Part shown: positions 1 through 45,168 of the stretch, one piece after another
Layout: each line of letters opens with the position of its first letter
How positions within the stretch are numbered: the first letter of the stretch is position 1
Assembly (NCBI GenBank): GCA_017521285.1
Contig: JAFXDG010000115.1
Location: 1-45,168 of the forward strand
DNA from: Bacteroidaceae bacterium
GTDB taxonomy: Bacteria; Bacteroidota; Bacteroidia; Bacteroidales; Bacteroidaceae
Direction of reading: 5' to 3'
Length of the DNA: 45,168 nucleotides
The notes under the pieces: model-generated
What the model saw: the letters and a program-made list of their open reading frames with translations, nothing else
The model's database searches: none
What the model was told of the DNA's origin: nothing
Position numbers and translations under genes: made by a program

Positions 1-41
1 TCTTTGTACATGATTTGGCTATCGTTTTAGTTTGAGCGCTG

Positions 42-49
42 CAAAGATA
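42..49 (-). promoter_or_regulatory. Possible leftward promoter -7 box
   Basis: Read on the minus strand this is TATCTTTG, a perfect match to the Bacteroidetes -7 consensus TAnnTTTG. It would drive a gene running leftward out of the window. No convincing -33 TTTG is visible at the usual 19-21 nt, so support rests on one box. Confidence 0.3.
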
Positions 50-56
50 AGCCAAA

Positions 57-93
57 GGGCTGACTCTCCTAGCGAGAATCAGCCCATTTTTTT
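57..93 (+). terminator. Rho-independent terminator hairpin
   Basis: GGGCTGA (57-63) pairs with TCAGCCC (79-85). An inner CTCTC/GAGAA stem has one mismatch, and a T-run follows at 87-93. The polarity suits a plus-strand transcript entering from the left. On the other strand it lies just beyond the 3' end of the PfkB gene and could also stop that transcript, although the minus-strand T-tract is weak. Confidence 0.6.
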
Positions 94-181
94 CGCGTGC
101 GCACGACGAAAAGCGTTTTTGAGATTTAGCGGACAACAATATTTTTTATCCAACGTTTAACGCGTCAACGTATCAACCTTG

Positions 182-1111
182 TCACCGCCTCTTCGCATAC
201 TCCTCGGCGAACTCGCGGGAGATGGAGTTGTTGAGGCTCATGCAGACGTGGGAGGAGAAATCGATACCACATTGGATGATGTCGTCCCAATCGCGTTCGG
301 TAAGGGTGGGGAGGTCGTCGCGGCGGATGCGGTAACGCATGAGTCCGAAGAGGATGCCTGCATTGAAATTGTCGCCTGCGCCGATAGTGCTCGCAGGGGT
401 GAGCGGCTTTACGCTGTAATCCTTGTTGAAGGTGCGTGTGCGGAGGCTGACTCCCTTTCCGCCACGGGTACAGATGAAGTTGGGACAATGGAAGGAAATC
501 TTTTGGCGATAGATGTCATCGGCTTCCTTCAGGTTATACATGTTGTCAAAATCTTCGTCTGAGCCGCGCACGATGTCCGAATATTCAAAGTTCTCGATGA
601 TGGTGGGCGTGAGTTTCATCATTTCACCGGTGTGGGTGCTGCGGAAGTTCACGTCGTAGTAGATGATGGCACCTTGGTGGCGTGCATAGCTGAGAAACTC
701 GCTTACCTTGGCACGCAACACGGGGTTGAGTGCAAAGTAAGAGCCAAATACCACGAGGTCGTCCCTCTCGATGGTGGGGAAGTCCACTTCCAACCGGCAG
801 GCGGGATAATCCTTGTAGAATTGGTATTGCGCATCGCTCTGCTCGTTGAGGAAAGCCAGTGAAATGGCCGACTTGCCATCGGGATAAACCTGCATATAGT
901 CGGTGCTCACGCCATTCTCGCGCATAAAATTGAGGATGATTTCGCCCACACGGTCGTTACCCGTTTCGCTGATGAAGGTGACAGGCAGACCTGTACGTCC
1001 TAATGAGATGAGGCAATTGAAGGCTGAGCCTCCCGGCACTCCGGCCGTGGGTTGTCCGCCTTGGAAGATGATGTCGAAGATGGTTTCTCCTATTCCTATT
1101 ATTTTACGCAT
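182..1111 (-). CDS. PfkB-family carbohydrate kinase
   Basis: This is a cytosolic sugar kinase of the ribokinase/PfkB superfamily, transferring phosphate from ATP to a sugar hydroxyl. The N-terminal part has the GG(S)AFN sugar-binding motif near residues 27-32. The C-terminal signature STIGAGDNFNAG sits at about 241-252, with Asp247 as the expected catalytic base. The length of 309 aa is normal, and homologues of this type are usually annotated as fructokinase, but the substrate cannot be read from sequence. It lies downstream of the SIS isomerase and LOG genes on the same strand, separated from the isomerase by about 160 bp of inverted repeats. Pairing with a sugar-phosphate isomerase suggests a shared sugar route, which is inference. 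Confidence 0.9.
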   Translation of the reverse strand: MRKIIGIGETIFDIIFQGGQPTAGVPGGSAFNCLISLGRTGLPVTFISETGNDRVGEIILNFMRENGVSTDYMQVYPDGKSAISLAFLNEQSDAQYQFYKDYPACRLEVDFPTIERDDLVVFGSYFALNPVLRAKVSEFLSYARHQGAIIYYDVNFRSTHTGEMMKLTPTIIENFEYSDIVRGSDEDFDNMYNLKEADDIYRQKISFHCPNFICTRGGKGVSLRTRTFNKDYSVKPLTPASTIGAGDNFNAGILFGLMRYRIRRDDLPTLTERDWDDIIQCGIDFSSHVCMSLNNSISREFAEEYAKRR

Positions 1112-1269
1112 GATGATAATATACTAATGTGCTAATGTGCCAATGTGCTAATGTGGTTAATGTGCTAATGTGGTTAATGTTCCAATGTACTAAAAGTTAT
1201 TAACACATCACCTTGTGCCGCATGGCTATTAGCATATTGGCACATTGGCACATTAACCACATTAGCACA
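1112..1269. repeat. Inverted CTAATGTGC-type repeat spacer
   Basis: The spacer between the isomerase and the kinase is made of 7-9 bp units such as CTAATGTGC, CCAATGTGC and GGTTAATGTG (about 1123-1190). A reverse-complement series follows (GCACATTGG, CACATTAACC; about 1225-1265). The two halves can pair into a long imperfect hairpin within the minus-strand transcript. The isomerase stop codon TAA abuts the repeat. The same family recurs at 42686 and 43196. Confidence 0.75.
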
Positions 1270-1872
1270 TTAATTAATCATTTCTCTCGAGCGTTTGCCC
1301 AAGTATCCGCCGTGGTGGCGTTTGCTGTACTCCTCGATGGTGAAGCCGGTGCGCTTCGTGGTTTCCACTACTAAGATGTCGCCGATGACGGTCATTACCG
1401 TGGTGCTGGTCGTAGGAGCCATGCCCAAGGCACACACCTCGTCGGGATGTCCGGTGCAGAGGCAGATGTCGGCTTCCTGTGCCAAAGGGCTGTCTCCGTT
1501 TCCGGTGATGACGATGAATTTCAGATTGGGGTTTAGCCGGCGGCTCAGGATGGTCAGCTCCACAATTTCGCGCGTTTTGCCCGAGTTGCTGATGAGCAGC
1601 AGCAGGTCGTTTTCCTGAATGATGCCCAAGTCGCCATGCTGGGCTTCGCTGGGATGGAGAAACACCGCGGGAGTTCCTGTCGAACAGAAGGTGGTGGCCA
1701 TGTTCATGGCTATCTGTCCGGCCTTGCCCATACCGCTGGTAATCAGTTTTCCTTTTTTATGGTGCACTTGCTCCACAATCAGGTCGATGGCCTGTTCGTA
1801 GGCATCCGTCACGGGTATGTTCAGCACCGCTTCAGCCTCCTTGCGGAGCAATGCTTGTATATTCTCTTTCAT
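1270..1872 (-). CDS. SIS-domain sugar-phosphate isomerase, KpsF/GutQ type without CBS domains
   Basis: This protein is a single SIS (sugar isomerase) domain resembling D-arabinose-5-phosphate isomerases of the KpsF/KdsD/GutQ group. Visible motifs are SGMGKAGQIA (about 47-56), PSEAQHGDLG (about 78-87) and the phosphosugar-binding LLISNSGKT (about 92-100). At 200 aa it ends after the SIS domain, whereas KdsD-type enzymes (about 320 aa) continue into two CBS domains. It could be an arabinose-5-phosphate isomerase or a hexulose-phosphate isomerase. It starts 7 nt after the LOG gene stop on the same strand, so the two are probably co-transcribed, and the sugar kinase follows. Confidence 0.88.
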   Translation of the reverse strand: MKENIQALLRKEAEAVLNIPVTDAYEQAIDLIVEQVHHKKGKLITSGMGKAGQIAMNMATTFCSTGTPAVFLHPSEAQHGDLGIIQENDLLLLISNSGKTREIVELTILSRRLNPNLKFIVITGNGDSPLAQEADICLCTGHPDEVCALGMAPTTSTTVMTVIGDILVVETTKRTGFTIEEYSKRHHGGYLGKRSREMIN

Positions 1873-1879
1873 ATTTGTT

Positions 1880-2413
1880 CTATTTCAGTAATTCCTTCAG
1901 TTCGTCGAACGTGTTGGCTACGTTGAGGAAGTTCTCCAACGGGCGACGGATGAAGCCTTGCGCCTCCATTTGGTTGAGCACGGCCAGCAAGCCATCCCAA
2001 AATCCGTCGATATTGTAGAGTACCACGCGTTTTGAGTGATAGCCGATGGTTGCTGCGGCCACCACGTGGAAAACCTCGTCCAGTGTGCCTACTCCACCGG
2101 GCAATGCCACCAGGATATCGCTCTCGCGAAGGATAACGTCCTTGCGGTCGCTCAGGTTCACGGTGTGGAAGGTCACGTCCAGCCGGTCGCTCACCCGTCC
2201 CTTCTCTTCCAGTTTGGTGGGTACTACGCCCATCACCGTGCCTCCGCCCTCTTTCACGGCGCGGCAGATGCACTCCATCAATCCCATGTCGGCCCCTCCG
2301 TACACCAAAGTCTTGCCCTCAGCGGCCATCCAAGCCCCCAATTCGCGTGTACACTCAAAATAGCGGGGCGATATTTGCTCACAAGCCGAGCAGAAGATTC
2401 CTATTTTGTCCAT
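1880..2413 (-). CDS. LOG-family (TIGR00730) nucleoside 5'-monophosphate phosphoribohydrolase
   Basis: This is a Rossmann-fold protein of the LOG family. Characterised members release the base from cytokinin nucleotides or from AMP-like nucleotides. The signature PGGVGTLDE (105-113) matches PGGxGTxxE, which binds the ribosyl phosphate and supplies the catalytic glutamate. YGGADMGLM (38-46) is the nucleotide-binding loop. At 177 aa it has the normal length. It is the first gene of the minus-strand group, with a TATCTTTG box about 30 nt upstream. Its physiological substrate in Bacteroidales is not established, so no gene symbol is given. Confidence 0.9.
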   Translation of the reverse strand: MDKIGIFCSACEQISPRYFECTRELGAWMAAEGKTLVYGGADMGLMECICRAVKEGGGTVMGVVPTKLEEKGRVSDRLDVTFHTVNLSDRKDVILRESDILVALPGGVGTLDEVFHVVAAATIGYHSKRVVLYNIDGFWDGLLAVLNQMEAQGFIRRPLENFLNVANTFDELKELLK

Positions 2414-2444
2414 ATTTGTTTCTGAACTACTCAGTATTCAGCTG

Positions 2445-2452
2445 CAAAGATA
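2445..2452 (-). promoter_or_regulatory. -7 box upstream of the LOG gene
   Basis: TATCTTTG on the minus strand matches TAnnTTTG and lies about 32 nt before the LOG start codon. A TTTG further upstream (2478-2481) is at about 25 nt, longer than the usual 19-21, so the -33 element is uncertain. Confidence 0.5.
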
Positions 2453-2517
2453 CATCCTATCTTGGCTATTTATGTAACAAAATGTGTAAAAATGCCGTAG
2501 AAGAATGAAAAAAACAC

Positions 2518-2525
2518 TAATTTTG
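2518..2525 (+). promoter_or_regulatory. -7 box of the M16 peptidase gene; decides its start codon
   Basis: TAATTTTG matches TAnnTTTG. Transcription should begin near 2531-2533, so the ATG at 2534 would be virtually leaderless. The ATG at 2561, about 28 nt into the mRNA, is the better start. Confidence 0.55.
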
Positions 2526-2560
2526 CAGACATTATGACAAAAATGGACGGTCGGAAAGAT

Positions 2561-3793
2561 ATGCTGAACACTCACACGCTTGCCAACGGCCTGCGCATCG
2601 TACACACCTCGTCGCCCACGCGGGTGGCCTATTGCGGTTACGCCATCAAGGCCGGCACACGCCACGAATTGTCCCACCAACAGGGAATGGCCCACTTGGT
2701 GGAGCACATGATTTTCAAGGGTACCACCCATCGGCGGGCATGGCACATCCTGAACCGCATGGAGAATGTGGGAGGCGACCTGAATGCCTACACCAACAAA
2801 GAGGAGATGGTGGTGTATGCCGCCTTCATGAACGAACATCTGGAGCGGGCCGTGGAGCTGTTGACCGACATTGTTTTCCACAGCACCTTCCCCCAACACG
2901 AGATGGACAAGGAGGTGGAGGTGGTGGTGGACGAAATCCTCAGCTACGAGGACTCGCCGCAGGAACTTATCTACGACGACTTTGAAGAACTCCTTTTCCC
3001 CAACCATCCGTTGGGACGCAACATCTTGGGAAAGCCCGAGCAGCTCCGCACCTATCGCACGGCCGACGCTTTGGCCTTCACCACCCAACACTATCGCCCC
3101 GAGAATATGGTACTTTTCGTGAAGGGTGATGTTGATTTCCGTCGCATTGTCCGCTTGGCCGAAAAGTACACTTCAGACATCATCCTACCTCAACCCAAGG
3201 CTGAGGTACCTTCAGCTCTGAGCTTACCATTGCCTATCTATGAAGCACGCACCGTGACCATGCAGAAGGATACCCATCAGGCACACGTCCTCATGGGCGG
3301 CCGTGCCTACGATGCTAATGACGAGCGCCGCACGGCTCTCTACTTGCTGAACAATTTGTTGGGAGGTCCTGGTATGAACAGCCGCCTCAACGTATCTCTC
3401 CGCGAGAAACGGGGGCTTGTCTATACCGTGGAGAGCAATCTCACCAGTTACACCGATACTGGTGCCTGGTGCATCTATTTCGGATGCGACCACGACGATG
3501 TGGAGCGCTGCCTCGAACTGGTTCACCGCGAGCTGAAGTCCCTTTGCGCCCAAGCGCTTACCTCCGCCAAGTTGGCTGCTGCCCAAAAACAACTCATCGG
3601 GCAGATAGGTGTGGCGTGCGACAATTTCGAGAACCGTGCTCTCGACATGGCCAAGTCCTTCCTTCACTACAATCGTTTGGAGCCTGCTGACAAACTGTTT
3701 GCCCGCATCCAATCGCTCACTTCTTCCCAATTGCTCGACGTAGCCAACGACATGTTTGCTCCCGAACGGATTTCCACATTGATATATAGATGA
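2561..3793 (+). CDS. M16-family zinc metallopeptidase (insulinase-like)
   Basis: This is a single-unit M16 peptidase of the bacterial processing-protease type. The inverted zinc motif HLVEH (HxxEH, about residues 45-49) carries the two zinc histidines and the catalytic glutamate. The third zinc ligand should be a glutamate in VVVDEILSYE, about 75 residues on. A C-terminal M16 domain follows, with GGPGMNSRL and RGLVYTVES, typical of the substrate-clamping half. I place the start at 2561 rather than 2534 because of the promoter box at 2518-2525 and because family members usually begin shortly before the N-T-x-x-L-x-N-G-L-R strand. The protein is 410 aa with no signal peptide. It is monocistronic and convergent with the PBP4 gene. 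Confidence 0.92.
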   Translation: MLNTHTLANGLRIVHTSSPTRVAYCGYAIKAGTRHELSHQQGMAHLVEHMIFKGTTHRRAWHILNRMENVGGDLNAYTNKEEMVVYAAFMNEHLERAVELLTDIVFHSTFPQHEMDKEVEVVVDEILSYEDSPQELIYDDFEELLFPNHPLGRNILGKPEQLRTYRTADALAFTTQHYRPENMVLFVKGDVDFRRIVRLAEKYTSDIILPQPKAEVPSALSLPLPIYEARTVTMQKDTHQAHVLMGGRAYDANDERRTALYLLNNLLGGPGMNSRLNVSLREKRGLVYTVESNLTSYTDTGAWCIYFGCDHDDVERCLELVHRELKSLCAQALTSAKLAAAQKQLIGQIGVACDNFENRALDMAKSFLHYNRLEPADKLFARIQSLTSSQLLDVANDMFAPERISTLIYR

Positions 3794-3803
3794 TTTCTGT
3801 ATG

Positions 3804-3961
3804 AGGGTCTAAAGTCTAAGGTCAAAGGGCGATGGCGATGGCTGATGGCTATGGCGATGGCTGATGGCGATGGCAGATGGCTTGAAACCTGGAACTTTAA
3901 ACTTGGAACCTGGAACCTGGAACCTTCGACCTTTGACCTTTGACCTCCGACCTCCGACCTC
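3804..3961. repeat. Mosaic of short repeats between convergent genes
   Basis: GGTCTAAAGTC/GGTCAAAGG units open the block and GGCGATGGCTGATGG hexamer-based units follow. Then comes AACCTGGAAC, and then the reverse-complement CCTTTGACC/CCTCCGACC units. Because the outer units are inverted copies, the spacer can fold as one long imperfect hairpin between the two convergent 3' ends, perhaps serving both as terminator. Confidence 0.75.
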
Positions 3962-5134
3962 CTATTGACAAAGTGCACTACAAACCTTGTCTTGCCAAGC
4001 GCGGGCGAGGCGAGGGGTGAGGATATTCTGGTTGATGATGACGAAGGCCCGTGTATGGCCATTGGGGGCAATGGCATATCCGGCGAGGGAGGTGACACCG
4101 GTGAGGGTGCCCGTTTTGGCAAATACGCGGCGGTAGGCAGGTGTTTTCTTCATACGGTTTTTCAGGGTGCCGTCGATGCCGGCCACGGGGAGGGCCTGCT
4201 TCAGGTGGCGGTAGATGGCTGGATGTCGGTAGGCGTGGCGGAGTACGTCGGCCATCAGGCGGGGCGACAGGTAATTGTAGAGCGACACACCGCTTCCATC
4301 GGCCATGCTGTAGCGGGTGGGTTGGTGTCCTACCCGTCGGATGAGGCGGCCAATCATGCGCGCCCCGTCGCGGGCGGTGGCATAGGGCTGGTCGGCATAG
4401 GCGGCGGCCAGTTGGTAGAATACGGCTTCAGCATGCAGATTGTCGCTCTTCTTCATCATGCGGTCCATGATTTGTGTCAGGGGGCGTCGGCAGACGGCAA
4501 TCTGGGTGATTACCGAGTCGGGCGCTTGTGCCACGAGTGTATCGGTCGTGTCGGTTACGGTGACCCCCTGCACCAGCAGGGCGCGGCGCAGATGGACGAG
4601 GAAACTGTCTGTGCGTTCGCTCAACAGGGGGGTGAGGATGGGCATCCCGTCGTCCCAACACCAACCGCTTCCCCATTTCAGCGAATCCTTCAGTGCGGCA
4701 TTGCCTATGATTCCTCCCTCGATGTGACGTATGCCCGATTGTGCTACGGCCTGGGCGAAAGCCTCCATGTCCAAGTGGTTGAGCAGGGGGTCGAACCCTC
4801 CCACCACATAGAGGCTGCCTTTGAGCAGACTGTCGGGGGTGATGGCACCGGTGTGGTAGAGGGTGATGTTGAAAGAGTGGTCGGAGCCTAATTCCTCCAG
4901 GGCAGTGACGGCCGTCATCACCTTCTGTATGGAGGCGGGGCGGTAGAGCTTGTCGGCTTGGTAACTGTATAACAGGGTGTCATCGTCGAGGTCATAGACG
5001 ATGAGGCCTACCTCAGAATGGGCCAGCAGGGTGTCGGCCAGCAGGGTGTCGAGACGGTGGGTGAGGGAGGCACTCAAGCGGAGGGGGAGGAACAGGAGGG
5101 TGATGAGGAGGAAGAAGCGTGATATGTGGGTCAT
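3962..5134 (-). CDS. dacB: D-alanyl-D-alanine carboxypeptidase/endopeptidase, PBP4 (peptidase S13) family
   Basis: This is a periplasmic penicillin-binding protein trimming or cleaving peptidoglycan stem peptides. All three active-site motifs are present: SIQK (Ser68, Lys71), SDN (230-232) and KTG (340-342). An N-terminal hydrophobic signal of about 22 residues precedes the mature part. At 390 aa it is shorter than E. coli PBP4 (about 450-480), as is common in Bacteroidetes, with less of the insert between SxxK and SDN. The gene stands alone on the minus strand. Its upstream spacer consists of short repeats with no clear TAnnTTTG box. Confidence 0.93.
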   Translation of the reverse strand: MTHISRFFLLITLLFLPLRLSASLTHRLDTLLADTLLAHSEVGLIVYDLDDDTLLYSYQADKLYRPASIQKVMTAVTALEELGSDHSFNITLYHTGAITPDSLLKGSLYVVGGFDPLLNHLDMEAFAQAVAQSGIRHIEGGIIGNAALKDSLKWGSGWCWDDGMPILTPLLSERTDSFLVHLRRALLVQGVTVTDTTDTLVAQAPDSVITQIAVCRRPLTQIMDRMMKKSDNLHAEAVFYQLAAAYADQPYATARDGARMIGRLIRRVGHQPTRYSMADGSGVSLYNYLSPRLMADVLRHAYRHPAIYRHLKQALPVAGIDGTLKNRMKKTPAYRRVFAKTGTLTGVTSLAGYAIAPNGHTRAFVIINQNILTPRLARAWQDKVCSALCQ

Positions 5135-5159
5135 TTTTTTGTAATTGGGGGTTCAAAGT

Positions 5160-5342
5160 TTAAAGTTGAAAGGTCAAAGGTCGAAGGTCGAAGGTCAAAA
5201 GTCGAAAGTCAAAGGTCAAAAGTCGAAGGTTTCAAGCCATCGCCATTCGCCATCAGCCATCGCCATCAGCCATAGCCATTAGCCATCGCCATCTGCCATC
5301 GCCATTAGCCATCGCCATTAGCCATCGCCATTAGCCATAGTC
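5160..5342. repeat. GGTCGAAGGTC units followed by GCCATC hexamer array
   Basis: Tandem GGTCAAAGGTCGAAGGTC-type units run to about 5232. They are followed by degenerate hexamers GCCATC/GCCATT/GCCATA with interspersed AGCCAT to about 5338. The hexamer array runs into the 3' end of the PH-domain gene: its stop codon (minus-strand TAA at 5331-5333) and last codons are written in the repeat. Confidence 0.8.
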
Positions 5343-5732
5343 CTTTTCATGGGTAGCGAGTAGTTTGAGCAACTCTTCTTCCTTAGTGGGGATGAGGGAG
5401 ACGGTTTGTCCCTGGGTATAGTGGACAAGGAGGTATCTCTTCAGGCAGAAGGCTCCGAGGCGGGCGCTACGGATGCGTTCGATGCGGCGGATGTCGGCCA
5501 AGGGGATGGCGATCTCTTTGGAGAAGCGTCCGCGGTGGATGACGAGGCGTCCGTTGGTGGTGAGGGTGTAGGTGGTGTTGATAGCCCGCTCGATGATGAG
5601 GAACATCAGGGCAAGAGCCATGAAGGCCACGATGCCTTGCCGGTGCCAATAGGCCCAAACGGCGACAATGGTGAGCAAAACGAGCAAAATGGGCGTGTAC
5701 CAAGGCACACGGGCATGAAATATTCGGTTCAT
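5331..5732 (-). CDS. Small membrane protein with a bacterial PH-like domain
   Basis: The 133-aa protein has two adjacent hydrophobic segments near the N-terminus (WYTPILLVLLTIVAVWAYW, then FMALALMFLII). A soluble part follows with the pattern Y-T-L-T-x-N-x-L-V-I-x-x-G and IPLADIRRIERI, characteristic of bacterial PH domains of the YdbT/DUF304 kind. It is probably an inner-membrane protein facing the cytosol, and its role is unknown. The start is set at the ATG at 5732. A longer frame opens with TTG at 5753, but that TTG lies inside the -7 box TATCTTTG and cannot be in the mRNA. The last codons and stop come from the GCCATC-type repeat. Confidence 0.75.
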   Translation of the reverse strand: MNRIFHARVPWYTPILLVLLTIVAVWAYWHRQGIVAFMALALMFLIIERAINTTYTLTTNGRLVIHRGRFSKEIAIPLADIRRIERIRSARLGAFCLKRYLLVHYTQGQTVSLIPTKEEELLKLLATHEKDYG

Positions 5733-5751
5733 AGATAAGAATTTTGCCTGC

Positions 5752-5759
5752 AAAGATAC
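5752..5759 (-). promoter_or_regulatory. -7 box for the PH-domain gene
   Basis: TATCTTTG on the minus strand lies 20 nt before the ATG at 5732. It is back to back with the plus-strand box at 5780-5787, making a compact divergent promoter region. Confidence 0.5.
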
Positions 5760-5779
5760 GCCATTTCACCGATTATTCG

Positions 5780-5787
5780 TAGTTTTG
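5780..5787 (+). promoter_or_regulatory. -7 box for nadB
   Basis: TAGTTTTG matches TAnnTTTG and would give a leader of about 50 nt before the nadB ATG at 5842. No clear -33 TTTG is seen. Confidence 0.5.
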
Positions 5788-5841
5788 CGGCAGAATTAAG
5801 TTTGAAGAGACATCATTTGGTGTCCCCAAATATCTGTTTTT

Positions 5842-7413
5842 ATGGTAAGAAAGTATGATTTCTTAGTAATCGGCTCAGGATTGGCAGGCATGAGCTTTGC
5901 CTTGAAAGTAGCCCACAAGGGAACTGTAGCCCTTATTTGTAAAGCCGGATTGGAAGAGGCTAATACCTATTTTGCACAGGGAGGCATCGCCTCGGTGACC
6001 GACTTGGCGGTAGATAATTTCGAGAAACACATTGAGGATACCCTCATTGCCGGTGACCACATCAACGACCGTGCGGCGGTGGAAAAGGTTGTGCGTGGCG
6101 CCCCGGCCCAGATTAAGGAACTCATCAAATGGGGAGTGGACTTTGACAAGAAGTCCGACGGAACCTTTGATTTGCACAAGGAGGGCGGACACAGCGAATT
6201 CCGCATCCTGCACCACAAGGACAATACGGGTGCGGAGATACAGACATCGCTCATCGAAGCGGTGAAGGCACATCCCAACATCACCGTGCTTACCAACCAT
6301 TTTGCCGTGGAAATCATCACCCAGCACCACATGGGTATCATCGTAACCCGCTACACACAGGGAATCCGTTGCTACGGAGCATACGTGTTGAACGAAGAGA
6401 CGGGCGAAGTGGATACTTTCCTTTCCAAGGTCACTATCATGGCTACGGGCGGGTGTGAAGCCGTCTATCGTCAGACAACCAATCCGTTGGTGGCTACGGG
6501 CGATGGCATTGCGATGGTCTATCGTGCCAAGGGCGCAGTGAAGGATATGGAGTTCATCCAGTTCCATCCTACGGCTCTCTATCATCCGGGCGACCGGCCC
6601 GCCTATCTGATTACCGAGGCCATGCGTGGCTATGGCGGTGTGCTCCGCACGAAGGATGGCAAGGAGTTCATGCAGAAGTACGATCCCCGCCTGTCATTGG
6701 CTCCGCGTGATATCGTGGCCCGTGCCATCGATAATGAAATGAAGCATCGGGGCGACGAGCATGTCTATCTCGACGTGACGCACAAAGACCCGGAAGAGAC
6801 CAAAAGACATTTCCCCAATATCTATAAGAAGTGCCTCTCTATTGGCATCGACATCACCAAGGATTTCATTCCTGTGGCACCCGCGGCTCACTATCTGTGT
6901 GGCGGTATTGTGGTCGATCTTGACGGACAGAGCAGCATCCGTCGCTTGTATGCTATCGGCGAATGTTCGTGCACCGGTCTTCATGGTGGCAACCGTTTGG
7001 CCAGCAACTCGCTCATCGAGGCTGTGGTGTATGCCGATGCGGCGGCCAAGCATGTGCTGAGTGTCATCGACCGTTACGACTTCAACGAAGACATCCCCGA
7101 ATGGAACGACGAAGGAACCATCAGCAACGAAGAGCGTGTGCTTATCACCCAAAGCATGAAGGAGGTGAACCAAATCATGGAGGCGTATGTTGGTATTGTG
7201 CGTAGCAACACCCGACTGAAACGTGCCTGGAATCGCCTTGACATCCTGTATGAGGAGACCGAACGCCTGTTCAAGAGCAGCAAGGCCACCCGTGAATTGT
7301 GCGAATTGCGCAACATGATCAACGTTGGCTACCTCATCACCCGTCAGGCTATGGAGCGCAAGGAGAGCCGTGGTTTGCACTTCAGCATCGACTATCCGAA
7401 GGATAAAGGCTGA
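5842..7413 (+). CDS. nadB: L-aspartate oxidase
   Basis: This is a FAD-dependent oxidase converting L-aspartate to iminoaspartate, the first step of de novo NAD synthesis. The N-terminal dinucleotide-binding motif is IGSGLAGMS (about 11-19). TYFAQGGIASV, the HKEGGHSE region, QFHPTAL and the C-terminal LHGGNRLASNSLIE are typical of the succinate dehydrogenase/fumarate reductase flavoprotein family in its NadB branch. The length of 523 aa is normal and no quinolinate synthase or NadC gene is adjacent. The frame ends cleanly just before a repeat block. A fumarate reductase subunit is unlikely because no partner subunits are nearby and the protein is too short. Confidence 0.95.
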   Translation: MVRKYDFLVIGSGLAGMSFALKVAHKGTVALICKAGLEEANTYFAQGGIASVTDLAVDNFEKHIEDTLIAGDHINDRAAVEKVVRGAPAQIKELIKWGVDFDKKSDGTFDLHKEGGHSEFRILHHKDNTGAEIQTSLIEAVKAHPNITVLTNHFAVEIITQHHMGIIVTRYTQGIRCYGAYVLNEETGEVDTFLSKVTIMATGGCEAVYRQTTNPLVATGDGIAMVYRAKGAVKDMEFIQFHPTALYHPGDRPAYLITEAMRGYGGVLRTKDGKEFMQKYDPRLSLAPRDIVARAIDNEMKHRGDEHVYLDVTHKDPEETKRHFPNIYKKCLSIGIDITKDFIPVAPAAHYLCGGIVVDLDGQSSIRRLYAIGECSCTGLHGGNRLASNSLIEAVVYADAAAKHVLSVIDRYDFNEDIPEWNDEGTISNEERVLITQSMKEVNQIMEAYVGIVRSNTRLKRAWNRLDILYEETERLFKSSKATRELCELRNMINVGYLITRQAMERKESRGLHFSIDYPKDKG

Positions 7414-7600
7414 GGGTCAAAGGTCGAAGGTCGAAGGTCAAGGGTCGAAGGTCAAAAGTCTAAGGTCAAAGGTCTAAAGTCGAAGGTCAAAGGTCGGAGG
7501 TCAGAGGTTCCAAGTTTAAAGTTTCAGGTTTCAAGCCATCGCCATCAGCCATCGCCATCGCCATCAGCCATCGCCATCTGCCATCGCCATTAGCTATAGT
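7414..7600. repeat. GGTCGAAGGTC units followed by GCCATC hexamers
   Basis: This is the first part of a 317-bp gene-free stretch between nadB and the metal transporter. About 100 bp of GGTCAAAGGTCGAAGGTC-like units begin 1 nt after the nadB stop codon. They are followed by a short AAGTTTAAAGTTTCAGG section and then GCCATCGCCATCAGCC hexamers to about 7600. The order matches 5160-5342. Confidence 0.8.
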
Positions 7601-7715
7601 TCAAATCTATTGTCTGTAACTCCTGAGCGAAGCGAAAACTTCTGAACTCCTGAACTCCAAAAAGTTGAGCTTGCGAAAGTTGTGTAAATCTAAATCCGCG
7701 CAATCCGCGTCTAAA
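7601..7715. repeat. GAACTCCTGAACTCC-type repeat, half element
   Basis: A stretch with CTGTAACTCCTGAGCGAAGC, ACTTCTGAACTCCTGAACTCC and GTTGAGCTTGCGAAA is nearly identical to the right half of the element at 9078-9246. A short AATCCGCG tandem (about 7691-7710) follows. No promoter box is recognisable before the transporter start. Confidence 0.7.
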
Positions 7716-7730
7716 AAATGAAATGAAGGC

Positions 7731-8984
7731 ATGAAGGATTTTTTGAAAGATTTGAAACGGAAAGACCATCCGCGCTATTTGGGCGGTATGGATTTCCTGA
7801 AATATGTAGGGCCGGGCCTGTTGGTGACGGTGGGATTCATTGATCCGGGCAATTGGGCCAGCAACTTTGCGGCCGGTTCCATGTTCGGTTACACCTTATT
7901 GTGGGTTGTCACCCTTTCGACGGTGATGCTGATATTGCTGCAACACAATGTAGCCCACTTGGGAATAGCCACGGGACTTTGTCTTTCTGAAGCGGCCCAC
8001 CAGTATCTGCCCAAGTGGTTGTCCGTGCCTGTGTTGTCCAGTGCCGTATTGGCCAGCATCTCCACTTCGTTGGCCGAGATATTGGGTGGTGCCATAGCCT
8101 TGCAGATGCTCTTCGGTGTGCCGATTCCGGCTGGTGCCCTGTTGACCACAGCCTTCGTGGTTGTCATGCTTTTTACCAACAGTTACCGGCGGGTGGAAAA
8201 GGGAATCATCGCTTTCGTTTCCCTTATCGGTTTTTCGTTCCTCTACGAACTTTTCCTGATTGATGTGGATTGGCTGGTGGCCATGCGTTCGGCGGTAGTT
8301 CCTTCTATCCCGGAAGGCAGTATGCTGATTGTGATGAGTGTGTTGGGTGCAGTGGTGATGCCACACAACCTGTTTCTCCATTCCGAGGTGATACAGAGTC
8401 GGCAAGTGAATCTGCAGGACGATGCACATATCCGCAAGGCGTTGAAGTACGAGTTTTTTGACACACTTCTGGCTATGACCATCGGATGGGCCATCAATAG
8501 TGCTATGATAGTCTTGGCCGCTGCCACTTTCTTCAAAAACGGTGTGCAAGTGGAGGAACTGGCTCAGGCGCAGAGTCTGCTCGACCCTCTGTTGGGCGGA
8601 GCGGCAGGCATTGTGTTTGCTGTGGCTTTGTTGTTGGCCGGTGTCTCTTCTACCATTACCAGTGGTATGGCGGCCGGCTCCATTTTTGCCGGATTCTTCG
8701 GCGAAGCATACAACATCAAGGATGCCCATTCGCGCTTGGGCGTGTTGCTTTCGTTGGGCATTGCCTTATTGATTATCTTCTTTATCGAAGATCCCTTCTA
8801 TGGGCTGATTATTTCGCAGATGGTGCTGAGCATCCAGTTGCCCATTACGGTGTTCTTGCAGGTGGGACTTACTTCGTCCAGACGGGTAATGGGACAATAT
8901 GTCAACAGTCGCTCCACCACGGTGATACTCTATTCGGTGGCTGCGGTTGTCACAGTGCTGAATATCATGTTGTTACTGGGGTAG
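7731..8984 (+). CDS. mntH: Nramp-family divalent metal ion transporter
   Basis: This is an inner-membrane proton-coupled Mn2+/Fe2+ importer of the Nramp family. TM1 carries the metal-binding DPGN (38-41, within GFIDPGNWAS), and TM6 carries MPHN (210-213, within MPHNLFLHS). These residues supply the metal ligands in solved Nramp structures. About eleven hydrophobic helices are visible over 417 aa, a normal length. The start at 7731 follows GAAGGC closely. It stands alone, with repeats on both sides and no visible metal-regulator site. Confidence 0.93.
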   Translation: MKDFLKDLKRKDHPRYLGGMDFLKYVGPGLLVTVGFIDPGNWASNFAAGSMFGYTLLWVVTLSTVMLILLQHNVAHLGIATGLCLSEAAHQYLPKWLSVPVLSSAVLASISTSLAEILGGAIALQMLFGVPIPAGALLTTAFVVVMLFTNSYRRVEKGIIAFVSLIGFSFLYELFLIDVDWLVAMRSAVVPSIPEGSMLIVMSVLGAVVMPHNLFLHSEVIQSRQVNLQDDAHIRKALKYEFFDTLLAMTIGWAINSAMIVLAAATFFKNGVQVEELAQAQSLLDPLLGGAAGIVFAVALLLAGVSSTITSGMAAGSIFAGFFGEAYNIKDAHSRLGVLLSLGIALLIIFFIEDPFYGLIISQMVLSIQLPITVFLQVGLTSSRRVMGQYVNSRSTTVILYSVAAVVTVLNIMLLLG

Positions 8985-9077
8985 GGCAGACCTCCGGCAG
9001 CGTCCCTTGATAGCCGCGTGAGGGCACAATTGAAATAGTGAATCGATAGAAATATAAACAACAATTAATAAATAATT

Positions 9078-9246
9078 CAACTTTCGCAAGTATAAGAAGT
9101 TGCAGGAGTTCAGTAGTTACAGGAGTTCAGACGATAGTTTCGACTATACTTAACATGACGTTCAAATAATCTATTGTCTGTAACTCCTGAGCGAAGCGAA
9201 AACTTCTGAACTCCTGAACTCCAGAAAGTTGAGCTTGCGAAACATT
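9078..9246. repeat. Inverted GGAGTTCAG repeat element with UUCG-loop core
   Basis: The left arm (AACTTTCGCAAG, then GGAGTTCAG units) and the right arm (GAACTCCTGAACTCC, then GTTGAGCTTGCGAAA) are imperfect inverted copies. In the centre, ATAGT-TTCG-ACTAT (9134-9147) can form a UUCG-capped hairpin. The same core recurs at 26041-26054. The element separates mntH from the 47-aa peptide gene. Confidence 0.7.
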
Positions 9247-9259
9247 AATAAATAAGAAT

Positions 9260-9403
9260 ATGAAAAGAGAGAAAACCATGAAACAGTACGAGGCTCCCGA
9301 CATGGAGATCTTGTTAGTCAAAGTTGAAGGCGGCTTTGCCTATAGCGAAGGCGGTGCCTTTGAAGACGAGTGGGGGGATATTATTACTCCAGGAATCGGA
9401 TAA
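9260..9403 (+). CDS. 47-aa peptide gene ahead of the fimbrillin cluster
   Basis: This short frame begins ATG AAA AGA and encodes 47 residues, with an internal ATG at residue 7 as an alternative start. It opens with basic residues, then KQYEAPDMEILLVKVEGG, and ends in a Gly/acidic tail (FEDEWGDIITPGIG). Small proteins starting with a Y-x-x-P-x-x-E/D-type stretch are common just upstream of surface-lipoprotein operons in Bacteroidales, and I know no assigned function for them. The length, the Gly-rich second half and the conserved front part would also suit a leader-core precursor, but no maturase is nearby. It lies 138 bp before the first fimbrillin gene on the same strand. Confidence 0.6.
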   Translation: MKREKTMKQYEAPDMEILLVKVEGGFAYSEGGAFEDEWGDIITPGIG

Positions 9404-9530
9404 TGGCGATGGCTGATGGCTGATGGCTAATGGCGATGGCAGATGGCGATGCCCCCTCAACGCATCAACCCCTCAACGTCTCAACGCATCAACCTTTGAC
9501 TTTCGCCCCTCAAACACTAAACCCTAAACA
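9404..9530. repeat. Composite GGCGATGGC / CAACGCATCAACC / CTTTGAC repeat
   Basis: GGCGATGGCTGATGGC hexamers start right at the peptide stop codon. CCCCTCAACGTCTCAACGCATCAACC units and a TTTGACTTTCG tail follow. The block at 30738-30880 has the same order, and the blocks at 23550 and 24630 are inverted versions. The repeat lies between the peptide gene and the first fimbrillin gene. Confidence 0.75.
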
Positions 9531-9541
9531 TCTCACTGAAT

Positions 9542-10435
9542 ATGAAAGCAATAAAATACCTGTTAGCCTGCTTGCTGCCATTGGCAGTGGCTTGCGGCTC
9601 GGACGACAACAACGATCCGATAGACAATCCCGAGAACAATCCTGTCGAAGTTCCCGACACAGTACCCGAAACCCCGCAGCGCGACTGGAAGCCCACCTTC
9701 TCGCGTGCCAGCTCTGCCAGCGCCACCGTGGCCGGCTTCACGGCTGCCGCGACGCGCGCGTTCCAGAGCGATATGGCCTACGATGGCACCCAGTGGGCCT
9801 GGACCGACGGCACCGCGCCTGCCCTTGGCGAGAGTGCGACCATCACCTGCACCTTGCCCGCCCTGAACGGAACGGCCAGCACGCGCTACTACTACAGCCC
9901 CTCGCAGAACGACCGCCTGCAGTGGGACTGCGTTGACGTGAGCGAGCAGAAGGAGGACAACAGCTTCCACTTCACCAACGTCACCCACCGCGTGGCACAG
10001 ATGCGCGTCATCGTCAACCGCTATTTCTTGGTCGATGAGCTGAAGGCCTACTGCTCACAGTACGGCTACTTCAACTGCCTCACCGGCATGTTCGACGAGG
10101 TTGCCTCCCCCACCGGTCGCAACGTGGTGCCACAGAGCGACGGCAACGGCAACTACATATACACCTTCACCATCGTGCCGCAGACCTTCAAGGCGGGCAC
10201 CACGCTGCTCACCTACAAGGATGTCTATAGCGACGGCTACTACACCTACCGCCACGTCCTCGACCGCGACATCACCATCGACCCCAACGAGCGTCTCGTA
10301 GTGGAAGCCACCTGGGGCGAGGACTGGGAAGGCGGTGAATATACCGAGACCCGCACCAATGTCGCCCTCTCCGTCACCGTAGCCGACTGGGAGGTGAACG
10401 AGACCATCGACGGCAGCGCCAGTGAGAACAACTAA
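9542..10435 (+). CDS. Fimbrillin-family surface lipoprotein
   Basis: This 297-aa protein has a type II signal ending LPLAVAC (Cys18). It is followed by GSDDNND, an acidic stretch of the kind that exports Bacteroidetes lipoproteins to the cell surface. Features shared with Mfa1/FimA-like fimbrillins are a TRA tripeptide (around Arg72), the strand HRVAQMRVIV, and the terminal strand LSVTVADWEVNETI, the region expected to take part in donor-strand exchange. It is the first of seven consecutive lipoprotein genes; the next starts 33 nt on. Assignment to the Mfa_like family is from pattern, not a search. It could be a structural subunit or a minor or anchor subunit. Confidence 0.75.
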   Translation: MKAIKYLLACLLPLAVACGSDDNNDPIDNPENNPVEVPDTVPETPQRDWKPTFSRASSASATVAGFTAAATRAFQSDMAYDGTQWAWTDGTAPALGESATITCTLPALNGTASTRYYYSPSQNDRLQWDCVDVSEQKEDNSFHFTNVTHRVAQMRVIVNRYFLVDELKAYCSQYGYFNCLTGMFDEVASPTGRNVVPQSDGNGNYIYTFTIVPQTFKAGTTLLTYKDVYSDGYYTYRHVLDRDITIDPNERLVVEATWGEDWEGGEYTETRTNVALSVTVADWEVNETIDGSASENN

Positions 10436-10468
10436 TCCATACTGATAAACAAAAAAAATACCACCATA

Positions 10469-12730
10469 ATGAAAAAGAACCTCATCACCCGCATTGGCCG
10501 CCTCATGGCGATGCCTTTGGCTGTTGCCGCATTGGTAGCGTGCAACGAAGAGAACATAGTTGACAACACCCAGATGGATGCCGTGGGCATCAGCGTCGCA
10601 ATGACCGGCACGGCCGAGACCGTGACCCGCGCCACTACCCTGCCCTCGGGCGACCTGAAGCTGCTGTACGGCTCCCTGACGTCGCTCCAGACGGCCATCT
10701 ACACCGGCAGCGGCACATCGTGGAGCAGCACCGCGCCGCTCTACTGGCAGCAGCTCGCCTCTGAGCAGGGCAAGTACCCCTTCTACGCCGTGTCGCCCTC
10801 CGATGCCGACATGACCGCCGTGCCCGCCGACCAGAGCACCGCCGACGCCGCCAAGGCCTCGGACCTGCTCATGGCCTTTGCCGAGCCCTCCTACAAGAGC
10901 ACCATCGCGCTCAACTTCCAGCACGCCCTCTCCATGGTGGAGGTGAACCTCACCAACGGCGGCGGCATGACCGATGCTGAGCTCTCCACCGCATTGCTCA
11001 CCATCGACGGCCTGCAGACCCAGTACACCGTAGCGGGCACCACCGCCACCGCATCGGGCACGGCCGCCAACGGCCTTATGCCCTTGAAGAACGGCGCCAA
11101 CTTCCAGTTCATCGCCCCGGCGCAGCAGCTGGCAACCAGTGGCCTGACGATGAACTTCACCGTCACCATCAACGGCGTGCCCGTGGTCTATACCTATCAG
11201 AACCCCGCCGACCTCACCCTCGTAGATGGCAAGAAGACCGTGTTCAACATCTCCGTGAGCAAGACCGCCATCCAGGTTGATGTCGCCGTGGAGGACTGGA
11301 CAACCGGTGAGAGCCGCAACGAGACTCTGACGATTGCCATCACCGGCACCGCCGATCAGGTGACCGGCACCGCCGGCAACATCACCGAGCTCCATATCAC
11401 TCCGTTTGCCGAGAAGCAGATAAGCAAGGAATATGCGGCTGCCAATACTCACCACACCTACACCAAGGGCAACGACGGCACCTGGACGAGCAACGACCCC
11501 ATCTACCTCGACAACCTCACCGCTGGCAGCGTGCTCTACGCCCTGGCCTACAACAAGGATGCCAACGGCAACCAGATTCAGGATGCCAAGACCCGGCTCA
11601 ATGACTTCCTCGGCACCGACGCCGTGAGCGTGAAGGGCGGCACAGCGGCCTTCACCCTCCGCCACCTGCTGGCACAGATGACTATTAATCTCGTGGCCGG
11701 CACGGGATTCTCTGCTGACCTCACTGATGCCACCATCAGCACCCCGACCATGACCTTCGAGCACAAGCTCGGCACCGATGCCAACGGCAACATGGTAATG
11801 AATGAGGTTACATCAAATAGCGGCAAATACGTGGACATCACCTCCGGCGCCACCCACATCGTCGTTCCCCAGACGCTTGCTGCCAACAGCATCTTCACCG
11901 TGACGCTTGCCAACGGCAACACCTACGAGGCGACACTCACCGAGGCCGTGACCCTCGCAGCCGGCGTGAACACCACCATCACCCTGACGCTGATGCCTAC
12001 CAAGGTGGGCGTGAGCGCAGCTGTCACCCCGTGGGGCGAGGCAGCCGCAGCGGCTACCGTGCAGTTGGCGGGCATCACTGCCGGTGATGTGTCTGTCACT
12101 GCAGCCGAAGGCGACCAACTCACTATTACCTACGCTCAGGACAACCTCACCGCCATCTACACTTATGCGAATAGTGCATGGGGAAGCACCGCACCGCTCT
12201 ATTGGGACGACATTACAAAGAGTACTTTTACTGGAAACTTTACCGCTGAGTATGTCTTTGCTACCAAGACCGTACCCGTGGAAGACAAGCTTGTGGGTAC
12301 CATTACCAATGCCGCCTATGGCAGCGCGTTGAGCTTCAATCTGGCACACACCACATCCAAGATGACCTTTACCTTCAAGGGCGACGGCACCACTACTACC
12401 GATGAGGAAGTGGCGGCCTTTACCAAGACCATCACATTGGGCGATGCCACACACACTATCATAGCCGATGCAATGCACTTCGCTCCCCAAGCCCTCACCG
12501 ATGACAACACCATCGTCCTGACTCGCCCCAATGGCAACACCTACACCGTGAAGCTCGGCGAGCTGAAGGATGCCCAGCAAGCTGCCATCTTTGGCACCAA
12601 CGGTATCGAGGCCGGCAAGCACTACCAGATAACCCTCACCGTGAACGAGACCTCGGTAGGCATCTCGGCCACCATTGCTGAGTGGACCGACGTCAGCGGC
12701 TCGGGCACTGTGACACCGGACTTCCAGTAA
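10469..12730 (+). CDS. Large fimbrillin-family lipoprotein with three tandem fimbrillin domains
   Basis: This is a 753-aa lipoprotein (lipobox ALVAC, Cys25, then NEEN) with a TRA site at Arg54. It appears to be three fimbrillin-like units in series. Each has a central strand motif (FQHALSMVEVNL, LRHLLAQMTINLV, LAHTTSKMTFTF) and ends with a related strand (VDVAVEDW near 270, VGVSAAVTPW near 512, VGISATIAEW near 729). Single fimbrillins are usually 300-450 aa, so this is a chain-like or stalk protein. The body is rich in Thr, Ala and Gly with low Lys. It is 24 nt upstream of the next gene. The function as a fimbrial component is inferred. Confidence 0.8.
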   Translation: MKKNLITRIGRLMAMPLAVAALVACNEENIVDNTQMDAVGISVAMTGTAETVTRATTLPSGDLKLLYGSLTSLQTAIYTGSGTSWSSTAPLYWQQLASEQGKYPFYAVSPSDADMTAVPADQSTADAAKASDLLMAFAEPSYKSTIALNFQHALSMVEVNLTNGGGMTDAELSTALLTIDGLQTQYTVAGTTATASGTAANGLMPLKNGANFQFIAPAQQLATSGLTMNFTVTINGVPVVYTYQNPADLTLVDGKKTVFNISVSKTAIQVDVAVEDWTTGESRNETLTIAITGTADQVTGTAGNITELHITPFAEKQISKEYAAANTHHTYTKGNDGTWTSNDPIYLDNLTAGSVLYALAYNKDANGNQIQDAKTRLNDFLGTDAVSVKGGTAAFTLRHLLAQMTINLVAGTGFSADLTDATISTPTMTFEHKLGTDANGNMVMNEVTSNSGKYVDITSGATHIVVPQTLAANSIFTVTLANGNTYEATLTEAVTLAAGVNTTITLTLMPTKVGVSAAVTPWGEAAAAATVQLAGITAGDVSVTAAEGDQLTITYAQDNLTAIYTYANSAWGSTAPLYWDDITKSTFTGNFTAEYVFATKTVPVEDKLVGTITNAAYGSALSFNLAHTTSKMTFTFKGDGTTTTDEEVAAFTKTITLGDATHTIIADAMHFAPQALTDDNTIVLTRPNGNTYTVKLGELKDAQQAAIFGTNGIEAGKHYQITLTVNETSVGISATIAEWTDVSGSGTVTPDFQ

Positions 12731-12754
12731 TTCACTATATATAATATAAGGAAT

Positions 12755-14722
12755 ATGAAAACGATAAATAACAGATACGCCACCCGTAGGGGCGAACCGA
12801 TGTGTTCGCCCAGATACCCCCACACGGTCGCCATGGAGGGCAGACACATCGGTCTGCCCCTACGGTGGATGAATGCCGTGGGCAGATACATCGGTCTTTT
12901 GGGCATACACATTGGTCTGCCCCTACTCTTCCTCGCCGCCTGCACCCAGGACGACATCGCCCCTGCGTACAACGACGCGCCCCTCACCATCACCGCCACC
13001 ATTCCGGGCGACGTGTGGGCCGTGGCAACACGTGCCGAGGGCGAGGGCACTGTGACATACTCCGACTGGACGCTGCACTACACCGACTACAACGGCAATC
13101 CTGCCAGCGGTACCTTGACCGCCACTTCGTCGCAGGACGGCACCTACACGCTCACCTCGGGCAGCGACCTGGTGTGGGCCAAGGTTCAGGACACGCAGGA
13201 TGCCGACGAGACCTTCCACCTCACCTGCGTGGGTTCCGACGGCGCGACCTACTATGCCACCACCACGGCGGCACATGGTGCGCTCACGGTGGCGTTCACC
13301 ACTGCGATGAAGCCCACCCTGGCAAAGCTCACCGTGAACTTCACGCTCTCGCACAACATGGCTCAGGTGGATTACAGCGACTTCACCATCTCCGTCACAG
13401 CCAAGGCGGCAAAGACTTCCACCGCCGACGAGGTGGTCTATTACCCGATGACCCACGGCGGCACATGGCCGGTTGCCGAGGGCGATGCCGCCACCACCGC
13501 CTTCACGCTTTCTCAGCAGTCTGCAGCCACTGGCACCTACACCATCACCGGTTCGATGCTCCTGCCCCAGCAGACGATGGGCGAGACCATGACCGTGGAA
13601 TACAACAACGGCACGGTCAACAACTTCGAGGACGACATTTCCTGGACGCTCGACCTCAGCGCCGTGGCTGTGACAGGCGGCGAGGAGGGTCAGAAGGCCA
13701 ACGAGCTCATTGCGGGCCAGCACCTGACGCTGAACCTCAAGGCAGGCCTCACCGCCATCAACATGCCCTCGGACATCCAGATTGAGGCATTCACCGCAGC
13801 CGACGCCGACAGCTACAACCCCGACCTTGGCGGCGTGGCCAAGACCTACGAGTACGATGCAGCCAACAATACCTATTATATCTATCACGAGAAGTGCATC
13901 GAGGCTGCTTTGGCGGACAGGGCGGCGAACCATCCCGAAGCGGCGGTTGTGAGCAAAGCCGCGACCTTGGCCGTAGTGAATGGAGCTGAGGCCGACCTCG
14001 CCACCATGCAGGCTGCCATCGCTGGCAAGACCACCATCTATGTGATGGGCACGGAGCTGGCGAAGTATATCGATGGAACCTTAGGAGATGAAACCCAGAC
14101 TGTGGTGGGCGAGGCTATCCGTACCAGTAAAGCGGCCAACGGCACCATCTCCCTCGTTATGCCCGAGGTTACCACGATAGGGGACTATGCCTTCAGATAC
14201 TGCTACGCCCTCACCAATGTGTCGCTGCCCAAGGCCACAACGATAGGGAACAGTGCCTTCTACTGGTGCATCTACCTCGCGAGCGTGTCGCTGCCCAAGG
14301 CCACAACGATAGGGGACTATGCCTTCTACCGCTGCATCTACCTCGCGAGCGTGTCGCTGCCCGAGGCCACAGAGATAGGGAAGGAGGCCTTCTCCTCCTC
14401 TGCCCTCACCTGCGTGTCGGCTCCCAAGGCCACAATGATAGGGGAGTATGCCTTCAGCTACTGCACCGACCTCACCAATGTGTCGCTGCCCGCGGCCACA
14501 TCGATAGGGGATGCTGCCTTCTGGAGCTGCTACGCCCTCACGAGCCTCACCTTCGGCTCGGTGATAGAGAGCGTGGGAACCGCTGCGTTCAAAGAATTCC
14601 CCACCGAGAACTGCGACCTCACCCTCGCCGCAGGGCAGGCATCGCACGCAACGTACCCGGCCGAGGAAGGAGAGAACAAGAGGTGGGCCTACTACACCTG
14701 GAAAAGCATCACGCTGAAATAA
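12755..14722 (+). CDS. Fimbrillin-BspA leucine-rich repeat lipoprotein with a REP-derived leader
   Basis: The 655-aa lipoprotein has a fimbrillin-like part (about 64-420, TRA at Arg93), a linker shared with its paralogues (about 420-470) and a BspA-like leucine-rich repeat array (about 471-615). A conserved tail ends YTWKSITL. The 62-residue leader is abnormal: residues 11-37 are encoded by a complete inverted pair of REP palindromes and 42-58 by two further REP halves. The hydrophobic core (RYIGLLGIHIGLPLLFLAAC, Cys63) is therefore REP sequence. Internal starts at Met27 or Met39 would give a normal-length signal made almost wholly of REP codons. BspA-type repeats usually mediate binding to host proteins or other bacteria. 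Confidence 0.82.
   Translation: MKTINNRYATRRGEPMCSPRYPHTVAMEGRHIGLPLRWMNAVGRYIGLLGIHIGLPLLFLAACTQDDIAPAYNDAPLTITATIPGDVWAVATRAEGEGTVTYSDWTLHYTDYNGNPASGTLTATSSQDGTYTLTSGSDLVWAKVQDTQDADETFHLTCVGSDGATYYATTTAAHGALTVAFTTAMKPTLAKLTVNFTLSHNMAQVDYSDFTISVTAKAAKTSTADEVVYYPMTHGGTWPVAEGDAATTAFTLSQQSAATGTYTITGSMLLPQQTMGETMTVEYNNGTVNNFEDDISWTLDLSAVAVTGGEEGQKANELIAGQHLTLNLKAGLTAINMPSDIQIEAFTAADADSYNPDLGGVAKTYEYDAANNTYYIYHEKCIEAALADRAANHPEAAVVSKAATLAVVNGAEADLATMQAAIAGKTTIYVMGTELAKYIDGTLGDETQTVVGEAIRTSKAANGTISLVMPEVTTIGDYAFRYCYALTNVSLPKATTIGNSAFYWCIYLASVSLPKATTIGDYAFYRCIYLASVSLPEATEIGKEAFSSSALTCVSAPKATMIGEYAFSYCTDLTNVSLPAATSIGDAAFWSCYALTSLTFGSVIESVGTAAFKEFPTENCDLTLAAGQASHATYPAEEGENKRWAYYTWKSITLK
12786..12926. 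repeat. REP pair plus two REP halves inside a coding sequence
   Basis: A plus-orientation REP (12786-12811; arms GGGCGAA/TTCGCCC) and a minus-orientation REP (12838-12863; arms GGGCAGAC/GTCTGCCC) are joined by a spacer. That spacer is clearly related to the ones between intergenic REP pairs (shared ATA..CCCAC..GG.C..CAT). The whole unit is 78 bp, in frame. Degraded or partial halves follow at 12880-12897 and 12901-12926. Confidence 0.85.
14168..14600 (+). repeat. BspA-like LRR array, about seven 66-bp units
   Basis: Units of 22 aa (pattern T-I-G-x-x-A-F-x-x-C-x-x-L-T-x-V-S-L-P-x-A) repeat about six to seven times. One unit is shortened (KEAFSSSALTCVS). The DNA is also highly repetitive (GTGTCGCTGCCC, ACGATAGGG), so the array is a likely substrate for slippage or recombination. 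Confidence 0.85.
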
Positions 14723-14740
14723 GTACTAACGAATAAAATC

Positions 14741-16627
14741 ATGAACGATATGAAAACAATGAATATCAAGAGTACAGATTACAGAGTACAGATTACAGAG
14801 AGTGGCTCTGTGCCCGGGTCTGTGCTCGCCGCCATCCGCAAGGCATCTGTACTCTGTACGCTGTGCTCTGTACTCTTGATTTCGTCGTGCACCCACGACG
14901 AAATCACTCCGCCCGTGAACACGACCAACGATGCGCTGGCACTCCTGCCGGGCGACACACGCGTGGGCATCAGTGCCGAGATTACAGATAACAGAGAACA
15001 GAGTACAGAGACGCGCGCCGAGGGCGACGAGTCGGCCACCACTTACTACGCATGGAACGAGCTGCACGAAACGAGCAACTTGGACTTCGTGCAGATGCTG
15101 CTGCCGGGCGGTGCGGACGGAAAGATGAATATCGCCAAGGCGAACTATGGCGGCAACCTCTCGGGGCTGAACGATGCCTTCGGACTGATGTTGAAGGACT
15201 TCAACCTCGTGCCCGACGGCACACGCCAGGTAAGTCGCTGGGCTGTCATGGAAGATGCGTTCATTAATAGCAACAACGTTGACCACTTGAAGGGCGCGGC
15301 ACGCCTCACGCTCAATGCCGAGACGCAGCAGCCCGAGCTGAACTTCACACTGATGCACTCGGGTGCCAAGCTCACCGTAAAGGTGGTGGATGCTGACGGC
15401 AACCCCATGCCCACCACAGGCATGACCGTGAAGGCTACCATGCAGGGTAATTCTTATAGCCTTATCTATGCCGAGCCTGCCACCCCCAGTGGATATTACA
15501 AGCACTTGATGTCCTATCTGCAAGGCATCACCTCGCTGGAGGCTGACGAGGCTGTGGATGCCGACAAAATCGTATGGGGGCTGGAAAAAGGCTCTATAAC
15601 GGAAGAGGTGGAGCTGAAGCCCCTTGTGGATGCCAGCGGTACTGCTGTAGCGGATAATACCTACAGCAATGTGGTGAGCGCGGTGGTGTATGCCACGCCT
15701 ACACACACCTCAGTAAAAGAGGATGGCGACAACATGAATTACTACACCCCCATCGAGGGCGGCCCGCAGTTCACCGATGCCGACAAGCTCACCATCAAGG
15801 TGCTTAAGGACCCCGACGGCGACGGCCCGCAGACCACGGGCACCTACTCGCTGAAGCTCTCCGAGGTGAAGCTCTCCGACACCGAGTACCTCACCGCACT
15901 GGAGCCGGGCAAGCACTACACCCTCACCGTCACCCTGCGCCACAACACCCTCGTTGCCGCCACCGCCACCATCGCCGCGTGGAGCACAACCAGTGCCAAC
16001 GCCAATATAGGGGGCGACGGGGCGAAGATTTACTCTTACGATGCCACGACCAAAACCTATACCATATTTGAAGAAGATGGCTTAGAGGCTGCTTTGGCGG
16101 ACAGGGCGAAGAACGACCCCGATGCCACTTCTACCGTGGTGATGAACGGCGTGACCATTGTCCCCAGCGGAACTTCTTTGAGCGGAATTCCTTTGAAGAT
16201 GGAAGACGGTAAACTCAAGATTGTTAACGTACCCGATTACATTTATGGTGATCACCTCCCCGCCATCATAGCAAATGGCAGCCTTTGCGTCAAGGTTGAC
16301 GGAACGTGCGGAGGAAAAACCTCTGGTATAAGAGATGAAGACATAAATAAAATGAAAAGCCCCATCCAATCCGCCATCGCTAAAGGTGTGACGGGCGTGT
16401 ATGTCACGGGTACGTATCTGACGAAGGTTGAAAAAGGAGTGTCAGGCTATAATATTGAAGGACCCCAAACCGTGTTAGGCATGGCTATCAGAGAGCAGAA
16501 TGTTGACGCTGGCACTATCAATGTCTTTCTGCCCGAAGTTGAGACTATACCGGATGGAGCCTTCAACTGGTGCTCTGTCATCATCATCCAGGAGAACATC
16601 GTCACCATACCAAGTACTAACCAATAA
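14741..16627 (+). CDS. Fimbrillin lipoprotein with a truncated BspA repeat tail
   Basis: The 628-aa lipoprotein has its lipobox at LLISSC (Cys50) followed by THDE, and a TRA site at Arg92. The body carries fimbrillin-like strands (LNFTLMHSGAKLTVKVVD) and the linker shared with the other BspA-like paralogues (KIYSYDATTKTY; VYVTGTYL; VLGMAIRE). It then enters the repeat region with FLPEVETIPDGAFNWC, but the array stops after about one unit. The last residues (PSTNQ) are read from the intergenic sequence that also precedes its own start. It therefore looks like a paralogue whose LRR array was deleted by recombination. The leader (10-48) is encoded by an inverted repeat, and a fragment of that repeat encodes residues 81-90. 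Confidence 0.8.
   Translation: MNDMKTMNIKSTDYRVQITESGSVPGSVLAAIRKASVLCTLCSVLLISSCTHDEITPPVNTTNDALALLPGDTRVGISAEITDNREQSTETRAEGDESATTYYAWNELHETSNLDFVQMLLPGGADGKMNIAKANYGGNLSGLNDAFGLMLKDFNLVPDGTRQVSRWAVMEDAFINSNNVDHLKGAARLTLNAETQQPELNFTLMHSGAKLTVKVVDADGNPMPTTGMTVKATMQGNSYSLIYAEPATPSGYYKHLMSYLQGITSLEADEAVDADKIVWGLEKGSITEEVELKPLVDASGTAVADNTYSNVVSAVVYATPTHTSVKEDGDNMNYYTPIEGGPQFTDADKLTIKVLKDPDGDGPQTTGTYSLKLSEVKLSDTEYLTALEPGKHYTLTVTLRHNTLVAATATIAAWSTTSANANIGGDGAKIYSYDATTKTYTIFEEDGLEAALADRAKNDPDATSTVVMNGVTIVPSGTSLSGIPLKMEDGKLKIVNVPDYIYGDHLPAIIANGSLCVKVDGTCGGKTSGIRDEDINKMKSPIQSAIAKGVTGVYVTGTYLTKVEKGVSGYNIEGPQTVLGMAIREQNVDAGTINVFLPEVETIPDGAFNWCSVIIIQENIVTIPSTNQ
14765..14880. repeat. Inverted GAGTACAGATTACAGAG repeat encoding a signal peptide
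   Basis: The left arm (14765-14800, repeated AGTACAGATTACAG) and the right arm (14847-14880, CTGTACTCTGT..CTGTACTCTTGAT) are inverted copies within the leader coding sequence. The left arm encodes IKSTDYRVQITE and the right arm encodes the hydrophobic SVLCTLCSVLLI. The copy at 16656-16771 is nearly identical. Confidence 0.8.
14878..14905. repeat. Perfect 12-bp hairpin across the lipobox
   Basis: GATTTCGTCGTG (14878-14889) and CACGACGAAATC (14894-14905) are perfect inverted complements with a CACC loop. They encode the end of the lipobox and the acidic export signal (ISSC-THDEI). The identical hairpin occurs at 16769-16796. Confidence 0.85.
14981..15010 (+). repeat. Fragment of the ACAGAG repeat inside a coding sequence
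   Basis: ATTACAGATAACAGAG and ACAGAGTACAGAG units are read in frame as ITDNREQSTE, immediately before the TRA tripeptide of the gene at 14741. It is the same family as the leader repeat but outside it. Confidence 0.7.
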
Positions 16628-16796
16628 AATCATGAACGATATGAAAACAATGAATATCAAGAGTACAGATTACAGAGTACAGATTACAGAGAGTGGCTCT
16701 GTGCCCGGGTCTGTGCTCACCGCCATCCGCAAGGCATCTGTACTCTGTACGCTGTGCTCTGTACTCTTGATTTCGTCGTGCACCCACGACGAAATC
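16612..16796 (+). repeat. 185-bp leader duplication, copy 2
   Basis: This is the second copy of the block at 14721-14905, including the last codons and stop of the preceding gene, the start codon at 16632, the inverted-repeat leader (16656-16771) and the lipobox hairpin (16769-16796). I count two mismatches over 185 bp. Confidence 0.9.
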
Positions 16797-18692
16797 ATCC
16801 CACCCACTCCCCTCGCGCCGCAAGGCACGAAGACCGTCACCGTGGACTTCCAGCTGCCCGAGGGCAAACCGGGGTTTGGGGAAGTAGAGACCCGTGCTAC
16901 TACTACCGACGCCTCTTGGGCCGACGGCGACGAGCTGCTGATGAAAATCATAGTCAAAGGCTTCGATGACACGGATAGCTATGCCGTGTACGAAAGCTAC
17001 ATGATGCTGGCCTACGACGATTCCGACGACGATTCCGACGGCTATTGGAACATGTTGGAGGACAAGAGCACCACAGTGCTGGAGGTGGCATCCTCCTTCG
17101 TCGCCAATCCCGACTACGTGATGCTGGCGCAGACCACGGACATCGACCTCACCCAGCCCCTCAGCATCAAGGTGCCCGAGGACATGTCGCTGGACATGAC
17201 GATAGTCTCTGTGACCTACGCCCCCGATCTGGAGTGGGACATCACCCCCGATGCCAATGGAGCAGTGACGGACATCAAACGCAAGCTGAAGGCCACTGCC
17301 ACCACCACAGCACCCGAGTGTTGGGAGGTCAGCAGTGGTGAATGGAGCACCAACCAGGCCCGCCTGCGCGTGAATACTGGCGCGGCTGGCGACGTGGTGA
17401 CGATCACCTCAGAGAACTTCTATCCGAATAGTATAGAAGAGTCTGCCGACGGCATCTACACCGCCACCACCGACGCCGACGGCAACGCCTACTTCTACGG
17501 CGAAGCAGGCTCTTACGACGATAGCGATAGAATAACAGCCACCACCAGCGGCTTCAACCTCTCGCTCACGGCCGTAACGGTGGGCGAGGGCAACGCAGCG
17601 TTCACCTACCACATCGCACCCGTCACCCTGCTCGAGGCTTCCACCCTCGTGCCCGTGCAGCTCGTGGGGGGCATGAGCTACTGCCTCGATGCTACCGAGA
17701 AGCGCACGGCGGTGCCGAACACCATTGCGAAGATTGACGGAGCGTCCACCGACCTCGCCACCGTGAAGACTAATATAGAACAACTGCTCGCCGCTGGAAA
17801 GACCACCCTCGTGGTGACGGGCAAGGCGCTGGCGCCGTATAGCAATGAAAACAGCGAAAAAGAAGCCAAGACCGTGGTGGGCGAGGCCATCCGCCAGCTG
17901 GAGACGAGCACTACCTTTTCCATCGTGCTGCCCGATGCCACATCGATTGGGGAAAAAGCCTTCAACGGCTGCACCGCCCTCACGATCGTGTCGCTGCCCG
18001 CGGCCGAAACGATAGGGGACTATGCCTTCTACGCCTGCACCGCCCTCACGATCGTGTCGCTGCCCGCGGCCACCACGATAGGGTACAGTGCCTTCAACGG
18101 CTGCGACGCCCTCACGAGCGTGTCGCTGCCCGCGGCCACCACGATAGGGGACAGTGCCTTCAACGGCTGCGACGCCCTCACGAGCGTGTCGCTGCCCGCG
18201 GCCACCACGATAGGGGAACAAGCCTTCGACGATTGCGCCCTCACGAGCGTGTCGCTGCCCGTGGCCATCACGATAGGGGACTATGCCTTCCAATACTGCA
18301 CCGCCCTCCAGAGCGTGTCGCTGCCCGCGGCCACAACGATAGGGAACAGTGCCTTCTCCCGCTGCACCGCCCTCACGAGCGTGTCGCTGCCCGTGGCCAT
18401 CACGATAGGGGAAAGTGCTTTCTTCGGCTGCGACGCCCTCAAGAGCCTGTCGCTGCCCGCGGCCACATCGATAGGGAACTATGCCTTCCAGCAGTGCACC
18501 GACCTCACGAGCCTCACTTTCGGATCGGTGATAGAGAGTGTGGGCTATTTAGCATTCAGCTCAGTGAATGAGAACAAATGGACCCTCAACTGCGACCTCA
18601 CCCTCGCCGCAGGGCAAATGGTTATGGAAGGAGAGAACATGACGTGGGCAGACATGATCTGGAAGAGCATCACGCTGGTCGACAGTAACTGA
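16632..18692 (+). CDS. Fimbrillin-BspA leucine-rich repeat lipoprotein with the longest array
   Basis: The start is at 16632 (MNDMKTMN), 4 nt after the previous stop, because the leader then matches the paralogue at 14741; the frame remains open further upstream without meaning. The lipobox is LLISSC (Cys50) with THDE after it and a TRA site at Arg88. An N-terminal fimbrillin-like part of about 310 residues leads into the shared linker (IDGASTDLATVK; TLVVTGKAL; VVGEAIRQ). About ten 22-aa BspA-type repeats follow (about 436-643), then a tail ending WKSITL. The total is 686 aa. It is expected at the cell surface as an adhesin or fimbrial tip-like protein, by analogy with BspA. Confidence 0.84.
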   Translation: MNDMKTMNIKSTDYRVQITESGSVPGSVLTAIRKASVLCTLCSVLLISSCTHDEIIPPTPLAPQGTKTVTVDFQLPEGKPGFGEVETRATTTDASWADGDELLMKIIVKGFDDTDSYAVYESYMMLAYDDSDDDSDGYWNMLEDKSTTVLEVASSFVANPDYVMLAQTTDIDLTQPLSIKVPEDMSLDMTIVSVTYAPDLEWDITPDANGAVTDIKRKLKATATTTAPECWEVSSGEWSTNQARLRVNTGAAGDVVTITSENFYPNSIEESADGIYTATTDADGNAYFYGEAGSYDDSDRITATTSGFNLSLTAVTVGEGNAAFTYHIAPVTLLEASTLVPVQLVGGMSYCLDATEKRTAVPNTIAKIDGASTDLATVKTNIEQLLAAGKTTLVVTGKALAPYSNENSEKEAKTVVGEAIRQLETSTTFSIVLPDATSIGEKAFNGCTALTIVSLPAAETIGDYAFYACTALTIVSLPAATTIGYSAFNGCDALTSVSLPAATTIGDSAFNGCDALTSVSLPAATTIGEQAFDDCALTSVSLPVAITIGDYAFQYCTALQSVSLPAATTIGNSAFSRCTALTSVSLPVAITIGESAFFGCDALKSLSLPAATSIGNYAFQQCTDLTSLTFGSVIESVGYLAFSSVNENKWTLNCDLTLAAGQMVMEGENMTWADMIWKSITLVDSN
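17940..18560 (+). repeat. BspA-like LRR array, about ten 66-bp units
   Basis: Consecutive units begin IGEKAF, IGDYAF, IGYSAF, IGDSAF, IGEQAF, IGDYAF, IGNSAF, IGESAF and IGNYAF, with a degenerate last unit VGYLAF. Units three and four are almost identical at the DNA level. The fifth is one codon short (FDDCALTSV). Confidence 0.88.
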
Positions 18693-18693
18693 A

Positions 18694-18827
18694 ACTCCTC
18701 CCCTAAGTTAGGGGAGGTCCCAAAGGGGGAGGGGTCTGTGAGAACAGCTACGATAACCGCCGTTGACAGACCCCGTTGACAGACCCCCTCCTCCTTCGGG
18801 TACTCCCCCTAACTTAGGGGGAGAGTT
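18694..18827. repeat. Inverted pair of CTCCTCCCCTAAGTTAGGGG elements
   Basis: The forward copy (18694-18737: palindrome CCCCTAAGTTAGGGG, then GGGGGAGGGGTCT) and an inverted copy (18781-18827: AGACCCCCTCC, then CCCCCTAACTTAGGGGG) face each other within the 261-bp gap of the lipoprotein cluster. Two GTTGACAGACCCC units lie between. The region can fold as nested hairpins and may attenuate transcription between the genes at 16632 and 18954. The remaining gap to 18953 shows nothing recognisable. Confidence 0.8.
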
Positions 18828-18953
18828 AAGGAGAACCTAACATAGGGGAGCAATCCCGAGAAACAAAAAAACGCATTAACTGACAAAAAGCAACCAAATG
18901 ACAGGGAGAATAACTCAGAGACCTTAGAAATCTCCCAAATCAAAAAAACGATA

Positions 18954-20036
18954 ATGACAATGAAAAAGAAGAATATAATGAACAACGAATCCGCCAAGGG
19001 CAGGCACATCGGTCTGCCCCTACGGTGGATGACTATGATGATGGCCGCCCTCGCCTTCACCGCCTGCTCCAACGACGACGACACCCTCACCGCCGAGCAG
19101 GAAATCACCCTCACCACCCCCGTCATCCAGCTCAGCGGCGTGCAGGCAAGCACCCGTGCGGTGCAGGACATGGCCGACGTGGCGAGCGGAGCTCTCGTCA
19201 GCCTTTACCTGCACGACAGCGAGGCGAGGGAGTACAATCAGAATCGCGCGGGCAATTATGTGCTCAACGACCCCAACAGCTGGAGGGTCAACGAGTCTGT
19301 CACCGTCACCGGTGGCGAGGGACACTACCGCGCCGGTGTCTTTGCCAACATCAGCTTGAATGCCACTGCTGACATGTCCGAAATCCGCGATGCCGTCTAT
19401 GCCTACCGCGGCAGCGTGAACGTCAAGGCCGACGGCACCTTCACCCCCGACGGCACACTGCAGCCCCACTCCGCCGCCGTGCTCCTCAATCTGAAGGATG
19501 CAGATGGCAATGCCATCTACCCGGATGGAACCGATGCCACCAGCGGCAAGGAGAATTGGAATGTGTACCTCATCAAGCCCGTAGGGCTCGCCCATATGAA
19601 TGGCTTCGTCCCGACAGATGCCGACGGCCAGTACTTCCCCAACGGCACCGCCGACCCCGTGCCCAATGCCAACACGTGGCCGGCCTATTATCTGAGCACT
19701 GCTAATGGCAACTACACCCCCGGCACCTATCCCGCCACATGGGAGAACAACGTGCTCGTGACCTCGGCCGTCCCAGGCAGCGCCTGGCCCCTCTTCGAAG
19801 TCACCTACTGCAAGGACGGCTTCAAATTGAGCGACGACACATCTGACTACGTGCCCCTCGGCACCGCCACCACCTGGACGGTCAGATACCCCCGCGAGCA
19901 GCAGCTCACCCTCGAGGCCGGCAAGCTCTACACCTTCACCGCCGCCCTGGGTGCCGACGCATATATCTCCATCAAGGCCAGTGACGTGAGCATCAGCGAC
20001 TGGATCGAAGGCGAGACCATCAATGTAGGACGTTAA
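18954..20036 (+). CDS. Fimbrillin-family lipoprotein with a REP half in its leader
   Basis: The 360-aa lipoprotein has Cys38 (ALAFTAC) followed by SNDDD, a clear acidic surface-export signal, and a TRA site at Arg68. The body has fimbrillin-like features: the acid-rich N-terminal strand EQEITLTTPVIQL, Y-rich loops, and a terminal strand DVSISDWIEGETI. Residues 15-24 (KGRHIGLPLR) are encoded by a REP half, inserted between the MKKK start and the MMMAALAFTAC end that the next gene also has. Without the insert the leader would match that paralogue. An ATG downstream of the REP would leave too short and uncharged a signal. It lies 12 nt upstream of the next gene. Confidence 0.8.
   Translation: MTMKKKNIMNNESAKGRHIGLPLRWMTMMMAALAFTACSNDDDTLTAEQEITLTTPVIQLSGVQASTRAVQDMADVASGALVSLYLHDSEAREYNQNRAGNYVLNDPNSWRVNESVTVTGGEGHYRAGVFANISLNATADMSEIRDAVYAYRGSVNVKADGTFTPDGTLQPHSAAVLLNLKDADGNAIYPDGTDATSGKENWNVYLIKPVGLAHMNGFVPTDADGQYFPNGTADPVPNANTWPAYYLSTANGNYTPGTYPATWENNVLVTSAVPGSAWPLFEVTYCKDGFKLSDDTSDYVPLGTATTWTVRYPREQQLTLEAGKLYTFTAALGADAYISIKASDVSISDWIEGETINVGR
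18998..19023 (-). repeat. REP half inside the leader of the lipoprotein at 18954
   Basis: This is a minus-orientation REP with arms GGGCAGGC/GTCTGCCC and the flanking GGTGGATGA also seen after the REP at 12838-12863. It is read in frame as GRHIGLPLR, the same peptide as in the gene at 12755. Confidence 0.85.
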
Positions 20037-20048
20037 ACCATATATAAG

Positions 20049-22070
20049 ATGAACGATATGAAAAAGAAGATAATGACCATGGCGATGATGGCCCTCGCCT
20101 TCACCGCCTGTACCAAAGAAGACCTCATGCCACCCACCCAAGGCGATGCCGGTACGCTCCACATCACCAGCGTCACCATCGACGGACAGCAGGTGGCACG
20201 CACACGCATGGTGGCCGACGACGGAGAGTACATCATGAGCGAGTTGCCCTACAATCAGTCCTTCAACGGGTTCGCAGCGGGGGACTGGCTGAAGCTGGAT
20301 ATCTATAACTTATACGCTGAAGATACTTACAACAGTGATTTCAAAGCCACCTATGGTAACGAAGGCTGGTCGATAGGCGGTCATCTGCGGCCTATAAAGG
20401 GCATGACGTGGGCAGATGTCGGCCTCAAAGCCGGAATTAGCGTTGACCGAATAATGGGAGGAACTGAAAAGTACTCTACTCATGCCGATAACATGGGCGT
20501 AGTGCAGGGCGACATCGACGAGAGCAACTCCTACATCTATGGCGACTGGCTCACTGCCGAAACAAACAATGGCACCATCACCATCGACACCGACGTGAAG
20601 AGCCCCACCCTGGGCGCCGTCACCATTCGGCTGAAGCACGCCTATGCGCTGCTGCGCCTGCCCCAGTCGGCAGCCAACGTAACCCCCGGCACCTACATCG
20701 TGAATGGCACGGCACACAACGTCACCGGCCTCGGCACCCTGTGGGCAGTGCTGAACATGAGCAGCACGAGCGAGGGTGAAGATGAAACAGCGACCACCAC
20801 ATCCACCACCATCTACTGCCCCCTCACCAAGGTAACGATAGGCGAAGCTGACTTCCTGCAAGCCATCGTCCCCGCCGACAATGAGGGCGACTACACCCTC
20901 ACCGGCTTCAAGGCCGTGATGTTGACAGAGGAGAGTGGAGCGAGCGGCGAGGAGACAACTCAGAACTCAGAACTCACAACTCAGAACTCTCTCACCCTTG
21001 ACTTGCCCTTCAAGGTAGGCACTGAGAACTCCTCCCCTGAGTCAGAGGAGGTGCCGCAGGCGGAGGGGTATGCCCTCCAGCCCAACCATCAGTATCCGTT
21101 GACGCTGAATATCGCCCCCCACACAGCCAGTGTCACCCTCTCCAGCCCACAGGGCAAGCCCGGCTGGGGCACCGATGAAGATGAAGAGGAGCTGAGCAAC
21201 GAGATGAACGAGATAGTCGTGATTGACGGAACTGACACCGATGTAGCCACCGTAAAGGCCCAGATAGAAACCGCCCTCGCTGCAGGGAAGAGCACCATCT
21301 ACGTGACGGGCGAGATGCTGGAAGCGTACAGCAACGGTACTGCCAAGTCCGTAGTGGGCGAAGCCATCTGTCTGCTGGCGGAGGGAACCACTGTTTCCCT
21401 CCTGCTGCCCGAGGCTACAATGATTGGGGAGAAAGCCTTCTACAGCTGCACCGCCCTCAAGAGCGTGTCGGCTCCCAAGGCCACAATGATAAGGAGGGAG
21501 GCCTTCCACAGCTGCACCGCCCTCACGAGCGTGGAGCTGCCCGCGGCCACATCGATAGGGGAACTTGCCTTCCAAGACTGCAGCGTCCTCACGAGCGTAT
21601 CGGCTCCCAAGGCCACATCGATAGGGGAAAGTGCCTTCAGAAACTGCAGCGCCCTCGAGAGCGTGTCGCTGCCCGCGGCCACATCGATAGGGGATGCTGC
21701 CTTCAGCCGCTGCGGCGCCCTCGAGAGCGTGTCGGCTCCCAAGGCATTAACTATAGGGGATAGTGCCTTCGATTACTGCAACTCCCTCACCAGCGTGTCG
21801 CTGCCCGAGGCCACATCGATAGGGATGTATGCCTTCTACAACTGCACCGCCCTCACGAGCCTCACCTTCGGCTCGGTGATTACGAGCGTGGGCAACAATG
21901 CATTCCTAAAATTCCCCACCGAGAACTGCGCCCTCACCCTCAACAGCGGCCAGCAGAACAGCACGGTTCCCGTAAGTACGGACGAGGACGGAAATCCGAC
22001 CTGGGCAGGCTATACCTGGGCGAGCATCAGCTATGTGGACGACGATGGCAATGCCGTGGAGGGTAACTAA
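20049..22070 (+). CDS. Fimbrillin-BspA leucine-rich repeat lipoprotein
   Basis: The 673-aa lipoprotein has a short normal leader (MNDMKKKIMTMAMMALAFTA, Cys21) followed by TKED. Instead of TRA it has RTRM near Arg53. The fimbrillin-like part runs to about 375 and has the strand RLKHAYALLRL. The shared linker follows (IDGTDTDVATVK; TIYVTGEML; VVGEAICL), then about eight BspA-type repeats (455-617) and a tail ending YTWASISYVDDD. Two intergenic-type repeats are read in frame within the fimbrillin part, at about residues 303-314 (TTQNSELTTQNS) and 327-341 (NSSPESEEVPQAEGY). It is the last gene of the cluster; the REP/RAYT region follows at once. Confidence 0.84.
   Translation: MNDMKKKIMTMAMMALAFTACTKEDLMPPTQGDAGTLHITSVTIDGQQVARTRMVADDGEYIMSELPYNQSFNGFAAGDWLKLDIYNLYAEDTYNSDFKATYGNEGWSIGGHLRPIKGMTWADVGLKAGISVDRIMGGTEKYSTHADNMGVVQGDIDESNSYIYGDWLTAETNNGTITIDTDVKSPTLGAVTIRLKHAYALLRLPQSAANVTPGTYIVNGTAHNVTGLGTLWAVLNMSSTSEGEDETATTTSTTIYCPLTKVTIGEADFLQAIVPADNEGDYTLTGFKAVMLTEESGASGEETTQNSELTTQNSLTLDLPFKVGTENSSPESEEVPQAEGYALQPNHQYPLTLNIAPHTASVTLSSPQGKPGWGTDEDEEELSNEMNEIVVIDGTDTDVATVKAQIETALAAGKSTIYVTGEMLEAYSNGTAKSVVGEAICLLAEGTTVSLLLPEATMIGEKAFYSCTALKSVSAPKATMIRREAFHSCTALTSVELPAATSIGELAFQDCSVLTSVSAPKATSIGESAFRNCSALESVSLPAATSIGDAAFSRCGALESVSAPKALTIGDSAFDYCNSLTSVSLPEATSIGMYAFYNCTALTSLTFGSVITSVGNNAFLKFPTENCALTLNSGQQNSTVPVSTDEDGNPTWAGYTWASISYVDDDGNAVEGN
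20955..20990 (+). repeat. AACTCAGAACTCA tandem inside a coding sequence
   Basis: ACAACTCAGAACTCAGAACTC units are read in frame as TTQNSELTTQNS. It resembles the loose, short-unit intergenic repeats elsewhere in the window but occurs in the gene at 20049. Confidence 0.65.
21028..21071 (+). repeat. CTCCTCCCC-type element inside a coding sequence
   Basis: This aligns without gaps to the intergenic element at 18694-18737 over 44 bp with about eight mismatches, and is read in frame as NSSPESEEVPQAEGY. The mismatches spoil the internal palindrome (CCCCTGAGTCAGAGG), so it is older or selected as protein. Confidence 0.75.
21415..21905 (+). repeat. BspA-like LRR array, about eight 66-bp units
   Basis: Units start IGEKAF, IRREAF, IGELAF, IGESAF, IGDAAF, IGDSAF and IGMYAF, with a terminal VGNNAF. 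Two versions of the second strand alternate, V-S-L-P and V-S-A-P-K, more regularly than in the array at 17940. Confidence 0.87.
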
Positions 22071-22118
22071 AGCCGATTACAAATCCATCGTAACTTTGCG
22101 GTTTCATCCATGCCCGCC

Positions 22119-22195
22119 GTAGGGGCGGACCGATGTGTCCGCCCTGATATGCCCACGTGGACATCATTCGGGCAGACACACCGGTCTGCCCCTAC
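22119..22195. repeat. REP pair (BIME-like) 1
   Basis: The plus REP is 22119-22144 (arms GGGGCGGAC/GTCCGCCC around CGATGT) and the minus REP is 22170-22195 (arms GGGCAGACA/GTCTGCCCC). A 25-nt spacer separates them, giving 77 bp in all. Confidence 0.9.
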
Positions 22196-22306
22196 GGTGG
22201 TTGGTTGGATGGAACCTCCAACGGTTTCGAAAACATTTACGCGTATGCCCGCAAGGTTGGATGGTACCGTCAACGGTCCCGCAAGATATCGATGCGTATG
22301 CCCGCC

Positions 22307-22383
22307 GTAGGGGCGGACCGATGTGTCCGCCCTGATATGCCCACACGGACATCATTCGGGCAGACACGCCGGTCTGCCCCTAC
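22307..22383. repeat. REP pair (BIME-like) 2
   Basis: It has the same organisation and the same 77-bp length as the pair at 22119-22195, with only scattered base differences (ACACGG for ACGTGG in the spacer, CACGCC for CACACC in the minus REP loop). Confidence 0.9.
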
Positions 22384-22514
22384 GGTGGTTGGTTGGATGG
22401 AACCTCCAACGGTTCCGAAAACATTTACGCGTATGCCCGTAAGGGTGGATGGTACCGTCAATGGTTCCGAAAACGCCCACGCGAATATTAACCGTAATTT
22501 TAACAAATAACATT

Positions 22515-23048
22515 ATGCCGTACAATCCCGACATCCATCACCGTCGTTCCATTCGTCTGCCCGAATACGACTATGCCGCTCCGGGTTTCTATTTCGTCAC
22601 CCTTTGTGTGCACGGACGGCTTCCCCTGTTGGGTGCCATCGCCGACGGTACGGTACACCTGAATGCCGCCGGACGGATGGTGGAGGAATGGTACCATCGG
22701 TGCGCCGAACATTTTCCCGATATCGAATGTCTGGAAATGGTCGTTATGCCCAACCATTTCCATTGCATCTGGCATAATACCGGCATCGATGCCGATGCCA
22801 ATCATACGTTATCGGGCGAACACACCGGTTCGCCCCTACAGCGGGTGGTACAATGGTTCAAGACGATGACTACCAACGCCTACATCCGTGGCGTGGAACA
22901 ACACGGTTGGCCGACGTTTGACACCCGCCTTTGGCAACGCAATTATTACGAACACATCATCCGCGACCAGCAATCGTATGAAGAAATCGTCACCTATATT
23001 TTGGAAAACCCCTTGCGATGGCACGACGACAAATTGTATGTCCCGTGA
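22515..23048 (+). CDS. REP-associated tyrosine transposase (RAYT, IS200-like HUH family)
   Basis: This is a 177-aa single-strand DNA nuclease of the Y1 HUH superfamily. The HUH motif is MPNHFHCIW (His81 and His83). The likely catalytic tyrosine is Tyr161 in VTYILENP, which aligns with the VDYIYINP context of the E. coli RAYT tyrosine. WQRNYYEHIIRD (140-151) is also family-typical. The start at 22515 is chosen because the family begins close to a Y-x-x-x-G-x-Y/W-F-V-T strand (here GFYFVTL); an ATG 22 codons upstream lies in repeat sequence. It is flanked on both sides by REP pairs, its presumed substrates. A REP half is read in frame at residues 100-109. Confidence 0.93.
   Translation: MPYNPDIHHRRSIRLPEYDYAAPGFYFVTLCVHGRLPLLGAIADGTVHLNAAGRMVEEWYHRCAEHFPDIECLEMVVMPNHFHCIWHNTGIDADANHTLSGEHTGSPLQRVVQWFKTMTTNAYIRGVEQHGWPTFDTRLWQRNYYEHIIRDQQSYEEIVTYILENPLRWHDDKLYVP
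22814..22839 (-). repeat. REP half inside the RAYT coding sequence
   Basis: This minus-orientation REP has arms GGGCGAAC/GTTCGCCC and is followed by CTAC. It is read as SGEHTGSPLQ between the HUH motif and the catalytic tyrosine. The arms match the 12786-12811 REP variant (GGGCGAA/TTCGCCC) rather than those of its own flanking pairs. Confidence 0.85.
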
Positions 23049-23097
23049 ATGCCTGTATGGGCGATGATTCCGAGGTACATCCATGCGTATGCCCGCC

Positions 23098-23108
23098 GTA
23101 GGGGCGGA
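23098..23108 (+). repeat. Truncated REP
   Basis: GTAGGGGCGGA, preceded by GCCC and interrupted by TGATACCGTCAACGG, is the 5' half of a plus REP that has lost its second arm. Confidence 0.6.
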
Positions 23109-23152
23109 TGATACCGTCAACGGTTCCGAGACCATCCACGCGGATGCCCGCT

Positions 23153-23229
23153 GTAGGGGCGGACCGATGTGTCCGCCCTGATATATCCACGCGGACATCA
23201 TTCGGGCAGACACACCGGTCTGCCCCTAC
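23153..23229. repeat. REP pair (BIME-like) 3, downstream of RAYT
   Basis: The plus REP is 23153-23178 and the minus REP 23204-23229, again 77 bp in total. A GGATGGAACC-type 45-bp unit follows, as on the left side of the transposase gene. Confidence 0.9.
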
Positions 23230-23340
23230 GGTGGTTGGTTGGATGGAACCTCCAACGGTTTCGAAAACATTTACGCGTATGCCCGTAAGGGTGGATGGAA
23301 CCGTCAATGGTTCCGAAAAACATCGATGCGTATGCCTGCC

Positions 23341-23417
23341 GTAGGGGCGGACCGATGTGTCCGCCCTGATATACCCACGCGGATGCCATTCGGGCAGACA
23401 CGCCGGTCTGCCCCTAC
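23341..23417. repeat. REP pair (BIME-like) 4
   Basis: The plus REP is 23341-23366 and the minus REP 23392-23417, 77 bp in total. This is the last REP of the region and directly precedes a 19-bp-stem terminator-like hairpin. Confidence 0.9.
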
Positions 23418-23424
23418 GGTGGAC

Positions 23425-23467
23425 AAAAATGCGGCTTGCAAAATATTTTTTGCAAGCCGCATTTTTT
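23425..23467. terminator. Strong bidirectional terminator hairpin
   Basis: A perfect 19-bp stem (23425-23443 with 23448-23466; core TGCGGCTTGCAAAA) has a 4-nt loop and A/T-tracts at both ends, so it can terminate either strand. Partial echoes of the arm (GCAAGCCGCAAAA and CCAAGCCGCAAAA) occur at about 23495-23530. It closes the REP region before the minus-strand mscS-like gene. Confidence 0.75.
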
Positions 23468-23549
23468 ATTTTCTCCCGTAGCAAAATGGGTAAGTGCAAG
23501 CCGCAAAAAATATTTTCCAAGCCGCAAAATTTTGGGGGGAGGTCGGAGG

Positions 23550-23738
23550 TGAAAGGTTGATGCGTTGAGACGTTGAGGGGTTGATGCGTTGAGGGGTTGA
23601 TGCGTTGAGACGTTGAGGGGCGAAGGTCAAGGGTCGAAAGTCAAAGGTCGAAGGTCGAAGGTTTCAAGCCATCGCCATCGCCATCGCCATAGCCATCAGC
23701 CATCGCCATAGCCATAGCCATCAGCCATCGCCATCAGC
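23550..23738. repeat. Composite GTTGATGCGTTGAGGGG / GGTCGAAGGTC / GCCATCGCC repeat
   Basis: Units of GTTGATGCGTTGAG(G/A) run from about 23557, followed by GGTCAAGGGTCGAAAG units and then GCCATCGCCATAGCC hexamers to just before the MscS stop codon. The families are those of 9404-9530, here in the opposite orientation. Together with the REPs and the hairpin, this accounts for the 697-bp gene-free stretch 23049-23745. Confidence 0.78.
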
Positions 23739-23745
23739 CTCGCCC

Positions 23746-24579
23746 TTATACGCTATGGACAGTGAGTTGGGGGAAGGGGAACTCGATGCCCTCCTTGTTG
23801 AAGGTAGCATATACGGTCTTGTTCATGTCGAAGAATACGCCCCAGTAGTCGGATGCCTTTGTCCATACGCGCACGGTGATGTTCACGCTGCTGTCAGCCA
23901 ACTGGCCCAGTTCGATGAAGGGGGCGGGGGTGCTGAGGATGCGGTTGTCGGCGGCAATGATGCTGTTGAGCACGGCCTGTACGCGGTCGAAGTCGGTGCC
24001 ATATTCCACACCGAAGTTGAAATCTACGCGGCGCACCTCCTTGTGGCTGTAGTTGGTCACCACGGCATTGCTCATGGCACCGTTGGGGGCATAGACCACC
24101 TTGTTGTCAGGGGTGACGAGCACGGTGTGGAAAATCTGAATCTCCTGCACAGTGCCGCTGGCTCCGGTGGAGGCTTCGATGTAGTCGCCCACCTTGTAGG
24201 GACGGAAGACGAGGATGATGATGCCTCCGGCAAAATTCTGCAAATTGCCCGACAGTGCCATACCGATGGCCACACCGGCCGATGCCAGCAGGGCGGCAAA
24301 GCCTGTCAGTTCGATGCCCAATTTGCCGATGACGGCCAATCCCAACATGACATAGAGCAAGAGGCTGACCATGCTCTTGAGGAAGGTCTGCACACCGGTA
24401 TCCACCTTGCGCTTGATCAACAGCTTGGCAAACAGTTTGTTGGCCCAGCTGATGAGGAATTTACCGATGATGAAAATGATGAGTGCGCCCAATATGCGCC
24501 CGCCCAAATCGACACTCAGGTCGATGAGCTTTCCAATGACTGTGTCCAGCTGTGCGCTGAAGTCTGTAGTTAATGTCAT
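23746..24579 (-). CDS. MscS-family small-conductance mechanosensitive channel
   Basis: The 277-aa inner-membrane channel opens under membrane tension and so protects against osmotic downshock. Three hydrophobic helices are visible. The third, pore-lining one is Gly/Ala-rich (LLASAGVAIGMALSGNLQNF, about 85-104), and VFRPYKVGDYIE begins the beta domain as in E. coli MscS. The start is placed at 24579 (MTLTTDFSAQ). The frame is open 58 codons further upstream, but that part is repeat sequence (MAMAMAMADGDAP...). A -7 box at 24805 suggests a leader of about 220 nt containing the repeats. Confidence 0.92.
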   Translation of the reverse strand: MTLTTDFSAQLDTVIGKLIDLSVDLGGRILGALIIFIIGKFLISWANKLFAKLLIKRKVDTGVQTFLKSMVSLLLYVMLGLAVIGKLGIELTGFAALLASAGVAIGMALSGNLQNFAGGIIILVFRPYKVGDYIEASTGASGTVQEIQIFHTVLVTPDNKVVYAPNGAMSNAVVTNYSHKEVRRVDFNFGVEYGTDFDRVQAVLNSIIAADNRILSTPAPFIELGQLADSSVNITVRVWTKASDYWGVFFDMNKTVYATFNKEGIEFPFPQLTVHSV

Positions 24580-24629
24580 ACGTTCTTTAATATTAGTTTT
24601 AATAATATGTTTAAATCTTTCGGAGTCGA

Positions 24630-24790
24630 AGGTTGATGCGTTGAGGGGTTGATGCGTTGAGACGTTGATGCGTTGAGGGGTTGAGGGGTTGAGGGGTTGA
24701 TGCGTTGAGGGGGCATCGCCATCAGCCATCGCCATAGCCATAGCCATCGCCATCAGCCATCGCCATCGCCATCAGCCATCAGCCATCGCC
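24630..24790. repeat. GTTGATGCGTTGAGGGG and GCCATCGCC repeats in the mscS leader
   Basis: Tandem GTTGATGCGTTGAG/GTTGAGGGG units (about 24631-24712) are followed by GCCATCAGCCATCGCC hexamers to 24789. On the minus strand they lie between the presumed promoter and the start codon of the channel gene. The rest of this 386-bp gene-free interval (24791-24965) contains only the two divergent -7 boxes. Confidence 0.75.
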
Positions 24791-24804
24791 GCTTAAAACG
24801 GCTG

Positions 24805-24812
24805 CAAAAGTA
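24805..24812 (-). promoter_or_regulatory. -7 box for the MscS-family gene
   Basis: TACTTTTG on the minus strand matches TAnnTTTG. If used, the transcript carries the whole repeat block as its 5' leader. No good -33 TTTG is seen. Confidence 0.4.
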
Positions 24813-24930
24813 GTCATTATCCGTTGGGGAGAGGTGATTTGGTGAGAACTTTTAACATAAAAATGGGTGTTTGTGGGGCTGACATAGTTATCAATCGTTA
24901 ATAAGCTGTGCTTTTTTGACAAATAAACAG

Positions 24931-24938
24931 TATATTTG
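24931..24938 (+). promoter_or_regulatory. -7 box for the glutaminyl cyclase-like gene
   Basis: TATATTTG matches TAnnTTTG. Transcription would start near 24945, excluding the TTG at 24936 as a start codon and favouring ATG 24966. Confidence 0.5.
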
Positions 24939-24965
24939 CGGCTTAGTTTGAGAATAAAGACAAAA

Positions 24966-25979
24966 ATGACTATGAAGATACATGCAATCACCTATTCGAT
25001 GTGGGCGGCGCTGTTGCTGTTGCTTGTCTGTTGCGGCGGAATGGGTAGCCGGTCGGCCGCCAAGGCTGAACCGGAAGTGGCCCGTGTGGTGGATGTGCCT
25101 GAGTTCAATGCCGACAGTGCGTATGCGTATGTGGCCCGTCAGGTGGCATTCGGTCCCCGTGTGCCCAACAGTGAGGCGCACCGCGCATGTGGCGACTACC
25201 TGGTGCAGCAGTTGAAGGACTTCGGCGCACTGGTGGACGAGCAGTGCGATGTGGTGGATGCCTTTGACGGTACCCCCTTGCAGATGCGCAACATCATCGG
25301 CAGCTATCAGCCGGAGAACAGGAAACGGCTGCTGCTGTGTGCCCATTGGGACTGCCGTCCGTGGGCAGACAATGACCCGGACGAAAAGAACTACCATACG
25401 CCCGTGGATGGTGCCAATGACGGTGCCAGTGGGGTGGGGGTGCTGCTGGAGGTGGCACGCCAGATACAGCAGCAACAGCCGGAACTGGGGGTGGACATCA
25501 TCTTCTTTGATGTGGAGGACTACGGTGTGCCCCAGTTTATGGACGATGTATATGACGGCAACAGCTGGTGCCTGGGGTCGCAATACTGGGCGCGGACACC
25601 GCATGTGTCTGACTACAATGCCCGCTTCGGCATTCTGCTCGACATGGTGGGCGGCCGGGATGCCACATTCTATAAGGAGGGATTCTCGGAAGAATATGCA
25701 CCGGCAGTACTCGACAAGGTGTGGAACAAGGCACATGCCGCCGGCTATGGCAAGTATTTCCCCAAACGGAGCGGTGACTATGTGACCGATGACCACTTGC
25801 CCGTCAACAGGATTGCCCGCATACCGTGTATCGACATTATCCCCATGATGAGGGACAGCGAACGCTCCAGCTTCGGCGACACATGGCACACGGTGAACGA
25901 CAATATGGAGCACATAGACCGCAATACCCTGAAGGCTGTGGGACAGACGGTGCTGGAAGTGATTTACAACGAAGAATAA
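24966..25979 (+). CDS. M28-family glutaminyl-peptide cyclotransferase-like lipoprotein
   Basis: This is a zinc-dependent exported protein of the M28 fold, in the glutaminyl cyclase-like branch known from Bacteroides. Metal-site and catalytic segments are AHWDCRPWAD (zinc-binding His/Asp region), DGANDGASGVG (zinc Asp), FFDVEDYG (general-base Glu) and TDDHLP (zinc His region). An N-terminal hydrophobic segment ends LLLLVCCGG, a possible but imperfect lipobox. Family members cyclise N-terminal Gln to pyroglutamate; an aminopeptidase role cannot be excluded. The start at 24966 follows from the -7 box at 24931. The length is 337 aa. Confidence 0.88.
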   Translation: MTMKIHAITYSMWAALLLLLVCCGGMGSRSAAKAEPEVARVVDVPEFNADSAYAYVARQVAFGPRVPNSEAHRACGDYLVQQLKDFGALVDEQCDVVDAFDGTPLQMRNIIGSYQPENRKRLLLCAHWDCRPWADNDPDEKNYHTPVDGANDGASGVGVLLEVARQIQQQQPELGVDIIFFDVEDYGVPQFMDDVYDGNSWCLGSQYWARTPHVSDYNARFGILLDMVGGRDATFYKEGFSEEYAPAVLDKVWNKAHAAGYGKYFPKRSGDYVTDDHLPVNRIARIPCIDIIPMMRDSERSSFGDTWHTVNDNMEHIDRNTLKAVGQTVLEVIYNEE

Positions 25980-25982
25980 GAG

Positions 25983-26170
25983 ATTCAACTTCCGTAAGTA
26001 AAGGAGTTACAGGAGTTCAGGAGTTACAGGAGTTCAGACGATAGTTTCGACTATACTTGGCATGAACGTTCAAAGCTATTATTCGCTAAAGCTCATCGAA
26101 AACCTCTTTTGATTTTTTAATCAAAGTATGGTGTCTGTAACTTATGAACTCCAGGAAGTTGGGTTTGCAA
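25983..26170. repeat. GGAGTTCAGGAGTTACAG repeat element with UUCG-loop core
   Basis: The left part has GGAGTTACAGGAGTTCAG units and a core shared with 9118-9160 (CAGACGATAGTTTCGACTAT, hairpin ATAGT-TTCG-ACTAT at 26041-26054). The right part is TGTAACTTATGAACTCCAGG then AAGTTGGGTTTGC. A second small hairpin, AAAAGAGGTTTTCGA-like with TTTGATTTTTTAATCAAA, lies between. It separates the cyclase gene from sufE. Confidence 0.65.
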
Positions 26171-26192
26171 AACTTAGATAAGGACAAGAACA

Positions 26193-26621
26193 ATGAAAAC
26201 CATCAACGAACTGCAAGACGAAGTCATCGAGGAGTTCAGCGAACTGGACGACTGGATGGACCGTTACCAACTGCTCATCGACCTGGGCAACGACCAGGCC
26301 CCGTTGGACGAGCAATACAAGACCGAACAGAACCTGATTGAGGGATGCCAGAGCCGTGTGTGGCTGCAAGCCGACTATGCGGAGGGACTGGTGCACTTCC
26401 AGGCCGAGAGTGATGCCCTCATCGTGAAGGGTATCATCAGCCTGCTCATCCAGGTGGTGAGCGGACATACCCCCGACGAAATATTGGAGAGCGACCTCTA
26501 CTTCATCGAACGCATCGGACTGAAGGAGCACCTTTCGCCCACGCGCAGCAACGGCCTGTTGGCCATGGTGAAGCAGATGCGCATGTATGCACTGGCCTTC
26601 AAGGCGAAGGGAAGCAAGTAG
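26193..26621 (+). CDS. sufE: SufE-family cysteine desulfurase sulfur acceptor
   Basis: This is a cytosolic protein accepting persulfide sulfur from SufS for Fe-S cluster assembly. The active cysteine is Cys52 in IEGCQSRVWL, the diagnostic SufE motif. Residues such as DRYQLLIDLG near the N-terminus and the helix GLKEHLSPTRSNGL near the C-terminus also fit. At 142 aa it has the standard length. There is no suf operon around it, which is usual in Bacteroidales, where sufBCDS lies elsewhere. It ends 44 nt before the GH51 gene but no functional link is expected. Confidence 0.95.
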   Translation: MKTINELQDEVIEEFSELDDWMDRYQLLIDLGNDQAPLDEQYKTEQNLIEGCQSRVWLQADYAEGLVHFQAESDALIVKGIISLLIQVVSGHTPDEILESDLYFIERIGLKEHLSPTRSNGLLAMVKQMRMYALAFKAKGSK

Positions 26622-26665
26622 AGAGAAAACAAATCAAATTTATTAACCCAAATAATAAAAAACAA

Positions 26666-28660
26666 ATGAAAACACTGTTGACAACCCTGGCACTGGCCGC
26701 CGGACTGACGGCTGCTGCACAGACCGCCAACACACACGAGTTGGTGATTAACACGAAGAAAGTGGGTGCTGAAATCCAACCCACCATGTACGGACTCTTC
26801 TTTGAGGATATCAATTATGCTGCCGATGGCGGCCTCTATGCCGAATTGGTGAAGAACCGCTCATTTGAGTTCCCCTGCAACAACCTGCAAGGCTGGAAAG
26901 TGGCCGGTAAGGTGGAATTGAAGAACGATGGTCCCTTCGAGCGCAATCCCCACTATGTGCGCCTGAATGGTTCGGGCCACGGCCACAAGCACACTTGCAT
27001 CGAGAACGAAGGCTATTTCGGCATCGGTGTGGAGAGAGGCAAGAAGTACCGCTTCAGTGTGTGGGCACGTACCGCCAAACCTAACGGCACAGCCAAGATT
27101 TATGCAGAAATTGCCAACACCAAGTCTATGGGCGAGAACCAGGGACTGGCAGGAGCCGAAATCACTGTAAACTCTCACGAGTGGAAGAAATATGAGGTGG
27201 AACTGACACCCAACCAGACTGAGGAGAAAGCCGTGATGCGCGTGTTCCTGCGCGGACAGAACGGTGCCGATGTGGAGCATGTGTCACTCTTCCCCGTTGA
27301 CACTTGGAACGGCCACAAGAATGGTCTCCGTAAGGACCTCGTGCAGGCTTTGGCCGACGTGAAACCCGGTGTGTTCCGCTTCCCCGGCGGATGTATTGTC
27401 GAGGGTACCGACCTTGAGACCCGCTACGACTGGAAGAAGTCAGTAGGTCCCGTAGAGAACCGTCCGCTCAACGAAAACCGTTGGCAATATACCTTCGGCC
27501 ACCGTTTCTTCCCCGACTATTATCAGAGCTACGGACTCGGTTTCTACGAGTACTTCCTCATGAGTGAGGAGATTGGTGCCGAGCCGCTGCCTATCCTCAA
27601 CGTGGGTCTGGCCTGCCAGTATCAGAACAACCACGAGAGTGCACACTGCCCGGTAGATCACCTGGAGCCGTTCGTGCAGGATGCGCTCGACCTCATTGAG
27701 TTTGCCAATGGATCGACTGATACCGAGTGGGGTAAGCTGCGTGCCGAGATGGGACACCCCGAACCCTTCAACCTGAAGTTCCTCGGAATCGGAAACGAGC
27801 AGTGGGGTAAGGAATATCCCGAACGCTTGGAGGTGTTCGTAAAAGTGTTCCGCGAGAAACATCCCGAAATCAAGATTGTAGGTTCATCAGGTCCTAACTC
27901 TGAGGGCCGCGACTTCGACTACTTGTGGCCGGAGATGAAGCGTCTGAAAGTTGACCTCGTTGACGAGCACTTCTATCGCCCCGAAAGCTGGTTCCTTGCA
28001 GCCGGTAACCGCTATGACAAGTATGACCGCAAGGGTCCGAAGGTGTTCGCCGGTGAGTATGCCTGCCACGGTGCCAACGGCAAGAAGTGGAACCACTTCA
28101 ATGCCGCCCTGTTGGAGGCTGCCTTCATGACCAACCTTGAGCGCAATGCCGACATCGTACACATGGCTACCTACGCTCCGCTCTTTGCCCACGTGGAAGG
28201 CTGGCAGTGGCGTCCCGACATGATCTGGTTCGACAACCTCCGTTCAGTGCGCACTTGCAGCTACTATGTACAGCAGCTCTATGCCCACAACAAGGGTACC
28301 AACGTGATTCCTTTGACAATGGCCGGACAGCCCGTCAGTGGTCAGGAAGGTCAGGATGGCCTCTTCGCCAGTGCTGTATGGGACAAGGATGCCAACACTT
28401 ACATCGTGAAGGTAATCAACGTGGGTGACAAGGCCCAGCCCATCTCCCTCAACTTCACCGGCTTGAAGAAGAAGACTACCTTGACCGACGGTAAGGTAAT
28501 CACCTTCCACACCGACGACCTGTTGAAGGACAACACAGTGGATGCTCCCAACACCATCATCCCCGTGGAGAGCAGCATCGCCATCGATGGCAACGTGCTC
28601 AACACCCAGATTGGTCCGAAGACATTCTGTGTATATAAGTTTGTGAAGAACGGAAAATAA
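26666..28660 (+). CDS. GH51 alpha-L-arabinofuranosidase
   Basis: This secreted or periplasmic enzyme removes arabinofuranose side chains from arabinan, arabinoxylan or related glycans. A signal peptide (MKTLLTTLALAAGLTAAAQT) is followed by MYGLFFEDINYAADGGLYAE, the typical start of plant-type GH51. A carbohydrate-binding-like insert of about 150 residues comes next. The acid/base is expected at Glu378 in GIGNEQWG and the nucleophile at Glu464 in FAGEYACHG. A C-terminal beta-sandwich follows. The length of 664 aa is normal for this subgroup. The GH97 gene lies 130 bp on, suggesting a small plant-glycan pair without an adjacent susCD. Confidence 0.93.
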   Translation: MKTLLTTLALAAGLTAAAQTANTHELVINTKKVGAEIQPTMYGLFFEDINYAADGGLYAELVKNRSFEFPCNNLQGWKVAGKVELKNDGPFERNPHYVRLNGSGHGHKHTCIENEGYFGIGVERGKKYRFSVWARTAKPNGTAKIYAEIANTKSMGENQGLAGAEITVNSHEWKKYEVELTPNQTEEKAVMRVFLRGQNGADVEHVSLFPVDTWNGHKNGLRKDLVQALADVKPGVFRFPGGCIVEGTDLETRYDWKKSVGPVENRPLNENRWQYTFGHRFFPDYYQSYGLGFYEYFLMSEEIGAEPLPILNVGLACQYQNNHESAHCPVDHLEPFVQDALDLIEFANGSTDTEWGKLRAEMGHPEPFNLKFLGIGNEQWGKEYPERLEVFVKVFREKHPEIKIVGSSGPNSEGRDFDYLWPEMKRLKVDLVDEHFYRPESWFLAAGNRYDKYDRKGPKVFAGEYACHGANGKKWNHFNAALLEAAFMTNLERNADIVHMATYAPLFAHVEGWQWRPDMIWFDNLRSVRTCSYYVQQLYAHNKGTNVIPLTMAGQPVSGQEGQDGLFASAVWDKDANTYIVKVINVGDKAQPISLNFTGLKKKTTLTDGKVITFHTDDLLKDNTVDAPNTIIPVESSIAIDGNVLNTQIGPKTFCVYKFVKNGK

Positions 28661-28669
28661 AAACATTAG

Positions 28670-28785
28670 GGAGTTCAGGAGTTACAGAAGTTACAGGAGT
28701 GCAGACAATAGTATGGCAAATAATGACAGATACATTTGTCTGAACTCCTGAACTCCTGCAACTCCTGAACTCCTTTCAGACATCA
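28670..28785. repeat. Inverted GGAGTTCAG / GAACTCC repeat between GH51 and GH97
   Basis: GGAGTTCAGGAGTTACAG units (28671-28706) face CTGAACTCCTGAACTCCTGC units (28740-28776). The spacer can therefore fold into a long hairpin in the mRNA, either as a terminator for the GH51 gene or as a leader of the next. A TACATTTG box lies in the loop. Confidence 0.7.
28731..28738 (+). promoter_or_regulatory. Possible -7 box for the GH97 gene
   Basis: TACATTTG matches TAnnTTTG and lies 54 nt before the GH97 start, in the loop between the two repeat arms. No -33 match was found. Confidence 0.35.
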
Positions 28786-28792
28786 ATATACA

Positions 28793-30736
28793 ATGAAAAA
28801 ATTCCTTTCCCCCTTGTTCCTTCTCATGGGAATGAGTGCCGTACAGGCCGAGGATGTGACCATCTATAGCCCCGACAGCCTGATGCAAGTGACCGTCAGA
28901 GAAAATGGCGGAACCCCTGTCTATTCTATCTCGTACAACGGGAAGCAGATGCTGGAGGATTCTCCGCTTGGCCTGACAACCAATGTGGCAGACTTCACCA
29001 AGGGGCTGACCCTGAAGGCGGCACCTGCTACCCGCATCGAGGATTGCTATTCGCTGAGAAACATCAAGACCAGCCACGCTCACTATGTGGCCAATGAAGT
29101 GAAGCTGACCCTGTCGGCCGGCCGTCGCCGTATCGGTGTGGAGTTCCGCGTGGGCAATAACGACGTGGCCTTCCGCTACACGCTGCCCGTGTGGGGTGAA
29201 ACCCGCGCTTGTGTGGTGACTGACGAAGCTTCAGGATTCAATCTGCCCGATAAGACAACCACTTTCCTGACTCCCCAGAGCGATGCCATGATCGGCTGGA
29301 AACGGACAAAACCCAGCTACGAAGAGGTGTACAAGGCTGATGCCCCGATGAGCGACCGCTCGCAGTACGGACACGGTTACACCTTCCCTGCCCTGTTCCA
29401 TGTGGGCGAGGACGGTTGGGTGCTCGTCAGTGAAACGGGTGTCGATAGCCGCTATTGTGCTTCGCGCCTGAGCGATGCTTCTGCTGGAGGACTATATACC
29501 ATCGAATATCCTATGCCCGAGGAGAACAACGGCAACGGAACGTCGGCTCCCGGTATTGCATTGCCCGGGGCAACTCCCTGGCGTACCATCACCGTGGGCG
29601 AAACACTGAAACCCATCGTGGAGACCACTATCCCCTGGGATTTGGTGAAACCCCTCTATGAGACCACACGCGACTACAAGTACGGACGTGGAACATGGAG
29701 TTGGATCATGTGGCAGGATGGCAGCATCAACTACGACGACCAGGTGCGCTACATCGACCTGGCTGCCGCCATGGGATATGAGTATGTGCTCATCGACAAC
29801 TGGTGGGACAACAATATCGGACGTACCCGTATGGCCGACCTCATCAAGTATGCCCACAGCAAGAAGGTGGATGTGTTCCTCTGGTACAGTTCCAGCGGCT
29901 ATTGAAACGACATCGAGCAGGGACCCGTGCACCACATGGACAACCCCATCATCCGCAAGCGTGAGATGAAATGGATGGAGAGTCTCGGAGTGAAGGGTAT
30001 CAAGGTGGATTTCTTCGGTGGCGACAAGCAGGAGACCATGCGCCTCTATGAAGCCATCCTCAGCGATGCCGACGACCATGGCCTGATGTGTATCTTCCAC
30101 GGTTGCACCATCCCGCGCGGATGGGAACGCATGTATCCCAACTATGTGGGCAGCGAAGCCGTGTTGGCCAGTGAAAACCTCATCTTCTCACAAGGCTCGT
30201 GCGATGCTGAGGCGTTCAACGCCTGTCTGCACCCCTTCATCCGTAATACGATAGGTTGTATGGAATTTGGTGGTGTGTTGCTCAACAAACGCAACAACCG
30301 CAATAACGACGGAGGTACCACCCGACGCACGACCGACATTTTCCAGCTGGCAACGGGAGTGCTCTTCCAGAATCCGATCCAGAACTTTGCCCTCGCACCC
30401 AACAATCTGACTGATGCGCCGGCACTCTGCATGGACTTCATGAAGCAGATACCCACTACCTGGGACGAAACGCGCTTCATCGACGGCTATCCCGGCAAGT
30501 ATTGCGTCATTGCCCGCCGCCATGGTGACACCTGGTATGTGGCAGGCATCAACGCAGGAACCGATCCTTTGAAGCTGAAGCTGGCATTACCCATGTTTGA
30601 CGCCGGACAGGAGGTGACCCTCTACGATGACAATGCCAAGACGCTGGCTCCGCAAGCCAAACCAGTGAAGGTAAAGAAAGGCTCGCAGTTGACCGTCACC
30701 ATCGCTCCGCAGGGGGGAATAATTGTGATGAATTGA
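28793..30736 (+). pseudogene. GH97 glycoside hydrolase (alpha-galactosidase-like), interrupted by one in-frame TGA
   Basis: The frame encodes a 647-residue GH97 enzyme with a signal peptide (MKKFLSPLFLLMGMSAVQA). The N-terminal beta-sandwich begins YSPDSLMQVTV. A catalytic barrel follows, with WIMWQDGSINYDDQ, KVDFFGGDKQ (Asp406, the nucleophile position of retaining GH97 members) and YVGSEAVLASE (candidate acid/base Glu455 or Glu461). A single TGA at 29903-29905 (codon 371) interrupts it, and the frame continues intact on both sides. The flanks read SSSGY-stop-NDI where I expect SSSGY-W-NDI, so one TGG-to-TGA change explains it. It may be a recent nonsense mutation, a sequence error or rarely read through. 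Neighbouring genes use TGA as a stop. Confidence 0.88.
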
Positions 30737-30737
30737 T

Positions 30738-30880
30738 AGTCAGGTCGAAGGTCGATGGCAGATGGCGATGGCAGATGGCGATGGCAGATGGCGATGCCCC
30801 CTCAACGCATCAACCCCTCAACGTCTCAACGCATCAACCTTTGACCTTTGACCTTCGACCTTCGACCTTCGACCTTTAAT
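30738..30880. repeat. Composite GGCAGATGGCGATGG / CAACGCATCAACC / CCTTCGACC repeat
   Basis: Three families occur in the same order as at 9404-9530: GGCGATGGCAGATGGC hexamers, CCCCTCAACGTCTCAACGCATCAACC, then CTTTGACCTTCGACC units. The middle part is practically identical between the two places. It fills the whole spacer between the GH97 gene and the flippase gene. Confidence 0.8.
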
Positions 30881-30890
30881 AAATAATCGT

Positions 30891-32342
30891 ATGGCATCCC
30901 CGACGCTGAAAGAAAAGACAGCCCGTGGCCTCCTGTGGGGAGGACTGAGCAATGGTGTACAGCAGGCGTTGAACCTGTTGTTCGGAATCTTTTTGGCCCG
31001 CGAACTGACTCCGGCCGATTATGGTATGGTGGGAATGCTGGCCGTATTTTCGCTGATAGCAACGGCATTGCAGGAGAGTGGATTTACAGCCGCATTGGTG
31101 AATAAGAAAGAGTTCAAGCACGAAGACTATAATGCCGTATTTTGGTTCAATATCCTGATGAGTGGTGGCATGTATGCCATTCTGTTCCTGTGTGCCCCAT
31201 TGATTGCCCATTTTTATGAGACGCCGGAACTGACAGCATTGGCACGGTATTCTTTTTTAGGCTTCGTATTCAGCAGTTGGGGAACGGCACAACATGCCTA
31301 TCTGTACAAACATCTGATGGTGAAGCAACGTTCTATTGCCACCATATCGGCACATATCCTGTCCGGCTGTATCGGCCTTTGGATGGTATATAACGGTTAT
31401 TCTTATTGGGGATTGGCCACGCAGAATTTGTCTTACATATTTTTTGTGACGTTGATTTATTGGGCCTTGTCGCCGTGGCGGCCTACTCTGCACATTGATT
31501 TTGCTCCGTTGAAGGAGATGATCGGATTCAGCTGGAAAATGTTGGTGACCAAAATATTCAATCACATCAACACGCAGGTGATGACTATCATATTGGGGAA
31601 ATTCTACACAAAGACAGAAACCGGCAACTATAGTCAGGCCTACAAATGGAGCAGTATGGGAGGATTGTTCATTGTGGGGATGAGTGGAAGTGTGGCGCAG
31701 CCCGTGTTGGCACAAGTTGCACAAGATAAGGAGAGGCAGAAGCAAGTGTTCAAGAAGATGCTGAACTTCGTCAGTTTCATCTCATTCCCATTGATGCTCG
31801 GTTTGGGACTGGTGGCTCATGAATTGATTCTTATCACCATCAAGGAACAGTGGTTGCCCTGTGTGCCCATGATGCAACTGTTGTGCATTAGTGGGGCATT
31901 TGTGCCGATTACAGATTTGCACAGGCATTTGCTTGTCAGCCGGAAGCGGGTTGATGTCTATCTGTGGAATTCGGTGGTGTCGGGTATATTGGTACTGCTT
32001 GCTTGTCTGGTGGTTTCCCCATTGGGCATAATGACGATGATTGTGGTGTATGTGTGCATAAATATTGCCTGGTTGGCAGTATGGCAATATTTTGTATGGA
32101 AGGAGATAGGACTCAGCATTATCCATTCTTTTAAGGAGATAGTCCCGTTTGCATTGATTGCCGCTGCATCCATGGCAGTGACCTGGTGGATAACTGAAGG
32201 TGTGGAGAATATCTATTACTGCATCGTAGCCAAAATGGCTGTGGCTGCGGTTTCATACATCGCCCTGTCATGGATATTCAAAGCGGAGATGCTGAAAGAA
32301 TGCGTGGGCTACCTGTTGCATAAGAAGGTGACAAATGCCTAA
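30891..32342 (+). CDS. Polysaccharide flippase of the Wzx/WzxC type (MOP superfamily)
   Basis: The 483-aa integral membrane protein has about 12-14 hydrophobic segments and an N-terminus typical of the polysaccharide synthesis family: TARGLLWGGLSNGVQQALNL, then GIFLARELTPADYGMVGM. Such proteins flip undecaprenyl-linked oligosaccharides across the inner membrane. It ends 5 bp before the 3' end of the convergent glycosyltransferase gene, so the flippase and the seven-gene operon form one locus read from both ends. No polymerase or chain-length gene is in the window. Confidence 0.9.
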   Translation: MASPTLKEKTARGLLWGGLSNGVQQALNLLFGIFLARELTPADYGMVGMLAVFSLIATALQESGFTAALVNKKEFKHEDYNAVFWFNILMSGGMYAILFLCAPLIAHFYETPELTALARYSFLGFVFSSWGTAQHAYLYKHLMVKQRSIATISAHILSGCIGLWMVYNGYSYWGLATQNLSYIFFVTLIYWALSPWRPTLHIDFAPLKEMIGFSWKMLVTKIFNHINTQVMTIILGKFYTKTETGNYSQAYKWSSMGGLFIVGMSGSVAQPVLAQVAQDKERQKQVFKKMLNFVSFISFPLMLGLGLVAHELILITIKEQWLPCVPMMQLLCISGAFVPITDLHRHLLVSRKRVDVYLWNSVVSGILVLLACLVVSPLGIMTMIVVYVCINIAWLAVWQYFVWKEIGLSIIHSFKEIVPFALIAAASMAVTWWITEGVENIYYCIVAKMAVAAVSYIALSWIFKAEMLKECVGYLLHKKVTNA

Positions 32343-32347
32343 GAGAT

Positions 32348-33292
32348 TTATTTGCCTGTAAAAAGTGATTGGACAAATATCCAACAGTATTTGGCCAACA
32401 CCAACCAACAGCGTAGAGTGTTGCGGGGGGGCAAGTTATGAAAGAACATAGCTGTCCGGGAAACGGAGAGCTTCACTTCACAATCGTCCAATTCTCCAAA
32501 GGTCTTGCTTCCTAAGATGTCGGCTGAGACAAACCGGTTGTTGTCTGCCACGCAATGTGCCCCACTGCCGTCGTTTCCCCAATTGCGTACCAAAGACCTG
32601 TAAGGGCGAACCTGAAAAGTATTGTTCAGGCAGTTGTAGGTCTCACGCTTGACATCGCCCCAATTAACTCCCCGATTGATCATGCGATAGAGCATGACCC
32701 AACAGCCGGGAACCATTTTGAAGAGTTTCCAGGATTGCTTCTTGTCTCTGATGACCTCACTGTAATCGAACGTTTGCTGCTCTTTGTGTTTCCAGATTCC
32801 CAAGCCCCATGCAGAGGTTGAATAGGTGAATTGTATGTTCCCTTCACCCTCTTTTCTGTGATGAGAGGAGACCCATGCCCCTACGGTGCGCACTCTGTCA
32901 TCATCCTGGTACTTGGCGAGTGCCTGGTTCATGAAATCAAGGAAGCAGGGCGAAAACTCGTTGTCGTCTTCTGAGGTAATGATCCGGTCGTATTTCTTGA
33001 ATGCTTCCCTCCGCAAACTCATGGCATTGCCATTGGGACCGAAACCGAAATTATGTGGGCGGTGTATGACGTTCAGGGATTTGAATCCAAGATTGCCGCA
33101 AGAGTCCAAGTATTGCTTTATCTGCTCATATCCTGCGCGGTGCGATTCTTTAGCCGGATAATCCAGTCCGATATAGACATCTGTATGCTCCGCTCCTGTG
33201 CAAGCGGACAACGATTCTATGCACCGTTTGAAGTGTTCATAGCGGCATAGAGTCGGTATCAGTACCGGGGCATAGAGGGAGGAGGTGCTCAT
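32348..33292 (-). CDS. Glycosyltransferase, GT-A fold, family 2-like
   Basis: The 314-aa cytosolic or membrane-associated glycosyltransferase has an N-terminal strand PVLIPTLCRYEHFKRCIESL, a nucleotide-binding GNAMSLRREAF region, and an acidic EDDNEFSP motif (about 110-117) as the likely metal and nucleotide-sugar site. The C-terminal hydrophobic stretch (CWLVLAKYCWIFVQSLF) may peripherally anchor it. The start is at 33292 (MSTSSLY), one base after the upstream TGA and preceded by AAAAAGGA. A start seven codons earlier would lie inside the upstream gene. The donor and acceptor are unknown. It is the last gene of the operon. Confidence 0.85.
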   Translation of the reverse strand: MSTSSLYAPVLIPTLCRYEHFKRCIESLSACTGAEHTDVYIGLDYPAKESHRAGYEQIKQYLDSCGNLGFKSLNVIHRPHNFGFGPNGNAMSLRREAFKKYDRIITSEDDNEFSPCFLDFMNQALAKYQDDDRVRTVGAWVSSHHRKEGEGNIQFTYSTSAWGLGIWKHKEQQTFDYSEVIRDKKQSWKLFKMVPGCWVMLYRMINRGVNWGDVKRETYNCLNNTFQVRPYRSLVRNWGNDGSGAHCVADNNRFVSADILGSKTFGELDDCEVKLSVSRTAMFFHNLPPRNTLRCWLVLAKYCWIFVQSLFTGK

Positions 33293-33293
33293 G

Positions 33294-34184
33294 TCAGTCC
33301 TTTTTGTTTTCAATCAATTGTTGTTTCCTCAGAATATTTTCCGCCATCTTTACCATAGGGGGGCCTATGAATTTCCCATCTTTGACGGCAACACCTTTCC
33401 CTTCACGTTTGGCCTCTTCTGCCAGTTCAAGCATCTCTTTCGCCCAAGCCACTTCGTCTGCTGTGGGTGAGTAGTACTGATGAACCAAAGGCAGTTCTTT
33501 CGGATTGAGCACCAACATTCCTTCAAATCCCAATGTCTTGCTCAACTTGAGATTCTTTTCTAGGTCTTCAAGATCGTGCACACGGATATGTACGGTGTCA
33601 ATGGGTAACACTCCGCAACTGCGTGCTGCCGCGCTGATCATATTGCGTGCCATCATGATACTGACCCCTTCAATGTCGTGTTTCCCCTGAAGGTCGGTTA
33701 CATAATCTTCGCAACCGAAAGCTACAGCAATCACTCTGGTGCAAGCACTGCATATCTCCTTGATGTTTACCACGGCACCGGTCGTCTCTATCAGTGGTAT
33801 GATTTTGAATGTCCCTATCGGATACCCCTTTTCATATTCAATGGTTTCAAGCAGTTTTCCGAAGAAATAGACATCTTCTGCTTTGGTGGATTTGGGATAC
33901 ATGAATCCTGCAATGCCGTCGATAGTGAGTTGATACACATCTTTCAGCAATTCGCCACTCTCACGGTCGTTCACACGGGGAAAGAGCAGCTTGCCTTTCA
34001 AATCAGTACGTTGGGCAAAGGCTTTGATATTATCGCGTGAACGTTGCTTGTCGGGATAGGGAACAGAGTCTTCTATGTCCAGCAAAAGGACATCGGCATC
34101 CCTACGGACAGCACTTTCCAATAGTTTCTCATTGTGCGCAGGCACAAACATCAGGCTACGCATCAGGTATGTTTCGTTCATCAT
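33294..34184 (-). CDS. CitE-like HpcH/HpaI-family CoA-ester lyase
   Basis: The 296-aa TIM-barrel lyase is of the citrate lyase beta-subunit/malyl-CoA/citramalyl-CoA lyase type. It begins MRSLMFVPAHNEKLLESA and contains the metal-site regions DVLLLDIEDSVP, IPLIETTGAVVN and AFGCEDYVTDL. It overlaps the MaoC gene by 4 bp (ATGA), so the two are translationally coupled. This pair corresponds in type to (S)-citramalyl-CoA lyase with itaconyl-CoA hydratase, or to beta-methylmalyl-CoA lyase with mesaconyl-CoA hydratase. Here it sits within a sugar-modification operon with no CoA-transferase or citrate lyase subunits, so its product probably feeds an acyl group to the glycan (inference). Confidence 0.88.
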   Translation of the reverse strand: MMNETYLMRSLMFVPAHNEKLLESAVRRDADVLLLDIEDSVPYPDKQRSRDNIKAFAQRTDLKGKLLFPRVNDRESGELLKDVYQLTIDGIAGFMYPKSTKAEDVYFFGKLLETIEYEKGYPIGTFKIIPLIETTGAVVNIKEICSACTRVIAVAFGCEDYVTDLQGKHDIEGVSIMMARNMISAAARSCGVLPIDTVHIRVHDLEDLEKNLKLSKTLGFEGMLVLNPKELPLVHQYYSPTADEVAWAKEMLELAEEAKREGKGVAVKDGKFIGPPMVKMAENILRKQQLIENKKD

Positions 34185-34642
34185 AGATTCTTCTTTTTAA
34201 CAAGTACATGACGGCGGAAGGAGAGGACATCCACCCCTTCCTGATTGTACGCAATGGATTCCACATAGACAATTCCTCTGTCGCCCTTTGACTTTGATTC
34301 ACGCTTTTCCAATACTCTGGTGCGTACGTAAATCGTGTCGTTGACAAACACAGGATTCAGGTGTTTCACCTCTTCATAGCCCAAGTTGGCAATGGCCTTT
34401 CCGCTGATGTCGGGTACGGTAATGCCTACAGCCAACGAAAAGACAAGCGTTCCGACTACCAGAATCCTTCCATGTTGGTTCTTCTCTGCATAATCCATGT
34501 TGGTATGCACCGGATGATGATTCATTGTCATCAGGCTGAAGAAGTTGTTGTCACTTTCGAAGATGGTTTTTGACAGTGAATGTCTGATTTCTGAACCTAC
34601 TTCAAATTCTTCAAAATAAAGTCCTAATATAGATTGGGTCAT
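34181..34642 (-). CDS. MaoC-like hot-dog hydratase
   Basis: The 153-aa hot-dog-fold protein is expected to hydrate an enoyl-CoA. The active-site segment is LMTMNHHPVHTNMDYAEK, in the variant form where N-x-HP-x-H replaces the G-D-x-N-P-x-H of R-specific enoyl-CoA hydratases. My recollection is that itaconyl- and mesaconyl-CoA hydratases share this variant. It is translationally coupled to the CitE-like lyase, supporting consecutive action on a branched C4-C5 CoA ester. It is 5 bp from the acyltransferase gene upstream. Confidence 0.87.
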   Translation of the reverse strand: MTQSILGLYFEEFEVGSEIRHSLSKTIFESDNNFFSLMTMNHHPVHTNMDYAEKNQHGRILVVGTLVFSLAVGITVPDISGKAIANLGYEEVKHLNPVFVNDTIYVRTRVLEKRESKSKGDRGIVYVESIAYNQEGVDVLSFRRHVLVKKKNL

Positions 34643-34647
34643 GATGA

Positions 34648-35307
34648 TTACTTGACTAATTGTTTCGCGGGATTTCCTATCAGAATATTTCCATCTGATA
34701 CGTCTTTTACTACATTGGAGGCCATGCCGATGAGATTATAATCTCCCATTACCACAAAATTCTTGATGCTGCAATTGAGTCCGGTGAAATTCCCATTCCC
34801 TATTTTCAGATTACTGCCGATGCAGGTATGGGCTGCAATAAAATTGTTGTTGCCAATGTGGGTGTCATGGCCGATAAGAGAACCGGTCTGCATCGTGTTA
34901 TAGTTCCCCATTACCACGTTGTTATTGATGGCGCAATTGGCCAGGATGATATTGGCCTGTCCCAATTGGGCACTTTTGGCAACATAAGCCGACGGATGTC
35001 TGAAAGACAAGAAACGATTGATGGGAATATTCAGACTGTCACGCAATGCAATACGCTCTTTCAATATATCCGAACGGTATAATGCGAATACAAATTTTAC
35101 TGATTCATCATGCTTGAACATATCATAGGCTTCGCGTGTGCCACAAAGTACGGGCCATCCATTTATCCCATCCTTATATGCAGGATCATCAAACGCAAAT
35201 CCGAGTACCTCAATATCCATTCCGAAACGTTCGTGGGCATCGTAGATCTGTTCTGCTATAACAACAGCGGTTCCTTTCCCGCCAATGATAACTACTTTTT
35301 CTGTCAT
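34648..35307 (-). CDS. NeuD/PglD-like sugar O- or N-acyltransferase
   Basis: The 219-aa protein has an N-terminal Rossmann-like domain (KVVIIGGKGTAVVIAEQI) that binds the nucleotide-sugar. A left-handed beta-helix of hexapeptide repeats follows from about residue 95 (ANIILANCAINNNVVMGN, HIGNNNFIAAHTCIGSN). This is the architecture of PglD and NeuD, which transfer acetyl from acetyl-CoA to an amino sugar. It overlaps the next upstream gene by 4 bp (ATGA). Given the CoA-lyase and hydratase genes next door, an acyl group other than acetyl is possible. Confidence 0.88.
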   Translation of the reverse strand: MTEKVVIIGGKGTAVVIAEQIYDAHERFGMDIEVLGFAFDDPAYKDGINGWPVLCGTREAYDMFKHDESVKFVFALYRSDILKERIALRDSLNIPINRFLSFRHPSAYVAKSAQLGQANIILANCAINNNVVMGNYNTMQTGSLIGHDTHIGNNNFIAAHTCIGSNLKIGNGNFTGLNCSIKNFVVMGDYNLIGMASNVVKDVSDGNILIGNPAKQLVK

Positions 35308-36269
35308 GATAATATCAAATTCGTTATATATTTCATTTCTTCCTCTCCATACCGTTGGTCAATGGGTATCGCAATGATTCTGTCGGCCAACTGATATTCC
35401 AACGTGTCTTCTTTGCACCATTCCAGTACATTAGGCCAATAGGTAGCAACAAAGACTTTATTATCTATCAACTTTTTCTTTAAGGTACAGTCATTTGTGA
35501 AATAGGGATAGACCAACGGACAAGAAAAAGATCCGATGGCGGGGATGGCTAATTGATTGCTGCCTGACAATGCCTCATGCAGTATCCGGAAATTCTTCAG
35601 TCGTCTCTCTTTTATCCCTTCAAAGTCAATCGACGCAAATAGCACGCCGGTCAGTCTGGACATTTGCATAATAGGCTGGTTGGCCAACTTGCGGCTGTTG
35701 TCTTTGAAATCGGTATATCCTGCGCCTGCTCCCAAATCTATACGTTTCAACAGGTGACTCAAACGTTCGTATGACACATCTGTATCAAACGATTGAATGT
35801 CTTTGCCGGCTTCCATATAAGCGATGCCGCCATCAGGAATACCGGCAAACTTGCGCGGACTGTAAAACGTCTTTATCCCTTCAATGGGATGGGCATACAA
35901 CGCTTGAGCATTGTCAACAATCAGATGCGAGCCATACTTTCGGGCAAGATTCTCCATATAAGAATCTTTAATGCCATAATAATTGGTCGCGAGAAGGTAT
36001 TCGTCCGATGCCAGTTGGATGTCCTCGCATAATTCCAAATGTTCGTTGATTCGGTAAAAGTCGTATGGGATACCTAATTTCTTTATAGGCTCCAGTACCA
36101 CATCACAGGTGAAATAAGGTATCCACAGTTTGCTGACAACGGACAAAGATGACAGGATGTATTCCAGTGCATTTCTTCCACTGTTCAAAAAGAGTCCTTG
36201 AGAATGGATTATATTCTCTTGGGACGTCGCTTTTATTTCCAAACTGAAGTATCCTCCTATTTCTTTCAT
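35304..36269 (-). CDS. Divergent DegT/DnrJ-like PLP-dependent protein
   Basis: The 321-aa protein is probably a fold-type I aminotransferase related to DegT/DnrJ/EryC1. Three features align: SGRNALEYIL near the N-terminus, the PLP-ring region LIVDNAQALYAHP (Asp119, Gln122), and TFYSPRKFAGIPDGG. In the last, Lys140 falls exactly where the PLP lysine stands in FHATKVYNTIEGG of the neighbouring aminotransferase. It is about 50 residues shorter than typical family members, with a reduced C-terminal domain. It overlaps both neighbours by 4 bp. It may be a second aminotransferase, a sugar dehydratase-like variant or a partner subunit. Confidence 0.7.
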   Translation of the reverse strand: MKEIGGYFSLEIKATSQENIIHSQGLFLNSGRNALEYILSSLSVVSKLWIPYFTCDVVLEPIKKLGIPYDFYRINEHLELCEDIQLASDEYLLATNYYGIKDSYMENLARKYGSHLIVDNAQALYAHPIEGIKTFYSPRKFAGIPDGGIAYMEAGKDIQSFDTDVSYERLSHLLKRIDLGAGAGYTDFKDNSRKLANQPIMQMSRLTGVLFASIDFEGIKERRLKNFRILHEALSGSNQLAIPAIGSFSCPLVYPYFTNDCTLKKKLIDNKVFVATYWPNVLEWCKEDTLEYQLADRIIAIPIDQRYGEEEMKYITNLILS

Positions 36270-37477
36270 TGCTTCAAATTGATTTTAAGCCATTCTTTTT
36301 GATTTGCTAAAGCCTGTGCTAATTCTTCACGAGTGTCGAACTTCAAAAACAGGGTCCCTATAGCCGCATTGGCTCCTATAAAGGAATCTACCATATCCCC
36401 TTTGGAAATACGTATTTCCTCTTCTATGACATGTTTTTCCCGGAAGGTTCCGTCAATGATTATTTCATCGAAGACCCCTTTTTTCTCTGAATGCAAAACC
36501 AAAATGGCAAAATGGCCTTTATAATTAGGCTCATGAATATTACCTATGGGTAATCCTAATGCTTTCCGCGTTTCAGCTTCATTGATATTGATGTCCGCAG
36601 CATAATTCAACATCTCTGCCAATCGGTTACCTCCTGCACGGGGAGAAACTTCCATCAGATAAACTTTTCCATTTTTACACAATCGACATTCGACATTAAA
36701 GAGTCCCGTAGTGATTCCTAACAGATTTATCAGACGCTGGAGTTCGCTCTTGACTTCATTCTGATGTTTCTGTGCCATAGAAGATGGCCACACTTCTGCC
36801 GAAGGGGTATAAGGATTGACAGCTTCATTATCGAAATATTGGTCATAAAAACCATTATACATCAGTTGCCCGTTCACAATAAAAGACTCAGAACCCACAG
36901 AAAAATCTTCTTTTTCCAGAAAATCTTCTATGATAAAGTTCTTTGAAATGGATGCTTCCAAAGCAGTCCTTATGGCTGTGGGCAAATCTTTGGGACTTTC
37001 AACCTTGGTCACTCCCTTGCTGCCTGCCGAATCTACAGGTTTGACAATGACGGGCCAAGTGAAATCGTCCACCTCTTTCAATGCGTCCTCCAAGTTGCTG
37101 TATCCTCTGGCATGGGGACAATTGAATCCATTATCGGCTAAAAACTGACGAAAAAGGGACTTGTCTTGCAGAATGCAGGCTGCTTTGTAGGAACATTGGA
37201 AGGGAAGCCCCATCTGTTCAGCCACGTATGCTGCACTTACCACACCCGGGTCAACTGCATGAGAAAGAATGCCATCGATCTGCAATTCTTGAGCAGCTTT
37301 CAACACTGCCTCTTTGTCTATAATGCTGACGTTGCAGTATTCATCACTGTATTTATGAGCGATGTTGTCGGGCAGATAATCGGCCGTAATGACATGGACT
37401 CCCAATTTATGGGCCTCCTCTATCACAGGCAACAGGTAACGAAGACCTCCCAGCAACATCAGTCTCTTTTGTTTCAT
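36266..37477 (-). CDS. ATP-grasp ligase
   Basis: The 403-aa ligase is of the ATP-grasp superfamily. It has an N-terminal pre-ATP-grasp Rossmann part (LMLLGGLRYLLPVIEEAHKL) and ATP-binding strands (WPVIVKPVDSAGSKGVTKV, about 140-158). The metal and phosphate segment is FNVECRLCKNGKVYLMEVSPRAGG, with Glu and Asn/Arg residues as expected. Such enzymes form amide or ester bonds through acyl-phosphates. In this operon a plausible job is joining a carboxylate (amino acid or hydroxy acid) to the amino sugar. It is coupled to the downstream gene by a 4-bp overlap and is 6 bp from the aminotransferase gene. Confidence 0.88.
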   Translation of the reverse strand: MKQKRLMLLGGLRYLLPVIEEAHKLGVHVITADYLPDNIAHKYSDEYCNVSIIDKEAVLKAAQELQIDGILSHAVDPGVVSAAYVAEQMGLPFQCSYKAACILQDKSLFRQFLADNGFNCPHARGYSNLEDALKEVDDFTWPVIVKPVDSAGSKGVTKVESPKDLPTAIRTALEASISKNFIIEDFLEKEDFSVGSESFIVNGQLMYNGFYDQYFDNEAVNPYTPSAEVWPSSMAQKHQNEVKSELQRLINLLGITTGLFNVECRLCKNGKVYLMEVSPRAGGNRLAEMLNYAADININEAETRKALGLPIGNIHEPNYKGHFAILVLHSEKKGVFDEIIIDGTFREKHVIEEEIRISKGDMVDSFIGANAAIGTLFLKFDTREELAQALANQKEWLKINLKQ

Positions 37478-37483
37478 TCTTTT

Positions 37484-38593
37484 TTATTTTATGATGAATG
37501 AAAGAATACGTTCAACATCTTCGTCCCCCAACTCATGGTGCATGGGCAGACAGATGACGCTGTCGGCCAGCTTATGGGCATTGGGCAGATTCTCCGGACG
37601 GGCACTTTCCAATCCACGGTAGGTGGCAAAGGTGCTTATCAAAGGATAGAAATAACGGCGGCCGAGGACATTCTGTGACTTCATCTTGAAGTAGAGTTCA
37701 TCGCGGGTCATGCCGTATGTGGTTTCATCTACGAAGATGGGGAAATAGCTGTAGTTGTGCTTTACTCCGGCAGTATCTTCCATGAAACGGATGCCTGCTA
37801 CATCTTTCAACGCTTCGCGATACTTGATGGCCACTTGATGGCGGGCTTCAATCGCAGCATCTACCTGACGGAGATTCAACAGACCGTAAGCTGCACGCAT
37901 TTCGTCCATTTTGCTGTTTATGCCGGGGGCCACCACTTCCGTCTCTCCTGCAAAGCCGAAATTCTTCAAGTAGTCGATACGTTTTTTTGTCTGTTCGTCG
38001 TGCATTACCAAAGCGCCACCTTCGATGGTGTTATAGACTTTAGTGGCGTGGAAACTCAGGGTGGACATGTCGCCGGCGGTGAGGATGCTTTCACCATTTA
38101 CCTCCACTCCAAAAGCGTGTGCAGCATCGTAGATTATTTTCAAACCGTATTTGTCAGCTATATCTTGAATGCTCTTTATGTCGCATGGAGTTCCATACAC
38201 GTGTACAGGCATGATGGCTGTAGTGCGTGGAGTAATGGCCGCTTCTATCTTTTCAGGCAAAAGGTTGCCGGTGACGGGGTCAACATCCACAAATACAGGC
38301 TTGATGCCATTCCACCAAAGTGAGTGGGTGGTGGCTACGAAACTGTAAGGAGTGGTGATGACTTCACCAGTAATATGAAGAGATTGGAGAGCTGTTATTA
38401 ACGGTAATGTTCCATTCGTGAACAGGCTGATGTAGGGCACTTTAAGGTAAGCGGCCAGCTCCTTTTCCAATTGTTTGTGGAAGCTGCCGTTATTGGTAAT
38501 CCATTTACTGTTCCATATTTCTTGGAGCAATGTCTGGAATTCCTCCAAGTCAGGAAGTAAAGGCGAGGTTACTGTTATTCTTTTCGTATCCAT
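37484..38593 (-). CDS. DegT/DnrJ/EryC1-family sugar aminotransferase
   Basis: The 369-aa PLP-dependent enzyme converts a nucleotide-linked keto-sugar to an amino sugar, usually with glutamate as donor. The PLP lysine is Lys185 in FHATKVYNTIEGG, the PLP aspartate is Asp156 in IIYDAAHAFG, and NGTLPLITAL (60-69) binds the phosphate. The sequence resembles VioA/FdtB-like enzymes acting on dTDP-4- or dTDP-3-keto-6-deoxysugars, but regiospecificity cannot be read by eye. It is the first gene of the seven-gene operon, with a textbook promoter 26 nt upstream. Confidence 0.92.
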   Translation of the reverse strand: MDTKRITVTSPLLPDLEEFQTLLQEIWNSKWITNNGSFHKQLEKELAAYLKVPYISLFTNGTLPLITALQSLHITGEVITTPYSFVATTHSLWWNGIKPVFVDVDPVTGNLLPEKIEAAITPRTTAIMPVHVYGTPCDIKSIQDIADKYGLKIIYDAAHAFGVEVNGESILTAGDMSTLSFHATKVYNTIEGGALVMHDEQTKKRIDYLKNFGFAGETEVVAPGINSKMDEMRAAYGLLNLRQVDAAIEARHQVAIKYREALKDVAGIRFMEDTAGVKHNYSYFPIFVDETTYGMTRDELYFKMKSQNVLGRRYFYPLISTFATYRGLESARPENLPNAHKLADSVICLPMHHELGDEDVERILSFIIK

Positions 38594-38618
38594 GCAGATG
38601 GAATAGTTTTAATAGGTG

Positions 38619-38650
38619 CAAATGTACAACTATTCAACGAATTAAACAAA
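38619..38650 (-). promoter_or_regulatory. Promoter of the seven-gene sugar-modification operon
   Basis: On the minus strand this reads TTTG (38650-38647), 20 nt, then TACATTTG (38626-38619). It is an exact match to the Bacteroidetes consensus TTTG-N19-21-TAnnTTTG. Transcription should start near 38612, leaving a leader of about 19 nt before the ATG at 38593. Confidence 0.75.
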
Positions 38651-38713
38651 CAATTTTGGCGGGTTGACACAAATTTACTTGGCAAGTCGGTATTTCCCTA
38701 ACTTTTGTGTATG

Positions 38714-38763
38714 GTTAACTCCGTTCGTGAACCGTGTTTATTCCGTTCCCGAACGGAGTTAAC
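38714..38763. promoter_or_regulatory. Dyad of two 14-bp palindromes, possible operator
   Basis: GTTAACTCCGTTCG (38714-38727) and CGAACGGAGTTAAC (38750-38763) are perfect inverted 14-mers. Within them lie two smaller palindromes, CCGTTCGTGAACCG (38721-38734) and CCGTTCCCGAACGG (38743-38756). Their centres are 22 bp apart, two helical turns. It lies between the esterase 3' end and the operon promoter. It may also act as the esterase terminator, but there is no T-tract. Confidence 0.5.
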
Positions 38764-38769
38764 AGCATT

Positions 38770-39948
38770 CTACAACACCTTGTCCAACCAATCGGCTACC
38801 TCTTGCTGGATTTCCTTGCTACAGAAGTGGGGGAGGTCCCAAAGTTTGGTGACCAACTTGTCTGCGGCACCTTGGCTTTCATAGACGCTACGGATTTGGC
38901 TATAAGCTTTCTCCACGGCAATGGGAGGGAACAGTTTGTCTTGCCGTCCGTTGAAGAAGAGCATCGGCTTGGGACACGCGATGGAGGCAATGTGCGGATA
39001 ATCCATGTATTGGCGTATCATGGGCAGGGTGTTGGCAAAGTCGGAGCCGCCCTTTCCCTTGCGGTACTCCCAATGGAGCTGGTAGTCAGTCGTTGTCATC
39101 CAGCAGACAGCAGCTCCGGCCTTCACGCGGTCGGTAAAGGCGGTGAGCATCCACGTGCGATAGGCTCCCATAGAGAAACCCATGGCACCGATGCGCTTGG
39201 CATCCACCTCGGGCAACGAAGCTAAAAACTCGGCAGAGTAAGCGTCCTCAAACGTGGTGGAGCCACTCCACGAACGGCCCAATTGCTGGAATACACAGGC
39301 GATTACCTGTTGTCCTTCGTAGTCGGCACCCTCTTTGCGTCCGCGTTCTCCCCAAAAGAGTGCATCCAGCGTAAGTACTACGTATCCTCTGCTGGCCAGA
39401 TAGTCGCCCACATACTGGTCGTCGTAACAACCATGTGCCCACTCATCAGCATCCTGCAACACAAGGGAATCGACACCGAAGGGGCGCACCATCTTTTCCT
39501 TACCGATGGTGAAATGTGCCCCATGGTCGTGCATCAGCACTACGGCCGGATGAGGCCCTTCTCCCTCGGGTACACACAAGTAAGCCGGTACGCGGGAGTA
39601 GGCCGTCAGGTTGAATTTGATTTTCTTTACTTCGTATCCTTGACGTTTCTCTGTGGCCACCACTTCCATGTCCCATTGCTCCGACGGGCGGGGCGGAGTC
39701 ATCATGCTCTCTTCTAATTTGGCGCGCGCCGTCTTCCGCCATTTCTTGAAGCGCATGCCACTGTTCTCCCATGCCAGCGGATACGTAAGTTCTTCCTTCA
39801 GTTGGTCGAGGAACACAGGCATGTCGTTCTTCAGTTCATACACCGCATTGGGGCGCGGTTTGGCCTTCTTCTGTGCTACGGCGTGTGTGCTTCCGCACAA
39901 GGCAAAGGTGCATAAGGCAAGGGTGGTGAGGATTGTTCTTGTTTTCAT
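38770..39948 (-). CDS. Secreted alpha/beta-hydrolase, acetyl xylan esterase-like
   Basis: The 392-aa exported esterase of the dienelactone hydrolase/acetyl xylan esterase-like group starts with a signal peptide (MKTRTILTTLALCTFALCGS). The oxyanion region is AVVLMHDHGAHF and the nucleophile lies in IGAMGFSMGAYR. The acid is probably in FNGRQDKLFPP and the histidine in DLPHFCSKE. Start 39948 is chosen for its signal peptide; an ATG two codons earlier is possible. It begins 14 nt after the ribD stop and is probably co-transcribed with ribD, though the functions are unrelated. It may act on acetylated glycans, but the substrate is not determinable. Confidence 0.85.
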   Translation of the reverse strand: MKTRTILTTLALCTFALCGSTHAVAQKKAKPRPNAVYELKNDMPVFLDQLKEELTYPLAWENSGMRFKKWRKTARAKLEESMMTPPRPSEQWDMEVVATEKRQGYEVKKIKFNLTAYSRVPAYLCVPEGEGPHPAVVLMHDHGAHFTIGKEKMVRPFGVDSLVLQDADEWAHGCYDDQYVGDYLASRGYVVLTLDALFWGERGRKEGADYEGQQVIACVFQQLGRSWSGSTTFEDAYSAEFLASLPEVDAKRIGAMGFSMGAYRTWMLTAFTDRVKAGAAVCWMTTTDYQLHWEYRKGKGGSDFANTLPMIRQYMDYPHIASIACPKPMLFFNGRQDKLFPPIAVEKAYSQIRSVYESQGAADKLVTKLWDLPHFCSKEIQQEVADWLDKVL

Positions 39949-39962
39949 AAGCATGTCAGTCT

Positions 39963-41036
39963 TTATGTTGTTTTCTTTGGTTGATAAATCTCTTTCCGGT
40001 GTGTCCCTATCTGTGTTGTCTCTTTGGGGAGTCCGTCGGGCAAAACAGGGGCTTTTACTCCTTCTTCCAGTGTAATGGGAGCAGTTTCCACATGTGCTTC
40101 GTCCCACAGATTGGCATCAATGAAACTCTGTAGCAGGGTGGCTCCTCCCTCGACCAACAACGATTGTATGCGTCGTTTGTACAGCTCTGCCAACATCTGG
40201 GGTAGGGTGGGCTGTGAATAGTCTATGGTCACATACTCTACACCCTCTATTGCAGGCGTTTCGGTGCAAGCGGTAAAGACAAGTGTCGGCACACTTCCGT
40301 CGAACAGGTGGAGGGTGGTGGGCAGTTCCAAATGACGGTCAATGACCACGCGTAGGGGTGACTCTCCCGGCCAGTGGCGCACGGTGAGTGAAGGATTGTC
40401 GAGCCATGCCGTCCGTTTCCCCACCATGATGGCCTGTACTCCGGCACGCTGGCGATGTACCAGCATGGTGGTGTGGTTGTTGGAGAAGGTGACGGGGCGT
40501 TCTTCGGGCGATGTGCGCAAGCGGTCAATGAATCCGTCGGCCGATTGTGCCCATTTCAAGATGATATATGGACGTCGTTCGGTGTGGTTGACAATGAACC
40601 GGTTGTTCAAGGCCAGACACTCCTGTTCGAGCACTCCCACGGTGACGTCAATGCCCGCATCGCGCAATTTGCGGATGCCGCGTCCGGCCACTTCAGAGAA
40701 AGGATCGACACAACCCACCACCACACGAGGAATGCCACAAGCGATGATGAGGTCGGCACAAGGAGGCGTTTTTCCATAGTGTGAACATGGCTCAAGGCTG
40801 ACGTAGATCGAAGCCTGAGCTAAGAGAGGCTTATCCTTGGGATGAACCGAGTTCACTGCATTCACCTCGGCATGTGCTTCGCCACAACGGATGTGATACC
40901 CCTCGCCAATGATGTGTCCGTTGGCCACTATCACGGCTCCCACCATAGGGTTAGGGGCTGCATGGCGTTTTCCGCAACGGGCCAGTTGCAGGCATCGGGT
41001 CATGTATTTTTCGTCTTCATTCATCGTGCGATTCAT
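39963..41036 (-). CDS. ribD: Bifunctional riboflavin biosynthesis deaminase/reductase RibD
   Basis: This enzyme catalyses two consecutive steps of riboflavin synthesis. The N-terminal half is a zinc cytidine-deaminase-like domain with HAE (55-57) and PCSHYGKTPPC (83-93; Cys84 and Cys93 are zinc ligands). The C-terminal half is an NADPH-dependent reductase of the dihydrofolate reductase fold (about 150-345; RPYIILKWAQSADGFID begins it). The length of 357 aa is standard. Met5 is an alternative start. It is divergent from prmC with 78 bp between, and no other rib genes are near. Confidence 0.95.
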   Translation of the reverse strand: MNRTMNEDEKYMTRCLQLARCGKRHAAPNPMVGAVIVANGHIIGEGYHIRCGEAHAEVNAVNSVHPKDKPLLAQASIYVSLEPCSHYGKTPPCADLIIACGIPRVVVGCVDPFSEVAGRGIRKLRDAGIDVTVGVLEQECLALNNRFIVNHTERRPYIILKWAQSADGFIDRLRTSPEERPVTFSNNHTTMLVHRQRAGVQAIMVGKRTAWLDNPSLTVRHWPGESPLRVVIDRHLELPTTLHLFDGSVPTLVFTACTETPAIEGVEYVTIDYSQPTLPQMLAELYKRRIQSLLVEGGATLLQSFIDANLWDEAHVETAPITLEEGVKAPVLPDGLPKETTQIGTHRKEIYQPKKTT

Positions 41037-41046
41037 TTTTTATGTT

Positions 41047-41054
41047 TACCTTTG
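41047..41054 (+). promoter_or_regulatory. -7 box for prmC
   Basis: TACCTTTG matches TAnnTTTG and lies 60 nt before the prmC ATG at 41115. This supports that start rather than the much longer open frame running back through ribD on the opposite strand. Confidence 0.5.
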
Positions 41055-41114
41055 CATTATAATAGGAACTATAGGGACTATAGATACTGTAGAAACTGTC
41101 AAGAACAATTTGCC

Positions 41115-41978
41115 ATGCCCGACCACTTTACCACTCTACGCACTGCTCTGCAAGCCTGCTATCCTGCGGGCGAAGCCTCGGCTATAGCCCGATGGGTGTT
41201 GGCTGAAGCTTTCGGCATTAGCCAAACGGACATTTACATGGGCAAAGATATACAATTATCGGAAAAGGACGAGCAGAAATTTGAAAATATTCTTCATCGC
41301 CTGTGCAATTACGAGCCTGTGCAGTATGTTTTGGGTTATGCGTGGTTCTGTGGGAAGCGCTTTGAGGTGGCTCCGGGCGTATTGATTCCCCGTCCCGAAA
41401 CGGAAGAGCTGGTGGAGTTGATGGTGCGTGAGCATCCGGTAGCTCCCCCTCGTGTGTTGGACATCGGTACGGGTAGTGGTTGCATCCCCATCATGCTGGC
41501 CCATCATTGGCCTGCGAGCCATGTGGAGGGGTGGGATGTGTCGCCCGAGGCGTTGGCGATTGCCCAAAGGAACAACGAAGCACATGGTACGGGCGTTCAC
41601 TTTTCCCGCCATGATATTCTCTCTTCCAGTTCATTGCCTCAGGACGGAGGCTTTGACCTTATTGTCAGCAATCCGCCCTACATCAAGCAATGCGAGCGCG
41701 GGCAGATGGAGCGCAATGTGCTTGATTGGGAACCCGAGCTGGCTCTGTTTGTGCCCGACGATGACCCGTTGCTTTTCTATCGCACCATTGTGCGGAAAGC
41801 CGTAGATGGCTTGCTGAATCCTGGCGGAACGCTCTATTTTGAAATCAATCGCGAGCATGGTGCCGAGACTGTATCATTGTTGGAGGATGCAGGCTTTGTC
41901 CAGGTGGAATTGCTGAAGGACCTTTCAGGTAACGAGCGGATTGTGAAGGGATGTTTTGCCATGTCGCAAAAAAAATAA
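41115..41978 (+). CDS. prmC: Release-factor N5-glutamine methyltransferase PrmC (HemK)
   Basis: This SAM-dependent enzyme methylates the glutamine of the GGQ motif in peptide-chain release factors. The SAM site is VLDIGTGSGCIPIMLA (about 115-130), and the substrate-glutamine motif is NPPY (186-189). The N-terminal helical domain contains EPVQYVLGYAWFCG and IPRPETEEL, both characteristic. The start at 41115 gives 287 aa, the family norm. The frame is open upstream for 91 codons but that part is antisense to ribD. pyrE follows after 72 bp with its own promoter. Confidence 0.95.
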   Translation: MPDHFTTLRTALQACYPAGEASAIARWVLAEAFGISQTDIYMGKDIQLSEKDEQKFENILHRLCNYEPVQYVLGYAWFCGKRFEVAPGVLIPRPETEELVELMVREHPVAPPRVLDIGTGSGCIPIMLAHHWPASHVEGWDVSPEALAIAQRNNEAHGTGVHFSRHDILSSSSLPQDGGFDLIVSNPPYIKQCERGQMERNVLDWEPELALFVPDDDPLLFYRTIVRKAVDGLLNPGGTLYFEINREHGAETVSLLEDAGFVQVELLKDLSGNERIVKGCFAMSQKK

Positions 41979-41989
41979 TGCCCTAATTC

Positions 41990-42020
41990 TTTGAGGATTC
42001 AACTTCTTTCCCTATTTTTG
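41990..42020 (+). promoter_or_regulatory. Promoter of pyrE
   Basis: TTTG (41990-41993), 19 nt, then TATTTTTG (42013-42020) match the full Bacteroidetes consensus. The -33 box begins 12 nt after the prmC stop. It fixes the pyrE start at 42051 rather than an upstream frame. Confidence 0.7.
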
Positions 42021-42050
42021 CACCCATATATCCTAAGAACAAATCGTTAT

Positions 42051-42683
42051 ATGAAAACATTAGAGAAGCTTTTTGCTGAAAAACTGCTGAAAATCAAAGC
42101 CATCAAGTTGCAGCCCGCTAATCCTTTCACTTGGGCTTCAGGATGGAAGTCTCCGTTCTATTGCGACAATCGTAAGACTCTCTCTTACCCCGCGTTGCGC
42201 AACTTCGTGAAGTTGGAAATCGCCCGTCTCATTCAAGAGCAATTCGGTGAAGTGGATGCCATTGCCGGTGTTGCCACTGGTGCCATCCCTCAAGGAGCCT
42301 TGGTGGCCGATGCGTTGAACCTGCCTTTCGTGTATGTTCGTTCCACTCCGAAAGACCATGGTTTGGAGAACCTCATCGAGGGTGAACTTCGTCCGGGTAT
42401 GAAGGTGGTGGTTATTGAAGACCTCATTTCTACCGGTGGCAGCAGCTTGAAAGCAGTAGAAGCCATCCGTCGCGACGGTTGCGAAGTCATCGGTATGGTG
42501 GCATCATATACCTACGGATTCCCCGTAGCCATCGAAGCATTCAAGAATGCCAAGGTGAAGCTGGTGACACTCACCAACTACGAAGCCGTGCTCGATGTAG
42601 CTCTGAAGACCGGATACATCAGCGAGCAGGATATTCCCGTGTTGGATGCATGGAGAAAAGATCCCGCTCACTGGGAAGGATAA
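42051..42683 (+). CDS. pyrE: Orotate phosphoribosyltransferase
   Basis: This enzyme transfers phosphoribose from PRPP to orotate in pyrimidine synthesis. The PRPP-binding motif is VVVIEDLISTGGSSL, and the orotate-side loop region is YVRSTPKDHGLENLIEG. FTWASGWKSPFYCDNR near the N-terminus is typical of the family. The length of 210 aa is normal. It has its own promoter at 41990-42020. The SRPBCC protein gene follows after a 100-bp inverted-repeat spacer. Confidence 0.95.
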   Translation: MKTLEKLFAEKLLKIKAIKLQPANPFTWASGWKSPFYCDNRKTLSYPALRNFVKLEIARLIQEQFGEVDAIAGVATGAIPQGALVADALNLPFVYVRSTPKDHGLENLIEGELRPGMKVVVIEDLISTGGSSLKAVEAIRRDGCEVIGMVASYTYGFPVAIEAFKNAKVKLVTLTNYEAVLDVALKTGYISEQDIPVLDAWRKDPAHWEG

Positions 42684-42685
42684 AA

Positions 42686-42784
42686 TTTTAATATGTCAAT
42701 ATGCTAATATGCTAATGTGCCAATAATGTTATCATGTGGGTACATTAGCATATTGGCATATTGGCACATTAGCATATTATTTTT
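42686..42784. repeat. Inverted CTAATGTGC-type repeat
   Basis: AATATGCTAATATGCTAATG and TGCCAATAATG units are followed by the reverse-complement set ACATTAGCATATTGGC and ATTGGCACATTAGC. The short spacer can form one hairpin between pyrE and the SRPBCC gene. It is the same family as 1112-1269. Confidence 0.7.
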
Positions 42785-43195
42785 ATGACAACATTTGAAA
42801 GTAGCATTAAAGTAATCCCCTTCAGTCAAGAAGCGGTTTACTCCAAAATCTCTGACTTGAACAATTTGGAGCAAGTCAAAGACCGTATTCCACAAGACAA
42901 GATTCAAAACTTCGAGTTCGATGCCGACTCCATCAACTTCAGCGTATCGCCTATGGGCAACGTATGTCTGCGCATTATCGAGCGCGAGCCGTACAAACTG
43001 GTGAAGTTCGAAACGGCCAGTTCGCCTCTGCCCTTCAACCTGTGGATTCAGTTGGTGCCCATCAGCGAAGAGCAGTGCAAAATGAAGATTACCGTCAAGG
43101 TCGAACTCAATCCTTTCATCAAAGGCATGGTTTCCAAACCCCTTCAGGAGGGATTGGAGAAGATGGCCGATATGATTGCACAGATACCTTATTAA
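42785..43195 (+). CDS. SRPBCC-family (START-like) protein
   Basis: The 136-aa helix-grip protein of the polyketide cyclase/START-like superfamily binds or senses hydrophobic ligands in related families. It begins TTFESSIKVIPFSQEAVYSK, has the strand NFSVSPMGNVCLRIIEREP, and ends with an amphipathic helix (LQEGLEKMADMIAQIPY). No catalytic residues stand out. Similar proteins are conserved near pyrE and argH in Bacteroides as far as I recall, without an assigned function. The start ATG is directly after the repeat spacer. Confidence 0.8.
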   Translation: MTTFESSIKVIPFSQEAVYSKISDLNNLEQVKDRIPQDKIQNFEFDADSINFSVSPMGNVCLRIIEREPYKLVKFETASSPLPFNLWIQLVPISEEQCKMKITVKVELNPFIKGMVSKPLQEGLEKMADMIAQIPY

Positions 43196-43370
43196 TGTGG
43201 CAATGTGATAATGTGCCAATGTGCTAATAACCCTGCGGCACTTTGCCACATTATCACATTATCATATTGGCGTATTATCACATTATCATATTGCCATATT
43301 GGACATTATCACATTGGCAAATTATCACATTGGCATATTAGCATATTAGCAAATTAGCACATTAAAATAT
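43196..43370. repeat. Inverted CTAATGTGC-type repeat before argH
   Basis: GTGGCAATGTGATAATGTGC units (43196-43227) are followed, after AACCCTGCGGCAC, by a longer inverted series of ACATTATCAC, ATATTGGC and CATATTAGC units to 43368. The argH start codon is just beyond it, so the repeat forms the likely mRNA leader. Confidence 0.7.
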
Positions 43371-43371
43371 T

Positions 43372-44718
43372 ATGGCTCAAAAACTCTGGGAAAAGAACGT
43401 ACAGGTAAACGAAGAGATTGAAAGGTTCACCGTCGGACGCGACCGCGAAATGGACCTCTATTTGGCCAAGCACGACGTGCTGGGCTCCATGGCTCACATC
43501 ACCATGCTGGAGAGCATCGGTCTGCTGACCGCCGACGAATTGAAGGTGTTGTTGGCCGAACTGAAGAATATCCACGCCATTGCCGAACGCGGCGAATTTG
43601 TTATCGAAGAGGGTGTGGAGGACGTACACTCGCAAGTGGAACTTATGCTCACCCGCAAGTTGGGCGACGTGGGTAAAAAGATACATAGCGGACGTTCGCG
43701 CAACGACCAGGTGTTGCTCGACCTCAAACTGTTCACCCGTGCCCAATTGCGCGAGATTACCGAAGAGGTGGAAATCCTCTTCAAAGAACTCATGGCACAG
43801 AGCAACCGTTACAAGGATGTGCTGATGCCCGGTTACACCCATCTGCAGATTGCCATGCCTTCATCCTTCGGCCTTTGGTTCGGCGCCTATGCCGAGAGTT
43901 TGGTGGACGACCTCACCTTCCTGCAGGCCGCCTATCGCATGTGCAACCGCAATCCCCTCGGTTCAGCCGCCGGTTACGGCTCGTCGTTCCCCCTCAATCG
44001 CGAGATGACTACCCGTCTTTTGGGCTTCGACTCCATGAATTACAATGTGGTGTATGCCCAGATGGGACGTGGCAAGATGGAGCGTAACGTGGCCTTTGCC
44101 CTTGCTTCCATTGCCGGCACTATCGGCAAGTTGGCCTTCGATGCCTGCATGTTCAACAGTCAGAACTTCGGTTTCGTGAAATTACCCGACGAATGTACCA
44201 CCGGCTCCAGCATCATGCCCCACAAGAAGAACCCCGATGTGTTTGAACTGACCCGCGCCAAATGCAACAAGATTCAGAGTCTTCCCCAGCAGATTATGAT
44301 GATAGCCAACAACTTGCCTTCAGGCTACTTCCGCGACTTGCAGATTATCAAAGAGGTGTTCCTCCCCGCCTTTGAAGAGTTGAAGGACTGCCTGCGCATG
44401 ACGGCCTACATCATCAACCGCATCAAGGTGAACGAGCATATTCTCGACGATGACCGCTACCTCTACATCTTCAGCGTAGAGGAGGTGAACCGCCTGGCAG
44501 CTGAGGGAATGCCCTTCCGCGATGCTTACAAGAAAGTGGGACTCGACATCGAAGCGGGCAAGTTCACCCATAGCAAACAGGTGCACCACACCCATGCCGG
44601 CAGCATCGGCAATCTTTGCAACGACCGCATCGAAGCATTGATGAACCAAGTCATCACCGGCTTCAACTTCACTGCTGTAGAGACCGCCGAGAAGGAATTG
44701 CTGGCTACTGGAAAATAA
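43372..44718 (+). CDS. argH: Argininosuccinate lyase
   Basis: This enzyme cleaves argininosuccinate to arginine and fumarate, the last step of arginine synthesis. The fumarase/ASL superfamily signature GSSIMPHKKN occupies residues 278-287, with the catalytic serine in its loop. Other conserved stretches are EEGVEDVHSQVE, KIHSGRSRNDQV and MPGYTHLQIAMP. The length of 448 aa is normal. It ends 23 bp before a strong bidirectional terminator. Confidence 0.96.
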   Translation: MAQKLWEKNVQVNEEIERFTVGRDREMDLYLAKHDVLGSMAHITMLESIGLLTADELKVLLAELKNIHAIAERGEFVIEEGVEDVHSQVELMLTRKLGDVGKKIHSGRSRNDQVLLDLKLFTRAQLREITEEVEILFKELMAQSNRYKDVLMPGYTHLQIAMPSSFGLWFGAYAESLVDDLTFLQAAYRMCNRNPLGSAAGYGSSFPLNREMTTRLLGFDSMNYNVVYAQMGRGKMERNVAFALASIAGTIGKLAFDACMFNSQNFGFVKLPDECTTGSSIMPHKKNPDVFELTRAKCNKIQSLPQQIMMIANNLPSGYFRDLQIIKEVFLPAFEELKDCLRMTAYIINRIKVNEHILDDDRYLYIFSVEEVNRLAAEGMPFRDAYKKVGLDIEAGKFTHSKQVHHTHAGSIGNLCNDRIEALMNQVITGFNFTAVETAEKELLATGK

Positions 44719-44741
44719 AGATACAGAGATTCAAAAATCGG

Positions 44742-44777
44742 AAAAGGGATTGTGACACCATGCCACAATCCCTTTTT
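44742..44777. terminator. Bidirectional terminator between argH and the HU-like gene
   Basis: AAAAGGGATTGTG (44742-44754) pairs perfectly with CACAATCCCTTTT (44764-44776) around a 9-nt loop. With a T-tract at one end and an A-tract at the other it can serve argH on plus and the HU-like gene on minus, which converge here. Confidence 0.85.
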
Positions 44778-44816
44778 CCTTTCATGTCTCCTCAAAACGG
44801 ACACACGCTGTGCTCA

Positions 44817-45168
44817 TTACAGCGGATTACTGCCAGTACCGCTACCACTGTCAGTGCCACCCGAAGTGTCATCACCGCCACCGGCTGCATCGTTGTTATC
44901 CGCATCGTCATTTCGTTCAAATGTCTGGATAGAGAGATCTTCTAGCATCTCCTTCATGCGTTTGCCGGGATAGAAGCGCACCACACGGCGCACCACATTG
45001 CTGGCATCCACCTCCTCGGCTGTCTCTTTCACCTTTGTCTGGATGGCCGGTTTGAATGTGCCGAACTCTTCCAACCGCACCGGCATACCCAAGTCCATGT
45101 AGTGCACCAGTCGGTCAATCAGTGCCTCTACCACCGCTTTTGTCTGCGTGCGGTGTACGCCACACGAA
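44817..45168 (-). CDS. HU-family DNA-binding protein, Bacteroidales type, 5' end beyond the window
   Basis: The C-terminal part (about 116 residues visible) is of the HU-like proteins common in Bacteroidales. It has VVEALIDRLVHYMDLGMPV, then RLEEFGTFKP and RVVRFYPGKRMKEML, matching the HU helix, beta-arm base and C-terminal helix. A low-complexity acidic Gly/Ser/Asp tail follows (DDADNNDAAGGGDDTSGG). The reading frame remains open to the window edge, so a GTG at 45134 is not the true start. These proteins bend or bind DNA; a specific role is unknown. Confidence 0.85.
   Translation of the reverse strand, partial: SCGVHRTQTKAVVEALIDRLVHYMDLGMPVRLEEFGTFKPAIQTKVKETAEEVDASNVVRRVVRFYPGKRMKEMLEDLSIQTFERNDDADNNDAAGGGDDTSGGTDSGSGTGSNPL

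Follow-up and report, generated by a model that had tools for sequence, protein, structure and literature searches.

The leader of a predicted surface lipoprotein gene of a Bacteroidaceae bacterium (gene 12755; genes are named here by their first position) contains a complete inverted pair of REP sequences followed by two further REP halves, all of them lying after the start and before the lipobox. The DNA itself shows the repeats with their position and frame, the lipobox and a predicted hairpin, and the ORF is open from its first methionine (Met1), from which it would be translated, through the in-frame REPs. We consider it probable that a REP pair was captured in this leader, that it is read from Met1 and that it contributes to an export signal ending at Cys63. 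REPs are mainly thought of as non-coding. If the leader of gene 12755 is translated and working, its export signal derives from a RAYT-type repeat, and this would provide a concrete route for the origin and spread of surface-protein leaders.

The analysed stretch of DNA (45,168 nt, hereafter the window) corresponds to contig C5 of a draft assembly that totals 3.38 Mb in 141 contigs and is approximately 86% complete; a plasmid search gave no match. Its gene content, with Mfa-like fimbrillins and BspA-type LRR lipoproteins, suggests a member of the Bacteroidales. Seven consecutive lipoprotein genes extend from 9542 to 22070, with a RAYT gene next to them. The spacing within this cluster is mostly 4–33 nt, the exception being 261 nt upstream of gene 18954. 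Repeat sequence is present in the leaders of four of the seven genes (12755, 18954, 14741 and 16632); the last three of these leaders, as well as the REPs within the RAYT gene and within a gene of contig C116, had been missed in the original prediction. The coordinates of the features are given in Table 1.

Table 1. Repeat-containing leaders, REP sequences and associated genes (positions in the window unless a contig is named).
Feature	Position	Strand	Remarks
Predicted surface lipoprotein gene, repeat-built leader	12755..14722	+	655 aa, BspA-type LRR_5 domain, Cys63
Start region MKTINNRYA	12755..12781	+	little structure; context like that of 14741 around Met4
REP half 1, GTAG end first	12786..12811	+	encodes RRGEPMCSP
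REP half 2, inverted	12838..12863	-	read on +: GRHIGLPLR
REP half 3, truncated	12880..12897	-	17/18; encodes GRYIGL, start of hydrophobic core
REP half 4	12901..12926	-	24/26; encodes GIHIGLPLL of hydrophobic core
Lipobox LAAC	12932..12943	+	
Lipoprotein gene, different hairpin leader	14741..16627	+	7-bp repeat GAGTACA/GATTACA, inverted arms
Lipoprotein gene, near-identical hairpin leader	16632..18692	+	194 nt, 97% to 14741
Second lipoprotein gene with leader REP half	18954..20036	+	Cys38
REP half in 18954 leader	18998..19023	-	25/26; reads GRHIGLPLR, same peptide as in 12755
Lipoprotein gene, leader free of these repeats	20049..22070	+	Cys21; within-cluster comparison
Intergenic REP pair 1	22119..22195	.	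77 bp
Intergenic REP pair 2	22307..22383	.	77 bp
RAYT (REP-associated tyrosine transposase) gene	22515..23048	+	
REP half inside RAYT coding sequence	22814..22839	-	reads GEHTGSPLQ
Intergenic REP pair 3	23153..23229	.	77 bp
Intergenic REP pair 4	23341..23417	.	77 bp
857-aa gene with in-frame REP pair	L111 (G000:C116) 4744-7314	minus	

The repeats have the hallmarks of GTAG REPs/REPINs: a GTAG-footed palindrome, head-to-head pairs and several dispersed copies. Thirteen exact REP halves (7 forward, 6 reverse), with inverted pairs among them, were found in the genome, compared with 0 for the control, and few are located off contig C5 (one half on C59 and one pair on C116). One REP pair was predicted to fold at -58.2 kcal/mol (z -6.9). 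The genome also contains a candidate cognate RAYT (22515-23048), whose product matched NF047646 REP_Tyr_transpos with an E value of 1.6e-18 (67 bits; curated cut-off 80) and Y1_Tnp with one of 1.5e-4 (22.4 bits; cut-off 23), both bit scores being lower than the cut-offs. As originally predicted, four intergenic 77-bp REP pairs are present near this gene, two on each side, and their co-location suggests that the REPs may be mobilised by this RAYT. The flanking pairs lie within a larger module with a 188-bp repeat spacing (22110-22480 and 23060-23430), with TTGGATGGAACC-type stretches between the pairs.

Compared by motifs, the RAYT may be related to the subclass 2.4 REPtrons, which passages of PMC6006769 define by NH[IFV]H, a YIxNNP-like tyrosine motif and a REP between them: it carries PNHFH and YILENP (NNP in the published motif), with a REP half in between. 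The RAYTs of two other genomes (L086 of G008 and L129 of G073) have full REP pairs at the matching place. The published description likewise includes GTAG REPs flanking the RAYT gene and an in-frame REP inside it; however, it concerns a transposase gene, whereas gene 12755 encodes a predicted host surface protein.

Within the leader of gene 12755, pattern matches delimited a GTAG-type REP pair with a total length of 78 bp. In BLAST comparisons this pair showed 83–85% identity to the four RAYT-flanking pairs (E 1.5e-19 to 1.3e-17), and its spacer, longer by one base, aligns throughout with the sibling spacers. The claim of an intragenic 78-bp pair with a homologous spacer was thus confirmed by pattern, BLAST and alignment. 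The two additional halves (12880 and 12901) predicted to encode GRYIGL and GIHIGLPLL before LAAC were confirmed as well: none of 2000 base shuffles of the leader region reached the number of matching bases of half 3 and none of 2000 that of half 4 (best values 13 and 18, respectively). The three halves of the same orientation begin at 12838, 12880 and 12901, i.e. at spacings of 42 and 21 nt, and therefore share one reading frame. A length divisible by three, which had also been taken as evidence of capture, was rejected as proof, because 76-bp pairs occur in frame in ORFs of genome G008 (loci L087 and L095; one ORF with an ABC transporter domain and one with an AcrB-family domain), outside the best-matched stretches. 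In L087 and L095 the REP pairs adjoin other short-repeat peptides.

By simple criteria, the leader has the composition of a lipoprotein (SPII) signal peptide: a charged n-region, a hydrophobic core and LAAC with its cysteine. The hydropathy of the core, calculated for a hand-chosen window, is 1.98, compared with 1.47–2.38 for five cluster genes. The proposal that the export signal is built of REPs was supported for halves 3 and 4, which make up most of the predicted hydrophobic core; the pair itself mainly lengthens the n-region.

Six of the 13 exact REP halves are intragenic: gene 12755 has three, the RAYT gene one and the 857-aa gene of contig C116 two. A paralogue of the C116 gene in the same genome (contig C35, 71% identity) has no REP pair. 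In an alignment of the C116 gene, this paralogue and five relatives (7 of the 15 loci fetched), the REP segment was absent from the other six sequences, and the most distant relative (L197) has an unrelated longer stretch at this site. The paralogue and relatives lacking the REP make in-frame capture in a variable loop of the C116 gene a well-supported interpretation of the alignment, and this pair provides a precedent, within the same genome, for capture in gene 12755.

The original prediction proposed Met27 and Met39 as possible new starts. The calculated cost of opening the start region was 2.2–6.2 kcal/mol for Met1, varying with the flank and similar to the values for first starts in other cluster genes, compared with 18.6–23.5 kcal/mol for Met27 and 26.8–29.2 kcal/mol for Met39, which lie inside or against the hairpin; these values speak against new internal starts. 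Met1 is located 24 nt from the preceding stop and Met39 138 nt, with 4–33 nt for cluster neighbours, and the context of Met1 (ATATGAAAAC) is like that of 14741 around Met4. All four RAYT-flanking pairs carry CCCTGATAT in the spacer, which corresponds to TGA in the frame of 12755, whereas the leader copy has CCCAGATAC, the replacement of TGA by AGA being one of the features that distinguish it from all four siblings. A 77-bp copy, when translated (one copy), contained a stop in each of the two frames used in 12755. Provided that the inserted copy resembled those flanking the RAYT gene, and other things being equal, both the extra base and AGA for TGA would be required to bring Met1 and the protein body into one frame. 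Accessibility, position, context and frame thus favour translation from Met1. The idea that a hairpin element was captured as codons remains the best-supported reading, with export a predicted consequence.

The position of the cysteine counts against a leader started at Met1. Cys63 is far beyond the usual range: in 22 of 25 leaders examined (drawn from the window, the C116 locus and loci belonging to two Pfam families; 20049 and 16632 escaped the filter) the cysteine is at 15–35, the others being 18954, 14741 and 12755 at 38, 50 and 63, respectively. A further leader sample also took in REP-hit loci. Were the REP pair an untranslated 5′ leader RNA and Met39 the start (MNAVGRYIGLLGIHIGLPLLFLAAC), the cysteine would be at 25, an ordinary signal-peptide length, and only the last two halves would serve as codons. 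Such an arrangement has parallels, as most N-terminal REP cases were suspected to be untranslated in passages of the survey of Di Nocera et al. 2013 (PMC3733652), and in four loci of relatives (L072, L073, L078 and L119) an in-frame REP lies just upstream of a likelier-looking start. Nevertheless, the opening cost of Met39, its distance from the preceding stop, the resemblance of the Met1 context to that of 14741 and the dependence of the Met1 frame on the additional base and the loss of TGA make this explanation unlikely.

The hairpin may instead act mainly as RNA, influencing stability or translation rate in the operon mRNA, with the peptide incidental. The leaders of 14741 and 12755 are very stably folded (z -6.6 and -5.7, respectively, versus codon-order shuffles; the next of the 25 leaders has -1.9), two unrelated repeats give rise to hairpins beginning approximately 18–25 nt past the start, and, according to work cited in passages of PMC6006769, both the stability and the translation of mRNA can be influenced by REPs. 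However, the half-REP leader of 18954 is only weakly more folded than its shuffles (z -1.2 with codon-order shuffles; -2.3 when a slightly different stretch was compared with dinucleotide shuffles), and a purely RNA role leaves the kept reading frame unexplained, so that we judge this role quite improbable. Repeats occur inside other genes, both here and in relatives, and the searches described below gave no orthologue and hence no conservation to cite, as would be expected if the leader were neutral debris that is tolerated, or if the gene were not expressed or its product not exported. This seems very improbable given the intact 655-aa ORF with its LRR_5 domain (E 3.5e-46) and the presence of both lipobox and hydrophobic core.

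The favoured course of events, with capture in the leader and reading from Met1, would comprise (i) insertion of a RAYT-type REP pair into a surface lipoprotein gene, downstream of the start codon and upstream of the lipobox, (ii) copying of the 3′ half of the inserted pair twice in tandem and (iii) reading of the whole stretch from Met1 in a single frame. The n-region encoded by the pair would then be long and positively charged, and most of the core before LAAC would come from halves 3 and 4. Sec would use the leader, and lipoprotein signal peptidase would remove it at Cys63.

The REP half of gene 18954 most likely shares its origin with the leader of 12755 through recombination between neighbours. 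The proteins have GRHIGLPLRWM in common, and the nucleotide identity (97% over 36 nt) reaches into the flank GGTGGATGA; the ends of five other window copies of this repeat family, in or flanking the RAYT gene, differ from that flank. A match that includes a flank absent from the other five copies indicates that the two leaders probably had one origin. The effect of the REP in 18954 is a longer n-region; the core of this leader, AALAFTAC, is like that of the neighbouring gene 20049.

The leader repeat of 14741 was predicted to fold at -60.8 kcal/mol (z -6.8 versus dinucleotide shuffles). The possibility that it is another REP was rejected, as its 16-base pattern is confined in this genome to 14741 and 16632; among 15 genus genomes it was found elsewhere only in G005, at a site in no ORF longer than 120 aa. 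The 5′ arm codes largely for hydrophilic residues and the 3′ arm for hydrophobic ones in both 12755 and 14741, with mostly one codon-pairing register. This arm pattern is seen in two unrelated families of one cluster, REP (12755) and the 7-bp repeat (14741, 16632), which is too few to call it a rule. A generalization in which signal peptides of this lineage can readily arise from inverted-repeat DNA that lands downstream of a start codon, the 5′ arm giving the hydrophilic n-region and the 3′ arm the hydrophobic core, and in which neighbours exchange leaders, is offered tentatively and appears rather doubtful.

No orthologues of 12755, and hence no REP-free ancestral form, were found in 14 other genus genomes, the sole outside matches being four REP-peptide matches in G008, and contig scans with the N-terminal 383 aa (21 stretches) and the 70-aa leader (60 stretches) yielded none that was confirmed. 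Gene 18954 had weak matches in two of 250 other family genomes (G040 and G023), in whose leaders no REP-like peptide was seen by eye. Of 399 family genomes, 24 contain the plain REP pattern, this genome among them. A screen for further REP-containing leaders covered, among the matches listed, 123 loci (some overlapping; 122 from other genomes; a selection of the listed sites) with 235 loosely matched REP heads (≤3 substitutions; overlapping heads count double). It took in ORFs from 180 aa upwards, and a REP near an N-terminus had to be followed by 80 aa or more, so that short or contig-cut genes escaped it; the G008 RAYT was dropped, and most of the long ORFs are putative genes. By eye, none of the 122 listed loci from other genomes looked like a lipoprotein gene with a REP between the likely start and the lipobox, suggesting that leader capture is rare and, in the data examined, confined to this genome.

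In-frame REPs and a predicted signal peptide derived partly from a mobile repeat are already published; the use of a REP as a lipoprotein signal peptide was not found in searches of open-licence PMC papers. The intragenic GTAG REPs described in passages of PMC3733652 are, like those of 12755, GTAG palindromes, often in inverted pairs and in frame, some of them N-terminal. Gene 12755 differs in that the repeat fills the signal-peptide core and the evidence on the start favours translation; neither "signal peptide" nor "lipoprotein" appears in the main text of that survey. The present case thus bears on a point left by it, namely whether 5′-end REPs act as codons or as untranslated RNA. In Yersinia YPO1552 (Delihas 2007, PMC2759123), a MITE (RU-2/YAPL) constitutes residues 1-30 of a predicted 41-residue signal peptide. 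This element is not a REP, the relevant passages describe neither tandem copies nor a second family in neighbours, and "lipoprotein" is absent from the main text.

Rickettsia palindromic elements are likewise in-frame palindromes, some of them N-terminal, but they represent another, mostly longer element and are not described as signal peptides in the corresponding passages of PMC10969869, PMC2229807 and PMC3733652. In Borrelia, stem loops specific to the IS200/IS605 family are found at lipoprotein genes, as here; according to passages of PMC2775950 they are placed at or downstream of the 3′ ends, whereas the repeats of 12755 are in the leader.

Other short repeats were observed in and beyond the window. 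Tandem 7-bp repeats (GAGTACA/GATTACA, CAGAACT) occur in lipoprotein coding sequence at 14768-14880, 16659-16771, 14980-15010 and 20961-20989; since slippage by 7 would shift the frame, phase variation of these genes is possible. Dense short-unit arrays (GCCATC, TTGATGCG and CATATTGG types) are located near several gene borders (5140-5340, 7400-7600, 23526-23744, 24602-24800 and 42680-43380). On contig C48 of the same genome (L180, approximately 215-305; G000:C48), another lipoprotein leader (MKRVKSEERRVKNGVLCTLC...) has an n-region formed by a GAAGAGT-type tandem repeat.
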